Part shown: positions 1 through 64,000 of the stretch, in pieces
Position numbering within the stretch: the stretch's first letter is position 1
Layout of the letters: every line of letters begins with the position of its first letter
Source: Amycolatopsis pittospori
Lineage (GTDB): Bacteria > Actinomycetota > Actinomycetes > Mycobacteriales > Pseudonocardiaceae
Direction: 5' to 3'
NCBI RefSeq assembly: GCF_013870525.1
Contig: NZ_JACBXD010000002.1
Span: 62,001-126,000 of the forward strand
DNA: 64,000 nt
Position numbers and translations under genes: made by a program
Notes under the pieces: model-generated
Told to the model about the DNA's origin: nothing
The model's input: the letters and a program-made list of their open reading frames with translations, nothing else
Databases searched by the model: none

Positions 1-772
1 CCTGGCGGCCTGGAGGTTCTCCTCCAACGGCGACGGTTCCTTCACGATCATCAACGCCTCCACCGGGCAGGCACTCGGCGTACCGGTGTCGCCGTCGAAA
101 CGCGCTTGGGGCACTCGCCCGTCGGTGTCCGCGCCGGACGCCGGCGTCGGGCAACAGTGGTTCGCCGTCCCTGCCAAGGGAACCAGTGGCGGATACCGCC
201 TGATCAACCGCTACAGCGGCCTCGCGCTGGGCCTGTCCGCGACCGCGAACCGGCTCGCCGAAACCACCCCGGTCCGCGGCTGGACCGACAAGACCGGCGG
301 TCAGGTCGGCGGATCCCGCACCGCCGCCGAGCAGACGCTGACACTCACCGCGACCGGTCCGGCGACGCTGGACGGCGTGCACACCGTCAGCACCGCGGGC
401 CGGGCGCTGGACGTCCCCGGTCACTCGACCACGGCGGGCACCCAGCTCACCACCTGGACGCAGAACGGCGGCCTGAACCAGAAGTGGCGCTTCACCCGCC
501 ACACCGACGGCACCTACCGGATCACCGGCCTCGAATCGGGGCTGTGCCTGGACGTCGGCGACGGCTCCAGCGCGGCCGGGGCCCGGGTGATCCAGTGGAC
601 GTGCACCGACGGCGCCAACCAGCGCTGGCGAGTGGACGGCGCACCGGGTTCGGCCACGATCACGGCCGTCCACAGTGGACTGAGGCTCGCGACCGCGTCC
701 ACCGCCGACGGCGCCCTCGTCACCCAGCAGCCGTCCGGCGACTCGCCCTTGCAACGGTGGGCGATCGGCTGA
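1..772 (+). CDS. Ricin B-lectin (RICIN) domain protein, C-terminal part
   Basis: The frame is open from base 2, so the true start lies before the window and only the C-terminal ~256 residues are seen. They contain repeated ricin-type beta-trefoil units with the usual Q-x-W signatures (QQWF, NQKWRF, NQRWRV, QRWAIG) and the paired pattern 'SGLCLDVG'. Such domains bind sugars and usually sit at the C-terminus of secreted glycosidases or other polysaccharide-active enzymes. The catalytic part, if any, is outside the window. Stop is TGA at 770-772. Family is clear; the function of the whole protein is unknown. Confidence 0.85.
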   Translation, partial: LAAWRFSSNGDGSFTIINASTGQALGVPVSPSKRAWGTRPSVSAPDAGVGQQWFAVPAKGTSGGYRLINRYSGLALGLSATANRLAETTPVRGWTDKTGGQVGGSRTAAEQTLTLTATGPATLDGVHTVSTAGRALDVPGHSTTAGTQLTTWTQNGGLNQKWRFTRHTDGTYRITGLESGLCLDVGDGSSAAGARVIQWTCTDGANQRWRVDGAPGSATITAVHSGLRLATASTADGALVTQQPSGDSPLQRWAIG

Positions 773-798
773 GGCCGGCCTACCGGCGCCGCACCGTG

Positions 799-1341
799 TC
801 AGTGCGCGGTGCGGCGCCGGTAGGTGCGGCGCACACTGGTCCCCTGGCTGAGGTCGGCGCCGTACACGTGCAGGGTGATGGCGACCGTGTCGCCGGTGTT
901 GTGCACCTGGTGGATGTCGTCGGGCGGCGCGACACCGCTGACGGAACCGGCCGGGCGTTGCCTGCTGCCCGTCTGGACCAGCCTGTCGCCGTCGATGTCG
1001 AAGATGTTCTCGGTCTCGGCGCCTTGCAGCACCGCGAACGAACACCAGACGAGGTGGTCGTGGATCTCGGTGATCTGGCCTGGCCGCCACACCACCGCGG
1101 AGATCGAGAAGGTGGGCTCGGCGTGCAGAGTGTGGCGGGTGTATCCCTCGGCGGATCCTTCCCGTTCCTCCGACGTGAGAAGCCGCACCGTCGGGCGCGA
1201 CTCGGTGAGGACGTCGGCGACGAGCCTCGCGACGGTTCCGGGATCGGATTCCCGCCGGGTGCACTGGCGGATCCGTTCGATCAATTCCGGGAGGCCGGGT
1301 CTGGATCGGGTGCCGGCCGGGACATCGGACGCGGTGGTCAT
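799..1341 (-). CDS. Cysteine dioxygenase-like cupin protein
   Basis: 180 residues, near the size of bacterial cysteine dioxygenase type I proteins. The cupin iron site is visible as IHDHLVWC (two His, about residues 93-95) plus a later His in 'DDIHQVHN'. Family members oxidise cysteine or 3-mercaptopropionate to a sulfinate with O2 and Fe(II) in the cytoplasm. The 'HDHLVWCSFAVLQG' stretch is typical. It is divergent from the LysR gene at 1436 with 94 bp between, the usual arrangement of a LysR regulator and its target. The exact thiol substrate cannot be read from sequence. Confidence 0.8.
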   Translation of the reverse strand: MTTASDVPAGTRSRPGLPELIERIRQCTRRESDPGTVARLVADVLTESRPTVRLLTSEEREGSAEGYTRHTLHAEPTFSISAVVWRPGQITEIHDHLVWCSFAVLQGAETENIFDIDGDRLVQTGSRQRPAGSVSGVAPPDDIHQVHNTGDTVAITLHVYGADLSQGTSVRRTYRRRTAH

Positions 1342-1435
1342 CGTGTTCTCCTTTCCGGGTCACTCCGAGCCTGGCGGGTTGATCACATGACGTCCAATGC
1401 CAAGTTTTTCGCTGACGGATAAGTACTCTTGATGC

Positions 1436-2296
1436 ATGCTGAACCTGAATCAGCTCACGGTCCTGGCCGCCGTCGCCCGGCACGGCTCGGTGACCGAGGC
1501 GGCGAAAGAACTGCATTACACGCAACCGGCGGTGAGCCATCACCTCTCCAGGCTGGAGGCCGCCACCGGCGCGAAGCTGCTCCAACGGATCGGCCGCGGC
1601 ATCCGGCTCACTCCCGAAGGAGAACTGCTCGCGGCCCGCGCCGCCGAGATCGTCGGCCGCGTCGACGCCGCCACGACCGAACTGGCCGCCCAGGTCGGGC
1701 TCCGGTCCGGCCGGGTCCGGATGGCCGGCTTCCAATCGATCCTGAGCACCGTCGTCCCCAAGGCCGCCGCCACCCTCGCCCAAGCACACCCGGGGATCGA
1801 ACTCGGGCTCGTCGACGAACATCCCGTCGAAGCCCTGCGCCTGCTGCGCGCGGGCCGGATCGACGTCGCGTTGATCTTCCGGTACGCCGACACCCCGGGC
1901 GAGGAGGACGGATTCCGGCTGACCCACCTGTTCGACGACCCGATCTACCTGCTCACCTACGAGCCGGGCCAGACCCTCGCCGAGCACCGCGACTCCACCT
2001 GGATCGGCGGGTGCACCCGATGCCAGGACGAACTGATCACCGTCTGCCGCCGGGCCGGTTTCGTCCCGCGCATCTCCTTGGTCAGCGACGACATGGTCGT
2101 CACGCAGGCACTCGTCGCCGCTCGGATGGGCGTCGCGACGTTGCCCGGACTCGCCCTCCGCGCCCACCGGATGCCCGGCATCCACGCCACCGAACTCCCC
2201 GACGATCCTCGCCAGATCTACGCCGTGACCTACGGCGATCCACCCGACCCACCGGCCACCGCCGCGCTCCTGCAGGCGATCCAGGCGAGTATCTGA
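1436..2296 (+). CDS. LysR-family transcriptional regulator
   Basis: 286 residues with an N-terminal winged helix (residues ~1-60, 'SVTEAAKELHYTQPAVSHH' recognition region) and a LysR substrate-binding domain from about residue 90. The ATG at 1436 gives a normal-length HTH. It probably controls the divergent cysteine-dioxygenase-like gene through the 94-bp shared region at 1342-1435. The effector might be a thiol or sulfur metabolite, but that is inference from the neighbour only. Confidence 0.88.
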   Translation: MLNLNQLTVLAAVARHGSVTEAAKELHYTQPAVSHHLSRLEAATGAKLLQRIGRGIRLTPEGELLAARAAEIVGRVDAATTELAAQVGLRSGRVRMAGFQSILSTVVPKAAATLAQAHPGIELGLVDEHPVEALRLLRAGRIDVALIFRYADTPGEEDGFRLTHLFDDPIYLLTYEPGQTLAEHRDSTWIGGCTRCQDELITVCRRAGFVPRISLVSDDMVVTQALVAARMGVATLPGLALRAHRMPGIHATELPDDPRQIYAVTYGDPPDPPATAALLQAIQASI

Positions 2297-2307
2297 TCAA
2301 GAGACCG

Positions 2308-3060
2308 CTACGGCCACAACAACGGGATCGCGGTCCACAGGCTCCACACCACGAGCGCGAACCACGCCACGATCCAGACCACTCCGGGGATCGAGGTCTG
2401 TTCGGCCATACTGGCGGCGTCGTCGGACCCGCTCTCCCAACCCCGCATCCGGTTCACGACGAGGTACGTCAGCCCGCCCAGCTCGGAGAACAGGAGGAGC
2501 CACGCTTCGAGATAGGCGACGAGGACCTGCACGTCCGGCGGGCCCCAGAACAGCGCCCCCGCCGCGATACCGCCGATCGTCACGACGCATCCCAGGGTGA
2601 GCAGGTCCCGGGCGACCCACAAGATCAGCAGGGACATCGCCACGGTGAGGGTGAGCACGGCCGCGGCCTGTCCCTTGTGCAGCAGGGCCGCGGCGCCCAG
2701 CCCGGCGAGCGGTGGCGCCGAGTAGCCGGCCGCGGTGATCGCGAGCGACGACCACCACGTCTTGTGCCAGGCGAGGACGTGGCCCGAGTCCGGGCTCGTG
2801 ATCCGGAACCGGTACACACCACCACCGGTCAGACACGCGACCAGGGCGTGGCCGGCCTCGTGGACCATGGTGCCCACGACGTTCACCGTGATCAGCGCCC
2901 GCCGCCGTCCGGTGGCCACCAGCACGAACGACGAGCCGGTCACGAGCACCGCGAACAGCCCGGTCCCCGCCACCAGCCACCAGCCCGGCGCGGGCGCCTT
3001 CGCGGTGATCACCTCGCTGAACCCGCCCTCTCCCACGGGATTCACCGAACCACACGCCAC
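2308..3060 (-). CDS. M50-family membrane metalloprotease-like protein
   Basis: 250 residues with about five to six hydrophobic segments. The zinc motif HEAGH is present ('GTMVHEAGHALVACL', about residues 65-79), as in M50B peptidases and the bacterial PF13398-type proteins. A conserved Asp follows in 'RDLLTLG', where such proteins carry their third ligand region. Likely an integral membrane protease or a relative; substrate unknown. It converges on the LysR gene with an 11-bp gap and is divergent from the flavin oxidoreductase-like gene at 3108. The ATG at 3060 is used. Confidence 0.75.
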   Translation of the reverse strand: MACGSVNPVGEGGFSEVITAKAPAPGWWLVAGTGLFAVLVTGSSFVLVATGRRRALITVNVVGTMVHEAGHALVACLTGGGVYRFRITSPDSGHVLAWHKTWWSSLAITAAGYSAPPLAGLGAAALLHKGQAAAVLTLTVAMSLLILWVARDLLTLGCVVTIGGIAAGALFWGPPDVQVLVAYLEAWLLLFSELGGLTYLVVNRMRGWESGSDDAASMAEQTSIPGVVWIVAWFALVVWSLWTAIPLLWP

Positions 3061-3107
3061 GCGGACCTCGGCGACACTTCAACCGTTCAGCCCAATAATC
3101 TGGCGCG

Positions 3108-3527
3108 ATGGACCACAGCGAGATGATCGGGTACGTACGCGGCGTGCGAGCGGGAGTCGTGTCGACACTCGGCCCCGACGGCGCACCCCAAGCCGCCTAC
3201 CTCACCCTCGCCGTGACCGATCGCGGGGAGCTCGTGTTCGACGCGAAGCCGGACTCCCGCAAGGTCGCGAATCTACGCCGCGATGGCCGTGTCGCGGTCG
3301 TCATCGGCGGAACCGACGGCACGACACTGCAGGCCGAAGGCATCGCGGATTTCCCGACGGACGACGAACTCGAGCGATGCGCGGCCGCTTATCTCACGAC
3401 GTTCCCGGAATTCACGGAATCGGTCCGCGGCGGCGGGGTCGTCGTGCTCCGCGTCACCCTTCACTGGGCGCGGTACGGCGACTTCCGCGGCGAGACACCG
3501 GAAATACGCGAGATCCGGTTCAGCTGA
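3108..3527 (+). CDS. Pyridoxamine 5'-phosphate oxidase-like FMN-binding protein
   Basis: 139 residues matching the split-barrel flavin-binding fold: 'GVVSTLGPDGAPQAAYL' opening strand pair, then 'FDAKPDSRKVANLRRDGRVAVVIG' with the basic K/N-L pattern that contacts FMN phosphate. Small proteins of this group bind FMN or F420 and reduce or sense small molecules; many have no assigned substrate. The gene overlaps the 3' end of the opposing DUF2891 gene by 8 bp, so transcripts converge. Confidence 0.75.
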   Translation: MDHSEMIGYVRGVRAGVVSTLGPDGAPQAAYLTLAVTDRGELVFDAKPDSRKVANLRRDGRVAVVIGGTDGTTLQAEGIADFPTDDELERCAAAYLTTFPEFTESVRGGGVVVLRVTLHWARYGDFRGETPEIREIRFS

Positions 3528-4566
3528 GCAGAAGGAGTGCGTAATACGCGAGAAAGTGCTCGACCATGTACGAGCTGCCGACGACCTGCGGCAGCGAGGC
3601 CTGACCATGGACGCGGGCGGTGTCGAGCATGGCGGGGATCCGGTCGTCGCCGGCCGGGAGGGCTTGCGCGAGCCGGTGCCAGCACCAGGCGCGATGCAGG
3701 TTGAGTCCGTGCAGGTGGGCGATCTGCCCGTCGGTGGGATCGGTGACGACCGCCGGCGTGAACAGGGTCGCGGGCCGGCGATCGGCGAGATCGGGCAGGA
3801 ACCGGCGCAGCCACTCGGCGAATTCGGTCGCGGGCAGCAGACGGGTCATGAGTTCGGCTTCGGCCAGGGCCGGTGACAGGAAATCGGCGCCGGAGGGCTC
3901 CCAGGAGCCGGGATAGTCCTGGTCGGCTCCGAACCACCGCCAGGCGGTCTCGGTGATGACCTGCCGCAACCGCGGTTCACCGCGATCGGCGAGATGATCG
4001 GCGTAGGGCAGCGCGCGGGACAGCCCGAACGCGCCGTTCTCGTGTATCCCGTACCGGATCGGATAGGTGGCTTGCGGCAGCCAGTCGAGATAGCGGGTCA
4101 CGAAGACCTCGCTCAACTCCCGCAAGGCCGAGGACCAGCGCACGGCGTCCGGATCGTCCCAGGTGGCGGTCTCGACGGCGAGTTCCAGCAGCGCCGACCA
4201 GCCGTAGGGCCGTTGGGTGGCCCGGTACTCCCGAGGAGCGAAATAGGCGACCTCGGCGGCCAAAGCCTCGACCGTCAGATGCTCGTCGAGGACCTCGCGG
4301 ATCTCCGCGGCCGGCACGAGAGCGCTGTGCCGGCGCAGCAGGCGCATCAGCACCCAGAACATCTCCACACAGGAATGCCAGTCGAAACTTCCGTAGAAAC
4401 ACGGGTGCAGTCGCCGCGGGGTGGCGACGGACTTTCCCTCGACATGCCAGTGACTCTCGTGGTGCGGGTACTCGCGTACGACGTTCTCCAGCGCGATCCC
4501 GGCCAGATCTCCGGCACTGGCCGTCAGTAACCGGCTTCGTTCAGCGTCCCACCCGGTCATCGGCAT
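3520..4566 (-). CDS. DUF2891 family protein
   Basis: 348 residues resembling DUF2891 proteins: 'HPCFYGSFDWHSCVEMFWVLMRLLR' (a conserved FYGSFDWHS core), 'YGWSALLELA' and a late 'HLHGLNLHRAW' motif, all typical of this alpha/alpha-barrel-like family. Biochemical function of DUF2891 is not known to me. It begins 10 bp after the acyl-CoA ligase stop codon (4577) and is surely cotranscribed with it. Stop overlaps the opposing gene end at 3527. Confidence 0.75.
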   Translation of the reverse strand: MPMTGWDAERSRLLTASAGDLAGIALENVVREYPHHESHWHVEGKSVATPRRLHPCFYGSFDWHSCVEMFWVLMRLLRRHSALVPAAEIREVLDEHLTVEALAAEVAYFAPREYRATQRPYGWSALLELAVETATWDDPDAVRWSSALRELSEVFVTRYLDWLPQATYPIRYGIHENGAFGLSRALPYADHLADRGEPRLRQVITETAWRWFGADQDYPGSWEPSGADFLSPALAEAELMTRLLPATEFAEWLRRFLPDLADRRPATLFTPAVVTDPTDGQIAHLHGLNLHRAWCWHRLAQALPAGDDRIPAMLDTARVHGQASLPQVVGSSYMVEHFLAYYALLLLS

Positions 4567-4576
4567 GTCCCCTCGG

Positions 4577-5998
4577 TCAAGCGATGTGACGATCGTGTCC
4601 CGTCCAGAATGGCGCGCGTAGCGCCCGCTTGTCGACCTTGCCGATCGCGGTCAGCGGCAACGCGTCGGCGAAGTCCACATCGGACGGTACGAAATGCTCA
4701 CGTCCGAAGAAGTCTCTGGCGTGTGCCCGAACCTCGTCCGCCGACAGCGCGCCTGAAGAAACCGGCACGACCACGGCGTGCACCCGTTCCCCCTCGCCGC
4801 CTTCACCCGGGACGCCGAACACGGCCACCGCCCGAACCAGCGGATGCCGCGTGAGCGCGTTTTCGACCACGGTCGAGAACACCTTCGTGCCGTGCTCGCC
4901 GGTGATGATGACGTCGTTCGCGCGGTCCAGCAGGTACAGATACCCTTCGTCGTCGAACCGCCCGAGATCACCGGTCCGCAGCCAGCCGTCCCCGATCGGC
5001 GGCGCGCCGTGATAACCGTCCATCATGGACAGTCCGCGCACCAGGACCTCGCCGTCGTCGATCCGCGCCTCCATACCCGGCACGATCCGGCCCACGGATT
5101 CGAGCCGCTCCGGCCGCCCGTCGAGTTCCGCCGCCGAGATACTCGCGATCATCGGCGCCTCGGTGAGCCCGTAGCCCTGCCCGACCACCGGCCCGAATAC
5201 GTCGAGTGCTTGAGCCAGCCGTCGCGGCGGAAGCGGCGCGGCGCCCAGTGAAAGCTGCCGAACACTGCTGACGTCGGTCGACGCCATGGCCGGATGATCG
5301 AGCACCGCCGCCAGCCGCGCGGGCGTGAGCGACAACGACGTGACCCGGTGCCCGGCGATCGCTTCCAGTACGGCGCCCGCGTCGAAACCCTTCTGCAGCA
5401 CCACACTTTCCCGTCGCAGGATCGCCCCCAGCACGGTGGCGTTCCCGGTCATATGCGTCATCGGCGCGATCAGCAGCGTGCGACCCGGCCCGGCCGGATC
5501 CGGCGCGAAGATATGCGCCATCCCGTCGTAGATCCCACTGTGCCGGATGAGTTTCGGCGCCCCGGTGGTTCCGCCGGTGGGAAAGACGACGGTGACCGAC
5601 CCCGGCAGCGTGGACGGCTCGGTACTTTCGTGGGCTACCAGCTCGTCGAGCGCGACCACTCGCGTGTCGCCGGCGGGCCACCCCGTCACCTGATCGGTCA
5701 CCAGCGTCGTGACCCCGGCCGCCGAGACCGCCGCGAGCCGGTCCGGCAGGCTCGCCGAAGCGGCGACGAGCAGAACCGTCGCGCCCCGGAGCTGTGCGGC
5801 GATCTGCAGGAGAACGGTCTCCGGCCGGTTCCCCGCGTCGATGGCGACGACCCCGCCCTCGGGCAGCCCCGCGTACAGCCGGAACACCAGGTCGAGCGCC
5901 TCCCCATAGCCGGTCACTCGGCCATCCCGCACGAACAGCGCCTCGTCACCGGCGGAACGCAGTACACCCAGCACCCGGGTCAGGAACAGACTCTCCAC
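4577..5998 (-). CDS. AMP-dependent acyl-CoA synthetase/ligase
   Basis: 473 residues with all ANL-superfamily signatures: P-loop 'PTGGTTGAPKLI' (~140-155), 'QGYGLTEAP' (~270), 'WLRTGDLGRFDDEGYLYL' (~340), and the C-terminal hinge/lysine 'TAIGKVDKRAL'. It activates a carboxylic acid with ATP and passes it to CoA or another thiol. No carrier domain is attached. Start is GTG at 5998. It heads a two-gene operon with the DUF2891 gene. The acid substrate is not predictable here. Confidence 0.85.
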   Translation of the reverse strand: MESLFLTRVLGVLRSAGDEALFVRDGRVTGYGEALDLVFRLYAGLPEGGVVAIDAGNRPETVLLQIAAQLRGATVLLVAASASLPDRLAAVSAAGVTTLVTDQVTGWPAGDTRVVALDELVAHESTEPSTLPGSVTVVFPTGGTTGAPKLIRHSGIYDGMAHIFAPDPAGPGRTLLIAPMTHMTGNATVLGAILRRESVVLQKGFDAGAVLEAIAGHRVTSLSLTPARLAAVLDHPAMASTDVSSVRQLSLGAAPLPPRRLAQALDVFGPVVGQGYGLTEAPMIASISAAELDGRPERLESVGRIVPGMEARIDDGEVLVRGLSMMDGYHGAPPIGDGWLRTGDLGRFDDEGYLYLLDRANDVIITGEHGTKVFSTVVENALTRHPLVRAVAVFGVPGEGGEGERVHAVVVPVSSGALSADEVRAHARDFFGREHFVPSDVDFADALPLTAIGKVDKRALRAPFWTGHDRHIA

Positions 5999-6044
5999 AG
6001 CCCGGACCCTAACCCAGCGTCAGAGGCGGGCGATCGCTCTGGGC

Positions 6045-6090
6045 GTCGTGAGTGGTAAGTCGCGTTCCAACGCCACTTACCACTCACGAC
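6045..6090. repeat. 46-bp near-perfect nested palindrome
   Basis: Two perfect 16-base arms (GTCGTGAGTGGTAAGT at 6045-6060 and its complement at 6075-6090) flank a 14-base centre that itself holds GCGTT/AACGC. The whole can fold into one long hairpin with a single mismatch. It lies between the stop of the glucanase gene (6099) and the start of the ligase gene (5998), both on the minus strand, so it may act as a terminator. It lacks a T-run, and the sequence looks like a dispersed genomic repeat. Confidence 0.8.
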
Positions 6091-6098
6091 CCCGTCCC

Positions 6099-9000
6099 TC
6101 AGTTGCGGTCGATGGTGAACGTGGACGTCGTGTTGCGGATGTCCTCGGCGTTGCCGCTCAACGTCAGCCCGGTGAAGGTCGCCGAGCCGACGGCCGGGCC
6201 CTGGCCCGGTTCCGGCAGTTCGTTGACCCAGACGCCGATTCCGGACTTGGCGTCGAATTCGTCACCGCTGCGCTGCGCACCGGTGATCGACACGTTCGTC
6301 AGCACCGTGTCCTGGACCGGGTTGTCCGGCCGGCCGCCGGTGTACTTGGTCTGGAACATGATGCCGCTGTACGTCGGGCTCTCGATGTCCACATCGGACA
6401 CCCGGATACCGCGGAACTCCTTGGACGCGGAGAACATCCAGATCGCCGGGAACGTCTGCCGGCCCCAGAAATGGCCACCCGCCCGGACGATCGAGATGTT
6501 CTGGAAGTTCGTCGGCTGCGGCCCGAAGCCGAGGAACGGATAGCCGAAGTCCAGCGAACTGATCGTGATCCCCGAATACGTCAGCGTGTCCGCGATGTAG
6601 AGGTTCCGGAAGGTGTTGCTGTACCCGCCGTACACCGCCAGTCCCGCCGCGCGCCACGGGAGCAGCACGGTCAGGTTCTCGAACACGTTGTCGTACTGGT
6701 TGCCCGCGTTGAGGTCCGTGGCGGCGAACAGCGCGAAGCTGTCGTCACCGGTGGACCGCGCCTCGTTGTTGGTGACCCGGTTGCCGGTGCTGCCGTTGGT
6801 GAAGTTGACGCCGTCCGCGAACATGTCACGGATGCGGGAGTTCTTCACCGTGGTGTTGTCCACATTGGTCGCCCACAGCAGGCACATCTGGTGTTCCACC
6901 CAGATGTCGTCGATGGTCATGTTCGAGACGTTCGTGAGGTTGAAGACCTTGCCGGGGCCGTCGATGCGGGAGGTGTAGTTCCCGAACACGGCGAACCCGC
7001 TGAACGTCGAACCACTCGCGCCGGCCTGCACGTCGAACCCGATGTCGGTGTTCTCCTGGCCCGACGGCGCGGTGAACTTCGTGAACCACGGCCCGGCACC
7101 GATCACCGTGACGGGCTTGCCGTACGTGGTGACCTTCCCGGTCATCGGATACTGCCCCGGTGGCAGGTAGACGCCGGTGAGGTTCGCGTCCTGGCGGACC
7201 TTGTCCAGCGCGGCCTGCACGTCCTGCTGGGTGAACCCGGCCGGGACAGCGTAGTGCGCCGGGTCGGGGTTCGCGTTCGCGGTGACCTGCTCGAAGTTCA
7301 CGAAGTCGATCGCGTAGTTCGAGTTGTTGGCCCCGTCCTTCTGCAGCTTGATCTTGTGCCCGGCGGGCACTGTCGTGCCGAGCATCATGCTGGCTTCGTC
7401 GTAGACGTGCCGCGGCCCCGCGCCCGGCGAGTTCCCCGGTGAAGCTTCGGGACCATAGAGCCACGCGTACCGCGAAGTCAGGTCGATCGCTTTGAGGAAC
7501 GTGCCGTCGACGTAGACGTTCAGCGTCGAGTTCTGCCCGCCACCGCCCGCGGCGTCCGGCATCGAGAACCGGGTGACGAGCGTGTTGGTCGCCGCGCGGG
7601 TGGTGAACTCCACCGAGGCGCCGGTCGAGTTCAACGTGACGGCCTTGCGGCCCGACGCCTCGCCCGCGAGGTCGCCGATGGTGCGGTTCGGTCCGACCAC
7701 CGACGCGCCACCCGCGACGACGCCGTCTTCGGCTTCGTACATGTCGTAAGGCATATTGGCGCCGCGGCCGACGAACAGCGACTGCGTGCTCGTGTTGTTG
7801 CCCTGCTTGACCGGAAGCTCGTTCGCGTCGTTCGCGACGACCGTCTTGACGGTGTACCGGCCGTTCGCCGCGGCCCAGGTGCCGACGGTCACCGGCGCCG
7901 CGGTGGCCCCGGGGGCGATGACACCGGTGTGGCTGCCGGTGAGCGTCTTGACCACGGTGCCGTTCTGGTCGGCGACCGTCACTGTGACGCCGTGGGCCCC
8001 ACCCGCTGTGGCGGCTGTGCCCTGGTTACGCAGCGTCGCGGTGAAGGTCACCGTGCTTCCCGCCGACGGGTTGTTCGGAGACCACGCCGTGGCCGCGACG
8101 AGGTCGGAACTCTGCACCGGGCTGACGACGAGTGCCGTCGAGCCGGTGTAGGAGTTGTTGGTCTCGTCCTGTTCGATGACGGCGCCGGCCTCGTCGACCT
8201 TCGCGGTGAGCTGATAGCTGCCCGCGTCCCGGGTGCCGATGTTCGCCGAGACCGTCGCTGACGCCCCGGCCGCGAGTGCTCCGACCTGGGCGGTGCCGGC
8301 CTTCGCCGTACCGAGGTAGAGGTTCACGGCCGTCGCGCTCGAAGGCGCGGTCCCGGCGTTGCGCACGGTAGCGGACGCGGTGATCGCGTCGGTCTCCACC
8401 GGGTTCGGCGGCGACCAGGACACTCCCGAGATCGTCAGGTCGGGGTTCGGCGCGGGAACGCCGAACACCTGGAACTCCGCGGCCTGTCCGCCGGGGGCCC
8501 CGGAGTTGGCGGTGATCCTGAGCCGCACGTCGGCGGCACGGCCGCTCACCGGGACGGTGACGGAGTTCCCGGTGGCGGGGTCGAAGGTGTAGGTCTGCGC
8601 GGGCGCCAGCGTGGTGAACGCGGTCGCGCCCTGGTCACGGCCCTCGACGGCGATCGTCTGCGTTCGCCGTCCCCAGGCCGGATCGGGATTGAGCTTCACC
8701 ACGACCCGGTCGAGTTCGGCGTCGGAACCGAGAGCGACGGTCAGCAGATCCGGATAGGCCGAGCCCTCCCAGTACGTGGTCACGGAGTCGTCGTTCGCGT
8801 TGGCCGCGACGAAGCCGTGCTGGACCGACGACGCCGTGATCGGCTTCCCCGGCGCGAGGTTCGTGCCGGCCTGGGTTCCGTTGCGGGTCACGGTGGCGCT
8901 GTTCCCGGACTGGTTGCCCGCGGCGTCACGGGCGCGCACGAAATAGGCGACGGTGGCGCTGTCGGGCTGGTTGTCGGTGTAGGTCAGGACGTTCCCGGCG

Positions 9001-9686
9001 ACGCTGCCGCGGAGCCGGCCGTTGGCGTACACGTCGTAGCCCGCGACACCGATGTTGTCGGTCGACGCCGACCACGTGAGCCGGAGCTGACCGGTCGCGG
9101 GCAAGGTATAGGCGAGGTTCGCGGGCGCCGACGGCGGCTGTGTGTCCCCTCCAGCCTGGCCGTGCACCTCGAACTCCGACAGCTGCGCGGCGGGCCAGCC
9201 GGTATTGGCCGTGATGGTCAACCGGACGAAGCGGGTGCTGCCGGTGACGTTCACGGTGACCGTGTTGCCGGTCGCCGGGTCGAACCGATAGCCGGCCGAC
9301 GGTAGGAGATCGGTGAAGGCCGTGCCGTTCGCGCTGCCCTGCACCGCGAAGGTCTGGGTGCGAGCTTCCCAGGTGGAGGGCAGTTTCAGCACCAGTTGCG
9401 CGACGTTCGTGGACGTGCCGAGATCGGCCTGGACCCATTGCGGGAGCTGGTTGTTCGCGCTTTCCCAGTAGGTGGCCTGGTCGCCTTCGCCGACGTTCGA
9501 GACCGGGTAGCCGGCCAGCTGACTGCCGGCGCTGTAGGTCGCGGCGGCGGCTTCGGCCGCGGCCTGGACGACGGGAGCGGAGGCGGGGACCGCCGGGGCG
9601 TCACTCGCCGCCAGGGCGGGCGTGGCCAAGAGCAGGGACAGGGCGGCGTACGTCGCCGCGCGCGACAGAAGTCGCTTCGTTCTCAT
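6099..9686 (-). CDS. Secreted multidomain alpha-glucanase, GH87-type (mycodextranase/alpha-1,3-glucanase)
   Basis: 1195 residues. Order: signal peptide (MRTKRLL...ALAA), discoidin/CBM32-like domain (~35-185), fibronectin III-like domain (~190-280), second discoidin-like domain (~285-425), two CARDB-like domains (~430-650), a CBM6/35-like region ('YEAEDGVVAGG'), then a parallel beta-helix catalytic region from ~800. 'MFADGVNF' and 'STGDDSFALF' carry the three Asp typical of GH87 enzymes. It would cut alpha-1,3-glucan or nigeran of fungal walls outside the cell. The start is ATG 9686, which gives a clean signal peptide; upstream codons in frame do not. A promoter is listed at 9892-9920. Confidence 0.82.
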   Translation of the reverse strand: MRTKRLLSRAATYAALSLLLATPALAASDAPAVPASAPVVQAAAEAAAATYSAGSQLAGYPVSNVGEGDQATYWESANNQLPQWVQADLGTSTNVAQLVLKLPSTWEARTQTFAVQGSANGTAFTDLLPSAGYRFDPATGNTVTVNVTGSTRFVRLTITANTGWPAAQLSEFEVHGQAGGDTQPPSAPANLAYTLPATGQLRLTWSASTDNIGVAGYDVYANGRLRGSVAGNVLTYTDNQPDSATVAYFVRARDAAGNQSGNSATVTRNGTQAGTNLAPGKPITASSVQHGFVAANANDDSVTTYWEGSAYPDLLTVALGSDAELDRVVVKLNPDPAWGRRTQTIAVEGRDQGATAFTTLAPAQTYTFDPATGNSVTVPVSGRAADVRLRITANSGAPGGQAAEFQVFGVPAPNPDLTISGVSWSPPNPVETDAITASATVRNAGTAPSSATAVNLYLGTAKAGTAQVGALAAGASATVSANIGTRDAGSYQLTAKVDEAGAVIEQDETNNSYTGSTALVVSPVQSSDLVAATAWSPNNPSAGSTVTFTATLRNQGTAATAGGAHGVTVTVADQNGTVVKTLTGSHTGVIAPGATAAPVTVGTWAAANGRYTVKTVVANDANELPVKQGNNTSTQSLFVGRGANMPYDMYEAEDGVVAGGASVVGPNRTIGDLAGEASGRKAVTLNSTGASVEFTTRAATNTLVTRFSMPDAAGGGGQNSTLNVYVDGTFLKAIDLTSRYAWLYGPEASPGNSPGAGPRHVYDEASMMLGTTVPAGHKIKLQKDGANNSNYAIDFVNFEQVTANANPDPAHYAVPAGFTQQDVQAALDKVRQDANLTGVYLPPGQYPMTGKVTTYGKPVTVIGAGPWFTKFTAPSGQENTDIGFDVQAGASGSTFSGFAVFGNYTSRIDGPGKVFNLTNVSNMTIDDIWVEHQMCLLWATNVDNTTVKNSRIRDMFADGVNFTNGSTGNRVTNNEARSTGDDSFALFAATDLNAGNQYDNVFENLTVLLPWRAAGLAVYGGYSNTFRNLYIADTLTYSGITISSLDFGYPFLGFGPQPTNFQNISIVRAGGHFWGRQTFPAIWMFSASKEFRGIRVSDVDIESPTYSGIMFQTKYTGGRPDNPVQDTVLTNVSITGAQRSGDEFDAKSGIGVWVNELPEPGQGPAVGSATFTGLTLSGNAEDIRNTTSTFTIDRN

Positions 9687-9891
9687 GGGGTTCCTCTGAT
9701 CCGGGGAGGAGGGAGACGGCTCGAGCTGAAGCGCCCCGTGTGGCGCCGGGGAGCGGCGGAAACCTGGGAACGGACACGCGAGGACGTGGTCCCGGGGGCG
9801 CACGCGGAACAGCCGTCATGGACACCTCTTCGTCGAGGCTGAGCTGGATCTTCCCGAGTCTTGTCATGTTCTTGCGCTGAATTGTTCAAGA

Positions 9892-9920
9892 ATTACAGCT
9901 CACTGGCCGTGACAAGTCAA
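9892..9920 (-). promoter_or_regulatory. Sigma70-type promoter for the glucanase gene
   Basis: Read on the minus strand: TTGACT (-35, bases 9920-9915), 17-bp spacer, TGTAAT (-10, bases 9897-9892). Spacing is ideal and the region is AT-richer than its surroundings. Transcription would start near 9885, giving a leader of about 200 nt before ATG 9686. Prediction by eye. Confidence 0.55.
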
Positions 9921-9997
9921 CGCCCAAATTCGTACGATCGACTGGGCGACCTGCGGCTCTGCCGGGGGCAGGCGGGCAAGTTGTTCCGGCACAACAA

Positions 9998-10026
9998 AAA
10001 GAGGCGGTCGTGGCGACCGCCTCTTT
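9998..10026 (-). terminator. Rho-independent terminator of the MFS gene
   Basis: A perfect 13-bp stem (AAAGAGGCGGTCG at 9998-10010 with its complement at 10014-10026) and a 3-base loop. On the minus strand the stem is followed by a run of T (complement of the A-run at 9996-10000). It lies 27 bp after the stop of the transporter gene and separates it from the glucanase promoter. Confidence 0.88.
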
Positions 10027-10052
10027 CCGGGCCTTCAGGAGCCGGAGCTACC

Positions 10053-11288
10053 TCAACGAGCAGGCGCCGGGGCTTGATCGGGCGTCTGGTGATCACCGGA
10101 TGGGCGCACGGTGCCCTTGCCCGCCACCATCGCGACGACAGCCTGGCCGAACGCGGCGACGCACATCAGGATGAGCGGCGCGTGCCAGCCGGAGCTGACG
10201 GAGTGCAGCAACCCGAACAGCACCGGTCCGACCGCCGCCAGCAGGTACCCGACCGACTGCGCCATCGCCGACAGCGCACCCGCTCCAGCCGCGTCCTGGG
10301 CGCGCAGCCCCAGGAAGGCCAAGGCGAGCACCAGGCAGGCACCCCCGCCGAAGCCGAGGACGATGGTCCACACCACCGCCCATTCCGGTGCCGCCAGCAG
10401 ACCGACGTAGCCGGCGAGCATGATCAGCGAGTTCACCGTCGCCATCGCGCGCTGGTCACGCGCCCGGCGCAGCAACGCGGGTGCGGCCAAGCTGGTCAGC
10501 ACCGCGACGACCTGGAACAGGAACAGCAGCCATCCCGCCGACGCCGGGCTGATCCCGGTGTCCTGGACCACCCCGGGAAGCCACGTCACGACGACGTAGA
10601 AGCCCAGTGACTGCAGACCCATGAACGCCGTGACCGCCCACGCCAGACCTGATTTCCAGGGCAGCCGGTGTCCACCGCGCACCGTCGCCGCGACCGGCGG
10701 CGGGGTCCGCAACTGCGGCGACCACAGCACGATCGCCACCAGCGAGAGCACGATCCAGCACCCCAATGCGGTCGACCATCCGCCGGGCGCGACCTCGCTG
10801 ATCGGCACGGCCACCCCGGAGGCCACCGCCGCGACGCCGCCCATGACCGTGGCGTACGCGCTCGTCAACAAGCCCACCTTCGTGGGGAAGTCGCGTTTGA
10901 TGAGGCTCGGCAGGAGCACGTTGCCCACCGCGATACCCGCACCGATCAGCACGGTCCCCCCGAACAGCGTGGCCGCCGACGGGATCCACCGGATCGCGAT
11001 CCCCAGTGTCAGCACCACGAGCGCGCCCGCGAGCACCCGCTCGGGCCCGCGGCGCGCGGCAAGTCGCGGAACCAACGGGGATATCACCGCGAAAGCGAGC
11101 AGGGGCAACGTGTTCAGCAGACCGGCCACCGCAGGGGCCAACCCCAGGTCGGCCTGCACCTGATCCAGCAGCGGGCCGACGCCGGTCAGGCTCGGCCGCA
11201 GGTTCGCCGCGATCACCAGCAAACCCCAGAGCAGTAACGCCTGGCCGGAACGGCGCGTCGGCTGCTGTGCGTCCAATGCGGAACTCAT
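10053..11288 (-). CDS. CynX/NimT-family MFS transporter
   Basis: 411 residues, about twelve hydrophobic helices. 'LLLWGLLVIAANLRPSLTGVGPLL' near the N-terminus is the hallmark of the CynX/NimT (cyanate/2-nitroimidazole) branch of the major facilitator superfamily. It probably exports or imports a small anion or drug across the inner membrane. Start is ATG 11288 (MSSALDAQQ), just before the first helix; the longer frame adds an unlikely Arg-rich leader. Substrate unknown. A clear terminator follows at 9998-10026. Confidence 0.82.
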   Translation of the reverse strand: MSSALDAQQPTRRSGQALLLWGLLVIAANLRPSLTGVGPLLDQVQADLGLAPAVAGLLNTLPLLAFAVISPLVPRLAARRGPERVLAGALVVLTLGIAIRWIPSAATLFGGTVLIGAGIAVGNVLLPSLIKRDFPTKVGLLTSAYATVMGGVAAVASGVAVPISEVAPGGWSTALGCWIVLSLVAIVLWSPQLRTPPPVAATVRGGHRLPWKSGLAWAVTAFMGLQSLGFYVVVTWLPGVVQDTGISPASAGWLLFLFQVVAVLTSLAAPALLRRARDQRAMATVNSLIMLAGYVGLLAAPEWAVVWTIVLGFGGGACLVLALAFLGLRAQDAAGAGALSAMAQSVGYLLAAVGPVLFGLLHSVSSGWHAPLILMCVAAFGQAVVAMVAGKGTVRPSGDHQTPDQAPAPAR

Positions 11289-11428
11289 GTCAGCCGGCCG
11301 CCCTCGTGCAACTGTTCTCCATGCGCCCATGCTCGGGCCATCTCGCGCCGACAACCAGGCCACGCTTAGGCTGGCCCCCACAGGGCTACCCTGAGTAGTG
11401 CGAGCACGGCGAATGGCACCGTAAGCTG

Positions 11429-12271
11429 ATGGGCATGGGTACGCCGTTGGGTGACTTCATCCGAGCCAAACGAGACGCTATCCAGCCGGAATCCCTGGGG
11501 CTGCCGGACCGAGGCCGTCGCCGGTCGCCAGGACTACGCCGGCTGGATCTCGCCACTCGCGCGGGCATCAGCATGGAGTACCTGGCCCGCATCGAGCAGG
11601 GGCGCGACCGTAACCCGTCCACCGCGGTCGTGAACGCGATCGCCGACGCGCTCAGCCTCGCCGCTTCGGAACGCAACCACTTGCGCTACCTCGCGAAGAT
11701 CACCGGGGACGAATGTTCCGCCCATTTCAAGCCCGCACCGCCGCGCCGCCAGGTGCGCTCGTCCGTCATGGACACGTTGCGCATGCTCGAACAGGGAATC
11801 GCCATCGTGACGAACAGGCTGGGCGACGTCCTCGCCTATACGAGCGCCTACGCGACCATCACCAACGGCACCGGACTCCTCGACACCGAAACACCGAACA
11901 TCACGCGCTACGTCTTCACCGATCCACGCGCGCACACCTTCTTCACCGATTGGGACGCCATCGCCGACGAGCAGGCGTTCGACCTGTGGCTAGCGCCCTC
12001 CGTCGAGAATCTCGAATGGCTCACCGCCGAGCTCATCCCGCTCGCGGGTACCGACTTCACCCGCAGGCTGAACCGCCACGAGGTACCGCGACGAGGCGTT
12101 CTGCGACTCAAGCATCCGTCAGGCCACGAACTGCGGCTGACCCGCGAAACCCTGGAACTTCCCGCAGACGATCAGCAGATCGTCGTCTTCCTGCCCGCGG
12201 ACGACCAGACGGCGCAGGCCGTCGACCAGTTGCACCGGCAGTCCAGAGGGCGACTGCGTTCCATCTCGTGA
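11429..12271 (+). CDS. XRE-family regulator with MmyB-like ligand domain
   Basis: 280 residues. N-terminal helix-turn-helix (~residues 35-85, 'LATRAGISMEYLARIEQGRDRNPS') and a C-terminal MmyB-like PAS-related domain ('RLGDVLAYTSAYATI', 'HPSGHELRLTRETLELP'). This family includes pathway regulators such as MmyB. It sits immediately upstream of the biosynthetic region and reads toward it, so a role in switching that region on is plausible but inferred. Two possible ATG starts lie at 11429 and 11435. Confidence 0.82.
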   Translation: MGMGTPLGDFIRAKRDAIQPESLGLPDRGRRRSPGLRRLDLATRAGISMEYLARIEQGRDRNPSTAVVNAIADALSLAASERNHLRYLAKITGDECSAHFKPAPPRRQVRSSVMDTLRMLEQGIAIVTNRLGDVLAYTSAYATITNGTGLLDTETPNITRYVFTDPRAHTFFTDWDAIADEQAFDLWLAPSVENLEWLTAELIPLAGTDFTRRLNRHEVPRRGVLRLKHPSGHELRLTRETLELPADDQQIVVFLPADDQTAQAVDQLHRQSRGRLRSIS

Positions 12272-12744
12272 AAGCAGACGGTCCGGCACAACGGCGTGCC
12301 ACTTCGACAAGAAGATGAAATCACTCAGGGGGATCACATTGCGCCGTGCCGAATAACCACCGCGTCCACTATTCGAACTGACAAAAATCCTTGATTCGAC
12401 GGGACGAGTATTCGTTTCCGTCGCCTTGTCGCGTGAATTAAGAGCATATCCACTTTACCGGCATCGAGCCCGCAGGTCGTTCGACATGCGTGCACACTGG
12501 GGCTTTTCGCGACCCTGGCGGCGCCCATCGCCGTTTCGTCACGGGTCCATTCGGCGTCGCATGGTGAATATCGAACACCGGTCGACCACATAGTGATAAC
12601 CACTCGATCGGACTAGTTCGGCATGTCGACGGCTGTGGTTAGCATGGGGACAACTGGGGCTGGGGAATTCAACTGGGGAAGTCTTTTTGCCTAGGTGGCT
12701 TTTGCGCTGGGGTCGATGGCGTGCGCCATCAACGAGGAGGGAAT
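12272..12744 (+). promoter_or_regulatory. Non-coding control region upstream of the alkaloid operon
   Basis: 473 bp without a convincing gene and AT-richer than the flanks. It holds an inverted repeat TAACCAC (12597-12603)/GTGGTTA (12635-12641) and a direct repeat CAACTGGGG (12651-12659 and 12670-12678, 19 bp apart, near two helical turns). A GAGGAGG ribosome site at 12734-12740 serves the TTG start at 12745. These repeats are candidate binding sites for the XRE or MocR regulator. Confidence 0.5.
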
Positions 12745-13875
12745 TTGATTACTGTAGGAGTAGTGGGTTCCGGGGTAATCGGGTCCTGCGTTTCTCTATT
12801 TCTGGCACAACGCGGCGTGCGCGTACATTGCGTGGATCGCGGCAGACCAGGAGGGCTCACCACCGATGTCAGCTTCGCGAGACTGAGCGCCTATCAGCAG
12901 CCGACGTACCGGCGTTTCGAGTTGAGTCATGCCGGAATCATCGAACACGCCCATTTCGCCGGACTGTTCGATTCGGCGCCCTGGTGGCATCCGACCGGCA
13001 GCCTGGCCTGGGCCGCCGCCGACGGCAGATGCGGCGTCAGCACGCGTTCCTTCGTGGAAGAAGCCGAACGACTCCGATCCTGGGGTTACCGCGTCATCTG
13101 GCATGACGCGGCGAAGGTGGGCCGGGAGCTGGAGCCGGCCATCCCCTTCTCCCCCGCCCAGACCCCGGTCGCGCAACTGCCCGAGGAAGGCTGGATCGAC
13201 GGGCCGCGCATGGTCTCGTCGGTGCTGGACGCGGCGAAATCCATCGGCGAGCTGACCTTGTCGAACGCCGACGTCCAGGAGATCGAGCTCCGCGGCGGAC
13301 AGGTGACGGCACTCCGGCTGGACAACGGGGAACGTCTCGAGGTCGACGCCGTCGTCAACGCGGCCGGGCCGCAGGCCCCCGCCGTGGCGGCGACGCTCGG
13401 ATCGCCCATGGTCCGCGGTATCGCCGACCGCAGCAGTCTCGTGCTCGACCTGGCAGGCGACGGTGATCCGTTGCGGCACGTGCTGCGCGGGGCGGAACTC
13501 CACGCCCGTCCTGCCGGACCTGGCCGGGTGCGAGTGCGGTCCGAACAGGTCGATGCCGTTCTGACCGGAAAGACCGAGTCCGACCTCGGCCGCGACAATG
13601 TCGAGAACCTGCTGGACCGCGCCTACCGCACGATTCCGGCACTGAAAGCCTTCACGATCGAACGGAAACGCATCGGTACCGCGGTGTTCCCGGCGGATGG
13701 ACTGCCCAGCGTCGGGCCGTTGTCCACCGTATCCGGCTATTACGAGGCGTTCGCCAACAGCGGTGTCATTCTCGCTCCGCTCATCGGGCGGGCCTTGGCG
13801 ACCCAGATCACCACCGGCGAAGTCCCTTCACTCTTGCGCGACTGTTCACCCGATCGCCTTCGGGTAGCCGCGTGA
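12745..13875 (+). CDS. FAD-dependent amine/amino-acid oxidoreductase (DAO/DadA-like)
   Basis: 376 residues. Rossmann motif GSGVIG at residues ~7-12, acidic end of strand two ('VHCVDRG'), and the C-terminal FAD motif 'YEAFANSGVILAPLIGRALA' of the D-amino-acid oxidase/glycine oxidase family. Such enzymes oxidise a C-N bond to an imine and pass electrons to O2 or a carrier. TTG at 12745 is chosen because GAGGAGG lies 4 bp upstream; the GTG at 12721 lacks such a site. It is the first gene of the run with the cyclase-like protein, P450 and trpC. Inferred role: dehydrogenation of a tetrahydro-beta-carboline. Confidence 0.82.
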   Translation: MITVGVVGSGVIGSCVSLFLAQRGVRVHCVDRGRPGGLTTDVSFARLSAYQQPTYRRFELSHAGIIEHAHFAGLFDSAPWWHPTGSLAWAAADGRCGVSTRSFVEEAERLRSWGYRVIWHDAAKVGRELEPAIPFSPAQTPVAQLPEEGWIDGPRMVSSVLDAAKSIGELTLSNADVQEIELRGGQVTALRLDNGERLEVDAVVNAAGPQAPAVAATLGSPMVRGIADRSSLVLDLAGDGDPLRHVLRGAELHARPAGPGRVRVRSEQVDAVLTGKTESDLGRDNVENLLDRAYRTIPALKAFTIERKRIGTAVFPADGLPSVGPLSTVSGYYEAFANSGVILAPLIGRALATQITTGEVPSLLRDCSPDRLRVAA

Positions 13876-13927
13876 ACGTCAGTCAAACCATCGAGTAGAT
13901 CACTGCCATATGTCCTTAGGGGGAAGC

Positions 13928-14887
13928 ATGTCCGCCGCATACCCAGATCTCAAGGAATCCGCATTTCCCGATCTCAAGGAATTCACCCGGAAACTGGCGG
14001 CCGAGGAACCGTCGGAGATTCGACAGATGCGCACCGGAACGCTCAATGAAGCGCCTGGATCCTATGACCAGTACTTCACCACGTGGGATTTCGCGAACGG
14101 CATCGTTCGTGACTATTCGATGAATCTCTATCAGCTGGTCCGGATGGCCCACGACGAGAGCCTGCCCGTCGAGAACGTGTTGACGGTCTTCCGGACGTGG
14201 GACCCGATCTACAGCAAGTACCTCGGCTACAGCGGTTTCCCGACGCTGGCCGAATACGCCGAGCGGATCCACGCCCCCGTGGCGGACCGCAGCGAGCTCG
14301 TGGACAGGCTGGCCACCTTCACCGAATACGTCAACCGGCTGACCGCTTGGTCGCACCACTATTTCCCCTGGCACGTGGGCGAGCACTATCGCTACAACTC
14401 GAGCGAGCTCGCGCTCCGGCAGGAGTACACCCCCACGCCGGTCAGCGTCGCGGAGGAGCCGTCACGGCGCATTCCCATCCGGCTCACCTGGGAGCCGCTC
14501 GGTCTGAGCGTCGACGCCGAGCTCGCCTGCGACCTCAACGAGCGGCTGTGCGAGGACTTCCTCGCCTGCCTGCCGTTCACCGTGCTGCAGGACCACGCCG
14601 TGGTCAGCGGCGAGTCCATGTACGCGTGGGCGCCGTTGGTCAGCGTCGCGCCGACGCCGGTGACCGAGCGCATCTGCGACGCGCCACCCGGCAGGCTCCG
14701 TTTCAGCCAGGCGACCGGCAACAAGCTCATCGTCCAATACGGACCGACGACGGAGACCCTGCGCGGACCCGTTCTCGGCAAGGTGGTCGACGAGCACATC
14801 GACCGGCTGCCCAAGGTCGGCCAGGCGGTCTGGGAAAGCACCTTCCGCACGAAGGACCTCATCTGGATCACCGCGGAACGCCTCTGA
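13928..14887 (+). CDS. Cucumopine synthase/DUF3830-like protein, candidate Pictet-Spengler cyclase
   Basis: 319 residues, no signal peptide. The N-terminus has a short duplicated PDLKE motif, then a helical part (~45-155) and a second half (~165-319) with the cyclophilin-like pattern of DUF3830/cucumopine synthase proteins: 'LTWEPLGLSVDAELACDLN', 'LPFTVLQDHAVVSGES'. Cucumopine synthase condenses histidine with 2-oxoglutarate in a Pictet-Spengler-like ring closure. The bacterial beta-carboline cyclases McbB and KslB act on tryptophan. Given the trp genes around it, tryptophan plus an oxo acid is my proposed substrate pair. ATG 13928 follows AGGGGGAAG; an ATG at 13910 is possible. Family match is by eye. 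Confidence 0.55.
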   Translation: MSAAYPDLKESAFPDLKEFTRKLAAEEPSEIRQMRTGTLNEAPGSYDQYFTTWDFANGIVRDYSMNLYQLVRMAHDESLPVENVLTVFRTWDPIYSKYLGYSGFPTLAEYAERIHAPVADRSELVDRLATFTEYVNRLTAWSHHYFPWHVGEHYRYNSSELALRQEYTPTPVSVAEEPSRRIPIRLTWEPLGLSVDAELACDLNERLCEDFLACLPFTVLQDHAVVSGESMYAWAPLVSVAPTPVTERICDAPPGRLRFSQATGNKLIVQYGPTTETLRGPVLGKVVDEHIDRLPKVGQAVWESTFRTKDLIWITAERL

Positions 14888-14935
14888 CCGCCGGCTCCGG
14901 CGGACACGCACCGAAGTTGTAGGGAGAGGCAGGAA

Positions 14936-16114
14936 GTGACCAGTACATCCAGCAAACCGACCAGGGATCTGTTGTTCCCCGATCTGAGCGACTCGATCGA
15001 GGAACGTATCGCCTGGTTCCAGCACCAGCACCGGGTCGAGCCACTGCGGCACCGTGCGGAATACAACCTGTGGGAGGTGTTCCGGTACGAGGACGTCCAA
15101 CGGGTGCTGAAGGATCCGGACACCTTCTCGGTGACCAACAAGACCCACATGGGTCTGCCGTTCTCGTTCGGCCGGGCGGACATCCAGGAGCACCGCTTCC
15201 TGCGCAGTTTCGTGGCCCGTTCCTTCGTGCCGAGCAACATCGAAGGCCAGGCGTCCGACTTCGCCCCGATGGTCGACGCGTTGCTGAAGCCCGCACTGGC
15301 TTCCGGTCGCCTGGAGGTACTCGGCGATCTGGGCTATCCCCTCATGGAACACGTGATCGGGCATATGTTCGGGCTGCGGATCCCCGGGCCCGACCGCTTC
15401 CGGCAATGGTCGGACCAGATGTTCGGTCAGCTGGTCGGGATCTTCCAGCCGGATCACGCCGAGGTCGTCGGCATGCTCACCGATCAGCTCGACCAGCGTA
15501 AGCAGAAGCCGACCGACGATCTGATGAGCGCGTTGCTGCACGCACGGGCGAAGGACGACCGGCTGCCCGAAGAGAAGATCATCCACATGTGCCTGGACCT
15601 GGTGACGGCGGGCAACGCGCCGACATCACTGTTGCTGTCCTACATGTTCGCCAGGTTCTGCAGGAATCCGGAGTTCTACCAGTCCCTGCGGAGCGATCCT
15701 TCGCTGATCCCCGGCGCGATCGAGGAGGTCTTGCGCTTCGACTTCTCGTGGTTCAACCTCTGGCGTACCGCCCGGCACGACACCGAACTGGGCGGACGCG
15801 AGATCAAAGCGGGAAGCTACATCGTGGTCTGGGACTCGGCGGCCAACTTCGACGAGGCACAGTTCCCGGAGGCGCACCGGTTCGACATCACGCGCTCGCC
15901 GAACCCGCATCTGACCTTCGGGCAGGGAATGTACATCTGCCTGGGGCTGCCGCTGGTACGCACGCTCGGTCGTGTCGTAGTGGAGCGAGTGGTCGAGACC
16001 TTCGAAGAGATCCGCTTCGATCCTGAACGTCCGATGCGGACTCAAGAGCAGATGATCGACTACGTCGTCTCGCTCGACACGCTCGTGTCGCCGGCGAACG
16101 CGTCCGTTTCCTAG
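14936..16114 (+). CDS. Cytochrome P450 with atypical I-helix
   Basis: 392 residues, a normal size for a soluble actinomycete P450. Haem loop 'FGQGMYICLGLPLVR' holds the Cys ligand (usual His before it is Tyr). K-helix E-x-x-R is 'EEVLRFD'. The I-helix reads 'TAGNAPTSLLL' (~residue 222), so the usual acid-threonine pair of [AG]Gx[DE]T is replaced by Ala-Pro with Thr one place later. That suggests unusual oxygen activation or a non-hydroxylating reaction. GTG start at 14936 after an AGGGAGAGG site. It lies 48 bp after the cyclase-like gene, clearly in the same operon. Confidence 0.88.
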   Translation: MTSTSSKPTRDLLFPDLSDSIEERIAWFQHQHRVEPLRHRAEYNLWEVFRYEDVQRVLKDPDTFSVTNKTHMGLPFSFGRADIQEHRFLRSFVARSFVPSNIEGQASDFAPMVDALLKPALASGRLEVLGDLGYPLMEHVIGHMFGLRIPGPDRFRQWSDQMFGQLVGIFQPDHAEVVGMLTDQLDQRKQKPTDDLMSALLHARAKDDRLPEEKIIHMCLDLVTAGNAPTSLLLSYMFARFCRNPEFYQSLRSDPSLIPGAIEEVLRFDFSWFNLWRTARHDTELGGREIKAGSYIVVWDSAANFDEAQFPEAHRFDITRSPNPHLTFGQGMYICLGLPLVRTLGRVVVERVVETFEEIRFDPERPMRTQEQMIDYVVSLDTLVSPANASVS

Positions 16115-16138
16115 AAAGCGCGGACAGGGGGCGTCCAG

Positions 16139-16948
16139 GTGAACGTGTTGGCGGAAATCGTGGCCGGAGTACGCACGGACCTGCCTGCCCGGATGGCCGA
16201 GGTGAGCCCGGCCGCCATGCGCCGCCGCGCCGAGGCCCGTGGCCCCCGGATGACGCCCGACGCCGTGGGTGCCGCATTGCGCGGCACCCGCGGCGTCCGG
16301 CTCATCGCCGAGGTCAAACGCTTCAGCCCGGCCATGGGGCGGCTGGCGGCGATCGAGCGGCCGGAGGCGCTCGCCGCCGAGTACGTGGCGGGCGGGGCGG
16401 CCGCGATCAGCGTGCTGACCGAACAGAGACATTTCCGCGGCTCGTTGGACGACCTGCGTGCCGTCCGTGATTCGGTCAGCGTTCCTTTGCTGCGCAAGGA
16501 TTTCATCATTGATCCGTATCAGCTGGCCGAAGCCGCCGCCGCCGGTGCCGACCTGGTGCTGCTGATCGTCGCGGCGTTGAGCGGGCGGCAACTCGACGGA
16601 CTGCTGAAGGAGGCGGCCGAGTACGGACTGGCCGTGCTGGTGGAGACGCACACCGAGCGGGAAGTCGCGACCGCGGTGGCCGCCGGCGCCCGGATCATCG
16701 GTGTGAACGCCAGGGATCTGACGACGTTGCGGGTCGATCGTGACACTTTTCCCCGGCTGGCCGCCCGGATACCCGCCGACGTCGTCACGGTCGCGGAGTC
16801 CGGTGTACGGGGGCCGGCCGATGTCGGCTCGTACGCCGGAGCCGGTGCCGACGCGGTTCTCGTCGGCTCGGCTCTCGTCACCGACGACCGTCCCGCCGAC
16901 GCGGTCGCGGCGATGCTGGCCGCGGGCCGGGGGGAGGCCGTGGAATGA
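16139..16948 (+). CDS. trpC: Indole-3-glycerol phosphate synthase (dedicated copy)
   Basis: 269 residues, full-length TIM barrel. Motifs: 'IAEVKRFSP' (catalytic Lys), 'VLTEQRHFRGS', 'PLLRKDFIIDPYQ' (second Lys), 'GADLVLLI', 'GVNARDL', 'VAESGV' and 'VLVGSAL' at the phosphate site. It converts carboxyphenylamino-deoxyribulose phosphate to indole-3-glycerol phosphate in tryptophan synthesis. GTG start at 16139. It lies 24 bp after the P450 gene and ends the operon. Isolation from trpA, trpB and trpF suggests an extra copy feeding a specialised pathway, as in the CDA cluster of Streptomyces coelicolor. Confidence 0.93.
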   Translation: MNVLAEIVAGVRTDLPARMAEVSPAAMRRRAEARGPRMTPDAVGAALRGTRGVRLIAEVKRFSPAMGRLAAIERPEALAAEYVAGGAAAISVLTEQRHFRGSLDDLRAVRDSVSVPLLRKDFIIDPYQLAEAAAAGADLVLLIVAALSGRQLDGLLKEAAEYGLAVLVETHTEREVATAVAAGARIIGVNARDLTTLRVDRDTFPRLAARIPADVVTVAESGVRGPADVGSYAGAGADAVLVGSALVTDDRPADAVAAMLAAGRGEAVE

Positions 16949-16955
16949 CCGCAGG

Positions 16956-18023
16956 CTATTCGGCCAGCTTGCCCGTCACCCTGACCCACTGGCCGAGCAA
17001 GGCCCCGGCGTCACCACTGTCGACGGCGCGAGCGGCCTTCTCGAAACACACACCCAGCCGCTCCGTGATCGGCGCGGCGCCGGGTGTGGCCGAGGCGAGG
17101 CCCGCGGCGGCGGAAAGGAGGACCGCGTCACGGACCGGCCCTGGTGTGCCGTCGAGGAAATCCAGGGTGATCTCGGCGTTGCGCGCCGGCCCTCCCCCAC
17201 GCAACCGGTCCGGTGACACCAGTGGGATACCGAGGTCGCGTGGGTCGAAGGTCTCCTGCCGAACGGTGCCGTCGTACACGGTCCACACCTGGGAGGTCGT
17301 GGTGACCGTCAGCTCGTCGAGTCCGTCGTCGCCGCGGAAGACCAGGGCCGAGCGTCCTCGACGGGCCAGGACCCCGGCGACGATCGGCGCCATCCGGGCT
17401 TCGGCCACACCGATGGCGGACGCGGCCGGCGCGGCGGGATTCGTCAACGGGCCCAGCACATTGAAGACCGTCGGTACGCCGAGTTGCCTGCGTACCGGGG
17501 AAGCATGGCGCATCGCGGGATGGAACACCGGGGCGAAGCAGAACGCGATACCCACCTCGGAAAGCACTCGGGGCACCGTCGCCGCCGGAAGGTCGATGAC
17601 GACGCCGAGTGCTTCGAGCAGATCGGCGGAACCACACTCCGAAGACGCCGACCTGTTGCCGTGCTTGACGATCCGCGCTCCCGCCGCCGCGGCGACGATC
17701 GCCGACATGGTGGAGATGTTCACCGTGCCCGCCTGGTCACCACCGGTGCCGACGATGTCCAGCAAGGGCCCGTCCACGGCGACCTCGACCGCATGCGCTT
17801 CCATCGCCCGCACCAGGCCGTCGAGTTCCGGCACGGTCTCCCCTTTGGACCGCAGGCCGATCAGCAGGCCGCTCAGCCTGGCCTCGCCGGCCGCGCCGCG
17901 CATGACCTCTCCCAGTGCCCACTCCGTGTCGTCCGCGGCGAGGTCACGCCCCTGGGTGAGCGTCGAAAGAATTTCCGCCCACCGCTTCCGATCCGTCTCG
18001 ATCGTGGTCTCCCCGCCCGCCAT
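16956..18023 (-). CDS. trpD: Anthranilate phosphoribosyltransferase (dedicated copy)
   Basis: 355 residues. Glycine-rich PRPP site 'DIVGTGGDQAGTVNIST' (~88-104), 'VKHGNRSASSECGSADLLE' and 'LGPLTNPA' are standard TrpD signatures. It transfers phosphoribosyl from PRPP to anthranilate. ATG 18023 has GGAGGAGG 5 bp upstream. It converges on trpC with a 7-bp gap and is divergent from the MocR-type regulator, with which it shares a 107-bp control region at 18024-18130. Confidence 0.93.
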   Translation of the reverse strand: MAGGETTIETDRKRWAEILSTLTQGRDLAADDTEWALGEVMRGAAGEARLSGLLIGLRSKGETVPELDGLVRAMEAHAVEVAVDGPLLDIVGTGGDQAGTVNISTMSAIVAAAAGARIVKHGNRSASSECGSADLLEALGVVIDLPAATVPRVLSEVGIAFCFAPVFHPAMRHASPVRRQLGVPTVFNVLGPLTNPAAPAASAIGVAEARMAPIVAGVLARRGRSALVFRGDDGLDELTVTTTSQVWTVYDGTVRQETFDPRDLGIPLVSPDRLRGGGPARNAEITLDFLDGTPGPVRDAVLLSAAAGLASATPGAAPITERLGVCFEKAARAVDSGDAGALLGQWVRVTGKLAE

Positions 18024-18082
18024 CGTTCCTCCTCCGCTCAGGTGCCGTATTCAGCGTTCCAGGCGGCGGAGGTACCGGCCAA

Positions 18083-18113
18083 GACCATTCGACACCGCTT
18101 GAAGCGGACCATT
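18083..18113. promoter_or_regulatory. Candidate operator between trpD and the MocR-type gene
   Basis: Direct repeats GACCATT at 18083-18089 and 18107-18113 (24 bp from start to start) flank a perfect inverted repeat CCGCTT-G-AAGCGG at 18095-18107. MocR proteins such as GabR and PdxR bind pairs of short direct repeats in the divergent region beside their own gene, which is exactly this position. Assignment is by pattern and location only. Confidence 0.55.
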
Positions 18114-18130
18114 TCCGTCGTGGGGGAAGA

Positions 18131-19516
18131 ATGTTGCCGATCACCATCGACCGTGATTCGCCGTTGTCCTTGACCGCGCAGGTCGAATCGGCGATTCGTG
18201 AACGGGTCACGGACAGCACGTTGCACCAAGGGGTGCGGCTACCGTCGAGCCGGACGCTCGCCGCGGACCTCGGGGTCTCGCGCGGCGTCGTGGTCCAGGC
18301 CTACGAACAGCTGATCGCCGAGGGATACCTCAGAGCCACGCAAGGATCGGGCACCCAAGTGGCGACACATCTGCCTCGTCTCGGCGCGGCCGGGGCAAGG
18401 CGGCCCGCCGAGCTCGCGGACGTCCGGTTCGACCTTCGGGTCGACGCGACCAGTACGGCGTTCTTCCCCGAACGTGAATGGCTGCACGCCTACCAGCAGA
18501 TGGCTCGCTCGATCGGGGGCACCGGTCCCCGGCGGCACCCGCTCGGTGTCGCGGAACTGCGTACCGAACTCGCCGCGTACCTCGGCCGTTCGCGAGGGGT
18601 ACTGACCGGCGCTTCCGAGGTCGTCGTCGCCGCGGACTTCGCGCATACCTTCGAGGGCCTGTGCCACGCCCTGCACGACCTCGGGGTCGACCACATCGCC
18701 GTGGAGAACCCCGGTACGCCGTGGCTGGCCGGGATCGCGGAACGCGCGGGCCTGCGAGTGACCGGAGTCCCGGTGGACCGCGAGGGCATCGACGTCGAAG
18801 CGCTCGCTCGATCCGAAGCCCGGGCGGTGCTGGTCACTCCGGTCTCACAGGTACCGACCGGTGTCATGCTCTCGGCGAGCCGCCGGAAGGAGCTCCTGCG
18901 CTGGGCCGACCAGGTGGACGGCTGGGTGGTCGAACACGACCGGGACGGCGACCTGTGGTTCGGCGCCGGCAGCGGTCCGCTCGCCCTGCAACGGCATCGG
19001 ACGCACCGGGTGGTCTACGCCGGGTCGACGCGTGGCCTGCTCGGTCCCGGCCTGCGGCTCGGCTGGTCGGTGGTACCCGGCGTGGTCGCCGAACGGCTCG
19101 GCCGAGCACGGCTGGGGGCGCCGGACGCGCTGACCCAGCTGGCGTTCGGCCACTTCGTCTCCTCGGGTCTGCTCGATCAGCACATCCGGCAGATCCGAGG
19201 CACCTGCCGGGCGAGACGCTCGGCTTTGGGAGACGCCGTCGAGGAACACCTGCCGGGTGCCCGGATGACCGGTGTACCGGCGGGCACGCACGCGTACGTC
19301 GCGCTGCCGGCCGGAATCGACGACGGGCGGCTGGCCGTCGAAGCCAGGCGGCGATCGGCTCTCGTCCAGCCGGTCCGGTACTTCCAGCTCGACCGCCGCC
19401 CGGTCTCGTCCGGGGTGGTGCTCGGTTACGGCGCTGTGCGGCGCGGGCGGCTCGCGGACTCCGTCAAGTTGCTCGCGAGCGTGCTGGGCGAGGTCGGCGG
19501 TCTGCTCGCGTCCTGA
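18131..19516 (+). CDS. MocR-like GntR/aminotransferase regulator lacking the PLP lysine
   Basis: 461 residues. GntR winged helix at ~10-80 ('LPSSRTLAADLGVSRGVVVQ'), linker, then a fold-type I aminotransferase-like domain from ~110. In active MocR proteins the PLP lysine sits in [GS]xFSKxLxPGLRLG; here the segment is 'YAGSTRGLLGPGLRLGW', so the Lys position is Gly. 'TPVSQVPTG' replaces the usual TPxHQxPxG and 'EHDRDGD' replaces the EDDYDxE region. It therefore probably cannot bind PLP covalently and may sense another ligand, perhaps an amino acid or pathway intermediate. It overlaps the trpG end by 53 bp in convergent orientation. Confidence 0.85.
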   Translation: MLPITIDRDSPLSLTAQVESAIRERVTDSTLHQGVRLPSSRTLAADLGVSRGVVVQAYEQLIAEGYLRATQGSGTQVATHLPRLGAAGARRPAELADVRFDLRVDATSTAFFPEREWLHAYQQMARSIGGTGPRRHPLGVAELRTELAAYLGRSRGVLTGASEVVVAADFAHTFEGLCHALHDLGVDHIAVENPGTPWLAGIAERAGLRVTGVPVDREGIDVEALARSEARAVLVTPVSQVPTGVMLSASRRKELLRWADQVDGWVVEHDRDGDLWFGAGSGPLALQRHRTHRVVYAGSTRGLLGPGLRLGWSVVPGVVAERLGRARLGAPDALTQLAFGHFVSSGLLDQHIRQIRGTCRARRSALGDAVEEHLPGARMTGVPAGTHAYVALPAGIDDGRLAVEARRRSALVQPVRYFQLDRRPVSSGVVLGYGAVRRGRLADSVKLLASVLGEVGGLLAS

Positions 19517-20078
19517 CACCGGCCAGGAAGTTCGCCATCATTCTCGTGCCGTCGACGGTGGCGACGCTCTCCGGATGGAACTGCACGCCTTCGATGGGCA
19601 GTGCACGGTGCCGCATTCCCATCACATAGCCGTCGTCGAGAGACCGTGCCGTGCGGACGAGATCGGCGGGCAACGGCTCGGCGACGACTATCGAGTGATA
19701 CCGGGTGACCTCGTGCCGCTCGGGCAAACCCGCGTACACACCTCGGCCGTCGTGCTCGATCACACTCGTGCGTCCGTGCATGAGGTTGTCCGCGAGCCGG
19801 ACCGCACCACCGAAGGCCAAGGCGATGGCCTGGTGTCCCAGGCACACCCCGAGCAACGGCACTTCGCCCGCGAACCGGCGGGCCAGGGCCACGTGGCCGG
19901 AATCGGCGGGATGACCGGGGCCCGGTCCCAGCACGACCGCGTCCGGTCGCGTCGCCGCCAGCTCCTCCGGTGTGCGGGTGCCGGAGCGTACGACCACGGT
20001 GTCCGCACCGAGCTGTCGCAGATATTGGTCGATGATGTGGACGAAGCTGTCGAAGGCGTCCACCACGAGCACCTTCAC
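19464..20078 (-). CDS. trpG: Anthranilate synthase component II, glutamine amidotransferase
   Basis: 204 residues of class I glutamine amidotransferase. The nucleophile elbow 'LLGVCLGHQAI' (Cys ~80) and the His-Glu pair in 'GVQFHPES' give a full catalytic triad. It supplies ammonia to TrpE for anthranilate formation. GTG 20078 overlaps the trpE stop as GTGA and has GGAGGAG upstream, so the two are translationally coupled. A longer in-frame ATG at 20180 lies inside trpE and is rejected. The 3' end overlaps the MocR-type gene by 53 bp. Confidence 0.9.
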   Translation of the reverse strand: MKVLVVDAFDSFVHIIDQYLRQLGADTVVVRSGTRTPEELAATRPDAVVLGPGPGHPADSGHVALARRFAGEVPLLGVCLGHQAIALAFGGAVRLADNLMHGRTSVIEHDGRGVYAGLPERHEVTRYHSIVVAEPLPADLVRTARSLDDGYVMGMRHRALPIEGVQFHPESVATVDGTRMMANFLAGVRTRADRRPRPARSRAT

Positions 20079-21523
20079 GCCGGCTCCTCCCCGGTGAGGG
20101 CCCAATAGGTGGCCCCCATCTTGGCCAAGGTCTCGTCCCATTCCCGCTCCGGTTCGGACAGCGCCACCACACCCGCGCAACTCTGCGTGGAGTACCGGTG
20201 GTCACCCGGCGACGGCTCGTGGTGCGTGATCGTCCGGATGCACAACGCCAGCTCGGCCCAGCCCCGCAGGTCGACGAGACCGACGGCGCCCGCGTAGACG
20301 CCGCGGCGCTCGACCTCGATCTCGTCGATGATCTCCATCGCGCGCAGCTTCGGCGCCCCGGTCATCGTCCCGGCGGGGAAGGTGGCGCACAGGACGTCCC
20401 AGACGTCACGTCCGCCTGCCATCGTTCCGGTCACCGTGGACACCAGATGGAACACGTGCGAGAAGGCCTCGACCGCCATCAGGTCGTCCACCGAGAGGGT
20501 GCCCGGGCGGCAGACCCGGCCGATGTCGTTGCGGCAGAGGTCGACCAGCATGACGTGCTCGGCCTGTTCCTTGGTGCTGGCCACCAGCTCCTTGATCCGG
20601 CGCTCGTTGTCCGCACCGGCCGGGTCACGGCGTGTGGTGCCCGCGATCGGTCGCATGGTGATCCTGGCGTCGTCGTCGACCCGGAAGAGAACCTCCGGGC
20701 TCGCCCCGACGAGTGTCTTGCCCGATTGGGTGACCAGATACATGTAGGGCGAGGGATTTCGGTGCCGCAAGCGGCGGTAGACCTCTTCCGGCGTCAGGTC
20801 GCTGTGCACGTCGATCCGGTGCCCTACCTGGATCTGGTAGATGTCCCCGACGCGGATGTGCTCGAGACAGCGCTCGACCCAGCCGAGGAAGGTGCGCTTC
20901 TCGACGGAGTCGCGCACTGCCCGCGGTTCGGTCGCTTCCGGCATCGGCCCATCGACACCGGGAATGTTCCGCAGGACGTGCTCAGGCGGCGGCTCCGGGA
21001 GGTCGGGCCCGGTGGCCACGTGCACGACCGGTGGTGCGCCCTCGCGGTCGAACCACATGGTGTGCTGGAACAGGGTGAGCGTCAGGTCCGGCACGTCGGG
21101 TTCGCCGCGGCGTGGCGGCAGTTCCTCCATCACTGCGGCGGCGTCATAACCGACGGTGGTGAGAAACCCGAAGGCGAATCCGCGCACCTCGGTCCGCACC
21201 CGGAACGAGCCGGTGACCTCGCGCAGCGTGTCCCAGACGTTCGTCGTGGTCCGGCCGCAGAGGGCCCGGAGCAGATCCGCCACCCGGCCGTCACCCCGCA
21301 CGGTCACCTCGTCGCCGATCACGGAGATCTCGGCCAGCCTGCCGAACCCCACCACGGTTCCCGTACTCCTGCGGGAGTCGAGATTGTCCCGATGCAGGTC
21401 TTCCAGTAGGTAGACGTCCTCGGCGCCGAACCGACGGCACAGTGCGTTCCGCACCGCCAGTGCGGACGCGGTGGTTCGCACGGTGATCGCGTCGACGGCG
21501 ACGTCCACGAATTGCGTCCTCAC
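20075..21523 (-). CDS. trpE: Anthranilate synthase component I
   Basis: 482 residues of the chorismate-binding family. 'PIAGTTRRD', 'DLCRNDIGRV', 'VEAFSHVFHLVS' and 'FPAGTMTGAPKLRAMEII' mark the active site. With TrpG it converts chorismate to anthranilate. Near the N-terminus the tryptophan-inhibition motif LLES of normal TrpE reads 'LLED', losing the Ser that binds tryptophan in studied enzymes. The N-terminal domain is otherwise quite divergent. GTG start at 21523 has GGGAGG upstream. The neighbours trpD, trpC and trpG argue against aminodeoxychorismate synthase. Divergent from the DAHP synthase. Confidence 0.88.
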   Translation of the reverse strand: MRTQFVDVAVDAITVRTTASALAVRNALCRRFGAEDVYLLEDLHRDNLDSRRSTGTVVGFGRLAEISVIGDEVTVRGDGRVADLLRALCGRTTTNVWDTLREVTGSFRVRTEVRGFAFGFLTTVGYDAAAVMEELPPRRGEPDVPDLTLTLFQHTMWFDREGAPPVVHVATGPDLPEPPPEHVLRNIPGVDGPMPEATEPRAVRDSVEKRTFLGWVERCLEHIRVGDIYQIQVGHRIDVHSDLTPEEVYRRLRHRNPSPYMYLVTQSGKTLVGASPEVLFRVDDDARITMRPIAGTTRRDPAGADNERRIKELVASTKEQAEHVMLVDLCRNDIGRVCRPGTLSVDDLMAVEAFSHVFHLVSTVTGTMAGGRDVWDVLCATFPAGTMTGAPKLRAMEIIDEIEVERRGVYAGAVGLVDLRGWAELALCIRTITHHEPSPGDHRYSTQSCAGVVALSEPEREWDETLAKMGATYWALTGEEPA

Positions 21524-21664
21524 GCTATCGCACCTCCCTATTCAGCCGCTGGAAAAGAAAACCAAGCCGGGAGCGCCGGCGCCCAGACCACTTCGGCTCC
21601 GCTCGACCGGACCACTCGGCGAATTCATTGCGCACAAGCGCGAAATCATGGTGATCTGCCTTTC

Positions 21665-22993
21665 GTGACGAATTCCGAAGTACTCGCCCCTTGGCGGGAC
21701 GCGACCGCGGCGCACCAGCCGGAATGGCCGGATCGCGCCGCCCTGCGCGAAGTGCTCACCAGGCTGTCGGCCGCGCCCGGTCTGGTCACCCCGCGCGCGT
21801 GCGACGAACTGCGGCACCGGCTCGCGGAGGTGGCCTCCGGCCGGGCCTTCGCGCTGCAGGGCGGCGACTGCGCGGAGACCTTCGACGGTGCGACACCGAG
21901 GGCGATCCAGGACAAGACCAAGACTTTGCTGCAGATGGCCGTCGTGCTGACCTACGCAGCCGCGATGCCGATCGTCAAGATCGGCCGGATGGCCGGGCAA
22001 TACGCGAAGCCGCGATCGAGTTCCACCGAGACTCGCGACGGTGTCACCCTGCCGGTGTACCGGGGCGACGCGGTGAACGGCTACCCCTTCGATGCCGCGG
22101 CGCGGCGACCGGATCCGGCACGGCTGTGGCGGATGTACGAGGCATCGAGATCCACCTTGGGCATCGTGGACGGGTACGCGCGTAACGGATACGCGGGCCT
22201 CGATCAGCTGCATCGATGGAACCGGGACTTCGTGGCGAACTCGCCGTCGGGTGCCCGGTACGAGGAGGTGGCCTACGAAATCGATCGCGCGTTACGGTTC
22301 ATGCGCGCCTGCGGTGCCCAGCCCGAAGAACTGCGCTCAGCCGAGATCTTCGCCAGCCACGAGGGCCTGCTGCTGGACTACGAGGACACGCTCACCCGCT
22401 CCGATCACGGCACGGGACGGGACTATGCCACCAGCGGTCACATGTTGTGGATCGGCGAACGCACCCGCGCGTTGGACGGTGCCCACGTCGCCTATTTCAG
22501 AAGCATCGCGAATCCCGTCGGAGTCAAGCTCGGCCCGGCGACGACACCCGCCGAAGTGCAATCCTATGTGGACATCCTCGACCCGGACCGCGAACCGGGC
22601 AGGCTGACCTTCATCACCCGGATGGGCGCGCGGCAGATCCGTGACCGGCTGCCCGCCCTGATCCAGGCCGTCCAAGCCGTCGACGGAGTGCCTGTCTGGA
22701 TCTGCGATCCGATGCATGGCAACACCTTCACGGCCGCGAGCGGCCATAAGACACGGCTGTTCGACGACGTCGTCGACGAGGTGCGCGGATTCTTCGAAGT
22801 CCACCGCGCACTCGGCACGCATCCCGGTGGCGTCCATGTGGAGTTCACCGGCGAGGACGTGACCGAGTGCGTCGGTGGCAGCGACGAAGTCCTGGTCGAC
22901 CACCTGCATCACCGCTACGAGTCCACGTGCGATCCCAGGCTCAACCGCAGTCAGTCGCTCGACCTCGCGTTCGACATCGCCGAGCTACTTTGA
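21665..22993 (+). CDS. Class II 3-deoxy-7-phosphoheptulonate (DAHP) synthase
   Basis: 442 residues. 'LQGGDCAETF' (metal Cys), 'KIGRMAGQYAKPRS', 'YRGDAVNG', 'ASHEGLLLDYE', 'WIGERTR', 'NPVGVKLGP', 'WICDPMHGNT' and 'HPGGVHVEFTG' follow the plant/Mycobacterium type II enzymes. It condenses erythrose 4-phosphate with phosphoenolpyruvate, the entry to the shikimate pathway. Compared with M. tuberculosis AroG from memory, the N-terminal regulatory extension is about 20 residues shorter, while the helical insert near residue 180 is kept. GTG 21665 is the best start although its ribosome site is weak. Presumed to raise chorismate supply for trpEGDC. Confidence 0.9.
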   Translation: MTNSEVLAPWRDATAAHQPEWPDRAALREVLTRLSAAPGLVTPRACDELRHRLAEVASGRAFALQGGDCAETFDGATPRAIQDKTKTLLQMAVVLTYAAAMPIVKIGRMAGQYAKPRSSSTETRDGVTLPVYRGDAVNGYPFDAAARRPDPARLWRMYEASRSTLGIVDGYARNGYAGLDQLHRWNRDFVANSPSGARYEEVAYEIDRALRFMRACGAQPEELRSAEIFASHEGLLLDYEDTLTRSDHGTGRDYATSGHMLWIGERTRALDGAHVAYFRSIANPVGVKLGPATTPAEVQSYVDILDPDREPGRLTFITRMGARQIRDRLPALIQAVQAVDGVPVWICDPMHGNTFTAASGHKTRLFDDVVDEVRGFFEVHRALGTHPGGVHVEFTGEDVTECVGGSDEVLVDHLHHRYESTCDPRLNRSQSLDLAFDIAELL

Positions 22994-23031
22994 GCGGTCG
23001 GTCGTTTCCCGCGTCGATCGAAGTCGATCTC

Positions 23032-24399
23032 CTACCAGGTCCGTCCACAATGCTCGATCGCGTCGAGCAGGATGGTGCCGGCGAGGTCGATCACCTCGGC
23101 GGTCACGGTGAGCGGGGGCATCAGCCGGATCACGCTGTCGTCGCGACCGCCGAGTTCGACGATCAGCCCTCGCCGCAACGCGTACGCCTGGACGGCGCGG
23201 GCGTACTGGCCGGCCGGACGGCCGTCGCGGCAGGCCAGTTCGATCCCCCACATCAAGCCGAGACCGCGGACTTCGCGGACCCAGGGCCGATCGCGCAGGA
23301 CGCCGAGACGTCGTTCGAGCTGGTGCCCGCGGTGCCGGACGTTGCCCAGCACGTCGTCGCGCCGGACGACGTGGACGGCCGCGGTGCCCGCCGCGAACGC
23401 CGCCTGGTTGCCGCGGAACGTGCCCGTATGCGCGCCGGGTGCCCAGCCGTCCAGTCGCTCGTCGTAGAAGATGACCGCCACCGGCAGGCCCATTCCGCTC
23501 AACGCCTTCGAAGCGATGATCACGTCGGGCTCGATGTCGTACTGCTCGAACGCGAACCAGGTCCCGGTACGGCCACAACCGGTCTGCACCTCGTCGACCA
23601 CGAGCGGGATGTCCAGCTCCCTGGTCAGCGCGCGGACACGCCGGACGAAGTCGTGGTCCGCGGGGATCACCCCGCCTTCACCCTGCACGATCTCCAGGAG
23701 TACCGCGGCGGGAAGGGGAATTCCGCCGTTGGGGTCGCGCAGCGACCGCTCCAGCAGACCCACGCAGTTGGTTTCGCAGGTGTCCCGGGAAAGTCCCAAA
23801 GGGCACTGGGCGCAGTAGGAGTACGGGAAGAAATGGACGCCGGGTACGCCGTTGGCTATCGGCCGTTTCTGGGCGACGAGCCCGGTCAACGCCATCGCGG
23901 CGTGACTCGACCCGTGGAATCCGCCCTGGAAGGACACCAGGTCGCCGCGACCGGTCGCGGTCTTGCAGAGCTTGATCGCGGCGTCCACGGCGTTCGCCCC
24001 GCCCGGACCGCAGAAGTGCATCCGCATTCGCGAACGCAGGCCCGGGGGCAGCATCGACAGCTGGGCGTCGACGAACTCGCGTTTGGCCGGCGTCGGGAAG
24101 TCCAGGCCGTGCGTGAGCACGTGCAGTTGTCCGGTGGCCGCGTCCACCACTTCGGGATGGTTGTGGCCCAGGGAAAGCACGCCCGCTCCGGCCAGGAAGT
24201 CGATGAAGACGTTCCCGTCCACGTCCCACAGGTAGCTGCCGTCACCACCGGCGATCGCGATCGGCAGGTTGCGGGGGTAGACCCGGGCGTTGGATTCCCA
24301 GCGTCGCTGGTGTTCGAGGAACTCCGCCGAGCGGGGGCCGGGCAGGTCGCCGTCGACCCGCGGCGACAGGGCCGGTTTCGCCGTGGGGGTGTGGGTCAT
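23032..24399 (-). CDS. Diaminobutyrate--2-oxoglutarate aminotransferase (class III)
   Basis: 455 residues. PLP lysine in 'IIASKALSGMGLP' (~300), 'VVDEVQTGCGRTG' (Asp for pyridine nitrogen) and 'HTGTFRGNQAAF'. The motif 'FPYSYCAQCPLGL' is typical of the siderophore/antibiotic Dab aminotransferases (RhbA/PvdH type). It makes L-2,4-diaminobutyrate from aspartate semialdehyde and glutamate. ATG 24399 overlaps the NRPS stop as ATGA, with AAGGAG upstream. Together with the aspartate kinase it supplies the monomer for the NRPS. No ectA or ectC is nearby, so ectoine synthesis is unlikely. It converges on the DAHP synthase with 38 bp between. Confidence 0.85.
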   Translation of the reverse strand: MTHTPTAKPALSPRVDGDLPGPRSAEFLEHQRRWESNARVYPRNLPIAIAGGDGSYLWDVDGNVFIDFLAGAGVLSLGHNHPEVVDAATGQLHVLTHGLDFPTPAKREFVDAQLSMLPPGLRSRMRMHFCGPGGANAVDAAIKLCKTATGRGDLVSFQGGFHGSSHAAMALTGLVAQKRPIANGVPGVHFFPYSYCAQCPLGLSRDTCETNCVGLLERSLRDPNGGIPLPAAVLLEIVQGEGGVIPADHDFVRRVRALTRELDIPLVVDEVQTGCGRTGTWFAFEQYDIEPDVIIASKALSGMGLPVAVIFYDERLDGWAPGAHTGTFRGNQAAFAAGTAAVHVVRRDDVLGNVRHRGHQLERRLGVLRDRPWVREVRGLGLMWGIELACRDGRPAGQYARAVQAYALRRGLIVELGGRDDSVIRLMPPLTVTAEVIDLAGTILLDAIEHCGRTW

Positions 24400-27300
24400 G
24401 GCAGTCTCCTTGCCGCGGTGGTGATCTCCGGTGCCGTGTCGAGTTCGACCGCCGGGTTGGCCTGCCAGCGGGTGCGTGCCGGGGCGGCGGTGCCCTTCAT
24501 CAGGAACGCGTCCGCTTCGACGATCGCCCCTTCGCCCATCGTCACTCCATAGTGGACGAACGCCCCGGTGCCGATCGTGCAAGCGTCGCCGATGACGATG
24601 TGATCGGATTTGAACGTGCCGTCTTCCAGCGAATGTCCTTGCAGGACGGTGTGCAGGTTGAGCACACAGTCGTCGCCGATGCTCACCAAGGACCGCTCCG
24701 GGATGGCGCATCCGTCGTCGAAGACGCGGCGCCCGATCCGGACGCCGAGCCGACGCCAGAGGAAGGTCTTGAACGGGGTCCCGTCGAACAGCGCGAGGTA
24801 GCGGGCGGGACTCATCTTCCAGAACCGCTCGTGCCGCCAGAAGACCGGATCGTAGATCGAGCAGAACCGCGGTCGCATCGCCCGGAAACCCTGCACCGCG
24901 AGTTCGGTCGAAACGAAGAACGCGACGGAGAACAGGAGCGTGGCGATGATGCCGCCGCCGACGGCGAGTGCGCCGAGCCGTTCGTGCAAGGCGCCGGCGG
25001 CCGTCCCGACCAGCCCGATGCCGAACAGGTGCAGCCAGTGCACCAGCAGGTAGACGAGGATGGTCAGGGTGTTGTGCCGGTTCTTCGCCCTCAGCCCCCG
25101 GCGCAGCGCGTCTCCCGTGCCGAGATGCTCGAACCCGGTGTCCCGGCGGACGGTCCGGGGGATCTCGAACGCGGGAGAGCCGAGCAGGCCGACGTTCTCC
25201 CGGATCGGCCCGTCGAGCGGTACCAGGACCTTGGTGGCCAGCAGGCAGTTCCGGCCGATCCGGGCGCCCGGCGGGAAGGCGATCTCGTTGCCCAAGAACG
25301 CCTGCGGCGCGACGGAGGCCCGGCGCAACCGGAAGGACGACGCGGAGAAGTCCGCGTTGAGCAGCGAAAGCCCGTCCGAGACCATCGTCCCGGTGCCCAC
25401 CGTGCTGAGGAACGGCGTCTCGTGCTTGACCTCGACGCCGAAGTTGGATCCGGTCTGCTGGACCTTCGACAGGTCGTACCCCAGTCCGCGCAGGTAGTGC
25501 ACGATGTAGCTGCTGTCGCCGAACAGGTAGGTGTACGCGCGCAGGTTGGTCAGGCGCGCGATCGTCCGCTGGATCGCGAAATGCCTGCCGTAGAGCGGAT
25601 AGACCCGGTCCGGCCGGAGGAACCGGTTGAGCAGGCGGGGGATCGTGAGGACGACTGCGAGCCCGAGAAGCAAAGCCCCGAAGTACAGCAGCGCCGAATT
25701 GACGATCTGGTCGCGATAGAAGGCCCAGTTCGTGAAGTCCGCCGATGCCGTGAACCAGCGTTCGGTGAGCACGTCCGCGCCTCCGAGGGTCGCGGGAAGT
25801 GTCACCAGCAGCAGGAGCAGAAGGCTGGACACGCAGAAGGCGAACGGCCTGAGCCTGCTCCGTGTGACCGTTCCCAGCGCGCGGTAGTCCACTGTGGAGG
25901 CACGGGCCGGCGATCCGTGCCAGGATTCGCCGCCGGGCACGGACTGCCCGGAGTTCAGGCAGGACGAGTGGCCGAGTTGCGCGTCCTCGCCGAGGGTGGT
26001 GCCGATGTCGAGCACGGTCATCTCACCGACGAACGCGTTGTCGCCGAGGGTGACCCGTCCGGTCTGGATCCTGCCCGCCCTGGCCCGATAGCACGGGAAG
26101 AACGCGTCCTTACGGATGACCGCCCCGGCCCCGACGCTGAGCAGATCGGTGCAGACCGGCGGATTCCGGGACAGGATCACCGCGCCCTTGCCGATATCCG
26201 CGCCGAGCGACCGCAGGTAGAAGGAGTACAGCGGTGTTCCGGTGAACAGCATCAGCGGGCTGAACCTGATCAGCGTCTTCGTTGTCCAGAAGCGTAGGTA
26301 GCCGAGGCTCCACAACGGGATCTCCCCCGGTTTCCACCGTCCGACGAGCAGCCATTTCACCAAGATCGGCAGCACGGAAAGGACGACGAAGACGACGAGG
26401 CCGAGCCCTGCCGCGCGCAGATAGCCGTCGACGAACCCGGTGGCCTCGGCGATCCAGGCGAACCCCGTGTCCAGGATCCAGCCCGAACCGGCGGCATAGG
26501 CGAGGAAGGCCAGGAACTGGAACAGGCCACAGAGGACATAGGAGCCGGTGCCGGCACGGTAGGGCTCCTCGGCCCGCGCGACCGTGCCCGGGGTCATGGG
26601 CGGAAGCGACTCGGCGAGACCGCGGACCGTGGGATTGAGGTACACGTCCTTCGCCGACAGCGGCGCCAGGTCTCCGCGCTCCCGGACAGCGGCGCAGAAC
26701 TTGGCCAGCAGCAACGAGTCGGCGCCGTAGTCGTCGAAGAAGTTGCCCGTCGCCGAGATCCGCTCGACTCCGAGCACACGCCCCAGCGCTTCCGCCAGCC
26801 GATGTTCGGTCTCGGTGGCCGGTGCCACGTAGTCGGTGTGGCTCGCCGCCCGCGGATTGCTCGGTACCGGGAGGTTCTTGCGGTCGGCCTTGCCCGCCGG
26901 TGTCAGGGGGATGTGGCCGAGCCGTTCGAGATAGGCGGGCACCATGTACCCCGGCAGCAGCTCCCCCAGGCGTCGACGCAGTTCTCCGGCGTCGATGTCC
27001 GCGCTGTCGCGCCGCAGGCTGTAGTAGGCGACCAGTTCGGTCCTGCCCGGCTCCGGATGGTGGATGTCGACCACCGCCTGGGCGATTCCGGGGATCCGCA
27101 GCAGGACCGATTCGATCTCCGTGAGCTCGACGCGGTAGCCGCGGATCTTCACCTGCGTGTCGGCGCGGCCGTGGTATTCGATCTCTCCTTCCGGTGTGAT
27201 CCGGCCCAGGTCGCCGGTGCGGTAGATACGGCGGGACGGGTTGTATCCGATGTCGAGGAAGTCCGGGATGAACGCGCGTTCGGTCAGGTCCGGCCGGTTC

Positions 27301-28460
27301 AGGTACCCACCGGCGAGCCCGACCCCGGCGATACCGATCTCCCCCGGTTCGCCCGCCGCCAGGGCCCGCGGCTCGTCCGGATCGAGGATGACGACCGAGT
27401 AGGTGGGCAAGGGCACGCCGATGGTCACCGGCCGGTCCGGTTTCAGCACCGCCCACGTCGCGGTGACCGTGGCCTCGGTCGGGCCGTAGACGTTGAGGAA
27501 CCGCCGTTCCGGACGGAACCACCGGCGGACGAGGTCTTCGGGGCAGGCCTCGCCGGAGACCAGGAGGAACCGCAGCCGCGGCAGGTCCTCGTCGAGGCTG
27601 GCCAGCAGGGTCGGGACGCAGCACAACGCGGTGACCTCGTTGTCCCGCAGGAATTCGAGGAGTTCGTGACCCACCAGGCTGGTACCGCCGGGTTTCGGCA
27701 CGAGCGTCGCGCCGGACAGCAGCGGCACCCAGATCTCCTCGACCGAGAAGTCGAACGCGATCGTCATGCCCTGGTAGACCCGATCGGTGTCCAGGATGCC
27801 GTAGACGTCGGCGGCGACGCGGACGAAGTTGCAGATCGCGGCATGGTCGATCGTCACGCCTTTGGGGCGCCCGGTCGAGCCGGACGTGTAGACGATGTAG
27901 CAGAGTTCGTCGGCCGGAACGCCCTTCTCGGCCTCGCTGAGGCGTGCGCCCGGCAGGGCGGCGATCCGGTCTTCGTCCTCGTCGAGGCAGAGCAGATCGA
28001 CGCTGCCGGGCTCGAACCGGTCACGCAGGCCGGAGGTCGACACCACCAGCCGGACTCCGGCGTCCTGGACGATGTAGCCCAGCCGATCGTCCGGGAAACC
28101 CGTGTCCAGCGGCACATACGCGGCGTTGATCTTGAGCGCCGCGAGCATCGCGACGTAGGGATGCACCGGCTCGTCGAACAGCAGCCCGACCCTGTCGCCG
28201 GGCAGCACGCCGTGCGCCCGCAGACGGCGGGCCAGGCGATTGGCCCGCTCGTCCAGACCGGCGAAGGTGAGTTTCGTGCCCGCCGCGTCCACCGCGAGGC
28301 GATCACCGAGGCCGTCTGCGCTCAACCGGTCGCAAAGTCCCTCGTACAACTGCTCCAGCCGCTCGCCGGCACGCCATCGGATCCGCTGTTCGTGGCCCTC
28401 GCACGTCAAGACCAGCCCGTCGGTGGTGAACGAACCGGCGGGCTGTCCGTACGGGCTCAT
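24396..28460 (-). CDS. Pls-type membrane NRPS, predicted poly(2,4-diaminobutyrate) synthetase
   Basis: 1354 residues, close to the ~1,320 of epsilon-poly-lysine synthetase. A domain ~30-530: 'YTSGSTGRPKGV' (~190), 'NVYGPTEA' (~325), 'YRTGDLG' (~410), final Lys in 'AGKADRKNLP'. T domain with 'YGADSLLLAK' (Ser ~577). Then six membrane helices in three pairs (~638-705, 872-940, 1128-1187) separated by three soluble hexapeptide-like domains, the layout of Pls C1-C2-C3. There is no ordinary condensation or thioesterase domain. Hand-read specificity code D-F-E-C-L-S-V-V-T-K has an acidic residue fitting a basic side chain. Its ATG overlaps the kinase stop (ATGA). Expected to make an iso-peptide homopolymer at the membrane. 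Confidence 0.85.
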   Translation of the reverse strand: MSPYGQPAGSFTTDGLVLTCEGHEQRIRWRAGERLEQLYEGLCDRLSADGLGDRLAVDAAGTKLTFAGLDERANRLARRLRAHGVLPGDRVGLLFDEPVHPYVAMLAALKINAAYVPLDTGFPDDRLGYIVQDAGVRLVVSTSGLRDRFEPGSVDLLCLDEDEDRIAALPGARLSEAEKGVPADELCYIVYTSGSTGRPKGVTIDHAAICNFVRVAADVYGILDTDRVYQGMTIAFDFSVEEIWVPLLSGATLVPKPGGTSLVGHELLEFLRDNEVTALCCVPTLLASLDEDLPRLRFLLVSGEACPEDLVRRWFRPERRFLNVYGPTEATVTATWAVLKPDRPVTIGVPLPTYSVVILDPDEPRALAAGEPGEIGIAGVGLAGGYLNRPDLTERAFIPDFLDIGYNPSRRIYRTGDLGRITPEGEIEYHGRADTQVKIRGYRVELTEIESVLLRIPGIAQAVVDIHHPEPGRTELVAYYSLRRDSADIDAGELRRRLGELLPGYMVPAYLERLGHIPLTPAGKADRKNLPVPSNPRAASHTDYVAPATETEHRLAEALGRVLGVERISATGNFFDDYGADSLLLAKFCAAVRERGDLAPLSAKDVYLNPTVRGLAESLPPMTPGTVARAEEPYRAGTGSYVLCGLFQFLAFLAYAAGSGWILDTGFAWIAEATGFVDGYLRAAGLGLVVFVVLSVLPILVKWLLVGRWKPGEIPLWSLGYLRFWTTKTLIRFSPLMLFTGTPLYSFYLRSLGADIGKGAVILSRNPPVCTDLLSVGAGAVIRKDAFFPCYRARAGRIQTGRVTLGDNAFVGEMTVLDIGTTLGEDAQLGHSSCLNSGQSVPGGESWHGSPARASTVDYRALGTVTRSRLRPFAFCVSSLLLLLLVTLPATLGGADVLTERWFTASADFTNWAFYRDQIVNSALLYFGALLLGLAVVLTIPRLLNRFLRPDRVYPLYGRHFAIQRTIARLTNLRAYTYLFGDSSYIVHYLRGLGYDLSKVQQTGSNFGVEVKHETPFLSTVGTGTMVSDGLSLLNADFSASSFRLRRASVAPQAFLGNEIAFPPGARIGRNCLLATKVLVPLDGPIRENVGLLGSPAFEIPRTVRRDTGFEHLGTGDALRRGLRAKNRHNTLTILVYLLVHWLHLFGIGLVGTAAGALHERLGALAVGGGIIATLLFSVAFFVSTELAVQGFRAMRPRFCSIYDPVFWRHERFWKMSPARYLALFDGTPFKTFLWRRLGVRIGRRVFDDGCAIPERSLVSIGDDCVLNLHTVLQGHSLEDGTFKSDHIVIGDACTIGTGAFVHYGVTMGEGAIVEADAFLMKGTAAPARTRWQANPAVELDTAPEITTAARRLP

Positions 28461-29725
28461 GTCCGGTCCTCCGACAGGCCGAAGGAGTCGTGCAGCGCGC
28501 GGACGGTCGTGTCGACGGCGTCGGCGGGAATGACGGCGGTGAGCCTCGACTGCGAGGTCGTCATCGCCGGCACGGTGACGCGCTGATCGGCGATGATCCG
28601 CAGCAGTTCGGGCAGACAGCCGGGTGGATCGAGCAGCGCCGTGCCGATCACGGAAACCGAGCCGAGTTCGTCGAGGACCGTGGAGCGGGCTCCCAGATCC
28701 ATCGCGAGCGCGGCGATCGGTACGCCGAGCGGCTCCGAACCCCGCACGGTGAACCGCAGTTCGCCGGGATCGGGCCAGCTCAGGTTGTCCGGTTTCACCC
28801 CGTGGGCGGCGAGGCTCGTGAGTACTCGGGCGTAGTGGTCCGGGCCGGAGGCGGAAACCTGGACCCGCACCAGCCGCACGTCGCGTTCGTGGGCGATGCC
28901 GATGACCCGGGGAGCGCCCTCCATCGGCGGTTCCTTCGCCGTGACCACGGTGGAAGGCCCCGCGATCGAGGAGTGCTTCACGTGGACGGCGATCCCATGA
29001 CGGCGGGCCAGCTCGACGGACCGGGGATGCAGGACGCGGGCACCGAGGCCGGCGAGCTCGACCATGGCGTCGTAGGAGATCGTGCGGACCGGACGGGTGT
29101 CCGGCACGATCCGGGGATCGGCAGTGCGGACACCGTGGACGTCGGTGAGGATCTCGCATTCGGAACCGCCGAGCGCGGCCGCGAGCGCCACGGCGGTGGT
29201 GTCGGACCCGCCACGGCCCAGTGTCACCAGTTCGCCGTTCGCGTCGCGTCCCTGGAATCCGGCGACCACGACGACCTGGACGTCACGCAATCTCGCCAGG
29301 ATCCGGTCGGGATCGACCCGCACGATCGTCCCCGCTCCCGGTTCGCCGCTCACCTCGATTCCCGCCTGGTCACCCGAGAGCGAGACCGCTCCGACCCCGC
29401 GCTCGGCCAGCGCCAGGGCGAGTACCGCGGCGGCGGCCTGTTCGCCGGTCGCCATCAGCTGATCGAGCTCCCGGGGAAGCGGCGGCTCGGCGAATTCCGC
29501 GGCCAAAGCGATCAGCTTGTCCGTGGTGTCCCCCATGGCGGACACGACCACGACCACCCGATCGCCCGCTTCGGTGAGCGCGGCCACTTCGGTGGCCACG
29601 TCGCTCACCATTCCCGGTGTGGCCAGCGACGACCCACCGTATTTTCGTATGACCAGTCCCCCGCTTCGTACCGACCGTAAGGATGGAGCCAACCCGACAT
29701 CGAGATCCTGGGAAGAATTCACCAT
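28457..29725 (-). CDS. ask: Aspartate kinase (dedicated copy)
   Basis: 422 residues, normal for actinobacterial aspartokinase. 'VIRKYGGSSLATP' (ATP site), 'VVVSAMGDTTDKL', 'GRGGSDTTAVALAAAL' and 'LTDVHGVRTADPRI' are intact. The C-terminal ACT region is divergent: where housekeeping enzymes have NIDMIxQN this one has 'GVKPDNLSWPD', so lysine/threonine feedback may be weakened. It makes aspartyl phosphate, feeding aspartate semialdehyde and then diaminobutyrate. ATG 29725 has AAGGA just upstream; longer in-frame starts reach into the AT-rich leader. First gene of the ask-NRPS-aminotransferase operon. Confidence 0.88.
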   Translation of the reverse strand: MVNSSQDLDVGLAPSLRSVRSGGLVIRKYGGSSLATPGMVSDVATEVAALTEAGDRVVVVVSAMGDTTDKLIALAAEFAEPPLPRELDQLMATGEQAAAAVLALALAERGVGAVSLSGDQAGIEVSGEPGAGTIVRVDPDRILARLRDVQVVVVAGFQGRDANGELVTLGRGGSDTTAVALAAALGGSECEILTDVHGVRTADPRIVPDTRPVRTISYDAMVELAGLGARVLHPRSVELARRHGIAVHVKHSSIAGPSTVVTAKEPPMEGAPRVIGIAHERDVRLVRVQVSASGPDHYARVLTSLAAHGVKPDNLSWPDPGELRFTVRGSEPLGVPIAALAMDLGARSTVLDELGSVSVIGTALLDPPGCLPELLRIIADQRVTVPAMTTSQSRLTAVIPADAVDTTVRALHDSFGLSEDRT

Positions 29726-30120
29726 TTTCCTTAATAGATCGCTATCATGAGTCAGAGTTGCACTCGCCACGGAAGTGCTTGCAGGACAACACTTCTTCAG
29801 GTCCAGGGCGTGGCCGCCGGGCGGCCGGTGCGACAGAAATGGAAAGTAGTGCGAGAAACTTTGCGCGGGTACCTCCATCCGTACGAAAGCGCAGACCGCC
29901 CACACCTTCAGGCCATAACACGATGACATCGAGCAAGGACATGCGGATGAACAGCCCACTTCGATGGAATTAGGGCAAATGAATGAAGTATTCGCATCGA
30001 CTTCGAAATTCGGCCGGATATCCGAGCCGGGGTCCGGAAATTAATTAGTCAGCGCACGGAAAGGTACGATATCCTGCCTCGGCGGGGAGAAATCCGTCAA
30101 AGCGGTCATGGGGGTTGATA
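29726..30120. promoter_or_regulatory. AT-richer divergent control region
   Basis: 395 bp between the aspartate kinase (minus) and the aldo/keto reductase (plus). It is visibly richer in A and T than the coding DNA, for instance around 29735-29765 and 29970-30075, and holds no gene I trust. It should contain promoters for both directions; a weak -10-like TACGAT lies at 30065-30070. It marks the right edge of the biosynthetic region. Confidence 0.45.
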
Positions 30121-31086
30121 GTGAAGTCGAACCGGCTCGGACACACCGACGTCGAGGTGACGCGATTGGGATTCGGCGGCGGACCGCTCGGCGGACTGTT
30201 CGCGCCACTGGACGACGAGACGGCCGCGGCGACGCTGGCAGCGGCCTGGGACGGCGGGATCCGTTACTACGACACGTCACCGCATTACGGCATCGGGCAT
30301 TCCGAGCGCAGGATCGGCGAGTTCCTCCGTGGCCGACCGCGTGATTCGTTCACCCTGTCGACGAAGGTCGGCCGGCTGCTGGTGCCGCAGGACGCCGACG
30401 GGAACCTGGACCCGGCCGGTTTCCACGTGCCCGCGACACATCGCCGGGTACGAGACTTCACGCGCGACGGAATCCGGCGCGGTGTCGAGGATTCGCTGGA
30501 GCGGATGGGCTTGGACCGGATCGACGTCCTGTACCTGCACGACGCCGAGGAATTCTTCGACGACGCGCTGCGCGACGGCTACCCGGCGCTGGCGGAACTG
30601 CGATCGGAAGGGATCGTCGGCGCGATCGGTGCCGGTATGTACGACACGGCCATGCTCACCACCTTGGTGAAGGAAGCGGACGTCGACGTGGTCATGCAAT
30701 CCGGCCGTTACACGCTGCTCGACCACAGCGCGCTCGACACGTTCCTGCCCGCCTGCGAAGAACGCGGCGTCTCGGTGATCGCGGCGTCGATCTTCAACTC
30801 CGGGCTGCTCGCCGTACCGCGGCCGGACGAAACCGCGTACTTCGACTACGAGGCCGTGACACCGGACATCCTGGCCCGGGCGAACAAGATCGCCGACGTC
30901 TGCGAAGCGCACGGTGTGACACTTCCCCAGGCGGCCATGGCCTTCCCACTGCGGCACCCGGCCGTCGCCGGGATCGCGGTCGGGATGCGGTCCGCCGAGG
31001 AGGCACGGCGCAACGTCGAGTCGTTCGCGATGGAGGTGCCGGCGGGGGTCTGGACCGATCTTCGCGCCGCGGGTCTGATCCTGTGA
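30121..31086 (+). CDS. Aldo/keto reductase, aldose 1-dehydrogenase-like
   Basis: About 321 residues with a TIM-barrel AKR pattern: 'LGFGGGPLGGLF', 'WDGGIRYYDTSPHYGIGHSE' containing the Asp-Tyr catalytic pair, 'STKVGRLL' with the catalytic Lys, and 'YLHDAEEF' with the His. This branch resembles D-threo-aldose 1-dehydrogenase/L-fucose dehydrogenase and pyridoxal 4-dehydrogenase. GTG 30121 follows GGGGG at a good distance; TTG 30115 is an alternative. It may border or belong to the biosynthetic region; nothing in its sequence ties it to Dab or tryptophan. Confidence 0.85.
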   Translation: MKSNRLGHTDVEVTRLGFGGGPLGGLFAPLDDETAAATLAAAWDGGIRYYDTSPHYGIGHSERRIGEFLRGRPRDSFTLSTKVGRLLVPQDADGNLDPAGFHVPATHRRVRDFTRDGIRRGVEDSLERMGLDRIDVLYLHDAEEFFDDALRDGYPALAELRSEGIVGAIGAGMYDTAMLTTLVKEADVDVVMQSGRYTLLDHSALDTFLPACEERGVSVIAASIFNSGLLAVPRPDETAYFDYEAVTPDILARANKIADVCEAHGVTLPQAAMAFPLRHPAVAGIAVGMRSAEEARRNVESFAMEVPAGVWTDLRAAGLIL

Positions 31087-31160
31087 TCGCCTTAGCGGAA
31101 AGTTAGCGGTCCCGCCTACCGTTCGCGGATCGATCACCGAGCGCGAAGGCAGGGAAACGC

Positions 31161-31553
31161 ATGTCGATCTCAGCGAACGCGAAAAGGGTCACCACCGTGC
31201 TGTCGATAGCCACGGCCCTCTCGGCAGGGGTCTTGACGGGCACCGCGTCGGCCGACGTCGAGGTCGTCTGCAACGCGTACTACTGCAACTCGACGAGCGG
31301 GAAGGACGGCAAGATCAACCGGGTGGACGCGCTCCGCGGCGAACTCATCCTCGGCACGACGGGCTTCTTCGAAGTGTTCCTGCCGGACGGCACCAAGCGC
31401 ACCGGCCCCACGAACACCGCGCGAAACCACTTGTTCTATATCAACAAGACCTTCAACTCCGGGCTGATCTGTCTTCGGTACTTCGAGCGCATCAAGCCGG
31501 GCGTATTCCAGGAGCAGGGCAAAGCGACCTGCACCAGCATCCCCATCGACTGA
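31161..31553 (+). CDS. Small secreted protein of unknown function
   Basis: 130 residues with a clear signal peptide (MSISANAKRVTTVLSIATAL...ASA, cleavage near residue 30). The mature part has four cysteines (two in 'VVCNAYYCN', then 'LICLRYF' and 'ATCTS') likely forming two disulfides. No family recognised. The ATG at 31161 follows GCAGGGAAACGC. Exported and folded outside the cell, by inference. Confidence 0.72.
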   Translation: MSISANAKRVTTVLSIATALSAGVLTGTASADVEVVCNAYYCNSTSGKDGKINRVDALRGELILGTTGFFEVFLPDGTKRTGPTNTARNHLFYINKTFNSGLICLRYFERIKPGVFQEQGKATCTSIPID

Positions 31554-31580
31554 CTCACGCGGCGGTCTCACCGCACGTCG

Positions 31581-32015
31581 TCAGTCGAGGCAGAACTCGT
31601 TTCCCTCGATGTCCCGCATGTTGATGCAGGACTCGTTCTCTTCGTCGGCGAGCAGAACCTGATCGCGGATCGCGCCGAGCGCGACCAGCCGCTCGCATTC
31701 GGCCTCGAGGACCGCGAGGCGCTCTTCACCCACGAGTCCGGTGCCGACACGCACGTCGAGGTGCACCCGGTTCTTGACGACCTTGCCCTCGGGAACGCGC
31801 TGGAAGTACAGCCGCGGCCCCTCCCCTGTGGGGTCACCGCACGCGAACCCGGCGCCCCGGCGCTCGGGCGGCAGCGAATTCTCGTAATCGTCCCAGGTGG
31901 CGAACCCCTCGGGAGGCTGCGGAACGACGTATCCCAGGATCTCGCACCAGAAACGGGCGACGCGCTCAGGATCCGCGCAATCGAAGGTGACCTGGAACTT
32001 CTTGATCGACGCCAT
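31581..32015 (-). CDS. VOC (glyoxalase/bleomycin-resistance fold) protein
   Basis: 144 residues with the two beta-alpha-beta-beta-beta modules of the vicinal oxygen chelate fold: opening 'IKKFQVTFDCADPERVARFW' and closing 'ESCINMRDIEGNEFCLD', where the final Glu region supplies a metal ligand in active members. Proteins of this subgroup, common in actinomycetes, mostly have no known substrate. Convergent with the secreted protein gene upstream. Confidence 0.82.
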   Translation of the reverse strand: MASIKKFQVTFDCADPERVARFWCEILGYVVPQPPEGFATWDDYENSLPPERRGAGFACGDPTGEGPRLYFQRVPEGKVVKNRVHLDVRVGTGLVGEERLAVLEAECERLVALGAIRDQVLLADEENESCINMRDIEGNEFCLD

Positions 32016-32256
32016 GGTTCGACCCTATCCCTTGAGACTTCGGGCGACGGCGGCGTGGTCGGTCCGGGCCGGACGGCGCGCGAGGCGCTCACCTGTCCCG
32101 GGACGATCATCGCGTCCCCACCGCGAGACCGTGCCGCGGCGTGTCTTTAGCGGTTTGTGCGCATTTCTCGTAGAGCCGTAACAACTTTCGGTCTTCTCAC
32201 GCCATACCGACTGGAGTCGCGTTCGTTCCGGTCCCCCGGCGCAGGAGGAGTTCGTT

Positions 32257-34584
32257 GTGATGGGTTCTCGCCGTCCGCTGTTCTCGAGAAAATCACTGTT
32301 CCCGCGAAGATCACGACGAGCGCTGGCGGTGGGCGTGGTCGGGCCGCTCGTCGGCGCCCTCGCGGTCGCGGTCGTCGCCACGGCGCCCGCCGAAGCCGCG
32401 GTTCCCACCGGTTTCACCGACACGGTGGCGATCGGCGGGCTCAGCTCGCCGACCGCCACCGCGTTCGCGCCGGACGGCCGGGTGTTCATCGCGGAGAAGA
32501 GCGGCCTGGTCAAGGTCTTCGACTCGCTCGCCGACACGACGGCGACGGTCTTCGCCGACCTCCGCACACAGACACAGGACTTCTGGGATCGCGGCCTGCT
32601 CGGGCTGGCCGTCGACCCCGCCTTCCCCACCAGGCCGTACGTCTACGTCTCCTATACCTTCGACGCGCTGCCCGGCGGCACCGCGCCGCGGTGGGGTGAC
32701 GCCTGCCCGACCCCGCCGGGCGCCACCGCCAAGGGCTGTGTCGTCACCGGCCGGATCTCCCAGCTGACCATGGGCCCGGCCGGCACGGCCGTCAGCGAGA
32801 AACCGCTCGTCACGGGCTGGTGCCAGCAGTTCCCCAGCCACTCGGTCGGTTCGCTCGCCTTCGGGCCGGACGGTGCCCTGTACGCGGGCGGCGGCGACGG
32901 CGCCAGCTTCAACTTCGCCGACTACGGCCAGGTCGAGAACCCCTGCGCCGACCCGCCCTCGCCCGCCGGGACGAACCTCGCGCCGCCGACGGCCGAAGGC
33001 GGCGCGCTGCGTTCGCAGTCACCGCGACGTCCCGCCGGGCAGCCGGTGCTGCTCAACGGTGCGTTGCTGCGCCTCGACCCCGACACCGGCGAAGGCGCAC
33101 CCGGTAACCCCTTCGCGAACAGCACCGACGCCAACGCCAAGCGCGTGATCGCCTACGGCGGGCGGAACCAGTTCCGGTTCGGCTTCCGGCCGGGTACCGG
33201 CGAGCTGTGGGCCGGCGACGTCGGCTGGGACACCTGGGAGGAGATCAACCGCGTCGCCGATGTCGGCGACTCAGTGGCGGAGAACTTCGGCTGGCCCTGT
33301 TACGAGGGCAACGCCAGGCAGGCCGGTTACGACGGCGCGAACCTCGACCGGTGCGAGTCCCTGTACACCTCCGGCGGGCAGGCCGCGCCGTACTACGCCT
33401 ACAACCACAACGCCAAGGTGGTCGCGGGCGACCCGTGTCCCACCGGTGGCTCCTCGATCAGCGGCATCGCCTTCGAATCCGGGAGCAACTACCCCGCCGA
33501 GTACGCCGGCGCGCTGTTCTTCGCCGACTCCTCCCGAGGGTGCATCTGGGCCATGCAGACCGTCGCCGGTCAGCCGAGCCCGAGCCGCCTGGTGCCCTTC
33601 GTGACCGGCGTCAACATCCCGGTGCAGGTACTCACCGGCCCGGGTGGCGACCTGTTCTACGTCGCGCTGGGCAGCGGTGAACTCCACCGCGTGAGCCGTC
33701 CCGGCGGCACCAACCGGCCGCCGGTCGCGGTCGCCACGGCGAGCCCGACGAGTGGCCCGGCGCCACTGGCCGTCCAGTTCGACGGCACCGGTTCCACCGA
33801 CCCGGACGCCGGTGACACCCTCTCCTACGCCTGGGACCTCGACGCCGACGGCGCGTACGACGACTCGTCGGCCTCCCGGCCGACCTGGACCTACACGACG
33901 GCCGCCGCCGTGGACGCCGGCCTGCGGGTGACGGACTCCCACGGCGCGAGTGCGACGACGGCGGTGCGGGTGACCGTCGGTACCCCGCAGGGCCTCGATC
34001 CGGTACCGGTCATCGACAGTCCGACCGGCACCCTGACCTGGTCGGTCGGCCAGACGGTGCCGTTCTCCGGCCGCGCGGTCGACGCCCAGGACGGCCAGCT
34101 CCCGCCGTCGGCGCTGACCTGGCGGCTCGCGATCCGGCACTGCGCGGCCAACGGGACCTGCCATACGCACAACGTCCAGGACTTCCCCGGCGTCGCGTCC
34201 GGCTCGTTCGTCGCGCCGGACCACGAATACCCGTCGTACCTGCAACTGACCCTGACCGCGACCGACTCGGGCGGCCGCACGGGCAGCAAGACCGTCGATC
34301 TCCAGCCGAAGACGGTGGCGCTGAACTTCACCTCCAGCCCCAGTCAGGCGATGCTCACCGTCGGCGGGACCCAGCAGCGCACGCCGTTCTCCCGGACGGT
34401 GATCGCCGGATCCACCAACTCGATCAGCGCGGACAGCCCGCAGAACCTGCCACCACTCAACCTGAAGTACGCCTACACCGGCTGGGCGCACGGCGGCGCG
34501 CGGACGCAGAACATCGTCGCACCGGGTACTTCCACGACGTACCAGGCGAAATACCGGCTCTGCTGGCTGCTTCAGCCCTGCTGA
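32257..34584 (+). CDS. Secreted PQQ-type sugar/sorbosone dehydrogenase with PKD domain
   Basis: 775 residues. Signal peptide at ~20-48 (ending APAEAA). The six-bladed propeller of the soluble glucose/sorbosone dehydrogenase family spans ~50-480 ('GLSSPTATAFAPDGRVFIAEK', 'DRGLLGLAVDPAF', 'SHSVGSLAFGPDG', 'GRNQFRFGFRP'). A PKD domain follows at ~490-575 and a C-terminal beta region. It would oxidise a sugar or sugar-like compound outside the cell with PQQ. Start GTG 32257 or ATG 32260, both served by GGAGGAG. A hairpin terminator lies at 34599-34631. Confidence 0.85.
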   Translation: MMGSRRPLFSRKSLFPRRSRRALAVGVVGPLVGALAVAVVATAPAEAAVPTGFTDTVAIGGLSSPTATAFAPDGRVFIAEKSGLVKVFDSLADTTATVFADLRTQTQDFWDRGLLGLAVDPAFPTRPYVYVSYTFDALPGGTAPRWGDACPTPPGATAKGCVVTGRISQLTMGPAGTAVSEKPLVTGWCQQFPSHSVGSLAFGPDGALYAGGGDGASFNFADYGQVENPCADPPSPAGTNLAPPTAEGGALRSQSPRRPAGQPVLLNGALLRLDPDTGEGAPGNPFANSTDANAKRVIAYGGRNQFRFGFRPGTGELWAGDVGWDTWEEINRVADVGDSVAENFGWPCYEGNARQAGYDGANLDRCESLYTSGGQAAPYYAYNHNAKVVAGDPCPTGGSSISGIAFESGSNYPAEYAGALFFADSSRGCIWAMQTVAGQPSPSRLVPFVTGVNIPVQVLTGPGGDLFYVALGSGELHRVSRPGGTNRPPVAVATASPTSGPAPLAVQFDGTGSTDPDAGDTLSYAWDLDADGAYDDSSASRPTWTYTTAAAVDAGLRVTDSHGASATTAVRVTVGTPQGLDPVPVIDSPTGTLTWSVGQTVPFSGRAVDAQDGQLPPSALTWRLAIRHCAANGTCHTHNVQDFPGVASGSFVAPDHEYPSYLQLTLTATDSGGRTGSKTVDLQPKTVALNFTSSPSQAMLTVGGTQQRTPFSRTVIAGSTNSISADSPQNLPPLNLKYAYTGWAHGGARTQNIVAPGTSTTYQAKYRLCWLLQPC

Positions 34585-34598
34585 CCCAGCGTCCCGGT

Positions 34599-34631
34599 CG
34601 CGTCCCGGTCGCGTCTCGCGGCCGGGACGCG
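34599..34631 (+). terminator. Hairpin after the sugar dehydrogenase gene
   Basis: A perfect 10-bp stem (CGCGTCCCGG at 34599-34608 with its complement at 34622-34631) and a 13-base loop, 15 bp after the stop codon. No T-run follows, which is common for actinomycete terminators. Confidence 0.65.
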
Positions 34632-34681
34632 GTCGTTACCGTGCTCATCGATCCTGGACTCGACGATGCCGAGGTCCGGCG

Positions 34682-36661
34682 TCAGCCGACGTGGATCCCG
34701 GGCCGCAGCGCGGGATCGCGTTCGCTGGTGCGGATGATCTCGCGAACCACCGGGGCGGTATCGCCGCGGCCGAGGATCAGATAGCGGAAGAGGTGGCCGA
34801 GCGGGTTACCCTCGCTCCATTCGAAATGGCACTGCGGCCGTACACCGGTGGCGTCGCGCAACGCCAGCAGGATCGCGGCGATCGCGTTCGGCGCGGCCGG
34901 GCTTTCCACTCGCAGGACACGGAAACCGTCGATCTCGACGCCGCGAACCTTCAGTACGTCGCTGAATCCCGAAGGGTCGATGACGTCGACCTCGAGGAAC
35001 AGGACGTCAGCGGCGCCCGGAACCGGGTTGAGCCCGCGCTGTTCGGCCTCCTTCGCCCGGTATTCCTCGGCGTCCCCGGCTTGACGGCGGTTCGCGATGA
35101 TGGTCAGTGCGCCGTCGTAGGTGATCGAGTCGGTGACGAACCGGCGCGCGGGCTCGTCGAATTCGATGTGCTCCACCCGCAGTTCCGTGGTGCGTGTGAC
35201 CCGTGAAACCAGCGACACGGCGATGATCCCGAGGATGAAGAACGCGGAAATGGTGAGGCCGTCGGGTTTCTCGATGACGTTCTCGACCAGCGCGTAGATC
35301 AGGATCAGCGTCAAGACGGCAAAGGCGATGGCGGCCTTGCGCTGACGACGGCGGGCGGCGGAGATGGCCACCGCGACCGACGCGGACACCATCATCGCGA
35401 GGATTCCGGTGGCGTACGCGCCGGCTTGGGCGTTGACGTCGGCGTTGAAGATGATGGTGACGAGGACGCAGATCGCGGTGTAGACGAGCACGACCGGGCG
35501 CACGGCGCGGGCCCAGTCCGGGGCCATCCCGTAGGCGGGCAGGTAGCGCGGGACGATGTTGATCAGTCCGGCCATCGCCGAGGCGCCGGCGAACCACAGG
35601 ATCAGGATGCTGCTGATGTCGTAGGCGGTCCCGACCCATTCGCCCATAAGTTCGTGCGCGAGGTACGCCAGTGCGCGGCCGTTCGCCTCGCCGCCCGGCT
35701 TGAACTGTTCGGCCGGGATCAGGACCGTGGTGACGAAACTGGTCGCGATCAGATAGACCGACATGATGAGCGCGGCGACGGTGAGCAGTTTGCGGGTGTT
35801 GCGGATCCGGTCGGCCAGCCGCTGCTCGTCGTTCTTTCCCTTGGCCGCGACGAGCGGCATCATGCTCACACCGGTCTCGAATCCGGACAAACCGAGCACC
35901 AGCAACGGGAACGCCAGGATCGCCGGGCCGACGACGCCGCCGAAGCCGCCCCCACCCGAGGTCAGCGCGTCGAGCCAGCGGTCGAGCGCGGCCGGCTCGG
36001 TGAAGACCTCGCCGATCCCGGCGACCACGACCACGGCGTTCAGGATCAGGAAGATCGCCACCAGCGGGATCGCGACCCCGACCGCCTCACTGAATCCGAG
36101 CAGGAACACCCCGCCCAGGATCAGCAGCAGGATCACCGTGATCAGCACCTCGTGCCCGTGCAGGAACGACGGCACGTGCGGATTCTCCAGCGCGTGCACC
36201 GTGGCGTCGGCCGAGGACAGGGTGATGGTGATGATCCACGACGTCGCGACGAAACCGAGAAGCACCAGGACGAAGAGTTTGCCTCGCCAGAACGGCAGCA
36301 GATTCTCCAGCATCGCGACCGAACCCTGGCCGTGCGGGCTTTCCTTCGCCACCCGCCGGTACATCGGCAACATGCCGAGCAAGGTGAGCGCGACGATCAG
36401 CAAGGTCGCCAGCGGCGAGAGCGCACCCGCGGCCAGCGCCGCGATGCCGGGCAAATAGGACAATGTGGAGAAATAGTCGACTCCGGTGAGGCACATGACC
36501 TTCCACCACGACTGCGGAGTGGTGTGCTCCTCGTGGCTTTCCGGCCCGACCGGCTGCACCCGGTGCTCCATCAGCCACCGGCCCGCCCTGCTCGACGGCC
36601 CCGGTTGCCGGTCCGGGCTGTCCACCCGTTCCGGAACAGCGAACTCCCCTGCTTCGGTCAT
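34682..36661 (-). CDS. APC-superfamily amino acid permease
   Basis: 659 residues. About twelve membrane helices from residue ~70 ('[21 protein letters not shown]' is the helix 1 unwound region) followed by a soluble C-terminal part of ~180 residues ('[20 protein letters not shown]'), as in large actinobacterial APC transporters. It probably moves an amino acid or other small solute with protons. ATG 36661 has GGGGAGG 8 bp upstream and starts before a hydrophilic N-terminal tail. Substrate unknown. Confidence 0.82.
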
Positions 36662-36768
36662 ACCGCGCGCCTCCCCGAGAATCCTGTGCGCGCACAGCAT
36701 GCCCGACCTCATCCGGGGAGACTGATCCGGTATGCCCCCGACGGGGACCGCGTAAGCGGAAACACGAA

Positions 36769-36798
36769 GGGGCCGACCCGCGCCAACAGACCGGCCCC
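36769..36798 (-). terminator. Hairpin after the 30-residue gene
   Basis: On the minus strand GGGGCCG pairs with CGGCCCC across a 16-base loop (bases 36798-36769) and is followed by a T-rich stretch. It lies 22 bp after the small gene's stop and before the permease start, so the small gene looks like its own transcription unit. Confidence 0.55.
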
Positions 36799-36819
36799 CG
36801 TCAAACCCTGCCTAGAGCG

Positions 36820-36912
36820 TCAGACCAGCCATCCGAGCACGTGCGCCAGGTGCGCGAGCAGACCGGAGATCAGGTCGTGACCGTGGTGCACGTGCTGGGT
36901 GAACATCTGCAT
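36820..36912 (-). CDS. 30-residue His-rich amphipathic small protein
   Basis: ATG 36912 to TGA 36820. The protein starts MQMFTQHVHHGHDLI and ends LAHVLGWLV; 6 of 30 residues are His, and the C-terminal half is a hydrophobic helix with His spaced every three to four residues. A textbook AAGGAG site lies 7 bp upstream of the ATG, a -35/-10 pair lies at 36999-36971 and a hairpin follows the stop. Family unknown. It could bind metal or membrane; both are guesses. It precedes the permease gene on the same strand but is separated from it by 158 bp. Confidence 0.6.
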   Translation of the reverse strand: MQMFTQHVHHGHDLISGLLAHLAHVLGWLV

Positions 36913-36970
36913 TGAGGGGCTCCTTGTTCGGATTTTCGTGTTCAGTTGTGCTCTCGCGAGGAGCGATCGA

Positions 36971-36999
36971 AGATTTTCACCACGTTGGCGCGCTGTCAA
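36971..36999 (-). promoter_or_regulatory. Promoter for the 30-residue gene
   Basis: On the minus strand: perfect TTGACA (-35, 36999-36994), 17-bp spacer, AAATCT (-10, 36976-36971; weak). Start of transcription near 36964 gives a leader of about 52 nt with the AAGGAG site. Confidence 0.5.
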
Positions 37000-37498
37000 A
37001 AAGCGCTTTCCCGGCCGGTCGGGAAGTCATGAATCTTCCCACGATAAACATGCAAGTCTTTCGTGTTTTGCGGCGGGGCCTCGTTTTTCGAGCGCTGCCA
37101 CTGTGGGTAGCAGCAACGAAGACGATCTTCATGGGAAACCGGAGGCCGCTACGACAAGTGGGCGGCGGCCATTACCCGAACCGGTGAGGCGGTCGCCACG
37201 AATGGTGAATTAGCGAGGATCACCGCAATGGGTGACATTGCCAGGACTGCAGGGGTTTCCTCGCCTGAGCGGCTGAACCTCAGCCACACATCCTGATCAC
37301 GCATGGTCATGTGGGTATCACCGGACAGTGGTCGCCGATCTCGTCCGGGGGTCGGGCATCCGGGACCGGTCCCCGCGTCGGCAAGCTAGAACCGAGCATG
37401 CCGCGGTCGAAGAACCAGAAACCCGAGAAGGCTCGACAACGTGCATTCGACCCACTGACCGACCTCAGGAATCGTCGAGTACCGAGGAAGTCGCGCAC
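37000..37498. other. Gene-poor AT-richer stretch
   Basis: About 500 bp with no ORF that I trust. Short open frames here lack ribosome sites and have no recognisable protein pattern. I saw no tRNA-like cloverleaf or long inverted repeat. It may carry upstream control for the genes on both sides or an undetected small RNA. Confidence 0.35.
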
Positions 37499-37840
37499 AT
37501 GACGGACAAAGGCCTGATCGGCTACCTCGCGATCGCGCTCGGCGGGATCGTGTTCGTGATCGGACTGATGCTGGTGTCCGAGGCCGCCCCGGAGGCGGCC
37601 CGCGAGGGACCGGTCGTCTGCGGCGACAAGGAGATGCGAGCAGGCGACGTGTGCTGGACCATCGGCGACGGAATCGACATCCCGGCGAGGAACTACCAGA
37701 CGATGGCCGCCGAGCAGCTTTCCGGCCACGGCTGGACGATCTGGCTGCTGTGCCTCGGCATTCTCCTCAGCCTCGGCGCTGTGATCGTCACCGGCCTCTA
37801 CCTCGCTTATGTCCGGATGCAGGCCGGTAAAGGCTCATAG
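37499..37840 (+). CDS. Small membrane protein with two transmembrane helices
   Basis: 113 residues. Helix 1 at ~6-28 ('LIGYLAIALGGIVFVIGLML'), an outside loop with two Cys ('VVCGDKEMRAGDVCW'), helix 2 at ~78-102. The loop Cys pair could form a disulfide. ATG 37499 follows GAGGAAG; the longer frame from 37328 has no comparable site. No family recognised. It precedes a lipoprotein gene in the same direction. Confidence 0.65.
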   Translation: MTDKGLIGYLAIALGGIVFVIGLMLVSEAAPEAAREGPVVCGDKEMRAGDVCWTIGDGIDIPARNYQTMAAEQLSGHGWTIWLLCLGILLSLGAVIVTGLYLAYVRMQAGKGS

Positions 37841-37901
37841 CGATATCGCTTCGAGACTGAAGTCGCGCAACCGGAGTCGTGGCCGGTTACGTCCTCGGCG
37901 C

Positions 37902-38354
37902 ATGAGATGGATAGCGGCGTTCTTTGTGCTGGTGGTGGCGGGGTGTGGAGCCGGAGGGGGCCCGGGCGCCGGCAAGGGGCCGGTGAAGCTGGAGGCGTTC
38001 GTGGGGCTCGGCGGCCTGACCAACCGGTTGGCGGAGCTGCGACCCGTGGAACTGGGGACAGCCGAAGCCCAAGCGTTCCGAAGCGCCCTGGAACGTGCCA
38101 AGCTCACCAACCTGGACGAGGTTCGTGGAGCGCTGTCGTTCACCCCGCCCGCCGATCGACGGGGCTTCGCCTTCGCCGTGCCCGGCTGCGCCGAGGACGG
38201 CGCCGCCCTGTCCGTCGAGGGCGGCACGCTGACCGCGAGGCTCACCGGCGGGGAGAACGTCAACTGTGTTCAGGCGAACTACTTCCTCACCGTCTTCTCC
38301 CTCGACCGCGGCTCGATACCTCCGACGCCCACGTTGTCGACCTCGCCGCGCTAG
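37902..38354 (+). CDS. Lipoprotein of unknown function
   Basis: 150 residues. The N-terminus MRWIAAFFVLVVAGCGAG is a lipoprotein signal with lipobox VAGC, so the mature protein is anchored on the outer face of the membrane. Two further Cys ('PGCAED', 'NVNCVQ') may pair. No domain recognised. It follows the small membrane protein by 61 bp and may be cotranscribed. Stop is 6 bp from the opposing FAH remnant. Confidence 0.7.
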   Translation: MRWIAAFFVLVVAGCGAGGGPGAGKGPVKLEAFVGLGGLTNRLAELRPVELGTAEAQAFRSALERAKLTNLDEVRGALSFTPPADRRGFAFAVPGCAEDGAALSVEGGTLTARLTGGENVNCVQANYFLTVFSLDRGSIPPTPTLSTSPR

Positions 38355-38359
38355 CGCAC

Positions 38360-38659
38360 TCACGCGAGTGGGTGCACCGGGTCGCCTTCCACGATCGAAG
38401 TGCGGATCTCGCCGAGGCCCTCGATCTCCAGGGAGACCCGGTCACCGGCCCGCAGCCACGGGAATTCCTGTTCTCCGTGGACTTGCGACAGTTCCAGGAC
38501 GCAGCCGGTCCCCACCGTGCCGGACCCGATGACGTCGCCGGTCCGCACCGTCGTCCCGCGCGAGGCGTAGGCGACGAGGTTGGCGAACGACCAGAACTGA
38601 TCGGCCCAATTCCCTTCACTGTAGAGGACATCGTTGACGGACGCGGTCATCTTCAGAGA
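38360..38659 (-). pseudogene. 3' remnant of a fumarylacetoacetate hydrolase-family gene
   Basis: Only the last ~97 residues of an FAH-family protein are present: 'MTASVNDVLYSEGNWADQF', 'RTGDVIGSGTVGTGCVLEL' and 'WLRAGDRVSLEIEGLG' are typical of the FAH C-terminal half. Upstream of ~38660 the frame reads into unrelated DNA where the chorismate mutase gene ends (38670). The metal-binding N-terminal half is gone, so it cannot be an active enzyme. The join is abrupt, suggesting deletion or insertion. Confidence 0.78.
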
Positions 38660-38669
38660 GTCCTGACCC

Positions 38670-39305
38670 CTATTCGGGCAGGCAGACCGTGGCGACAGCG
38701 GTGCGCAAGGCCTGCCGGTGAAGCGCGTCGAGACGGTGTTCGATGGCACCCACGGCTTTGGCGAGGAAGAGTTCAGGACGGCAACGCGAATCGCCATGGC
38801 GCAGGGTCTCGGTCGTTTTCAGTTCGGCGAGAATGGCGTGGGTGAGCTTGTCGAGCTCGGCCCGGATCTGACCGAGGTCCGGGCGAGCGGTGGGAGCCTC
38901 GTCGGGATGCTCCGTCCAGCGCGCGAACAGGCCGCGCTGCACGATCTTGCTGGCGGAGATCTGATCGGTGAACACCGCGACCGCCGCGTCGGCGTCGATG
39001 CCGAGCACCGTGGCCTCACTCCGGACGGTGGCCAGGAGTTCCCGTTCCCGTTGCGGGTCGTCGATGGGCCGCCCGGTGCCGAACTTCGACGCGGCGACCA
39101 GATCGCCCAGGAGCAGACGCGCGATCAGCGAATCGGTCAGGGCGTCGAACCGCAGTACGTTGCCCGGCTGAACGGCCGCTTCAGGAGCCGCAGCCGGGGC
39201 TGTCGCCTGCGCGACCGGAGCGGATCCGATCGTGGCCAGGACGACCGAGAGGCACACGATCCCGGCTCGGCAGGCACCGAGAGGATCGATCGACTTCGAG
39301 GTCAT
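38670..39305 (-). CDS. Secreted chorismate mutase (AroQ-gamma type)
   Basis: 211 residues with a signal peptide (cleavage near residue 35, 'VAQATA'). The helical AroQ-gamma core includes 'ARLLLGDLVAASKFGTGRPIDDPQRE' (Lys and Asp region), 'VFTDQISASKIVQRGL' and a closing Cys ('RCRPEL', 'TVCLPE') as in the secreted M. tuberculosis enzyme. It converts chorismate to prephenate, here outside the cytoplasm; its purpose there is unclear. Its 3' end abuts the broken FAH gene. Confidence 0.85.
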   Translation of the reverse strand: MTSKSIDPLGACRAGIVCLSVVLATIGSAPVAQATAPAAAPEAAVQPGNVLRFDALTDSLIARLLLGDLVAASKFGTGRPIDDPQRERELLATVRSEATVLGIDADAAVAVFTDQISASKIVQRGLFARWTEHPDEAPTARPDLGQIRAELDKLTHAILAELKTTETLRHGDSRCRPELFLAKAVGAIEHRLDALHRQALRTAVATVCLPE

Positions 39306-39395
39306 GGCCTGAACCCTATGCCCTGCACCTTCCCGGTGTTATCCGAACAATTCCGCGACTACGTAAACTTCGGCATGCCCACTGATCGGGACGGG

Positions 39396-40181
39396 CTAAC
39401 CGTAAATGGAGGCAGCCCATTCAGGGTGGTCGATGAACGGATTGCGGTTGTGCTGGAACTGGTCGTAGATGACCTGGTTACGACGCTGCTCGGCGGCATC
39501 GGGCGGGTCCTGGGTGTTCCAGGACAACAAGACCGAGAGACGCCCGATGTTGGGCTTCGAACCGTTGTCGACGGCGTCGTTCGGTTCGAGGTCCGGGTAG
39601 CCCTCGCTGCCGTCGTACCGGACGGACATGTAGAGGATCATGCGGGCCACGTCGCCCTTGACCGCGTCCCGCGGCTCGAACGAATCGTCGTCGGTCAGGC
39701 TTCCGGGCGCCTCGTCGACCGGGGAGCCGCCGGCGTCGAAGTCCTTGTTCCCCCGCGTGCTGTTCACCGATACGTCTTCGGCCCGCAGATGATGCAGGTC
39801 GGTGCCCGGCCCGATCGCGGTGCCGAAGTCGCCGTGCGACTTGGCCCAGACATGCTCACGGTTCCAGTTGTCGGGCTCGCCGCCGTTCGTGCTCTTCGAC
39901 TGCGAACGACCGCTGTAGAGCAGGATCACGTTCGCCGAGTTCGCGGGATCCTCATCGGTGGCCTTGATCCCGTCCCAAACCTGCTCGTACGACAACTTGG
40001 TGTTGGTGCTGATGATCCCGTGCAGCGCGGTCTTGAGCTCCGCACCGGTCTTGCCCAGCGCGTCCTGGTAGTAGTCGTCGGCCGAGGCGACCGGCGCCGC
40101 GGCCGCGACAGGTACGGTGCAGGCGAGACCGGCGGCCGCGCCGAGCGCAACCACCAACGATGTCCGGCGAGCTGCGAGCAT
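39396..40181 (-). CDS. Secreted endonuclease I family nuclease
   Basis: 261 residues. Signal peptide MLAARRTSLVVALGAAAGLA... then the endonuclease I (EndA/BsnI) motif 'NWNREHVWAKSHGDFG' with catalytic His, 'TDLHHLRAEDVSVNSTRGN' and 'GDVARMILYMSVRYDG'. It would degrade DNA or RNA outside the cell. ATG 40181 has a purine-rich site upstream (GGGGAGAGG); the longer frame from 40295 adds an implausible charged leader. Confidence 0.88.
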   Translation of the reverse strand: MLAARRTSLVVALGAAAGLACTVPVAAAAPVASADDYYQDALGKTGAELKTALHGIISTNTKLSYEQVWDGIKATDEDPANSANVILLYSGRSQSKSTNGGEPDNWNREHVWAKSHGDFGTAIGPGTDLHHLRAEDVSVNSTRGNKDFDAGGSPVDEAPGSLTDDDSFEPRDAVKGDVARMILYMSVRYDGSEGYPDLEPNDAVDNGSKPNIGRLSVLLSWNTQDPPDAAEQRRNQVIYDQFQHNRNPFIDHPEWAASIYG

Positions 40182-40356
40182 GGTCGGTTCCTCTCCCCAG
40201 AGACGTCGACCCTCATCCCGCAGCCAACGCACTAGCCGTGCAGTTGGAAAAATACTGTCATGCTTGTCAATAGGCCACTTGCTCGACGGCGTCACCCCTC
40301 ACCTCCGCCGCGAACCGGCGGCGAGCCGCAGTCCACTATGGACAGTAAGTGGACGG

Positions 40357-41601
40357 CTACCGAGTGCGTCCCGACGCGGCCATGAGCTGTGCCGCGGCCA
40401 GCGCCGACCACGGATGCCACCGGGTCGCGGGCGAGACGCCCAGCTCGGCCAGGGCCCCGGCCAGGGCGGGCTCGCCGGTCGGAAAGGCCTCACGGCAACC
40501 GAGCCGGAAGGCGACACGGTGCGCCTGTTCGACGTCCAGCCCAGGCAGCGCCGCCACCGCGGCCACGCCGATTCCCGGTTCGAGTACGGCGAACTCCCCT
40601 GACGGCAAGGGAAAGGTATGCGTCAACCCACCCGGCAGACCGGGTACCGCCGAACCGCGGGAAGCCACGAAGTCCGCCAGCCCGGAACCCAGCACCACCT
40701 GTGTGGCGACCTCGTACCCGCTCCAGGCGCCCGGCACGGCCAGCCCAGGCCGGGACCGGACCAGGGGCCCGAGGACGGGATCATCGCTCAGCACCTCGAC
40801 CCCGGCCGAGTGATCGGTGTCGAGGCCCACGATCCGCGAAGCGCGGTCCACCACGTGGATGAGGTCTTCCCAGTAGGGCAGATGCGCACGCAGCAACAGA
40901 TGGTCCGCCCCACCCGGCGAGATCTCCAGGAGCCCGGGCGCGTCCTTGACGGTGATCGTCCGCCGATAGGTCTCCCCCTCGACGGACTCGACCCCCGGCA
41001 CCGCCCAAGAACTCAAGAGTCCCAGCGTCGCGGGCCAGTCGTAACCCGGCAGGAAAGGCAGCCGCAACGCGAGACCCCCGTCGGCGACCAGCCGGTCGGC
41101 GCGGCGCCGACGGTCACGCAGGTCGGTCGGCGAGGCACGGAACACCTCCCGAATGGCCCGGTTGAACTGCCGCAGGCTCCCGAAACCCGAAGCGAACGCG
41201 ACGTCCAGCACGGTCAGGTCGGTGTCGTCGAGCAGACGGCGGGCGAAATGCGCGCGCCGCGACCGCGCGAGCTGGTCCGGACTGGCACCCAGATGTTTCA
41301 GGAACAGTCGTCGGAGGTGCCGGGCGGACAAGCCGACGCGGGCGGCGAGTGCCTCTTCGGTGCCGTCGTGGTCCAGTGCTCCGCCGATGATCAGCTGGAC
41401 CGCCCGGCAGACCAGCTCGGGCGCGTCCGAGCCGACCGGTCCGGCCACCCGGTACGGACGGCAGCGCAGGCACGCGCGGAACCCGGCCGCCTCGGCCGCC
41501 GCCGCGTGCTCGAAGGTGACGTTGTTGCGCGGCAACGGCTTCGCTCCACATCCCGGCCGGCAGTAGATGCCGGTCGTGAGAACGGCCGAATACGTGGTCA
41601 C
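40357..41601 (-). CDS. Ada-like Zn/AraC regulator fused to a degenerate AlkA glycosylase domain
   Basis: 414 residues. Ada zinc domain (~1-60, 'GIYCRPGCGAKP' and 'ACLRCRPY': four Cys), AraC helix-turn-helix pair (~75-165), AlkA N-terminal domain (~170-285), then a C-terminal glycosylase-like domain. The last part is about 70-80 residues shorter than usual: the helix carrying GQQVS is altered to 'VLGSG', and the position of the catalytic Asp after the hairpin reads 'FPTGEPAL' (Glu). So DNA-methyl sensing and regulation may remain while base excision is likely lost. Confidence 0.82.
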   Translation of the reverse strand: MTTYSAVLTTGIYCRPGCGAKPLPRNNVTFEHAAAAEAAGFRACLRCRPYRVAGPVGSDAPELVCRAVQLIIGGALDHDGTEEALAARVGLSARHLRRLFLKHLGASPDQLARSRRAHFARRLLDDTDLTVLDVAFASGFGSLRQFNRAIREVFRASPTDLRDRRRRADRLVADGGLALRLPFLPGYDWPATLGLLSSWAVPGVESVEGETYRRTITVKDAPGLLEISPGGADHLLLRAHLPYWEDLIHVVDRASRIVGLDTDHSAGVEVLSDDPVLGPLVRSRPGLAVPGAWSGYEVATQVVLGSGLADFVASRGSAVPGLPGGLTHTFPLPSGEFAVLEPGIGVAAVAALPGLDVEQAHRVAFRLGCREAFPTGEPALAGALAELGVSPATRWHPWSALAAAQLMAASGRTR

Positions 41602-41733
41602 GGCTCAGGTATACGCGTCCGCCGGCGAGGCCACCGGCCGGATCCGGACATCGGCGGATGTCCGGATCCGGCCGGACCCGGCGGCCCGTGAGCGAGAGGC
41701 TTCTCCTCGTTCCGACGACACAAGGAGTTTCCG

Positions 41734-42030
41734 TTGCTCACCAAGGTTTTCCCCATCCACCTGAAGGACGGCAAGCAGGCCGAGGCCGAGGCCCTCGTGG
41801 CCGAGTTCGCCCCGCGGGGCCCAGGAGTCGAGGACGGCACGCTGTCCTTCCGCGTCTACCGCGATCCGGCCAAACCGGACTACCTGCTGTTCGTCGAGCA
41901 CTTCGCCGACCAGGACGCCTATGACGCGCACACCGGTTCGGCCGTCTACCAGGAGCTGATCGCCGGCCGGTTCGCTGAAACGATCGTCGAGTTCGTCGAG
42001 ATCGACCACGAGCTGCTCGTCGAGCTGTGA
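41734..42030 (+). CDS. Antibiotic biosynthesis monooxygenase (ABM)-domain protein
   Basis: 98 residues forming one ferredoxin-like ABM domain ('LKDGKQAEAEALVAEF', 'LSFRVYRDPAKPDYLLFVEHF', 'YDAHTGSAVYQEL'). Small proteins of this type act as cofactor-free monooxygenases, haem- or quinone-related enzymes; most are unassigned. TTG start at 41734 with AAGGAG 7 bp upstream. A hairpin terminator follows at 42038-42069. Confidence 0.82.
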   Translation: MLTKVFPIHLKDGKQAEAEALVAEFAPRGPGVEDGTLSFRVYRDPAKPDYLLFVEHFADQDAYDAHTGSAVYQELIAGRFAETIVEFVEIDHELLVEL

Positions 42031-42037
42031 CCCCACC

Positions 42038-42069
42038 GTGCCGGGGTGTCGACGTCGGTGCCCCGGCAC
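42038..42069 (+). terminator. Hairpin after the ABM gene
   Basis: A perfect 9-bp stem, GTGCCGGGG at 42038-42046 with its complement at 42061-42069, starting 7 bp after the stop codon and followed by TTTCG. Confidence 0.65.
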
Positions 42070-42211
42070 TTTCGTGGCCAGCCGACGGCGTGGTGAGAGT
42101 GAACGATTCTTCATGAATCGACCAGGTCACGGAACGAATCGACTGTAACTCAGCTAACGACGCAACGATCTCCTGTTCAGTGCGTTCAAGGCGGCAGATA
42201 CGGTCGTCGGC

Positions 42212-43609
42212 ATGACTCTGCGAGCCGCGACGGTGCGGCGGAAACCGGTCGCCGACCTGATCGCCGAAAGTGATCATGGCACGTTGAAGCGTTCACTCGG
42301 ACTCGGGCAGCTGACCATGCTCAGCATCGGCGCGACGCTGGGCAGCGGGATCTTCGTCGTCCTCGGTGAAGCGGTGCCCGTGGCGGGCCCCGCGGTCGTG
42401 CTGTCCTTCGTGCTCGCCGGTATCACCGCGCTGTTCTCCGCGCTGTCTTACGCCGAACTCGCCGGCATGATCCCGCTGTCCGGTTCATCCTATTCCTATA
42501 CGTACGCGACACTCGGCGAGCTGGTCGCCTGGGTCTGCGGCTGGTGCCTGGTACTCGAGTACGGCGTCTCGGTGGCCTCGGTGGCCGTCGGGTGGGGTCA
42601 GTACGTCAACGAGCTGCTGCGGCTGACCTTCGGGGTCGCCATCCCGGACGCGCTGAGCCAGCCACCGGGCTCGGGCGGGATCGTCAACGTCCCGGCCATC
42701 GTCGTCGTCCTGCTCGCCATGGTCCTGCTGCTGTCCGGGGCGAAGGAGAGCGCGCGGGCCAACGCGATCATGGTCGTGATCAAGATCGGCACCCTGGTGC
42801 TGTTCTGCGCGATCGCGTTCACCGCAGTGCGCGCGGCGAACTTCACCCCGTTCCTGCCACTCGGCCTGGCCGGGCTGAGCGCCGGCGGCGCGAAACTGTT
42901 CTTCTCCTACATCGGGTTCGACGCGGCGTCGACGGCGGGCGAGGAGGCGAAGAACCCGCAGCGTGACCTGCCGCGGGCGATCCTGCTCTCGCTCGCCATC
43001 GTCACCGTGCTGTACTGCCTGGTCGCCGTGGCCGCGGTCGGCGCCCTGCCGTGGCAGCGGTTCGACGGCCAGGAAGCCGCGCTCTCGCACGTCCTCAGTG
43101 CCGTGTCGAGCAATCCGCTGTGGGCCGCACTGCTCGCCGTCGGCGCGATCGTGGCGATCTCCAGTGTCGTCCTGACCGTCCTCTACGGACAGACGCGCAT
43201 CCTGTACTCGATGTCCCGCGACGGCCTGGTCCCGGCCGCGCTGTCCAAAGTGGACCCGAAGAGCGGCACGCCGCGGATCAACACCCTGGTGGTCTCCGGT
43301 TTCGTCGCGACACTGGCCGCGTTCATCCCCCTCGGCAAACTGGCCGACGCCACCAGCATCGGCACGCTCTTCGCGTTCGGTCTGGTGAACGTCGCCGTCC
43401 TGCTGCTGCGACGCCGGGAGCCGGACGCGCCGCGCACGTTCCGGGTGCCCTTCTCCCCTGTCACGCCGATCCTCGGGGTGCTGTGCTGCGGCTACATGAT
43501 GCTCAGCCTCGATGGCACCACCTGGGTGGTCTTCGGCGGCTGGATGGCGCTGGGTCTCCTGATCTACTTCGGCTACGGCATGCGCAGGTCCCGGCTGGCG
43601 TGCACTTAG
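42212..43609 (+). CDS. APC-family cationic/branched amino acid permease
   Basis: 465 residues with about twelve membrane helices. Helix 1 is 'TMLSIGATLGSGIFVVLGEA', with the GSGIF break that binds the amino group in APC transporters. 'FFSYIGFDAASTAGEEAKNPQRDLP' is typical of the CAT/YfnA group. It imports amino acids by proton coupling. ATG 42212. Which amino acid is taken up cannot be told. Confidence 0.88.
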   Translation: MTLRAATVRRKPVADLIAESDHGTLKRSLGLGQLTMLSIGATLGSGIFVVLGEAVPVAGPAVVLSFVLAGITALFSALSYAELAGMIPLSGSSYSYTYATLGELVAWVCGWCLVLEYGVSVASVAVGWGQYVNELLRLTFGVAIPDALSQPPGSGGIVNVPAIVVVLLAMVLLLSGAKESARANAIMVVIKIGTLVLFCAIAFTAVRAANFTPFLPLGLAGLSAGGAKLFFSYIGFDAASTAGEEAKNPQRDLPRAILLSLAIVTVLYCLVAVAAVGALPWQRFDGQEAALSHVLSAVSSNPLWAALLAVGAIVAISSVVLTVLYGQTRILYSMSRDGLVPAALSKVDPKSGTPRINTLVVSGFVATLAAFIPLGKLADATSIGTLFAFGLVNVAVLLLRRREPDAPRTFRVPFSPVTPILGVLCCGYMMLSLDGTTWVVFGGWMALGLLIYFGYGMRRSRLACT

Positions 43610-43744
43610 GGGCCTACCCCATTCGCCGCCATAATTCCTAGCCTATCCAGCCGCAGTCGGAGCGAGATCATTGAATTAACGGCGAGAAGTAGGAGACACT
43701 GCCGTCATTACCCACGGAGGTCCCTACCGTGAACCGAGGTTCGT

Positions 43745-44683
43745 ATGCGCCGTGAATATCGCATTTCCGTGCTGACCGCATGCCTCGTACTGTCCCTCAC
43801 CCCATTTCCCGTCGCTACCGCCCAAACCACTTCCGACGCGGGCGTACGCGCCCCCTTCTGCTACGAAGAACCCGTACAGCCGAAAGCCGATGTAAGTGAC
43901 ATCAAAGCCACTTTCCAGTCTTCGAAGTGGCTGCAGACCATCCAGGCCGTCTACAAGCGACGGTGGCCCAGCGGCGAAGGTCTCGCGATCGCACAGGCGA
44001 AGGACAAGTACTTCAGCCAGTTCGTGACCAAGACCAGCTTCAACGCGCTCGCCGAGTCCCTGATGGTGGCGATCCACGAAGAGACGCACATGTGGGATCT
44101 CGATCCTTCGAGAACCTCTTGGGACGTCTACTACTCCGCCTGGATCAACGCCTCCCGCAAGGCGATGAAGGTACCCTTGCACGGCGGATTCCCCCGCCGC
44201 GAAATACTGCCGCTGATCACCGACGACCTTACTTCCAGCATGGACGACATCTACCTGCGGGACTCGCAGCAAGGGGCCTATCGACTCCAGGGAGTCGTCG
44301 CCGAACTCAACGCCGGACTCATGGGTTTGCCGGCGGCCACGGTCGTCGCCGAGTACATCCAGGGCGTGGGCGCCAGTAATTCCCGGGACATCGCCGCCAC
44401 CAACCTCCGCTATCTGCAGCTCTACCTGCGGGTGGCCAAGGCCCGTTATCCCGACTACTGGACCAAGATCAAGAACCAGCCAGAACTGCGCGAGCTGGTA
44501 CTCGTCGAGTTTCTCCGCACCGCGTATTGGCTGGATCAGTCCGCGCCCTATGCCGCCAAACTCGGCAGCGCCGACGTGGCCGCGATCGTGGCCAAGAACT
44601 ACGCCCCGGAAAACATCGCGATAATCGAGGAGTTCACCGGGGCCAAGGTGAACACCGGCTCGGCCAGGAACTGCACCCTCTGA
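43745..44683 (+). CDS. Secreted protein with HEETH zinc-protease motif
   Basis: 312 residues. Signal peptide of ~26 residues ('VLTACLVLSLTPFPVATAQ'). At ~112-116 it reads 'AIHEETHMWD', an exact HExxH motif in a helical setting; a conserved-looking Glu lies in 'GVVAELNAGLMG' (~187), placed like a third zinc ligand. The rest is mostly helical. I do not recognise the family; a secreted zinc metalloprotease or peptidase-like protein is the likeliest reading. ATG 43745. A strong hairpin follows at 44691-44720, so it is probably monocistronic. Confidence 0.68.
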   Translation: MRREYRISVLTACLVLSLTPFPVATAQTTSDAGVRAPFCYEEPVQPKADVSDIKATFQSSKWLQTIQAVYKRRWPSGEGLAIAQAKDKYFSQFVTKTSFNALAESLMVAIHEETHMWDLDPSRTSWDVYYSAWINASRKAMKVPLHGGFPRREILPLITDDLTSSMDDIYLRDSQQGAYRLQGVVAELNAGLMGLPAATVVAEYIQGVGASNSRDIAATNLRYLQLYLRVAKARYPDYWTKIKNQPELRELVLVEFLRTAYWLDQSAPYAAKLGSADVAAIVAKNYAPENIAIIEEFTGAKVNTGSARNCTL

Positions 44684-44690
44684 CGCCGGT

Positions 44691-44720
44691 CCGGCCGCCC
44701 GGGGCTTCCCGGGCGGCCGG
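44691..44720 (+). terminator. Strong hairpin after the HEETH protein gene
   Basis: A perfect 13-bp stem, CCGGCCGCCCGGG at 44691-44703 with its complement at 44708-44720, and a 4-base loop GCTT. It starts 8 bp after the stop codon. Confidence 0.8.
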
Positions 44721-44830
44721 CCGTCAGATCACGAAAAGGTCGCAGAGCCAGCCCGGGTGACACGTTTCGGCCGTGACGGCGACTCCTTCGTCGGACCAGC
44801 ACAACCGGCCGGACACGGGAGTTCGTTCGC

Positions 44831-47800
44831 ATGACGAGTGGGGCGGTAGCACCCCCTGACGACGCCACCGAGCTGGCCACGATCGTGGACGACCTGGCCG
44901 CCAAGGCCGTCGTCAAGCGGTCCCACACCGCGTCCGGGTTCAGCCCACCGCTCGATCATTTTCTCGCTCGCGGCAAAGAAAGCATCGTCGTCGTCGCACC
45001 GTGGGGAGCCGGCAAGTCCCGGCTGGTCACCGAGTTCCAGCAGGCGGCGCTGAAGGCCCGTGAGCCCGGCGATCCCGTTCCGGTGTGGATCCCGATCGAA
45101 ACCTGGGAGGACGGGCAGCCGCTCGAAGCGTGGATCTCGCGCCATCTCGAAAGCGAACACACCGTCACGCAGGCGGCACGGCTGCTGGAGGCCGGTCTGA
45201 TCCACCCACTCGTCGAAGGCGTGGACGAGCTCGCTTCAGGTCTCCGTGAGGATTTCCTCGAAGGCGTTCGGGCGCTCCCCTTCCCGGTGCTGCTGACCAG
45301 CCGTACCGCGGACTTCGTGCACGGAATCGAGATCGTCGAACTGCGCCCGCCGTCACTCGCTGATCGCCTCGCCGAGTGGCCAGCGCTGGCGGACGTCGTC
45401 CGCACCGATCCGAGCGGGCCCCTGGCCACGGTATTGGCCACCCCGCTGGGCCTTCACCTGTTCGACGCCGTCTACGCCAAGGAGGGTGCCGACCCGACCG
45501 TGCTGATGGACCGGGCGGCCTTCCCGCATCCGTGGGCCATCGAACGGCACCTCATCGCCGAGCTTCCGTCTGAAGAGCTGATCAGGCTCCGTCGCGTAGC
45601 GCACTTCGCGAAGACCGCGGACGCGGGTCCTCTGGCGTGGTGGCGGCTGGCGGACAAGGTCTCCCGTCCGCGGTTCCTGCTCGTGACGACCGCGTTGGCG
45701 GGTGTCCTCGGGCTCATCACCGCCGTCGCCACCGCGATGGCGATCGACAAGCGGTGGGACGTCACGCTCCCGTTGTGGGCGGTGTCCGGGATGGCCGCGG
45801 CGGTCACCGTCGCCGTCGCGATCGCCCTGGCCTCGCTCACCCGCCCCCTGCTGCCGGTCGCGGTGTCGTTTTCCCGGTGGCGCGGCGCGACGACGGCCTG
45901 GCTCGTGGGTGGCACCGGCGCCGGGCTGGTCGCCGGGGTGGCGGCGTTCCTCACCGGCCGGAGCTGGCCGACGCTACTCAGCGCCGGGATCGTAGGGCTT
46001 CTCGCGGGTGCCATCGGCGCGCAGAAGACCTTGCTCGTCACCCGCGACGACGAAACCCGCCTCGGCACCCCGACGCGGGTGCTGGCGCAGGACCGGGTAG
46101 CGGTCCTGTTCCCGGTGGTGGCGGGCTCGGTCGCCGGGCTGTTCGCGTGGCTGGCGCTGATCAACGACTCCGAGTGGAACAAGACCGACTTCCCGCCATT
46201 GCTCGTGCTCGCCGCCGCGGTGATGACGACGAACTCCGCGTATGTCCGGTACAAGCTCGCGTTGCTGGTGTTCGACCGCGGCCCGAGTGGCACGGTCGAC
46301 GCGGTCGGCCCGCTGTCCGAGGTCCCCGATCTCATCGGCAGGGAAGGCGGCCTGTTCGTCTTTCGCAACGGAGGCGTCCGAAAGCACCTCACGGACATCC
46401 GGCTCGAACGCGTCTACCTCACTTCCGCCTTGGACGCGCGCGAATTCGTCCTCGCGGCACGCCATCAGCTCGCCGAAGAAGCGTGTGAAACGGCCGATGT
46501 CGCCGGCGCGGTCAACCTCGAAAAGGTCCGCGATTTCGTCGACGAAGTGGCCGGGGACATCGAGCGGAACGTGACCGCGATCGTCGCGTCGACCGCCGCG
46601 GCCCGGCAGCAGTACGCGACGGCGAAGGCCCGCTATGCCGAGTCCCTGCTCAAGGTCCCGGTCGAGACCGCGGTCTGGATCCAATCCACGGCCGAAGTGC
46701 TCCCCTTCTTCGGTTCCCTCACCCTGATCTTCGCGCCCACCGCCTTCGCCCTCGATCATCTCGGGCTGACCTGGCAAAGTGCCGCCGGAGTGGTCCTGGT
46801 CGCGGTCGTGCTCTTCGCTCTCCTGAAACAGGCTTTACGTCGATCGTCCGACTACGCGCTCCGCGCGATCAGCGGTGGGGCCGTGGCCGGGAGCGTCCTG
46901 GCGCTCGCCGTCGCGTTCGTCGCCGTCCTCGACCCCGAACAATCGCTGGGAGAGTTCAAAGTCTGGCTCGCCGCGACGGCCTCCGTGATCTGCTGGCTGG
47001 CTTGGGGCCTGACCGCGTCGATGCGTTCGCTCACCACGCGGCTACGGTCGGACACACCGGCCGACTGGCCGTCGAAGAACCCCACCTCGCGCACGGCCGA
47101 GGCTCGCGCGAAGGCCGAAACCTCGTGCCGCGCTTGGCTCGATGCGCTCCTGGATCGCGGCGTACGCCCCTTGGTCGCCGTACGCCTCGACGAAGTGCGA
47201 AAGCGTTCGTATGACAGGTCGCTCCCGTGGGCGGACGTCCGACGGCTGGGTGACGTTTCCGACGTCGCCGAATACGTCCCCACCGCCACCAGCGGGCGCC
47301 TCACCCGGATGATGACGTTCATGACCCGTGGCGCGGTCGGGATCAGCGGTCCCCGCGGCGCGGGCAAGAGCACCGTCCTCAAGATGTTCGGCGAACTCGG
47401 CTTCGGTTCGGAACCCGGTGACCTCACGCTGGTGGTCCCCGCGCCGACGAACTACGGATCGCGCGACTTCCTCGTCCACCTCTACACGATGGTGTGCTCC
47501 CAAGTCATCGGCGACGTGCCGGAACCCCGGCGGCCTCACCGGCGATGGCCTTGGTTCCTCCTTTCCGCGGTGGGCGCGATCGGCACCGCGGTCACCTGGC
47601 AATGGGCACGGCTGGTGACCGCCGCGCAGTGGGTGCCGCCGAACTGGCGGATGGTCGCGATGACGGCGGGTCTGATGGTCACGCTGATCCCGCTCGTCGT
47701 CGTCTGGGTCACGACCTCGCTCGCGCACGGACATCCCGAGGACGCCCTCGTCTTCGAAGCCCGGAAACGGCTGGCAGGTCTGCGGTTCGTGGCGACCACC

Positions 47801-48751
47801 ACGGTCACCCGGAGCGCCACGGTCAAACCGCCAGCGGTGGCCGAATTCGGTGGCTCTCACGCCCTGGCCCAGGCCGCCCAGATCAAGACGTTCCCCGAAC
47901 TGGTCGAGGAGTTCCGCGGGTTCCTGTCCCAGCTGACCGCCCGAGGACGGGTCGTCGTCTGCGTGGACGAGCTGGACAAGATCGCCTCGGCCGCGGAGGC
48001 GGAGCGCTTCCTCAACGACATCAAGGCGATCTTCGGTGTCGAAGGCTGTTTCTTCTTGGTGGCCGTGTCCGACGACGCCCTGGCGAGCTTCTCCCGCAGG
48101 TCGCTCGCGGTCCGTACCGCGTTCGATTCCGCGTTCGACTCCGTCGTCACGGTGGGCCGGTTCGCTTTGAGCGAGACCCGGCGCCTGCTCGTGCAACGGG
48201 TCTCCTCGCCTCCCGAGCCCTTCGTCTGGTTGTGTCACGCCATGTCCGGCGGGCTGCCCCGTGATCTGAACCGCACCGTCCGGGAGTTGTACGACATCAA
48301 CGCCGCGAGCGGGGAAGTCACTCTCGACGCCCTGTCACGTGGCCTGGTGAAAGCCGATCTCGACGCGGTGACCGACGGACTGTCGGTGCGGCTGGCCGAA
48401 CGGTTCGACGGCCCGGCGATCCGGCTGCGGCAGCACATTCTCAACGCACGACGGCTCACCTTGACCAGTTCGGATCTCCTCTCCTACCCGCTGTTGCGCT
48501 GGGCCTCCGACGTTCCGGACGACCTCAACCTCGTGTACGCGCAGTTTCGCTGCTACCTCGCCTACGCCGCGGCGATCCTGCGCGCGTTCGACGACAACGC
48601 CGACGCGGTGATCGCGGCGCTCCGGGACACCGACGGCGTCGAACTCCACTACCTGGCCCACGCCCGGGTCTGGCTGGCCGCCGACCCGGTGGCCGCCGCG
48701 GCGTACGTCGACGACTGGCGTGCCTTCGAGACCCAGGCGCTGAGCGAGTAG
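44831..48751 (+). CDS. Giant membrane double NTPase: NACHT-like plus KAP-like
   Basis: 1306 residues. First P-loop NTPase at ~45-250: Walker A 'APWGAGKSRL' (~56) and Walker B 'LVEGVDELASG' (~130), NACHT-like. About six membrane helices at ~280-470, a helical soluble part with coiled-coil character (~540-600), then four more helices at ~634-735. Second P-loop NTPase: Walker A 'GPRGAGKSTVL' (~839), two membrane helices inside the domain (~907-963), Walker B 'VVVCVDELDKI' (~1042) and 'GGLPRDLNRTVREL' (~1137). Membrane helices placed between Walker A and B are the hallmark of KAP NTPases. ATG 44831. Such STAND/KAP ATPases sense or anchor signalling at membranes; some related ones defend against phage. 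Function here unknown. Confidence 0.82.
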   Translation: MTSGAVAPPDDATELATIVDDLAAKAVVKRSHTASGFSPPLDHFLARGKESIVVVAPWGAGKSRLVTEFQQAALKAREPGDPVPVWIPIETWEDGQPLEAWISRHLESEHTVTQAARLLEAGLIHPLVEGVDELASGLREDFLEGVRALPFPVLLTSRTADFVHGIEIVELRPPSLADRLAEWPALADVVRTDPSGPLATVLATPLGLHLFDAVYAKEGADPTVLMDRAAFPHPWAIERHLIAELPSEELIRLRRVAHFAKTADAGPLAWWRLADKVSRPRFLLVTTALAGVLGLITAVATAMAIDKRWDVTLPLWAVSGMAAAVTVAVAIALASLTRPLLPVAVSFSRWRGATTAWLVGGTGAGLVAGVAAFLTGRSWPTLLSAGIVGLLAGAIGAQKTLLVTRDDETRLGTPTRVLAQDRVAVLFPVVAGSVAGLFAWLALINDSEWNKTDFPPLLVLAAAVMTTNSAYVRYKLALLVFDRGPSGTVDAVGPLSEVPDLIGREGGLFVFRNGGVRKHLTDIRLERVYLTSALDAREFVLAARHQLAEEACETADVAGAVNLEKVRDFVDEVAGDIERNVTAIVASTAAARQQYATAKARYAESLLKVPVETAVWIQSTAEVLPFFGSLTLIFAPTAFALDHLGLTWQSAAGVVLVAVVLFALLKQALRRSSDYALRAISGGAVAGSVLALAVAFVAVLDPEQSLGEFKVWLAATASVICWLAWGLTASMRSLTTRLRSDTPADWPSKNPTSRTAEARAKAETSCRAWLDALLDRGVRPLVAVRLDEVRKRSYDRSLPWADVRRLGDVSDVAEYVPTATSGRLTRMMTFMTRGAVGISGPRGAGKSTVLKMFGELGFGSEPGDLTLVVPAPTNYGSRDFLVHLYTMVCSQVIGDVPEPRRPHRRWPWFLLSAVGAIGTAVTWQWARLVTAAQWVPPNWRMVAMTAGLMVTLIPLVVVWVTTSLAHGHPEDALVFEARKRLAGLRFVATTTVTRSATVKPPAVAEFGGSHALAQAAQIKTFPELVEEFRGFLSQLTARGRVVVCVDELDKIASAAEAERFLNDIKAIFGVEGCFFLVAVSDDALASFSRRSLAVRTAFDSAFDSVVTVGRFALSETRRLLVQRVSSPPEPFVWLCHAMSGGLPRDLNRTVRELYDINAASGEVTLDALSRGLVKADLDAVTDGLSVRLAERFDGPAIRLRQHILNARRLTLTSSDLLSYPLLRWASDVPDDLNLVYAQFRCYLAYAAAILRAFDDNADAVIAALRDTDGVELHYLAHARVWLAADPVAAAAYVDDWRAFETQALSE

Positions 48752-48929
48752 GCGACCAGGTCCGAAGCGACAGAGTTGCGCGATGACGCCCGGCTGGGCT
48801 ACCGTCAAGGTGTTCCTCTAGCGGATGCAGGCAACGCCTCCCGCGAGAGCGTCTCTCGAATCCCTTCTCATCACGAAGGTCTCTTCCGGCGTGTCTTCGC
48901 CGTTCTCCCAACCCAGAAAGAACTTTCCC

Positions 48930-49997
48930 ATGACCATCAACGGAATACTCGACATCGTGCGCAACCGCGCCCACGTCCGGGCGGACGGCTACCTGCCGGG
49001 CCCCGACGACGTACCCATCACCCAGAAAACGGTCCGCGACCTCGGTCTCCGGCGCGGAGACCTGCTCTGCCTCGACGACAACGGCGAGGTGACCGCCGCC
49101 AACGGCCGCGACCCTCTCCCCCTGCGGCGCCGTCCCGACTTCGCCGACCTGGTTCCGCTCTACCCCAACGAAAGACTGCGGCTGGAAACCGAGTCGCACG
49201 CACTCACCACCCGGGTGGTCGACCTGGTGATGCCGGTCGGCAAGGGACAGCGCGCGCTCATCGTGGCGCCCCCCAAGGCCGGTAAAACCTCTGTGCTGCA
49301 AGCGATCGCGCACGGCATCAGCAAGAACCACCCGGAATGCCATCTGATGCTGGTGCTGGTCGGCGAACGCCCCGAGGAGGTCACCGACCTGTCCCGTTCG
49401 GTGCCCGGCGAGGTGATCGCCGCCACCTTCGACCACCCTCCCACCGAACACACCTCGCTCGCCGAACTCGCCATCGAACGGGCCAAGCGTCTGGTCGAGC
49501 AGGGCCGGGACGTGGTGGTATTGCTGGATTCCCTGACCCGGCTCGGCCGGGCCTACAACCTGGCCGCGCCGGCGTCCGGCCGCATTCTGTCCGGTGGCGT
49601 CGATTCCACCGCACTCACTCCGCCGAAACGGTTCCTCGGCGCCGCCCGCAATATCGAGAACGGCGGCTCGCTGACCATCTTCGCCACCGCGCTCATCGAC
49701 ACCGGCTCCACCGGCGACACGGTGATCTTCGAGGAATACAAGGGAACCGGCAACGCCGAACTACGACTGGACCGCCGCCTGGCGACCAAACGGGTCTGGC
49801 CGGCCGTCGACCTCAAGCAGTCCGGCACCCGCCGAGAGGACCTGCTGATCCCCGCCGCCGAGATCGCCGCCACCAGTGCCCTGCGCCGAGCCCTGGACGG
49901 CCGGGACAACGCCACCGAAACCCTGCTCGACGGCCTCCGGAAAACCGAGACCAATCACGACTTCCTGACCCAGCTCACCCGTCCCCAGCAGCCCTGA
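48930..49997 (+). CDS. Short Rho-type termination factor paralogue
   Basis: 355 residues, much shorter than actinobacterial housekeeping Rho (about 600-700). The N-terminal Rho-N domain and the long insert are absent; it begins near the RNA-binding OB fold ('GYLPGPDDVPITQKTVRDLGLRRGD'). The ATPase core is intact: 'APPKAGKTSVL' (Walker A), 'VVLLDSLTRLGRAYN' (Walker B region) and 'GGSLTIFATALIDTGS'. The E. coli motif LIDERPEEV reads 'LVGERPEEV' here (Asp to Gly). It may act as a second or regulatory Rho. ATG 48930 is preceded by AGAAAGAA. Family certain, separate role inferred. Confidence 0.88.
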   Translation: MTINGILDIVRNRAHVRADGYLPGPDDVPITQKTVRDLGLRRGDLLCLDDNGEVTAANGRDPLPLRRRPDFADLVPLYPNERLRLETESHALTTRVVDLVMPVGKGQRALIVAPPKAGKTSVLQAIAHGISKNHPECHLMLVLVGERPEEVTDLSRSVPGEVIAATFDHPPTEHTSLAELAIERAKRLVEQGRDVVVLLDSLTRLGRAYNLAAPASGRILSGGVDSTALTPPKRFLGAARNIENGGSLTIFATALIDTGSTGDTVIFEEYKGTGNAELRLDRRLATKRVWPAVDLKQSGTRREDLLIPAAEIAATSALRRALDGRDNATETLLDGLRKTETNHDFLTQLTRPQQP

Positions 49998-50020
49998 GCC
50001 GCCGGGCGACCCCGCCGAGA

Positions 50021-50347
50021 TCACTTCCCGGCCTTGCCGGCCTTCTTGGCGATGGACTCCTGATAGAGGTCCGCGTAGGTGCGAGAGTCCCCGATCAGGT
50101 CGTCGCAGAAGCCGGCGACGTCGTCGCCGATGAGTTCCAGAACCCCTTTGCCCGCAAGGACACCCTCTTCGAAGAAGTCGACGATCCCCGGGAGCAGCGG
50201 CCCGTCGACGAGGTCGACCGGCCCCACCTTGAAGAGGTACTTCTGGATCTCCTTGTAGACGATCCGGTAATCCGGCGGGAGCGCCTTGACCCGCGCCACA
50301 TGCGCCCGCCACTGCTTCTTGCCTTCGATGATGTCTTGGACGCCCAC
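50021..50347 (-). CDS. DUF1048 family protein (second copy)
   Basis: 108 residues, helical, with the DUF1048 pattern 'DYRIVYKEIQKYLFK', 'GILDFFEEG'-like 'GIVDFFEEGVLAGKGVLEL', and 'GDDVAGFCDDLI'. These proteins are usually encoded directly behind PadR regulators; their action is not known to me. ATG 50347 lies one base after the stop of the first DUF1048 gene, so they are coupled. It ends the three-gene PadR operon. Confidence 0.82.
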   Translation of the reverse strand: MGVQDIIEGKKQWRAHVARVKALPPDYRIVYKEIQKYLFKVGPVDLVDGPLLPGIVDFFEEGVLAGKGVLELIGDDVAGFCDDLIGDSRTYADLYQESIAKKAGKAGK

Positions 50348-50348
50348 G

Positions 50349-50705
50349 TCAGCCTCCCAGCTTGTTCAGTTTCCTGGCGACGTTCCGGTTCACTTGGCGG
50401 CGCCAGCGGTCGCGATGGCCCCGGCCCCGCTCCCCGCCTGCCAGTGCCGCGCAGAATCCCTCGATGTCGTCACCCAGCACCTCGTGCACGCTTTGCCCGT
50501 CGAACGCCGTTTCTTCGAGCAACCCCAGCGCACCGTCGAGGATCGGCATCAGGTTTCGACCGGTGAAGTCCGAGTGGGGGGAGAGATGTCCCTTGATCTC
50601 TTCCCACGCCGCCCGGTAGTCCGCGGGCAAGGCCTCGGCCCGGGTTTCGAAGGCCTTCGATTCCCTGGTGAGGTCACTACCCGTGACGGTCTCCCAGAAG
50701 TTCAT
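50349..50705 (-). CDS. DUF1048 family protein (first copy)
   Basis: 118 residues with the same layout as its neighbour: 'DYRAAWEEIKGHL', 'MPILDGALGLLEETAFDGQSVHEVLGDDIEGFC', plus a basic C-terminal tail ('RWRRQVNRNVARKLNK'). Its ATG overlaps the PadR stop as ATGA. Tandem DUF1048 copies behind PadR suggest they form a complex or act with the regulator. Confidence 0.82.
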   Translation of the reverse strand: MNFWETVTGSDLTRESKAFETRAEALPADYRAAWEEIKGHLSPHSDFTGRNLMPILDGALGLLEETAFDGQSVHEVLGDDIEGFCAALAGGERGRGHRDRWRRQVNRNVARKLNKLGG

Positions 50706-51028
50706 TTCCCGCCCTCCTTGAGCTTTTCGATCCGCGAAGTGACGTACTCCCATTTCACCCAGAATTTCGCGAGTTCGTCGCGCCCCGCGTCGTTGAGTGA
50801 ATAGAACTTGCGCGGCGGTCCTTGCCCGGACGGCCGTTTCGTCACCTGGACGACCCCGTTCTTCTCCAGCCGCAGCAAGATGGTGTAAACCGTTCCCTCG
50901 ACGACGTCACCGAAACCGAGTTCGTTCAGGCGCCGAGTGATGGCATACCCATAGGCCTCTTCGCCACCGATGATTTCCAGCACGCAGCCTTCGAGCGTGC
51001 CCTTCAGCATCTCCGTCAGATCATCCAC
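50702..51028 (-). CDS. PadR-family transcriptional regulator
   Basis: 108 residues, a complete short PadR: 'LEGCVLEIIGGEEAYGYAITRRL', recognition helix 'EGTVYTILLRLEKNG', wing 'GPPRKFYSLNDAGRDEL'. GTG 51028 has GGGAGG 7 bp upstream. It most likely represses its own operon with the two DUF1048 genes by binding the palindrome at 51040-51062 just upstream. Confidence 0.9.
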   Translation of the reverse strand: MDDLTEMLKGTLEGCVLEIIGGEEAYGYAITRRLNELGFGDVVEGTVYTILLRLEKNGVVQVTKRPSGQGPPRKFYSLNDAGRDELAKFWVKWEYVTSRIEKLKEGGK

Positions 51029-51039
51029 CGCGACCTCCC

Positions 51040-51080
51040 AGTACTCGGTAGTACCGAGTACTAGTACAACGTATCACTAG
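51040..51080. promoter_or_regulatory. PadR operator palindromes
   Basis: A perfect inverted repeat AGTACTCGGTA-G-TACCGAGTACT at 51040-51062 (11-bp arms, one central base), followed by CTAGT (51061-51065) and ACTAG (51076-51080). It begins 12 bp upstream of the PadR GTG and overlaps where its promoter must be. Classic position for autorepression. Confidence 0.75.
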
Positions 51081-51122
51081 GTAGTGGTCGCGGTCCAGCG
51101 CCGGACCGGTGGCGGGTTCCGG

Positions 51123-51863
51123 TCAGAGGGCCGGATCGGGATCTTCGGTGATCGAACGCAGCGCTGTCACCGTCGGGTGCCCGTCGGCCAGCAGACGGGC
51201 GTCACTGCCTGGCGGCAGTTCGCCTTCCACGGTCACGGTGGTGAGGACGAACGCGGTGCTCTCGTCGTTCCGGATGTGGCTGCGCACCGCACCGAACTCG
51301 GCCAGCGCCGCGCGCTTCGGCGGCCCCGCCTCCGCACGGTCGGGAACATTGAGGTTCAGGACAGTCCCCTCCGGCAGTTCCACGAGCCGGTCGAACAGCG
51401 TCGCGGCAACGCTGACGGCGGTGCCCCAATGCGGCTCCGGACCGGGTTCCAGCCCCACGTCGAGCGAGACCGCGAGAGCCCGCGCGCCGTTGATCGACGC
51501 GGTCAGCGCCGCGCCGACGGTGCCCGAGTGCAGGACCGCGCGCCCGACGTTCGCCCCGCGGTTCACCCCGGACAGCACGACATCCGGCGGTTCGCCGAAC
51601 GCGCCCTGCGCGGCCGCCAACGCGATCAGACCGGGATGCGCGGCGACGGCGTAGGCCGGTACATCGGGGACATCGGACAGCTCCCGCCGCTCGACCGCGA
51701 CCTTGCCCTCCTCGCCGGCGCCGGACAGTCCCGCGCTCGTACCACTGGCTTCCTCGGCCGGCGCGGCGATCACCACGGTCCAGCCGTGTTCCACGGCGCC
51801 GACCGCGAGCGCGGCCAGACCCGGCGAGCCGATGCCGTCGTCATTGGTGATCAGCGCACGCAT
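51123..51863 (-). CDS. surE: SurE 5'/3'-nucleotidase
   Basis: 246 residues. 'ALITNDDGIGSPGL' at the N-terminus is the SurE metal site (two Asp), followed by 'VVIAAPAEEASGTSAGLS', 'DVVLSGVNRGANVGRAVLHSGTVGAA' and 'GTVLNLNVP'. It dephosphorylates nucleoside monophosphates. ATG 51863 overlaps the stop of the PfkB-type kinase by one base (TGATG), so the two are translated together. The order kinase then phosphatase suggests a nucleoside or sugar salvage unit. Confidence 0.88.
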   Translation of the reverse strand: MRALITNDDGIGSPGLAALAVGAVEHGWTVVIAAPAEEASGTSAGLSGAGEEGKVAVERRELSDVPDVPAYAVAAHPGLIALAAAQGAFGEPPDVVLSGVNRGANVGRAVLHSGTVGAALTASINGARALAVSLDVGLEPGPEPHWGTAVSVAATLFDRLVELPEGTVLNLNVPDRAEAGPPKRAALAEFGAVRSHIRNDESTAFVLTTVTVEGELPPGSDARLLADGHPTVTALRSITEDPDPAL

Positions 51864-52786
51864 CAGGCGGCCTCCCACGGGCGCAGACGCACTCGCCCGG
51901 CGAGTTCCCGCACCGCGCCGTCACTTCCCGAGCCGAGGCCGTGCCGGGTCACGTTGACCGCTCCCGCGGCGGCCCCCAGCTTCAGCGACTCTTCCAGCGA
52001 CCTGCCTTGCGCCAGACCGACCGCGAGACCCGCTGTCATGGAGTCGCCACCACCGCGGGTGTCCACCGGTGTCAGGTCGGGAGACTCCACCAGGACCAGC
52101 TTTCCCTCGATGAGGGCGAGCGTCGCCTCGGCCGCCCGGGACACGACGACCGCGCGGGCGCCGCCCGACGCCAGCTCGCGGCATCCCGCCGCGAGGTCGG
52201 GCAACGAATCCGACTCGGCGAGGCCGTCGGCGACCATCTCCTCGTGGCTGACCTTGATCACCGCCGGACCGCCTTCGAGCGCTCGGGCCAGCCGTTCCCC
52301 CGACAGATCCACCACCACCTCGGTGCCGTGGGCGCCGAGGTCACGGGCGAGCCGCTCGTACACCGAATGGGGAACCGGGACGTCGTCCTCGTCCGGGCCG
52401 CTGAGGATCGCGACGTCCGCGCGCAGCCCCTGGACCAAGGTCAGCTCGTAGAGATCGTCCAGTTCGTGCCGCGACAACGCGTCCGCGGGCATCCGCACGA
52501 CCTCGTCGCGGCGCCCGTCCCGTCGGTCGTGCACGTAGGCGCCGTTGCGCGCGGCGACTTCCCTGACTTCGACGTCGACACCGATCAAATGCCGCAGCAC
52601 CCGTCCGGTCTCCCCGCCCAGCGCGCAGCACACCAGCGCCCGCCCGCCGAGGGCGTCGATCATCCGCGACTGCCACACCCCCTGCCCGCCCGCGTGCACG
52701 TGGACGTCGGGCACTCCATCGATCTCTTCCACCGTCACCGTCAACTGCGGAGACGGCGCGAACACCGCCACTCGACCATCAGTCAT
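51863..52786 (-). CDS. PfkB-family carbohydrate kinase
   Basis: 307 residues. The C-terminal PfkB signature reads 'VDTRGGGDSMTAGLAVGLAQ' (usual DTxGAGD with Ala to Gly; catalytic Asp kept). N-terminal 'VHVHAGGQGVWQSRMIDALGG' matches the 1-phosphofructokinase/tagatose-6-P kinase branch. Substrate uncertain: a sugar phosphate or nucleoside. Coupled to surE by a one-base overlap. Start 52786 (ATG). Confidence 0.82.
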   Translation of the reverse strand: MTDGRVAVFAPSPQLTVTVEEIDGVPDVHVHAGGQGVWQSRMIDALGGRALVCCALGGETGRVLRHLIGVDVEVREVAARNGAYVHDRRDGRRDEVVRMPADALSRHELDDLYELTLVQGLRADVAILSGPDEDDVPVPHSVYERLARDLGAHGTEVVVDLSGERLARALEGGPAVIKVSHEEMVADGLAESDSLPDLAAGCRELASGGARAVVVSRAAEATLALIEGKLVLVESPDLTPVDTRGGGDSMTAGLAVGLAQGRSLEESLKLGAAAGAVNVTRHGLGSGSDGAVRELAGRVRLRPWEAA

Positions 52787-52795
52787 GCCGGACGG

Positions 52796-53440
52796 TTACC
52801 CACTTTGTCCGTTTTCACCCGGACCCGCGTTGCGCTCGCGGCGGTTGTCGACGGCGTCCCGCCGCACCTGGTCGCCGATCTCGCCGATCTCGTCGAGTCG
52901 TTCGACGAAACCGTTGTGCTCGCTCGGGAGACGGTCCCGCAGGTCGGCGAGCGGCGCCAAGAGGCCGGTCACGTCGTTCTCACCGAGTGCCGCGCTGAGC
53001 CTGTCGGCACTCTCTCGCGCCTCGGCGTCCAGTCCGTCCAGCGCGCCCGCCTGCCCGGCCAGTTGCCGCAAGATCGCCGAGTTACGCCGTGCCCAGTCGG
53101 CCACCGCACGATCACCCGCCCGCCGATCGCGTTCCGCGTCGACGCGCGCCTCGCCCGTGCCCTCACCGGTGACGGAGGGTCGCAGCCGCAGGAAGCGCCG
53201 TTCCGCCGCCTGCCGGCTCGCGACCCCCAGGGCCGGCGCGAGCGACGTCCAGCTGGCCCCACCGGCACGGGCCGCCGCGATCAGTTCGGGCTCCCACGCC
53301 GCCAGCTCCTCGCGCACCGCCCGCAACGTCGCCAACGCCACCACCAGCGCCTCGGGCTCCACAGCACCGGCGCGAGCCGCCGCCACCACGTCGTGCACGT
53401 CCCGCACGCGATGCGCGAGGCCCTTCTCGGTCATTGTCAT
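52796..53440 (-). CDS. HSP18-type transcriptional regulator
   Basis: 214 residues, mostly helical with a homeodomain-like segment ('[33 protein letters not shown]', ~58-90). Proteins of this layout are found beside actinomycete hsp18 genes and are annotated as their regulators. It is divergent from hsp18, and its ATG (53440-53438) lies inside a half-site resembling the palindrome at 53462-53480, which fits autoregulation. Confidence 0.78.
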
Positions 53441-53480
53441 CCTTTCGACGACTTAGCTGTTGTCATCGTTTCGATGACAT
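53435..53480. promoter_or_regulatory. Two-copy operator between the HSP18 regulator and hsp18
   Basis: Perfect inverted repeat TGTCATCG-TTT-CGATGACA at 53462-53480, and an imperfect copy TGTCATCCTTTCGACGAC at 53435-53452 (27 bp apart, same orientation). The second copy covers the regulator start codon. Likely binding sites of the HSP18 regulator controlling both genes. Confidence 0.7.
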
Positions 53481-53538
53481 GTTAGAACAGTGGGGCGTGT
53501 TGACACCAGACGAACAGCGAACCCAGGAGGTGGAACCC

Positions 53539-53979
53539 ATGTTGATGCGCACCGACCCGTTCCGTGAACTCGACCGTCTCACCCAGCAGATGTTCGGCGC
53601 CGCGCCCCAGGGAACCTGGTCCAAGCCGGCCACGATGCCGATGGACGCCTACCGCGCCGGCGACGAGTTCGTGGTCTGCTTCGATCTTCCCGGCGTGTCC
53701 GCCGACGCGATCGAACTGGACATCGAACGCAATGTCCTCACGGTCAAGGCGGAACGGCGGCCGACCACCGGCGGCGAGGTCCAGATGCAGGTCTCGGAAC
53801 GCCCCTTGGGCGTGTTCTCCCGCCAGTTGTTCCTCGGTGACGCCCTCGACACCGACCGCATCGCGGCCGACTACGAAGCCGGCGTGCTGACACTGCGCAT
53901 CCCGATCGCCGAGAAGGCGAAGCCCCGGCGTATCGACATCACCGGCACCAAAACCGACCGCAAGGAGATCCAGGCCTGA
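53539..53979 (+). CDS. Small heat-shock protein Hsp18/Hsp20 (alpha-crystallin)
   Basis: 146 residues. Alpha-crystallin domain ~35-130: '[31 protein letters not shown]', 'LTVKAERR', and the closing '[23 protein letters not shown]' with the A-x-x-x-G-V-L motif and terminal I-x-I equivalent. It holds unfolded proteins during stress. ATG 53539 has AGGAGG 8 bp upstream. Divergent from its regulator through the 53435-53480 sites; an 18-bp hairpin terminator follows. Confidence 0.92.
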
Positions 53980-53981
53980 CG

Positions 53982-54023
53982 CCGTGGGCCGGTGCGAGGC
54001 CCGGTCCTCGCACCGGCCCACGG
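53982..54023 (+). terminator. Long hairpin terminator after hsp18
   Basis: A perfect 18-bp stem, CCGTGGGCCGGTGCGAGG at 53982-53999 with its complement at 54006-54023, and a 6-base loop, two bases after the hsp18 stop codon. Confidence 0.88.
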
Positions 54024-54049
54024 CCGGGAAGGAAAAGGGGCGCACCCCG

Positions 54050-54463
54050 TTGACCGCCACGCTCGCCATGCCGGCCCGTCACCTTCATCCCGCACTCGAC
54101 GCCGTGTGGGAATACCTCGCCGACGTCACCCGCGAACTGGGTGTCGGCCTCGAATCCTGCACCGTCGACCAGGACCGGCCGATCTCGGCCTACGTCGCCC
54201 TCGACGGAAGGCTTCCCGGGTATCCCGGCCGGGACGTCGCCCTGCTGTGGGACGAAACCCACGGCTGGGCGGCCGCGATCGAGACCCACTCCGGCGAAGA
54301 CCTCATCGTCATCCGGTACCTCGGCGGAGAGGCCGTCGCGCCGTCCGCGAGCCAGGTCGCACGCTTCGTCGCGGCCTTGCGCGAAGGCGACGACCACTGT
54401 GGACAACGCACACCGCCGTGTTTCGGCCCGCCGGGCTGCTTCCCGCGCAGGAGCGCGAAATGA
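54050..54463 (+). CDS. DUF6292 family protein
   Basis: 137 residues. 'YLADVTRELGVGLESCTVD' and 'GYPGRDVALLWDETHGWAAAIE' resemble DUF6292, an actinobacterial family of unknown function. TTG 54050 is preferred because GGAAAAGGGG lies 9 bp upstream; an ATG at 54068 would remove only six residues. It lies directly behind the hsp18 terminator, so it needs its own promoter or read-through. Confidence 0.65.
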   Translation: MTATLAMPARHLHPALDAVWEYLADVTRELGVGLESCTVDQDRPISAYVALDGRLPGYPGRDVALLWDETHGWAAAIETHSGEDLIVIRYLGGEAVAPSASQVARFVAALREGDDHCGQRTPPCFGPPGCFPRRSAK

Positions 54464-54495
54464 GCACGGCACGACGGTGAGCGGAGTTCCGCGGG

Positions 54496-54843
54496 CTAGC
54501 CGTTCTTCGGGCAGGTCTCGTCCTTCTTCACCGCACCGAGGGTCACCCTGGCGTTGTCGACGAGGACCACGCCGGGTGCCGGGTCCTGGGTGCAGACCTT
54601 CCAGTTGGCGGGCCAGACGACGTGGCGTCCGGCTCCGGACAGGTCTTCCGCGGTGATCCGGGTGCGGTAGTCGAAGGCCTGGTACGCGACATCCAGCGGT
54701 TTCCCGACCAGATCGGGCATCGCGGGCCCCGCGTCGATCGCGGTCACCGGCGACGCGGCGGCCGGGATCGCCGCGATACCGGTGAACGCGATGGCTGCCA
54801 GGACGCTGCCCAGATAGCCGGTCCGGCGCTTGATGCTGATCAC
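54496..54843 (-). CDS. Secreted PASTA-like domain protein
   Basis: 115 residues. Signal peptide (YLGSVLAAIAFTGIAAIPAAAS). The mature part reads 'MPDLVGKPLDVAYQAF' and 'WKVCTQDPAPGVVL', the start and core of a single PASTA domain, with a second Cys near the end ('DETCPKNG'). PASTA domains bind peptidoglycan fragments in other proteins; a role outside the cell is likely. GTG 54843 follows GAGGAGA. Confidence 0.72.
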   Translation of the reverse strand: MISIKRRTGYLGSVLAAIAFTGIAAIPAAASPVTAIDAGPAMPDLVGKPLDVAYQAFDYRTRITAEDLSGAGRHVVWPANWKVCTQDPAPGVVLVDNARVTLGAVKKDETCPKNG

Positions 54844-54983
54844 GTGATCGTCTCCTCTGCCGTTCTCGGCCGGGTAGGTCCACGGCCGTTGACAGGATCG
54901 GCGTCCACGCGTCGCGGGAAACGGGTCCGTCCAGGATCGAGTGAGGAGATGTACCCACCCGGGTGAGCTGGGGCGTGTTTCAA

Positions 54984-55012
54984 CGTCTGGGTCGCCGCCG
55001 ACCACCCAGACG
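54984..55012 (-). terminator. Hairpin after the CocE-type gene
   Basis: A perfect 9-bp stem, CGTCTGGGT at 54984-54992 with its complement at 55004-55012, 12 bp after the stop of the minus-strand hydrolase gene. Confidence 0.6.
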
Positions 55013-55024
55013 GTAAAACTCAAG

Positions 55025-57049
55025 CTAGACCTGATCGCGGGGAACCGTCCGATGCCAGTTGCGGGAGTAACACCGTCGCTCGCCTTCGTAGCCATCGAGC
55101 CGGGCGTCGATGACGAACTCCGTCGGCGTGCAGGAGACCCGTGTGCGGGTCTCGCTCCTGGCCACCCAGCCGTCCCGGGCGAACGTCATCGACCAGGCCG
55201 TTTCCGCGACCGGCGAACAGAAGTCGTCGGCCATCCACGAATAGCGCTCGAACACGTCACTGGTGAAGTCGAGGTCGATGTCGTCGAAGTGGACCCTGCC
55301 CGCGTTCTTCACGATCTCCAGCGCGGACCGGTACTCGATCAGGTCCCGGGAGACGGTCCAGCGCTGCTCGCCGGGTTCGATCTGCGTCGCCGGCAACGGT
55401 TCGGTGCCTTCGGGCTCGTCGAACGGCCGCGCGGGAACCTCGTCGGCTTCGGCCATCGGACGGACCGGCAGGGTGAGCGCGCTCTGTCCGGTGTGGACGG
55501 TCACCATCACCGGTTCCGGTGGCGGCCAGGCCAAGGGCCAGTACGACGACGAGATCGACAGCCGGATCCGGTGTCCGGCCGGGAAAGCCTGCGCGACGGC
55601 GTTGAGTTCGACCCGCACCCGGTACCGCTCGCCCGGTTCCAGCGGCTCCGGATCCTCGTGTCCGTCCCGGTGGGTCAGATTCAGCAGGCCGTACGTCACC
55701 CGGGTGGCCCGGCCGTCCGGTGCGACGTCGGACAGCCGGACGGCGACCTGCGCCACCGGTTTGTCCGCGGAGACCTCGAGATCCACCAGTGGCGAACCGA
55801 GGATCTCGCACGGCTCGGTGAGTTCGTCGGTGTCGAAGACGAGTGAACCGCCGTCCTCCTCCCGCTGGTCGTACGGCAGGTCGGGCGGAGCGCTGTAGGA
55901 AGCCCATTTCCCGGCGAACTGACCGACCGACAGCGGCGACTCCACCGACAGCCGCTCGGCCGGGACCTCCTCGCCGGGGCGGGCGATCCGGTGCCGTGCG
56001 AGACGGTGCTCCGACGGATGGACGTGCGGCGAAGGCCAGGACGGCTCCCCCACCCAGCGACCGGGCCGGTCCTCGTACGACGTCGACGGCGGCACACTGT
56101 CCTGCATCCAGGTCCGCAACATCGGCCCGTCCATGACGCCGTTCTCGACGTCCTTCAGCCAGTGGTCCCACCAGCGGACCAGTTCCTGCAGGTATCCGAT
56201 GGCCGGTCCGGGCCGCCCCAGATGCGGGTACTTGTGCGACCAGGGGCCGATCAGCCCGCGGCGGGGCACGTCGAGGTTGGCGAGCAGCCGGGAGACGGCG
56301 TTCGAGTAGCCGTCGGCCCAGCCGCTGGAGGCGAGCACGGGCACCTGGACGTCGCTGTAGTTCTCGCAGACCGACGCGTGCCGCCAGTAGTCGTCGCGGC
56401 GCTGATGACTCAGCCATTCGCCGATCCAGAGGCTGCAGTTCTCCAGCCGTTCGAGCCACCGGTCACGCCAGCGCTCCCCGGCCAGCGCCGGGTCGGGCGG
56501 AAGCGTGCTGTACGCGAACATGGTGGACGCCTCGGCGACGTTGTCCGAGAGCAGGCAGCCACCCATGTAGTGCATGTCGTCGGCGTACCGGTCGTCGGTG
56601 AACGACGAGATCGCGATCGCGGTCAGCGAAGGCGGTTTGCGTGCGGCCGTCTGCAGCGCGGCGAACGCACCCCAGGAGATCCCCATCATCCCGGTCCGGC
56701 CGGTGCACCACGGCTGCGTGGCGATCCATTCGAGGACCTCTTCCGCGTCCTGCTGCTCCCGCTCCAGATACTCGTCGGCGAGCACACCCTCCGACTCCCC
56801 CGAACCCCGGATGTCCACGCGCACACAGGCGTAACCGTGTCCCGCGAGGTAGGGATGGTGGATCGAGTCGCGCACCGACGTCAGGTCGCGATGGCGGTAC
56901 GGGATGTACTCCAGGATCGCCGGTACCGGCTCACCGTCCGAGGCGACCGGCCTCCAGATCCTTGCCGACAGCCGGACGCCGTCGGACACCGGGATCCACA
57001 GGTGGTCGGACTCCGTGATCTCGTACGGTAGCGAAGCCACCGTCCGCAT
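55025..57049 (-). CDS. CocE/NonD-family alpha/beta hydrolase
   Basis: 674 residues. X-Pro dipeptidyl-peptidase/cocaine esterase-like: 'VRVDIRGSGESEG', nucleophile elbow 'GMMGISWGAFAALQ' (Ser ~124), then the helical cap, and a C-terminal jelly-roll domain ('PAGHRIRLSISSSYWPLAWP'). It cleaves esters or amides. Its ATG lies 3 bp after the ATP-grasp stop, so it is the second gene of that operon and may hydrolyse or mature the ATP-grasp product. Substrate unknown. Confidence 0.85.
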   Translation of the reverse strand: MRTVASLPYEITESDHLWIPVSDGVRLSARIWRPVASDGEPVPAILEYIPYRHRDLTSVRDSIHHPYLAGHGYACVRVDIRGSGESEGVLADEYLEREQQDAEEVLEWIATQPWCTGRTGMMGISWGAFAALQTAARKPPSLTAIAISSFTDDRYADDMHYMGGCLLSDNVAEASTMFAYSTLPPDPALAGERWRDRWLERLENCSLWIGEWLSHQRRDDYWRHASVCENYSDVQVPVLASSGWADGYSNAVSRLLANLDVPRRGLIGPWSHKYPHLGRPGPAIGYLQELVRWWDHWLKDVENGVMDGPMLRTWMQDSVPPSTSYEDRPGRWVGEPSWPSPHVHPSEHRLARHRIARPGEEVPAERLSVESPLSVGQFAGKWASYSAPPDLPYDQREEDGGSLVFDTDELTEPCEILGSPLVDLEVSADKPVAQVAVRLSDVAPDGRATRVTYGLLNLTHRDGHEDPEPLEPGERYRVRVELNAVAQAFPAGHRIRLSISSSYWPLAWPPPEPVMVTVHTGQSALTLPVRPMAEADEVPARPFDEPEGTEPLPATQIEPGEQRWTVSRDLIEYRSALEIVKNAGRVHFDDIDLDFTSDVFERYSWMADDFCSPVAETAWSMTFARDGWVARSETRTRVSCTPTEFVIDARLDGYEGERRCYSRNWHRTVPRDQV

Positions 57050-57052
57050 GGG

Positions 57053-58351
57053 CTATCCCTCCTCGAATTCGAACCGCAGCGCGTCGACGCACCGGCGGTA
57101 TTTGTGCTCCATCTCCCGCTGGGTCTGCGCCGCGACGAAGAGATGCGCGAGTTCGTAGCTGTAGCTGTCCTGCGCCGGGATGTCCGAGAGCCGGGTGCCC
57201 TTCTCCGGCACGACTTCGATCTTCACCCCCGGGTTCCGCGCCTCCACGTCGGCGATCTCGCCTCTGGTCGGCACCCGGGTGACCAGTCCATCACGGAAGC
57301 GGCGGTGGTACCACTTGCCGGCGATCCGGTAGTCGCCCCGATGGCGCCGTCCGGCGGGATCCCGGCCGAGACCCAGCTGCACCATGAGGTGATGGTTCGC
57401 CACACCGTCGACGTACTCGAACAGTTCGGCGTGGGCCTGCGAATGCCGCGGATTGATCTCCAGCAGGCAGGCCTGCCCCGATTCGGGATGACAGAAGAAC
57501 TCGATGCTGAACGTGGCGTTGTCGAAGCCGATCCGCTCCATCACCCGGACGGAGATCTCCTTCATCCGGTCGACCGCGTCTTCGGGTAGCTGCGACGGGT
57601 ACTGATGTCTCAGAAAACAAGCGGTGTCGGGATAGTTGATCGAATCGAGGGCGCCGTACACCGTCACCTGTCCCTTGTGGACATACCCTTCCACCGCGGC
57701 CTGCACGCCGTTGAGCTCTCCCTCCGCGAGACACGCCGCTCCCCCGGCCTCGGCCACCGCGGCCGGCAGTTCGACCTTGCCCAGGATGTGGTCGAAGGGT
57801 TTGCCGACCCGATCGACACCCGCCTGGATCTCGGCGACGGCCTTCTCGAACTCGTCCTCGTCGGCGACATGGAAGGCCAGTTCCGAGGAGAACGACTTCA
57901 CCGGCTTGAGCCACATGGGGTAATCGACCCCCTCGGGTGGCCGCGGGTCCTCCTGGTCCAGATCGACGATCCCGAACGACGGCATCTCGTCGATCACCTT
58001 CGCCTGTTCGAGGCGGCTCCAGTATTTGTGCTCGCACTTCAGCACCGCCTCCAGGGAAACGCCGGGAAGACCGTACTTCTCGCACAGCATCGCCACCATC
58101 GTCGAAGACGGGAAATCCCAGTAGCCGACGATTGCGTCGATCGGCCCAGCGAAAGCGTCCAAATGCGACTGCGCCTTTTCGAGGAGTTCGACGATCGGGA
58201 TGGTGCCGTGCTGAAGTTCTTCGGGCGACAGCAAGGGATGGAAGCGATACCGGCCCGCACCGGGGAGCCGCCGCAGGACCTCCTCATTGGCCTCGTCGAG
58301 GCCGATGACGAAAATGTTCTTTTCCTCTGAAGAGTTGGAGGATGCACTCAT
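57053..58351 (-). CDS. ATP-grasp domain ligase
   Basis: 432 residues. ATP-grasp core at ~100-330: 'YPMWLKPVKSFSSE' (ATP-binding Lys), 'CLAEGELNGVQAAVEGYVHKG', and the Mg site 'FSIEFFCHPESGQACLLEINPRHSQAH' (Glu...Glu-x-Asn). It joins a carboxylate to an amine or similar group via an acyl phosphate. ATG 58351 is taken; TTG 58360 is possible. Operon with the CocE-type hydrolase. Substrates cannot be read; peptide-like bond formation is the general expectation. Confidence 0.82.
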   Translation of the reverse strand: MSASSNSSEEKNIFVIGLDEANEEVLRRLPGAGRYRFHPLLSPEELQHGTIPIVELLEKAQSHLDAFAGPIDAIVGYWDFPSSTMVAMLCEKYGLPGVSLEAVLKCEHKYWSRLEQAKVIDEMPSFGIVDLDQEDPRPPEGVDYPMWLKPVKSFSSELAFHVADEDEFEKAVAEIQAGVDRVGKPFDHILGKVELPAAVAEAGGAACLAEGELNGVQAAVEGYVHKGQVTVYGALDSINYPDTACFLRHQYPSQLPEDAVDRMKEISVRVMERIGFDNATFSIEFFCHPESGQACLLEINPRHSQAHAELFEYVDGVANHHLMVQLGLGRDPAGRRHRGDYRIAGKWYHRRFRDGLVTRVPTRGEIADVEARNPGVKIEVVPEKGTRLSDIPAQDSYSYELAHLFVAAQTQREMEHKYRRCVDALRFEFEEG

Positions 58352-58434
58352 GGGCGACAACTACCCTTTCGAGTGAACCAGAAAACCCGGGTCCGCTTGG
58401 TTTGCCCACGTTGTCGTGCGGGAATCCGGGCGCC

Positions 58435-59949
58435 ATGACGGAGTTGCCCGACACGCGTTCCCTGTGGCTCGACACCGCTCCCGCACCCGATCGCACCGGC
58501 ACGCCACTGCCGCGGGAGGTCGACGTCGCCATCCTCGGCGGCGGCATCGCGGGACTGACGACGGCCTACCGCCTGATGAAAGCCGGGCGGTCGGTGCTGG
58601 TCCTGGAGGCAGGACGGCTCGCGGCGGGGGTCTCCGGTCACACCACGGCGAAGATCAGCACGCAGCACGGACTGAAGTACGCCACCCTGGCCAAGACCAA
58701 GGGCACCGACGCCGCCGCGACATACGCCCACAGCCAGGCCTCGGCCTTGGAGTGGATCGCTGCCACGACCGCGGAACTCGGCATCGAATGCGGGTTCACC
58801 CGCGCCGAGTCCTTCGTGTACACGACCAAGCCCGAGACCGTGGAAAGCCTTGAGCGCGAAGCGGAAGCAGCCGCCGAGGCGGGTCTCCCCGCGACCTATG
58901 TCACCGGCGTCGATCTCGACGTATCGGCGCTCGGAGCGGTCAAATTCACCGCACAGGCCCATTTCCACCCGCGCAAGTGGTTGCTCGGCCTCGCCGAGGA
59001 GATCGAACGCGCGGGCGGCACGATCGTGGAGGGGATCCGCGCGGAGGGCGTCGACGAACTCGGCGGCACCCTGGTGCGGACCAGCGTCGGCGACGTACGG
59101 GCGAGCGAGGTCGTGGTGACGACCCACTACCCGATGCTGGACCGCGGCCTGTTCTTCGCCCGGCTGGATCCGGTGCGAGATCTCGTGGTCGCCGGACCCG
59201 TCGAAGGAAACCGGTTGCCGGACGGGATGTTCCTCGACGCGGACACGCATCATTCCGTGCGGGCCTACCTCAACGACGGCGTCCGGTACGGCGTCGTCGG
59301 CGGCGAGCACTACCGCGTCGGCGCCTCGGTCGACGTCGAGAGCCGTTACGAGCTACTGGCGATCTGGGCGGCCCGGAACGCGGGCCTGCACCGGGTGACC
59401 CACCGCTGGTCCGCACATGATCTGTCCACTTTGGACAATGTGCCGTACGTCGGGCGCTACCATCCGGCGAGCCGCCACCTCTGGGTCGCCACCGGCTTCG
59501 GCCAATGGGGCATGACCGGCGGCACAGCGGCGGGGCTGCTGCTGGCGGACCTGGTGACCGGCAAGGACAATCCTTCGGCGAGCTTGTACGACCCGAACCG
59601 GTTCGACCTCCGGTCGGCGATCAGCACCGTCGAGAACAACGCGACGGTCGCGAAGTTCCTCATCGGTGACCACTTCAGCGCGTTGCGACAACCCGCTCCC
59701 CTGGAAGAACTGACCCCCGGCGAGGCCAAGGTCACTCGCGTAGGCGGCGAACTCGTCGCCGCCTACCGTGACCCGGAGGGCGAACTGCACGCCGTCGGCG
59801 CCCACTGCACCCACCTCGGCTGCCTGGTCGCGTTCAACAACGCGGAGAAGACCTGGGATTGTCCGTGTCACGGGTCGAGATTCGCCCTCGACGGCTCTGT
59901 GCTGCAGGGGCCCGCGGTGCGCTCACTCCCGAAGAAGAGGGAGCGGTGA
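58435..59949 (+). CDS. FAD oxidoreductase with C-terminal Rieske iron-sulfur domain
   Basis: 504 residues. DAO-type FAD domain with 'VAILGGGIAGLTTAYRLMKAG' at ~31 and 'GFGQWGMTGGTAAGLLLADL' near ~360. A C-terminal Rieske domain at ~425-500 has 'CTHLGCLVAF' and 'CPCHGSRFALDGSVLQGPA' (Cys-His and Cys-His ligands). Such fusions pass electrons from an amine or similar donor to a [2Fe-2S] centre. ATG 58435. Divergent from the ATP-grasp gene with 83 bp between. Confidence 0.88.
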   Translation: MTELPDTRSLWLDTAPAPDRTGTPLPREVDVAILGGGIAGLTTAYRLMKAGRSVLVLEAGRLAAGVSGHTTAKISTQHGLKYATLAKTKGTDAAATYAHSQASALEWIAATTAELGIECGFTRAESFVYTTKPETVESLEREAEAAAEAGLPATYVTGVDLDVSALGAVKFTAQAHFHPRKWLLGLAEEIERAGGTIVEGIRAEGVDELGGTLVRTSVGDVRASEVVVTTHYPMLDRGLFFARLDPVRDLVVAGPVEGNRLPDGMFLDADTHHSVRAYLNDGVRYGVVGGEHYRVGASVDVESRYELLAIWAARNAGLHRVTHRWSAHDLSTLDNVPYVGRYHPASRHLWVATGFGQWGMTGGTAAGLLLADLVTGKDNPSASLYDPNRFDLRSAISTVENNATVAKFLIGDHFSALRQPAPLEELTPGEAKVTRVGGELVAAYRDPEGELHAVGAHCTHLGCLVAFNNAEKTWDCPCHGSRFALDGSVLQGPAVRSLPKKRER

Positions 59950-59967
59950 CGGCACCGCCCGGGCGGA

Positions 59968-60240
59968 TCAGGTTCGCGAGCGGCTCTTCCGGCCGGTCAC
60001 CTTGTTGTAGATGACCAGGACGATGATCGCGCCGATGATCGACCCGATCCAGCCGGCGGGCTGGAAGCCACGGAGGCCGACGGTGAGCAGGCCGAACAGC
60101 AGGCCGCCCACGACCGAGCCGACCACGCCCAGGACGATCGTCCGCAGCACGCCGATGTCGTCCTTGCCCGGTACCAGGGCTCGCGCGATGAAACCTGCGA
60201 TGAGGCCGAACAGAATCCAGCCAAGGATGGTCCAGAACAT
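59968..60240 (-). CDS. GlsB/YeaQ/YmgE-family membrane protein
   Basis: 90 residues, three hydrophobic helices, Gly-rich: 'WILFGLIAGFIARALVPG', 'VLGVVGSVVGGLLFGLL', 'IGSIIGAIIVLVIYNKVTG'. Typical transglycosylase-associated/stress membrane protein of unknown action. Convergent with the Rieske oxidoreductase gene. Confidence 0.88.
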   Translation of the reverse strand: MFWTILGWILFGLIAGFIARALVPGKDDIGVLRTIVLGVVGSVVGGLLFGLLTVGLRGFQPAGWIGSIIGAIIVLVIYNKVTGRKSRSRT

Positions 60241-60340
60241 CTCGTCACCTCGTGGTCGATCGGGCGGACAGCCTCACCGTACGGGACAACATCACGCACG
60301 CGCCAAACGACCGCGGTGGCCGGAACGAATGACGTGCGGG

Positions 60341-60712
60341 TCACACCGTCGGCGACACACCCTCCCCAGGTCGCGGGCTGACCTGATAGTGGGCGATGAG
60401 ACCGTCCTGCACGAGCACGCCGAGGTACACGCTCAACGTCGGCCGGTCGGCGAAGGCGAAATCGACGCTCAGGTAGCCGAGGACCACTCCGTCGCCGAAC
60501 CTGCGTGTTTCGAGGAACTCGTATTCCGCTTTCAGGCCGAGCGGTTGCGCCGCGTAATACGCGGCCACCGCCTCACGGCCGACGACATGAGGGCGCAGCC
60601 CTTGGAAAACGGCGTCCGTGGCGAAGTTCGCGGCGACACGCTCGGGTTCGTGCGCGGCCACCGCGTCCTTCCAGCGGTCCATCACGTCTCGCAGGATCTT
60701 TTCGTCGTCCAT
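60341..60712 (-). CDS. SnoaL-like (SgcJ/EcaC-type) protein
   Basis: 123 residues, cone-shaped NTF2 fold: 'WKDAVAAHEPERVAANFATDAVFQG' and 'VVGREAVAAYYAAQP' are typical of the SgcJ/EcaC group. Members are seen in natural-product and detoxification pathways but often lack a defined reaction. ATG 60712 lies one base after the stop of the SDR gene, so both belong to one operon. Confidence 0.78.
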   Translation of the reverse strand: MDDEKILRDVMDRWKDAVAAHEPERVAANFATDAVFQGLRPHVVGREAVAAYYAAQPLGLKAEYEFLETRRFGDGVVLGYLSVDFAFADRPTLSVYLGVLVQDGLIAHYQVSPRPGEGVSPTV

Positions 60713-60713
60713 G

Positions 60714-61424
60714 TCAATGCCCCGCGCTCTGCCCGCCGTCGAGGTGCAGGATCTCGCCGGTGACGAAAGCGGCCTGCTCCAGGAACATGATCGCGTCGAC
60801 GACCTCGTCGATCTCGCCGAGGCGGCCGACCGGATGCAGCGCGGCGAGGGCGTCGTGCGACTCCGGCGGGTGCATCGGGGTGCGGATGATGCCGAGCGCG
60901 AGGGCGTTGGCCCGGATTCCGGCCGTCGCGTACTCGATCGCGAGCGACTTGGTGACGGCGTTCAGGCCGCCCTTGGTCAGCGCCGCGAGCGCGGCGGGCA
61001 CCTGGGAAAGCGCGTGGTCGACCAGGCTGGTGGACAGACTCACGATGTGGCCCCCGCCGCCTTGGGCGAGCATCGCCGCCACCGCGCCGCGGGAGATGTC
61101 GAAGAAGCCTCGCAGGTTGGTGCCCGCGACGGTGGCGAAGTCGTCGTCGGTGTAGTCGGCGAACGGTTTGGCGACGAAGACGCCGGCGTTGTTCACCAGC
61201 GTGTCCACCCGGCCGAACCGGGTTATCGCCTCATCGACGACCCGGGCGCCTTCGCCGGGTAGTGACAGGTCGGCTCGCACCGTCAGCACTTCGGGGTCGT
61301 CCGACGTGCCGATCGACCGTGACGTCGCCACGACCGCGTAGCCGAGTTTGCGATAGGCGGGCACGAGAGCCGCGCCGATCCCCTGTGACGCGCCGGTGAC
61401 GACCGCCACTTTTCCGCTGTTCAT
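60714..61424 (-). CDS. Short-chain dehydrogenase/reductase lacking the catalytic Tyr
   Basis: 236 residues. NAD(P) motif 'VVTGASQGIGAALV', 'NNAGVF', and 'ALTKGGLNAVTKSLA' with the catalytic Lys. Four residues before that Lys, where the SDR Tyr should be, the sequence is Ala ('PAALAALTKGG'). C-terminal 'FVTGEILHLDGGQSAGH' is normal. The enzyme may be a binding protein or use another residue. ATG 61424 fits the Rossmann start. Cotranscribed with the SnoaL-like gene. Confidence 0.82.
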   Translation of the reverse strand: MNSGKVAVVTGASQGIGAALVPAYRKLGYAVVATSRSIGTSDDPEVLTVRADLSLPGEGARVVDEAITRFGRVDTLVNNAGVFVAKPFADYTDDDFATVAGTNLRGFFDISRGAVAAMLAQGGGGHIVSLSTSLVDHALSQVPAALAALTKGGLNAVTKSLAIEYATAGIRANALALGIIRTPMHPPESHDALAALHPVGRLGEIDEVVDAIMFLEQAAFVTGEILHLDGGQSAGH

Positions 61425-61521
61425 ATCGGTTACTCGCTTTCGAGGAGAAAAGGAACTCTGTCCTGATCGTGCGCCCGTGCGAGTTTTCTCGCCACGACTT
61501 GCTTTCTCTCTCGTGAGAGGC

Positions 61522-62445
61522 TCAGCCTCCGAGTGTTCGATGAGGATCGTCCGACGGCAGCCAGACGCTCTCCACCTGCAAGCCGAGATCACCCACGTCA
61601 CGCGCGATGGCCTCGGCGGCGGCCAGCACGGACTCGCGGACCTCGTCCTCACGATGGACGAGCGACCATGTCCACATCACCTCCGGCGCGATCACCTCGC
61701 GACGGACGAGGTCCGGGGGCAGCGGCGTGACCTGACCCTTCGGCGAGTTGAGCACCGGGGTGGTGCATCCCCGGACGTGGTCGAAGAACGCGGGGCCGGT
61801 GATCGCGCCATTGTGGATGCGGATCACGCGAGCACCGGTGTCACGGGCGAACTCCTCGGCGAACTCGTTCCAGGACGACCAGGACGTGACGTCGTCGTCC
61901 ACGAGCACCGCGATGTCCCGCGCCTTCACCGGGCCGGTGTCCGTACCGATGGAGACGGCGTACAGCCGGTCCGCGCCGAGCAGCCGGGCCGTCAAGCCGA
62001 GTTCGGCGAGGTCGGCGGTCCGGATCCAGCACACGGCCAGGTCGAGACTGCCGTCGGCGACCCTCGCCGCCTGCGCGTGGGACGGGGCGATCCACGCGTC
62101 CACGTAAAGCTGCGCGATCCCCGACGTCCGGGTGGTCAGATCCGGCGGCAACCAGTTGACGTAACCGATGCGCACCGGGTCGGCCCCGGAAAGCCGATGC
62201 GCCCGCCTCCGGAGTTCGTCCGCGCGTTCGAGCAGCGCGCGAACCTCCGGCAGTAACTCAGCGCCGGCCGCGGTGAGCGCGACCGTCCGGCGGTCGCGGA
62301 CGAACAGCGGCACCCCCAGATCGCGTTCGAGCGCCTTGATCTGCTGAGACAGCGACGGACCCGCGATCAGCAACCGGGCCGCCGCCCGGCCGAAGTGCAG
62401 TTCCTCGGCGACGACGGCGAAGTATCGGAGCTGGCGCAGTTCCAC
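61522..62445 (-). CDS. LysR-family transcriptional regulator
   Basis: 307 residues. HTH 'MELRQLRYFAVVAEELHFGRAAARLLIAGPSLSQQIKALE' is well formed; the effector domain follows from ~90. It lies upstream of, and in the same direction as, the SDR/SnoaL pair (98-bp gap) and probably controls it. Start ATG 62445. Confidence 0.88.
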   Translation of the reverse strand: MELRQLRYFAVVAEELHFGRAAARLLIAGPSLSQQIKALERDLGVPLFVRDRRTVALTAAGAELLPEVRALLERADELRRRAHRLSGADPVRIGYVNWLPPDLTTRTSGIAQLYVDAWIAPSHAQAARVADGSLDLAVCWIRTADLAELGLTARLLGADRLYAVSIGTDTGPVKARDIAVLVDDDVTSWSSWNEFAEEFARDTGARVIRIHNGAITGPAFFDHVRGCTTPVLNSPKGQVTPLPPDLVRREVIAPEVMWTWSLVHREDEVRESVLAAAEAIARDVGDLGLQVESVWLPSDDPHRTLGG

Positions 62446-62548
62446 GGCCGCATCCTATGCGGGGTAAGACGAAGGGGGCGTGGCCGGTGCCCGACCGGTT
62501 GCGGCGAAATCACCCTTCAGTGTTATTCGCACAATTCCGCCTTGGGCT

Positions 62549-63550
62549 CAAATGGTCAGTGCACCGGCTGAGATAATGATCGTTCTAGTTGACGGAGGGG
62601 TGTTCCGTGTCGCGTGGTGTTCCGTTGCGGTCGGTGGAGCGCGAGTTGATCGCGTTCGGGCTGGGGCAGGGAAAGTCGTTTGGGGAGGTTGGGGCTTGGA
62701 TTGGGCGGGATCGCTCGGCGGTGTCCCGCGAGGTCGGCCGTAACGGCGGAGGGAGAATTATTCGCCGTTGGTTGCCCAGCGCCGGGCTGATCGGATGAGG
62801 AAGCGTCCGAAGGAACGCAAGGTGCTGAAGTCATCGTTTCTGACTCGCGTGGTGGACGAGGGGCTGCGGAAGAAGTGGTCGCCGGCGCAGATCGCGCGCA
62901 GGTTGCGGTTCGAGTATCCGATGGATCATTCTCGCCGAGTGTCACATGAAGCGATTTATCAGGCGTTGTTCGTGCGGGCGAAGGGGACTTTGCGGGCGGA
63001 GGTGGCCGAGGGTTACGTCAGGGCAGGATCAAGCGACGGGCCCGGTCGCGAGGGGGGCTGCGGGGCAAGATCAAGGACATGGTCCTGATTAGCGAGCGGC
63101 CGGCCGAGACCGAGGACCGTGCCGTGCCGGGTTTCCGGGAAGGCGATCTGATCGTGGGCGCGAACAATCAGTCACAGGTCGCGACCTTGGCCGAGCGGCG
63201 TACGTGGCCCCACGACTGGCCGCCAGAATGAACACCTTACCTGGCGTTTTCAAAAACAGCGTCATCTGGGACCAGGGCGGCGAGATGAGCCATCATAAGC
63301 AGTTCACCATGGCGGCGGGAATTCCGGTTTATTTTTGCGATCCGCGCTCACCCTCGGCAACGAGAACACCAATGGATTGTTGCGTCAATACCTCCCCAAG
63401 GGAACCGACCTATCCGGATATTCGCAGGACGAACTCCATGCCATCGCCTACGAGCTCAATGACAGGCCGCGGCAGACGCTGGGATGGCTTAAGCCGACCG
63501 AAGCGTTCAGCAAAGTGTTGCTAGACTAGATGCGGTGCACTCACCAGTTG
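62549..63550 (+). mobile_element. Decayed IS30-family insertion sequence
   Basis: About 1.0 kb bounded by imperfect inverted repeats: CAAATGGTCAGTGCACCG at 62549-62566 and, inverted, CAACTGGTGAGTGCACCG (63550-63533), 16 of 18 bases alike. Between them is a broken IS30 transposase gene. The repeats may extend a few bases outward. I could not identify a target duplication with confidence. Confidence 0.75.
62607..63529 (+). pseudogene. IS30-family transposase, frameshifted and internally deleted
   Basis: Pieces of one transposase appear in different frames: the HTH 'GKSFGEVGAWIGRDRSAVSRE' from GTG 62607, a frameshift near 62755, 'VAQRRADRMRKRPKERK' to '[20 protein letters not shown]', a second shift near 63018, '[20 protein letters not shown]', then a gap where much of the DDE core is missing, and finally 'NENTNGLLRQYLPKGTDLSG' and 'ELNDRPRQTLGW' to TAG 63529. 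It cannot make an active enzyme. Confidence 0.85.
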
Positions 63551-63614
63551 AAACCGCCCGCAACTACGGAAAATTACGAACACCTGTTCGACCACGGTGT
63601 GGTATTCTTGAGGG

Positions 63615-64000
63615 GTGTCCGAGACCGAAGTTCCCGTTCTCCCTGAGCTGCCACAGGAGTTGTGGCGTGCCGGGAAGCTGGAGCTTGCCCATGGGGCGCG
63701 ACACTTCCTGCAAGTGATGCGGGTCGCCGCTGCCGGGTTGGGGCGGTTTCTGGCGGAGATCGAGTCTCGGGGTGCCAAGGATTTGTACGGCTACGGGACT
63801 ACCGAGGCGTGGTTCGCTGATCTCGCCGGTCTGACCCGTGGTGAGGCGGGGGATGTGGTGAAGCGTGCGGTCGCGTTGAATCCGACGCGCGCGCTTGATG
63901 GCACCGAAGTCCCGCCATTCGCGCCTGCCACCGCCGCTGTCGCGGCCGAGGGGCTGGTCGGTGAGCAGCGGATCGATCAGATCTTGGACATGCTGCGGAA
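63615..64000 (+). CDS. DUF222 (13E12-type) protein, N-terminal part
   Basis: The first ~128 residues of a protein that runs off the window. 'LELAHGARHFLQVMRVAAAGLGRFLAEIESRGAKDLYGYGTTEAWFADLAGLTRGEAGDVVKRA' in outline is the N-terminal DUF222 region of actinobacterial 13E12 repeat proteins, which usually end in an HNH nuclease domain. GTG 63615 with GAGGGG just upstream. The remaining domain lies outside the window. Confidence 0.75.
   Translation, partial: MSETEVPVLPELPQELWRAGKLELAHGARHFLQVMRVAAAGLGRFLAEIESRGAKDLYGYGTTEAWFADLAGLTRGEAGDVVKRAVALNPTRALDGTEVPPFAPATAAVAAEGLVGEQRIDQILDMLR

Follow-up and report, generated by a model that had tools for sequence, protein, structure and literature searches.

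The window, a stretch of 64,000 nucleotides from Amycolatopsis pittospori, contains a conserved cluster at positions 10053-22993 (Table 1). The ORF list and profile searches placed all named genes at these coordinates with clear family matches. Three alkaloid genes (FAD-dependent oxidase, Pictet-Spenglerase and cytochrome P450, hereafter the triad) are accompanied by five trp/DAHP synthase genes, here called the trp block, and by genes for a transporter and two regulators. A preliminary description, made from the sequence alone, had claimed an FAD amine oxidase, a cucumopine-synthase/Pictet-Spenglerase-like protein, a P450, TrpC, TrpD, TrpG and a class II DAHP synthase, all of which are confirmed by family matches, and no trpA, trpB or trpF is found in the run, as it had stated. 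Its TrpE was right as far as a TrpE-like chorismate enzyme is concerned, but the protein is an outlying TrpE that scores below the curated cut-off (339 vs. 518 bits) and may thus catalyze another chorismate reaction. The genes that it named stand, but the MocR-type gene was not listed, and the cluster also takes in the MFS and MmyB-type genes. The start of the FAD oxidase was set at a TTG codon, aligned with the start of the Actinosynnema homolog, and the GTG start of trpG overlaps the end of trpE. No Rfam match at the gathering threshold was found within 9000-30500.

Table 1 Genes and predicted operators of the ksl-type locus. Positions refer to the window; cut-offs are those of the respective profiles
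Feature	Position	Strand	Evidence
MFS transporter, CynX/NimT-like, likely exporter (by sequence)	10053..11381	-	TIGR00896 367 bits, below cut-off 406; homologs in L001, L002, L004, L043, L101
MmyB-type HTH regulator with MLTR ligand-binding domain	11429..12271	+	PF17765, PF13560; adjoins MFS gene in L001, L002, L004, L043, L101
KslA-position FAD-dependent oxidase, DAO fold	12745..13875	+	PF01266 5e-35; 63% to gene preceding kslB in L101
KslB-type Pictet-Spenglerase	13928..14887	+	Cucumopine_C PF18631 1.7e-18; 9uwa 607 bits, KslB 483 bits, McbB 119 bits
KslC-position cytochrome P450	14936..16114	+	PF00067 1.5e-20; 74% to P0129
trpC, indole-3-glycerol phosphate synthase	16139..16948	+	NF001369 334 bits, cut-off 329
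trpD, anthranilate phosphoribosyltransferase	16956..18023	-	TIGR01245 344 bits, cut-off 199
Predicted operator GACCATT-N17-GACCATT, trpD/mocR divergent promoter	18083..18113	.	direct repeat
MocR/GntR-aminotransferase-type regulator without PLP lysine (Gly302)	18131..19516	+	NF052282 289 bits, below cut-off 320; alignment to GabR 4n0b
trpG, glutamine amidotransferase	19464..20078	-	TIGR00566 178 bits, cut-off 121
trpE, anthranilate synthase component I, LLED for LLES	20075..21523	-	TIGR00564 339 bits, below cut-off 518
Predicted operator GACCACT-N17-GACCACT, trpE/DAHP synthase divergent promoter	21586..21616	.	direct repeat
Class II DAHP synthase, start set at GTG 21665	21665..22993	+	TIGR01358 661 bits, cut-off 615

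The triad corresponds to that of the ksl locus of Kitasatospora setae (L101), which is associated with kitasetaline, JBIR-133 and JBIR-134. Order and strand are alike, the sequence identities are 63, 66 and 74% for the oxidase, the Pictet-Spenglerase and the P450, and the triad spans 3370 bp in the window and 3377 bp in L101. Both loci also share trpE, trpG, trpD, MocR-type, MFS and MmyB-type genes at 65-77%, so that the gene set and order, which had seemed unfamiliar in the preliminary description, belong to a known kind of locus. In the excerpt of PMC12735770, levels of JBIR-133 and JBIR-134 increased in Streptomyces hosts given the K. setae ksl genes (3389 bp), and one of these hosts also yielded kitasetaline. 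The Pictet-Spenglerase of L101 (P0024, read verbatim there and flanked by the FAD oxidase P0253 and the P450 P0129) is residue-for-residue the KslB of PDB entries 9ns6 and 9k0a. According to the PDB titles, KslB crystal structures contain L-Trp and the products that L-Trp forms with 2-oxoglutarate or with succinic semialdehyde. These titles were retrieved via a weak AlphaFold model of the Pictet-Spenglerase (mean pLDDT 64, 7 sequences) that served retrieval only. A StnK2-like (streptonigrin) product had been the first guess and was dropped once the titles named KslB.

A lack of similarity to Pictet-Spengler or cyclophilin-like cyclases, which would have counted against the preliminary description, is not seen: the Pictet-Spenglerase of the window matches both KslB (66-70% identity, 483 bits) and McbB (119 bits). 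It also shares about 80% identity with an Actinosynnema protein whose structure is solved and whose gene has the same two neighbors. In this strain, Actinosynnema sp. ALI-1.44 (L002), the MFS gene, the MmyB-type regulator and the triad are ordered as in the window at 76-86% identity, and the Pictet-Spenglerase is residue-for-residue the 9uwa sequence. McbB (3x27) has both domains in common with the window protein, at low similarity and in swapped order (circular permutation): the McbB family has the cyclophilin-like domain followed by the helical bundle, whereas in the window protein the helical bundle comes first. The McbB glutamate near position 97 (offset assumed), which we take to be catalytic, is aligned with Glu276.

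The P450 carries the motifs AGNAPT in the I-helix and FGQGMYICLG at the heme. Proline replaces the I-helix threonine in all 22 KslC-type P450s (a group of ≥71% identity) and in 3 of 89 distant P450s. The AGNAP motif is found clade-wide, including the L101 P450 that directly follows kslB. Judged from these signatures, the window P450 is predicted to belong with the KslC-type decarboxylases. By the title of one paper, a P450 decarboxylase and a vinyl intermediate are reportedly involved in this pathway.

Complete triads were found in the window, A. roodepoortensis (L001), L002, L003, L004 and L101. Among the matches listed (24 of 120, 20 of 111 and 27 of 59 proteins; 90%-identity clusters with the longest contig as representative), all three families occur together on at least nine contigs. 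Among the same matches, two of the 13 contigs >5 kb with a KslC-type P450 are without a partner. One of these two is from A. roodepoortensis, though its locus L001 has all three genes. The sequences show that the triad keeps its gene order and strand across genera, where the trp block, the MFS gene and both regulators are conserved as well. The tryptophan-derived β-carboline proposed earlier, as in kitasetaline, is supported by this orthology; both triad oxidases have counterparts at the KslB locus in the same places and order. The window locus is classified as a complete ksl-type cluster, with product and regulation predicted from sequence.

Related Pictet-Spenglerases have been assigned to routes with other partners, such as erythrose 4-phosphate for StnK2 of streptonigrin. 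For pyridindolol, glyceraldehyde or its phosphate is hypothesized in the consulted sections of PMC7955054, where the Pictet-Spenglerase adjoins an FAD oxidase in the proposed pyridindolol cluster and in streptonigrin (StnK2/StnP2), as it does in the window. The triad might likewise take another aldehyde or keto acid, e.g. a sugar phosphate, and yield a differently substituted β-carboline, the more so as its 66-70% identity to KslB is short of near-identity. This is considered improbable, since the FAD oxidase and the P450 also match the KslB locus, down to the shared AGNAP motif. Relatives from S. monashensis and Nonomuraea (61 and 57%), in contrast, show the pattern that a different product would suggest: within the 20 kb covered, nothing matches the FAD oxidase or the trp genes of the window, and P450 identity reaches 26% at most. 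Rows 1-10 of Table 4 in PMC7955054 list no P450 or trp gene for the pyridindolol cluster, unlike the window.

The trp block is complete in the window, in A. roodepoortensis and in one Streptomyces locus, and its genes are found near the triad in five of the six ksl loci read. The block lies downstream of the triad in the window and upstream in L101. DAHP synthase is full-length in the window but represented in L101 by short matches only, and the trpC of the window has no counterpart at that position in L101. The Actinosynnema triad has no trp block in the 20 kb covered, although another trp/DAHP set exists elsewhere in that genome (L045), and the block is partly lost in two further loci, so that it is not required. 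In the literature searched, which was incompletely covered and did not include the 2019 and 2024 ksl papers or the 2012 K. setae paper, no description of a trp block at ksl was met; unreported status is not claimed.

The Actinosynnema triad without a trp block would also agree with a tryptophan operon of general or housekeeping function that happens to adjoin the alkaloid genes, as would the copy numbers in the window's draft genome, in which no trpC or class II DAHP synthase besides those of the block was found, so that the block could serve growth; a second copy above the cut-off exists for trpD only. Such an operon is nevertheless quite unlikely. The block accompanies the triad in three genera and in two different positions, and its full-length genes are 65-80% identical between the Amycolatopsis and the Streptomyces/Kitasatospora loci, compared to 38-59% for other trp copies. 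The sister genome, A. roodepoortensis, has a separate trpE-trpC-trpB-trpA locus and a further DAHP synthase about 19 kb from its separate trpC, i.e. second copies of trpC, trpE and DAHP synthase. As trpC and DAHP synthase are single in the draft, the notion of extra copies rests on this sister genome. When the sister's 15-kb trp locus was compared with the draft, neighbors included, only cross-matches to window trpC and trpE (66-67%) and short repeats were obtained (40 of 1467 candidates scored). Replacement of the housekeeping pathway by the window block, as the single copies had suggested, was considered and set aside; with the neighbors of the sister locus also lacking an orthologous match, an assembly gap is the simpler reading. 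A TrpF match (PF00697) was not obtained in a profile search of this one draft genome.

The TrpE sequences likewise speak against a housekeeping operon: the serine of the LLES/LFES motif, present in five of five other TrpE in the alignment, is replaced by aspartate in four of four ksl-linked TrpE. From sequence, TrpE with this change is predicted to be less sensitive to feedback inhibition by tryptophan.

At the right edge, only about 40 bases separate the cluster from poly-diaminobutyrate-type genes (23032-29959), which could suggest that 10053-22993 and these genes form one larger cluster. This is highly improbable, as the diaminobutyrate aminotransferase, Pls-like and aspartate kinase genes are unmatched in L001 (about 1.9 kb past the DAHP synthase) and in L002-L004. 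An edge at 22993 fits the sister locus L001, where the following genes find no match.

The locus encodes a ksl-type triad beside a supply block of five trp/DAHP synthase genes and a regulator gene, and most probably converts tryptophan and 2-oxoglutarate to a 1-substituted β-carboline-3-carboxylic acid, likely with a reactive 1-vinyl form. By homology, the KslB-like enzyme would condense L-Trp with 2-oxoglutarate (or succinic semialdehyde). The newly formed ring would be oxidized by the FAD oxidase, and oxidative decarboxylation of the side chain by the P450 would leave a vinyl group able to take up thiols. DAHP synthase, TrpE/G, TrpD and TrpC would increase the flux to indole-3-glycerol phosphate, with a PriA-type isomerase assumed for the TrpF step, and housekeeping TrpA/TrpB would complete tryptophan.

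The MocR-like protein combines a GntR-type HTH with an aminotransferase-like domain (PF00392, PF00155) and matches GabR at 135 bits. At the position of GabR Lys312, presumably the PLP-binding lysine, none of the five ksl-linked orthologs has a lysine in the alignment to GabR 4n0b; glycine is found in the window and alanine in L101. A direct repeat with an exact 24-base period occurs at 10 sites, in each of the two divergent trp promoters of five genomes; the remainder of the DNA searched contains no copy. These repeats are the predicted binding sites of the MocR-like protein, which would thereby switch both promoters. No copy precedes kslA in the Amycolatopsis arrangement with two mismatches allowed, and co-regulation of the alkaloid genes is therefore not supported there. 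As a tentative and more speculative proposal, a MocR regulator without PLP chemistry might directly sense tryptophan or a β-carboline and, via the 24-base-period operator in two divergent promoters, match a feedback-resistant private shikimate-to-indole branch to the demand of a thiol-reactive vinyl-β-carboline pathway. The block would then be a portable supply-and-sensor cassette that changed its position relative to the alkaloid genes and decayed in several lineages.

The locus adds to a small, recently characterized alkaloid pathway a complete example that brings its own precursor supply. With more of the supply genes than are present in K. setae, it is a ready expression target, and it provides a compact test case for MocR-like regulators that lack the PLP lysine. 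Related loci that have naturally lost single supply genes hint at the steps that can be dispensed with.

On sequence grounds, the locus in the window is assigned to the ksl kind, with a complete block of tryptophan supply genes. All genes that the preliminary description had listed are present at their positions, and family searches bore out their family assignments. A further gene inside the span, missing from that list, encodes a regulator of the MocR/GntR-aminotransferase type (18131-19516). The source genome is an 8.42-Mb draft of 192 contigs. The nearest named locus found is that of Amycolatopsis roodepoortensis (L001), whose proteins are 94-96% identical one by one across the run. Upstream of the cluster, a 1234-residue ORF (6099-9803) resembles a secreted protein in sequence, and an acyl-CoA ligase-like gene (4577-5998; NF004837, 229 bits, below cut-off) has no tblastn match in L001-L004. 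A diaminobutyrate transaminase (TIGR00709), a Pls/PosA-type synthetase (TIGR02353, 699 bits) and an aspartate kinase are encoded side by side at 23032-29959, as expected of a poly-diaminobutyrate-type cluster, and lie outside the ksl locus.

The protein P0024, listed for Kitasatospora, is identical at every residue to the KslB of PDB entries 9ns6 and 9k0a. It is encoded verbatim in locus L101 (genome G1005), with an FAD oxidase (P0253) before it and a P450 (P0129) after it. This triad spans 3377 bases from P0253 start to P0129 stop; the window triad spans 3370 bases counted from 12745, and its FAD oxidase, Pictet-Spenglerase and P450 are 63, 66 and 74% identical to their L101 counterparts. PMC12735770 describes ksl as amplified from K. 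setae NBRC 14216 as 3389 bp and as raising JBIR-133 and JBIR-134 in Streptomyces sp. PRh3 hosts. Small amounts of both were already made by a rifampicin-resistant PRh3 host without ksl, and kitasetaline arose from ksl only in the rifampicin-resistant mutant host (same paper). KslB couples L-tryptophan with 2-oxoglutarate, and decarboxylation and oxidation give the β-carboline (PMC12513458). The chemistry proposed earlier, a tryptophan-derived β-carboline as in kitasetaline, is well supported by orthology; the product of the window locus is a prediction.

Searched against the PDB, the 13928-14887 protein hits five distinct sequences, and the comparison with KslB and McbB/cucumopine synthase proposed at the outset gave matches to both. 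9ns6, 9k0a and their companion entries score 483-484 bits; their titles name KslB, a Pictet-Spenglerase, in four states: alone, bound to L-Trp, bound to the product of L-Trp with 2-oxoglutarate, and bound to that of L-Trp with succinic semialdehyde. 9uwa, identical at every residue to the homologue of Actinosynnema sp. ALI-1.44, scores 610 bits. Entry 3x27 (cucumopine synthase in the sequence file, McbB in the structure-search title) is matched in two pieces in swapped order, so the KslB type is the McbB type in circularly permuted form. In the alignment, Glu276 lies opposite an McbB glutamate near position 97 (McbB numbering by an assumed offset), which we take to be catalytic. On an Agrobacterium vitis pTi contig (L010) and a Microvirga contig (L012), around 8650-10900, a KslB-order protein adjoins an McbB-order relative in opposite orientation.

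Few of the genomes searched encode a protein of the KslB type. Matches were found in 3 of 80 genomes of the genus search (own, one at 95% at the position of L001, one at 32%), 3 of 397 at the order level (own at full length, two at 32-33%) and 1 of 396 at the phylum level (own). The family of G419 has 24 matches among 394 genomes, two at 70 and 74% and the other 22 weak (26-39%). The plant Cinchona calisaya is the listed source of two further proteins with KslB domain order (P0079 and P0088, on a 67.7-Mb contig). They share about 50% identity with the window protein, and their listing there suggests bacteria-to-plant transfer or contamination.

The P450 I-helix reads AGNAPL or AGNAPT in all 22 relatives with at least 71% identity (two are fragments). 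At the position of the Pro, 89 more distant P450s carry Thr (77), Ala (6), Pro (3), Ser (2) or Leu (1). Pro for Thr is therefore the rule in the KslC-type clade, though not unique to it. The conserved Thr is likewise replaced by Pro in CYP152 fatty-acid decarboxylases; by analogy, the swap would suit a decarboxylase role of the P450, without proving anything.

The preliminary description had considered the gene set unfamiliar. This is corrected by the comparison of six ksl loci, five of which contain at least part of the trp block and three the whole.

The trp block in six ksl loci
Locus	trp block	Position relative to triad	Remark
Window and A. roodepoortensis (L001)	complete	downstream	
Streptomyces sp. 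B-S-A8 (L003, L043)	complete	upstream	split over two contigs
Streptomyces sp. ISL-94 (L004)	without trpG, trpE	upstream	80-residue DAHP synthase match
L101	without trpC	upstream	
Actinosynnema sp. ALI-1.44 (L002)	none in the 20 kb covered		MFS and MmyB-type genes present

The linkage of L003 with L043 is inferred because both contigs end inside the MocR-type gene. In L004, about 79 residues are missing in frame from trpD. L101 shares with the window the genes for trpE (76% identity), trpG (77%), the MocR-type regulator (65%), trpD (74%), the MFS protein (73%) and the MmyB-type regulator (71%), whereas trpC is absent between trpD and the MFS gene, DAHP synthase gives short matches only, and the block lies on the other side of the triad. 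Actinosynnema sp. ALI-1.44 encodes a set of DAHP synthase, trpC, trpD, trpG and trpE apart from its triad (L045, G778:C39:129000-144000; about 44-50% identity).

A. roodepoortensis and both Streptomyces carry further class II DAHP synthases and a further TrpC (54-59% identity), which lies close to a TrpE in another part of the genome; in A. roodepoortensis, this second locus runs on into trpB and trpA. In the draft genome of the window, no trpC or DAHP synthase was found beyond the window's own copies, and the 15-kb A. roodepoortensis trp locus had no orthologous match. The draft encodes a second trpD copy above cut-off and four chorismate-binding enzymes, the other three being 31-38% identical to the window TrpE. 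The missing second trp locus is read as an assembly gap.

All four ksl-linked TrpE proteins (window, L001, L003, L101; L004 has none) carry LLED or LLDD. In the same alignment, LLES or LFES is found in five of five others (L042, L044, L045, L046, L047), that of L045 belonging to a second trp set that is not evidently a housekeeping locus; the protein from L028 lacks an LLES-type stretch and was left out of the count. The serine of this stretch acts in tryptophan inhibition in enterobacterial TrpE, and the window TrpE is predicted to be feedback-resistant.

The divergent trpD/mocR and trpE/DAHP synthase promoters share a direct repeat of period 24, G(A/T)CCANT-N17-G(A/G)CCANT. Its 10 sites come from the window (18083-18113 and 21586-21616), L001, L003/L043, L004 and L101, and match by construction, as the pattern was drawn from them by eye. 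The wider form has 21 matches in 1.47 million strand-bases (overlapping loci counted), with 0.24 expected from base composition; none falls outside these 10 sites and their overlapping copies. Exact window matches to the stricter GACCAYT-N17-GACCAYT occur only in the two divergent trp promoters; allowing up to two mismatches adds four in the window, one of which has just one mismatch, where 1.2 would be expected. Gly302 of the window MocR-type protein aligns with GabR Lys312, the PLP-binding residue, and the five ksl orthologues have Gly (2) or Ala (3) there, never Lys. Its behaviour as a regulator is a prediction.

In Streptomyces sp. B-S-A8, some tens of bases separate the stop of DAHP synthase from the start of kslA, both genes being on one strand, so the triad may be transcribed there from the trpE/DAHP synthase promoter. 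The upstream position of the triad in Amycolatopsis rules this out for that arrangement. The varying content and position of the trp block over the six ksl loci suggest that the tryptophan supply genes are dispensable and movable.
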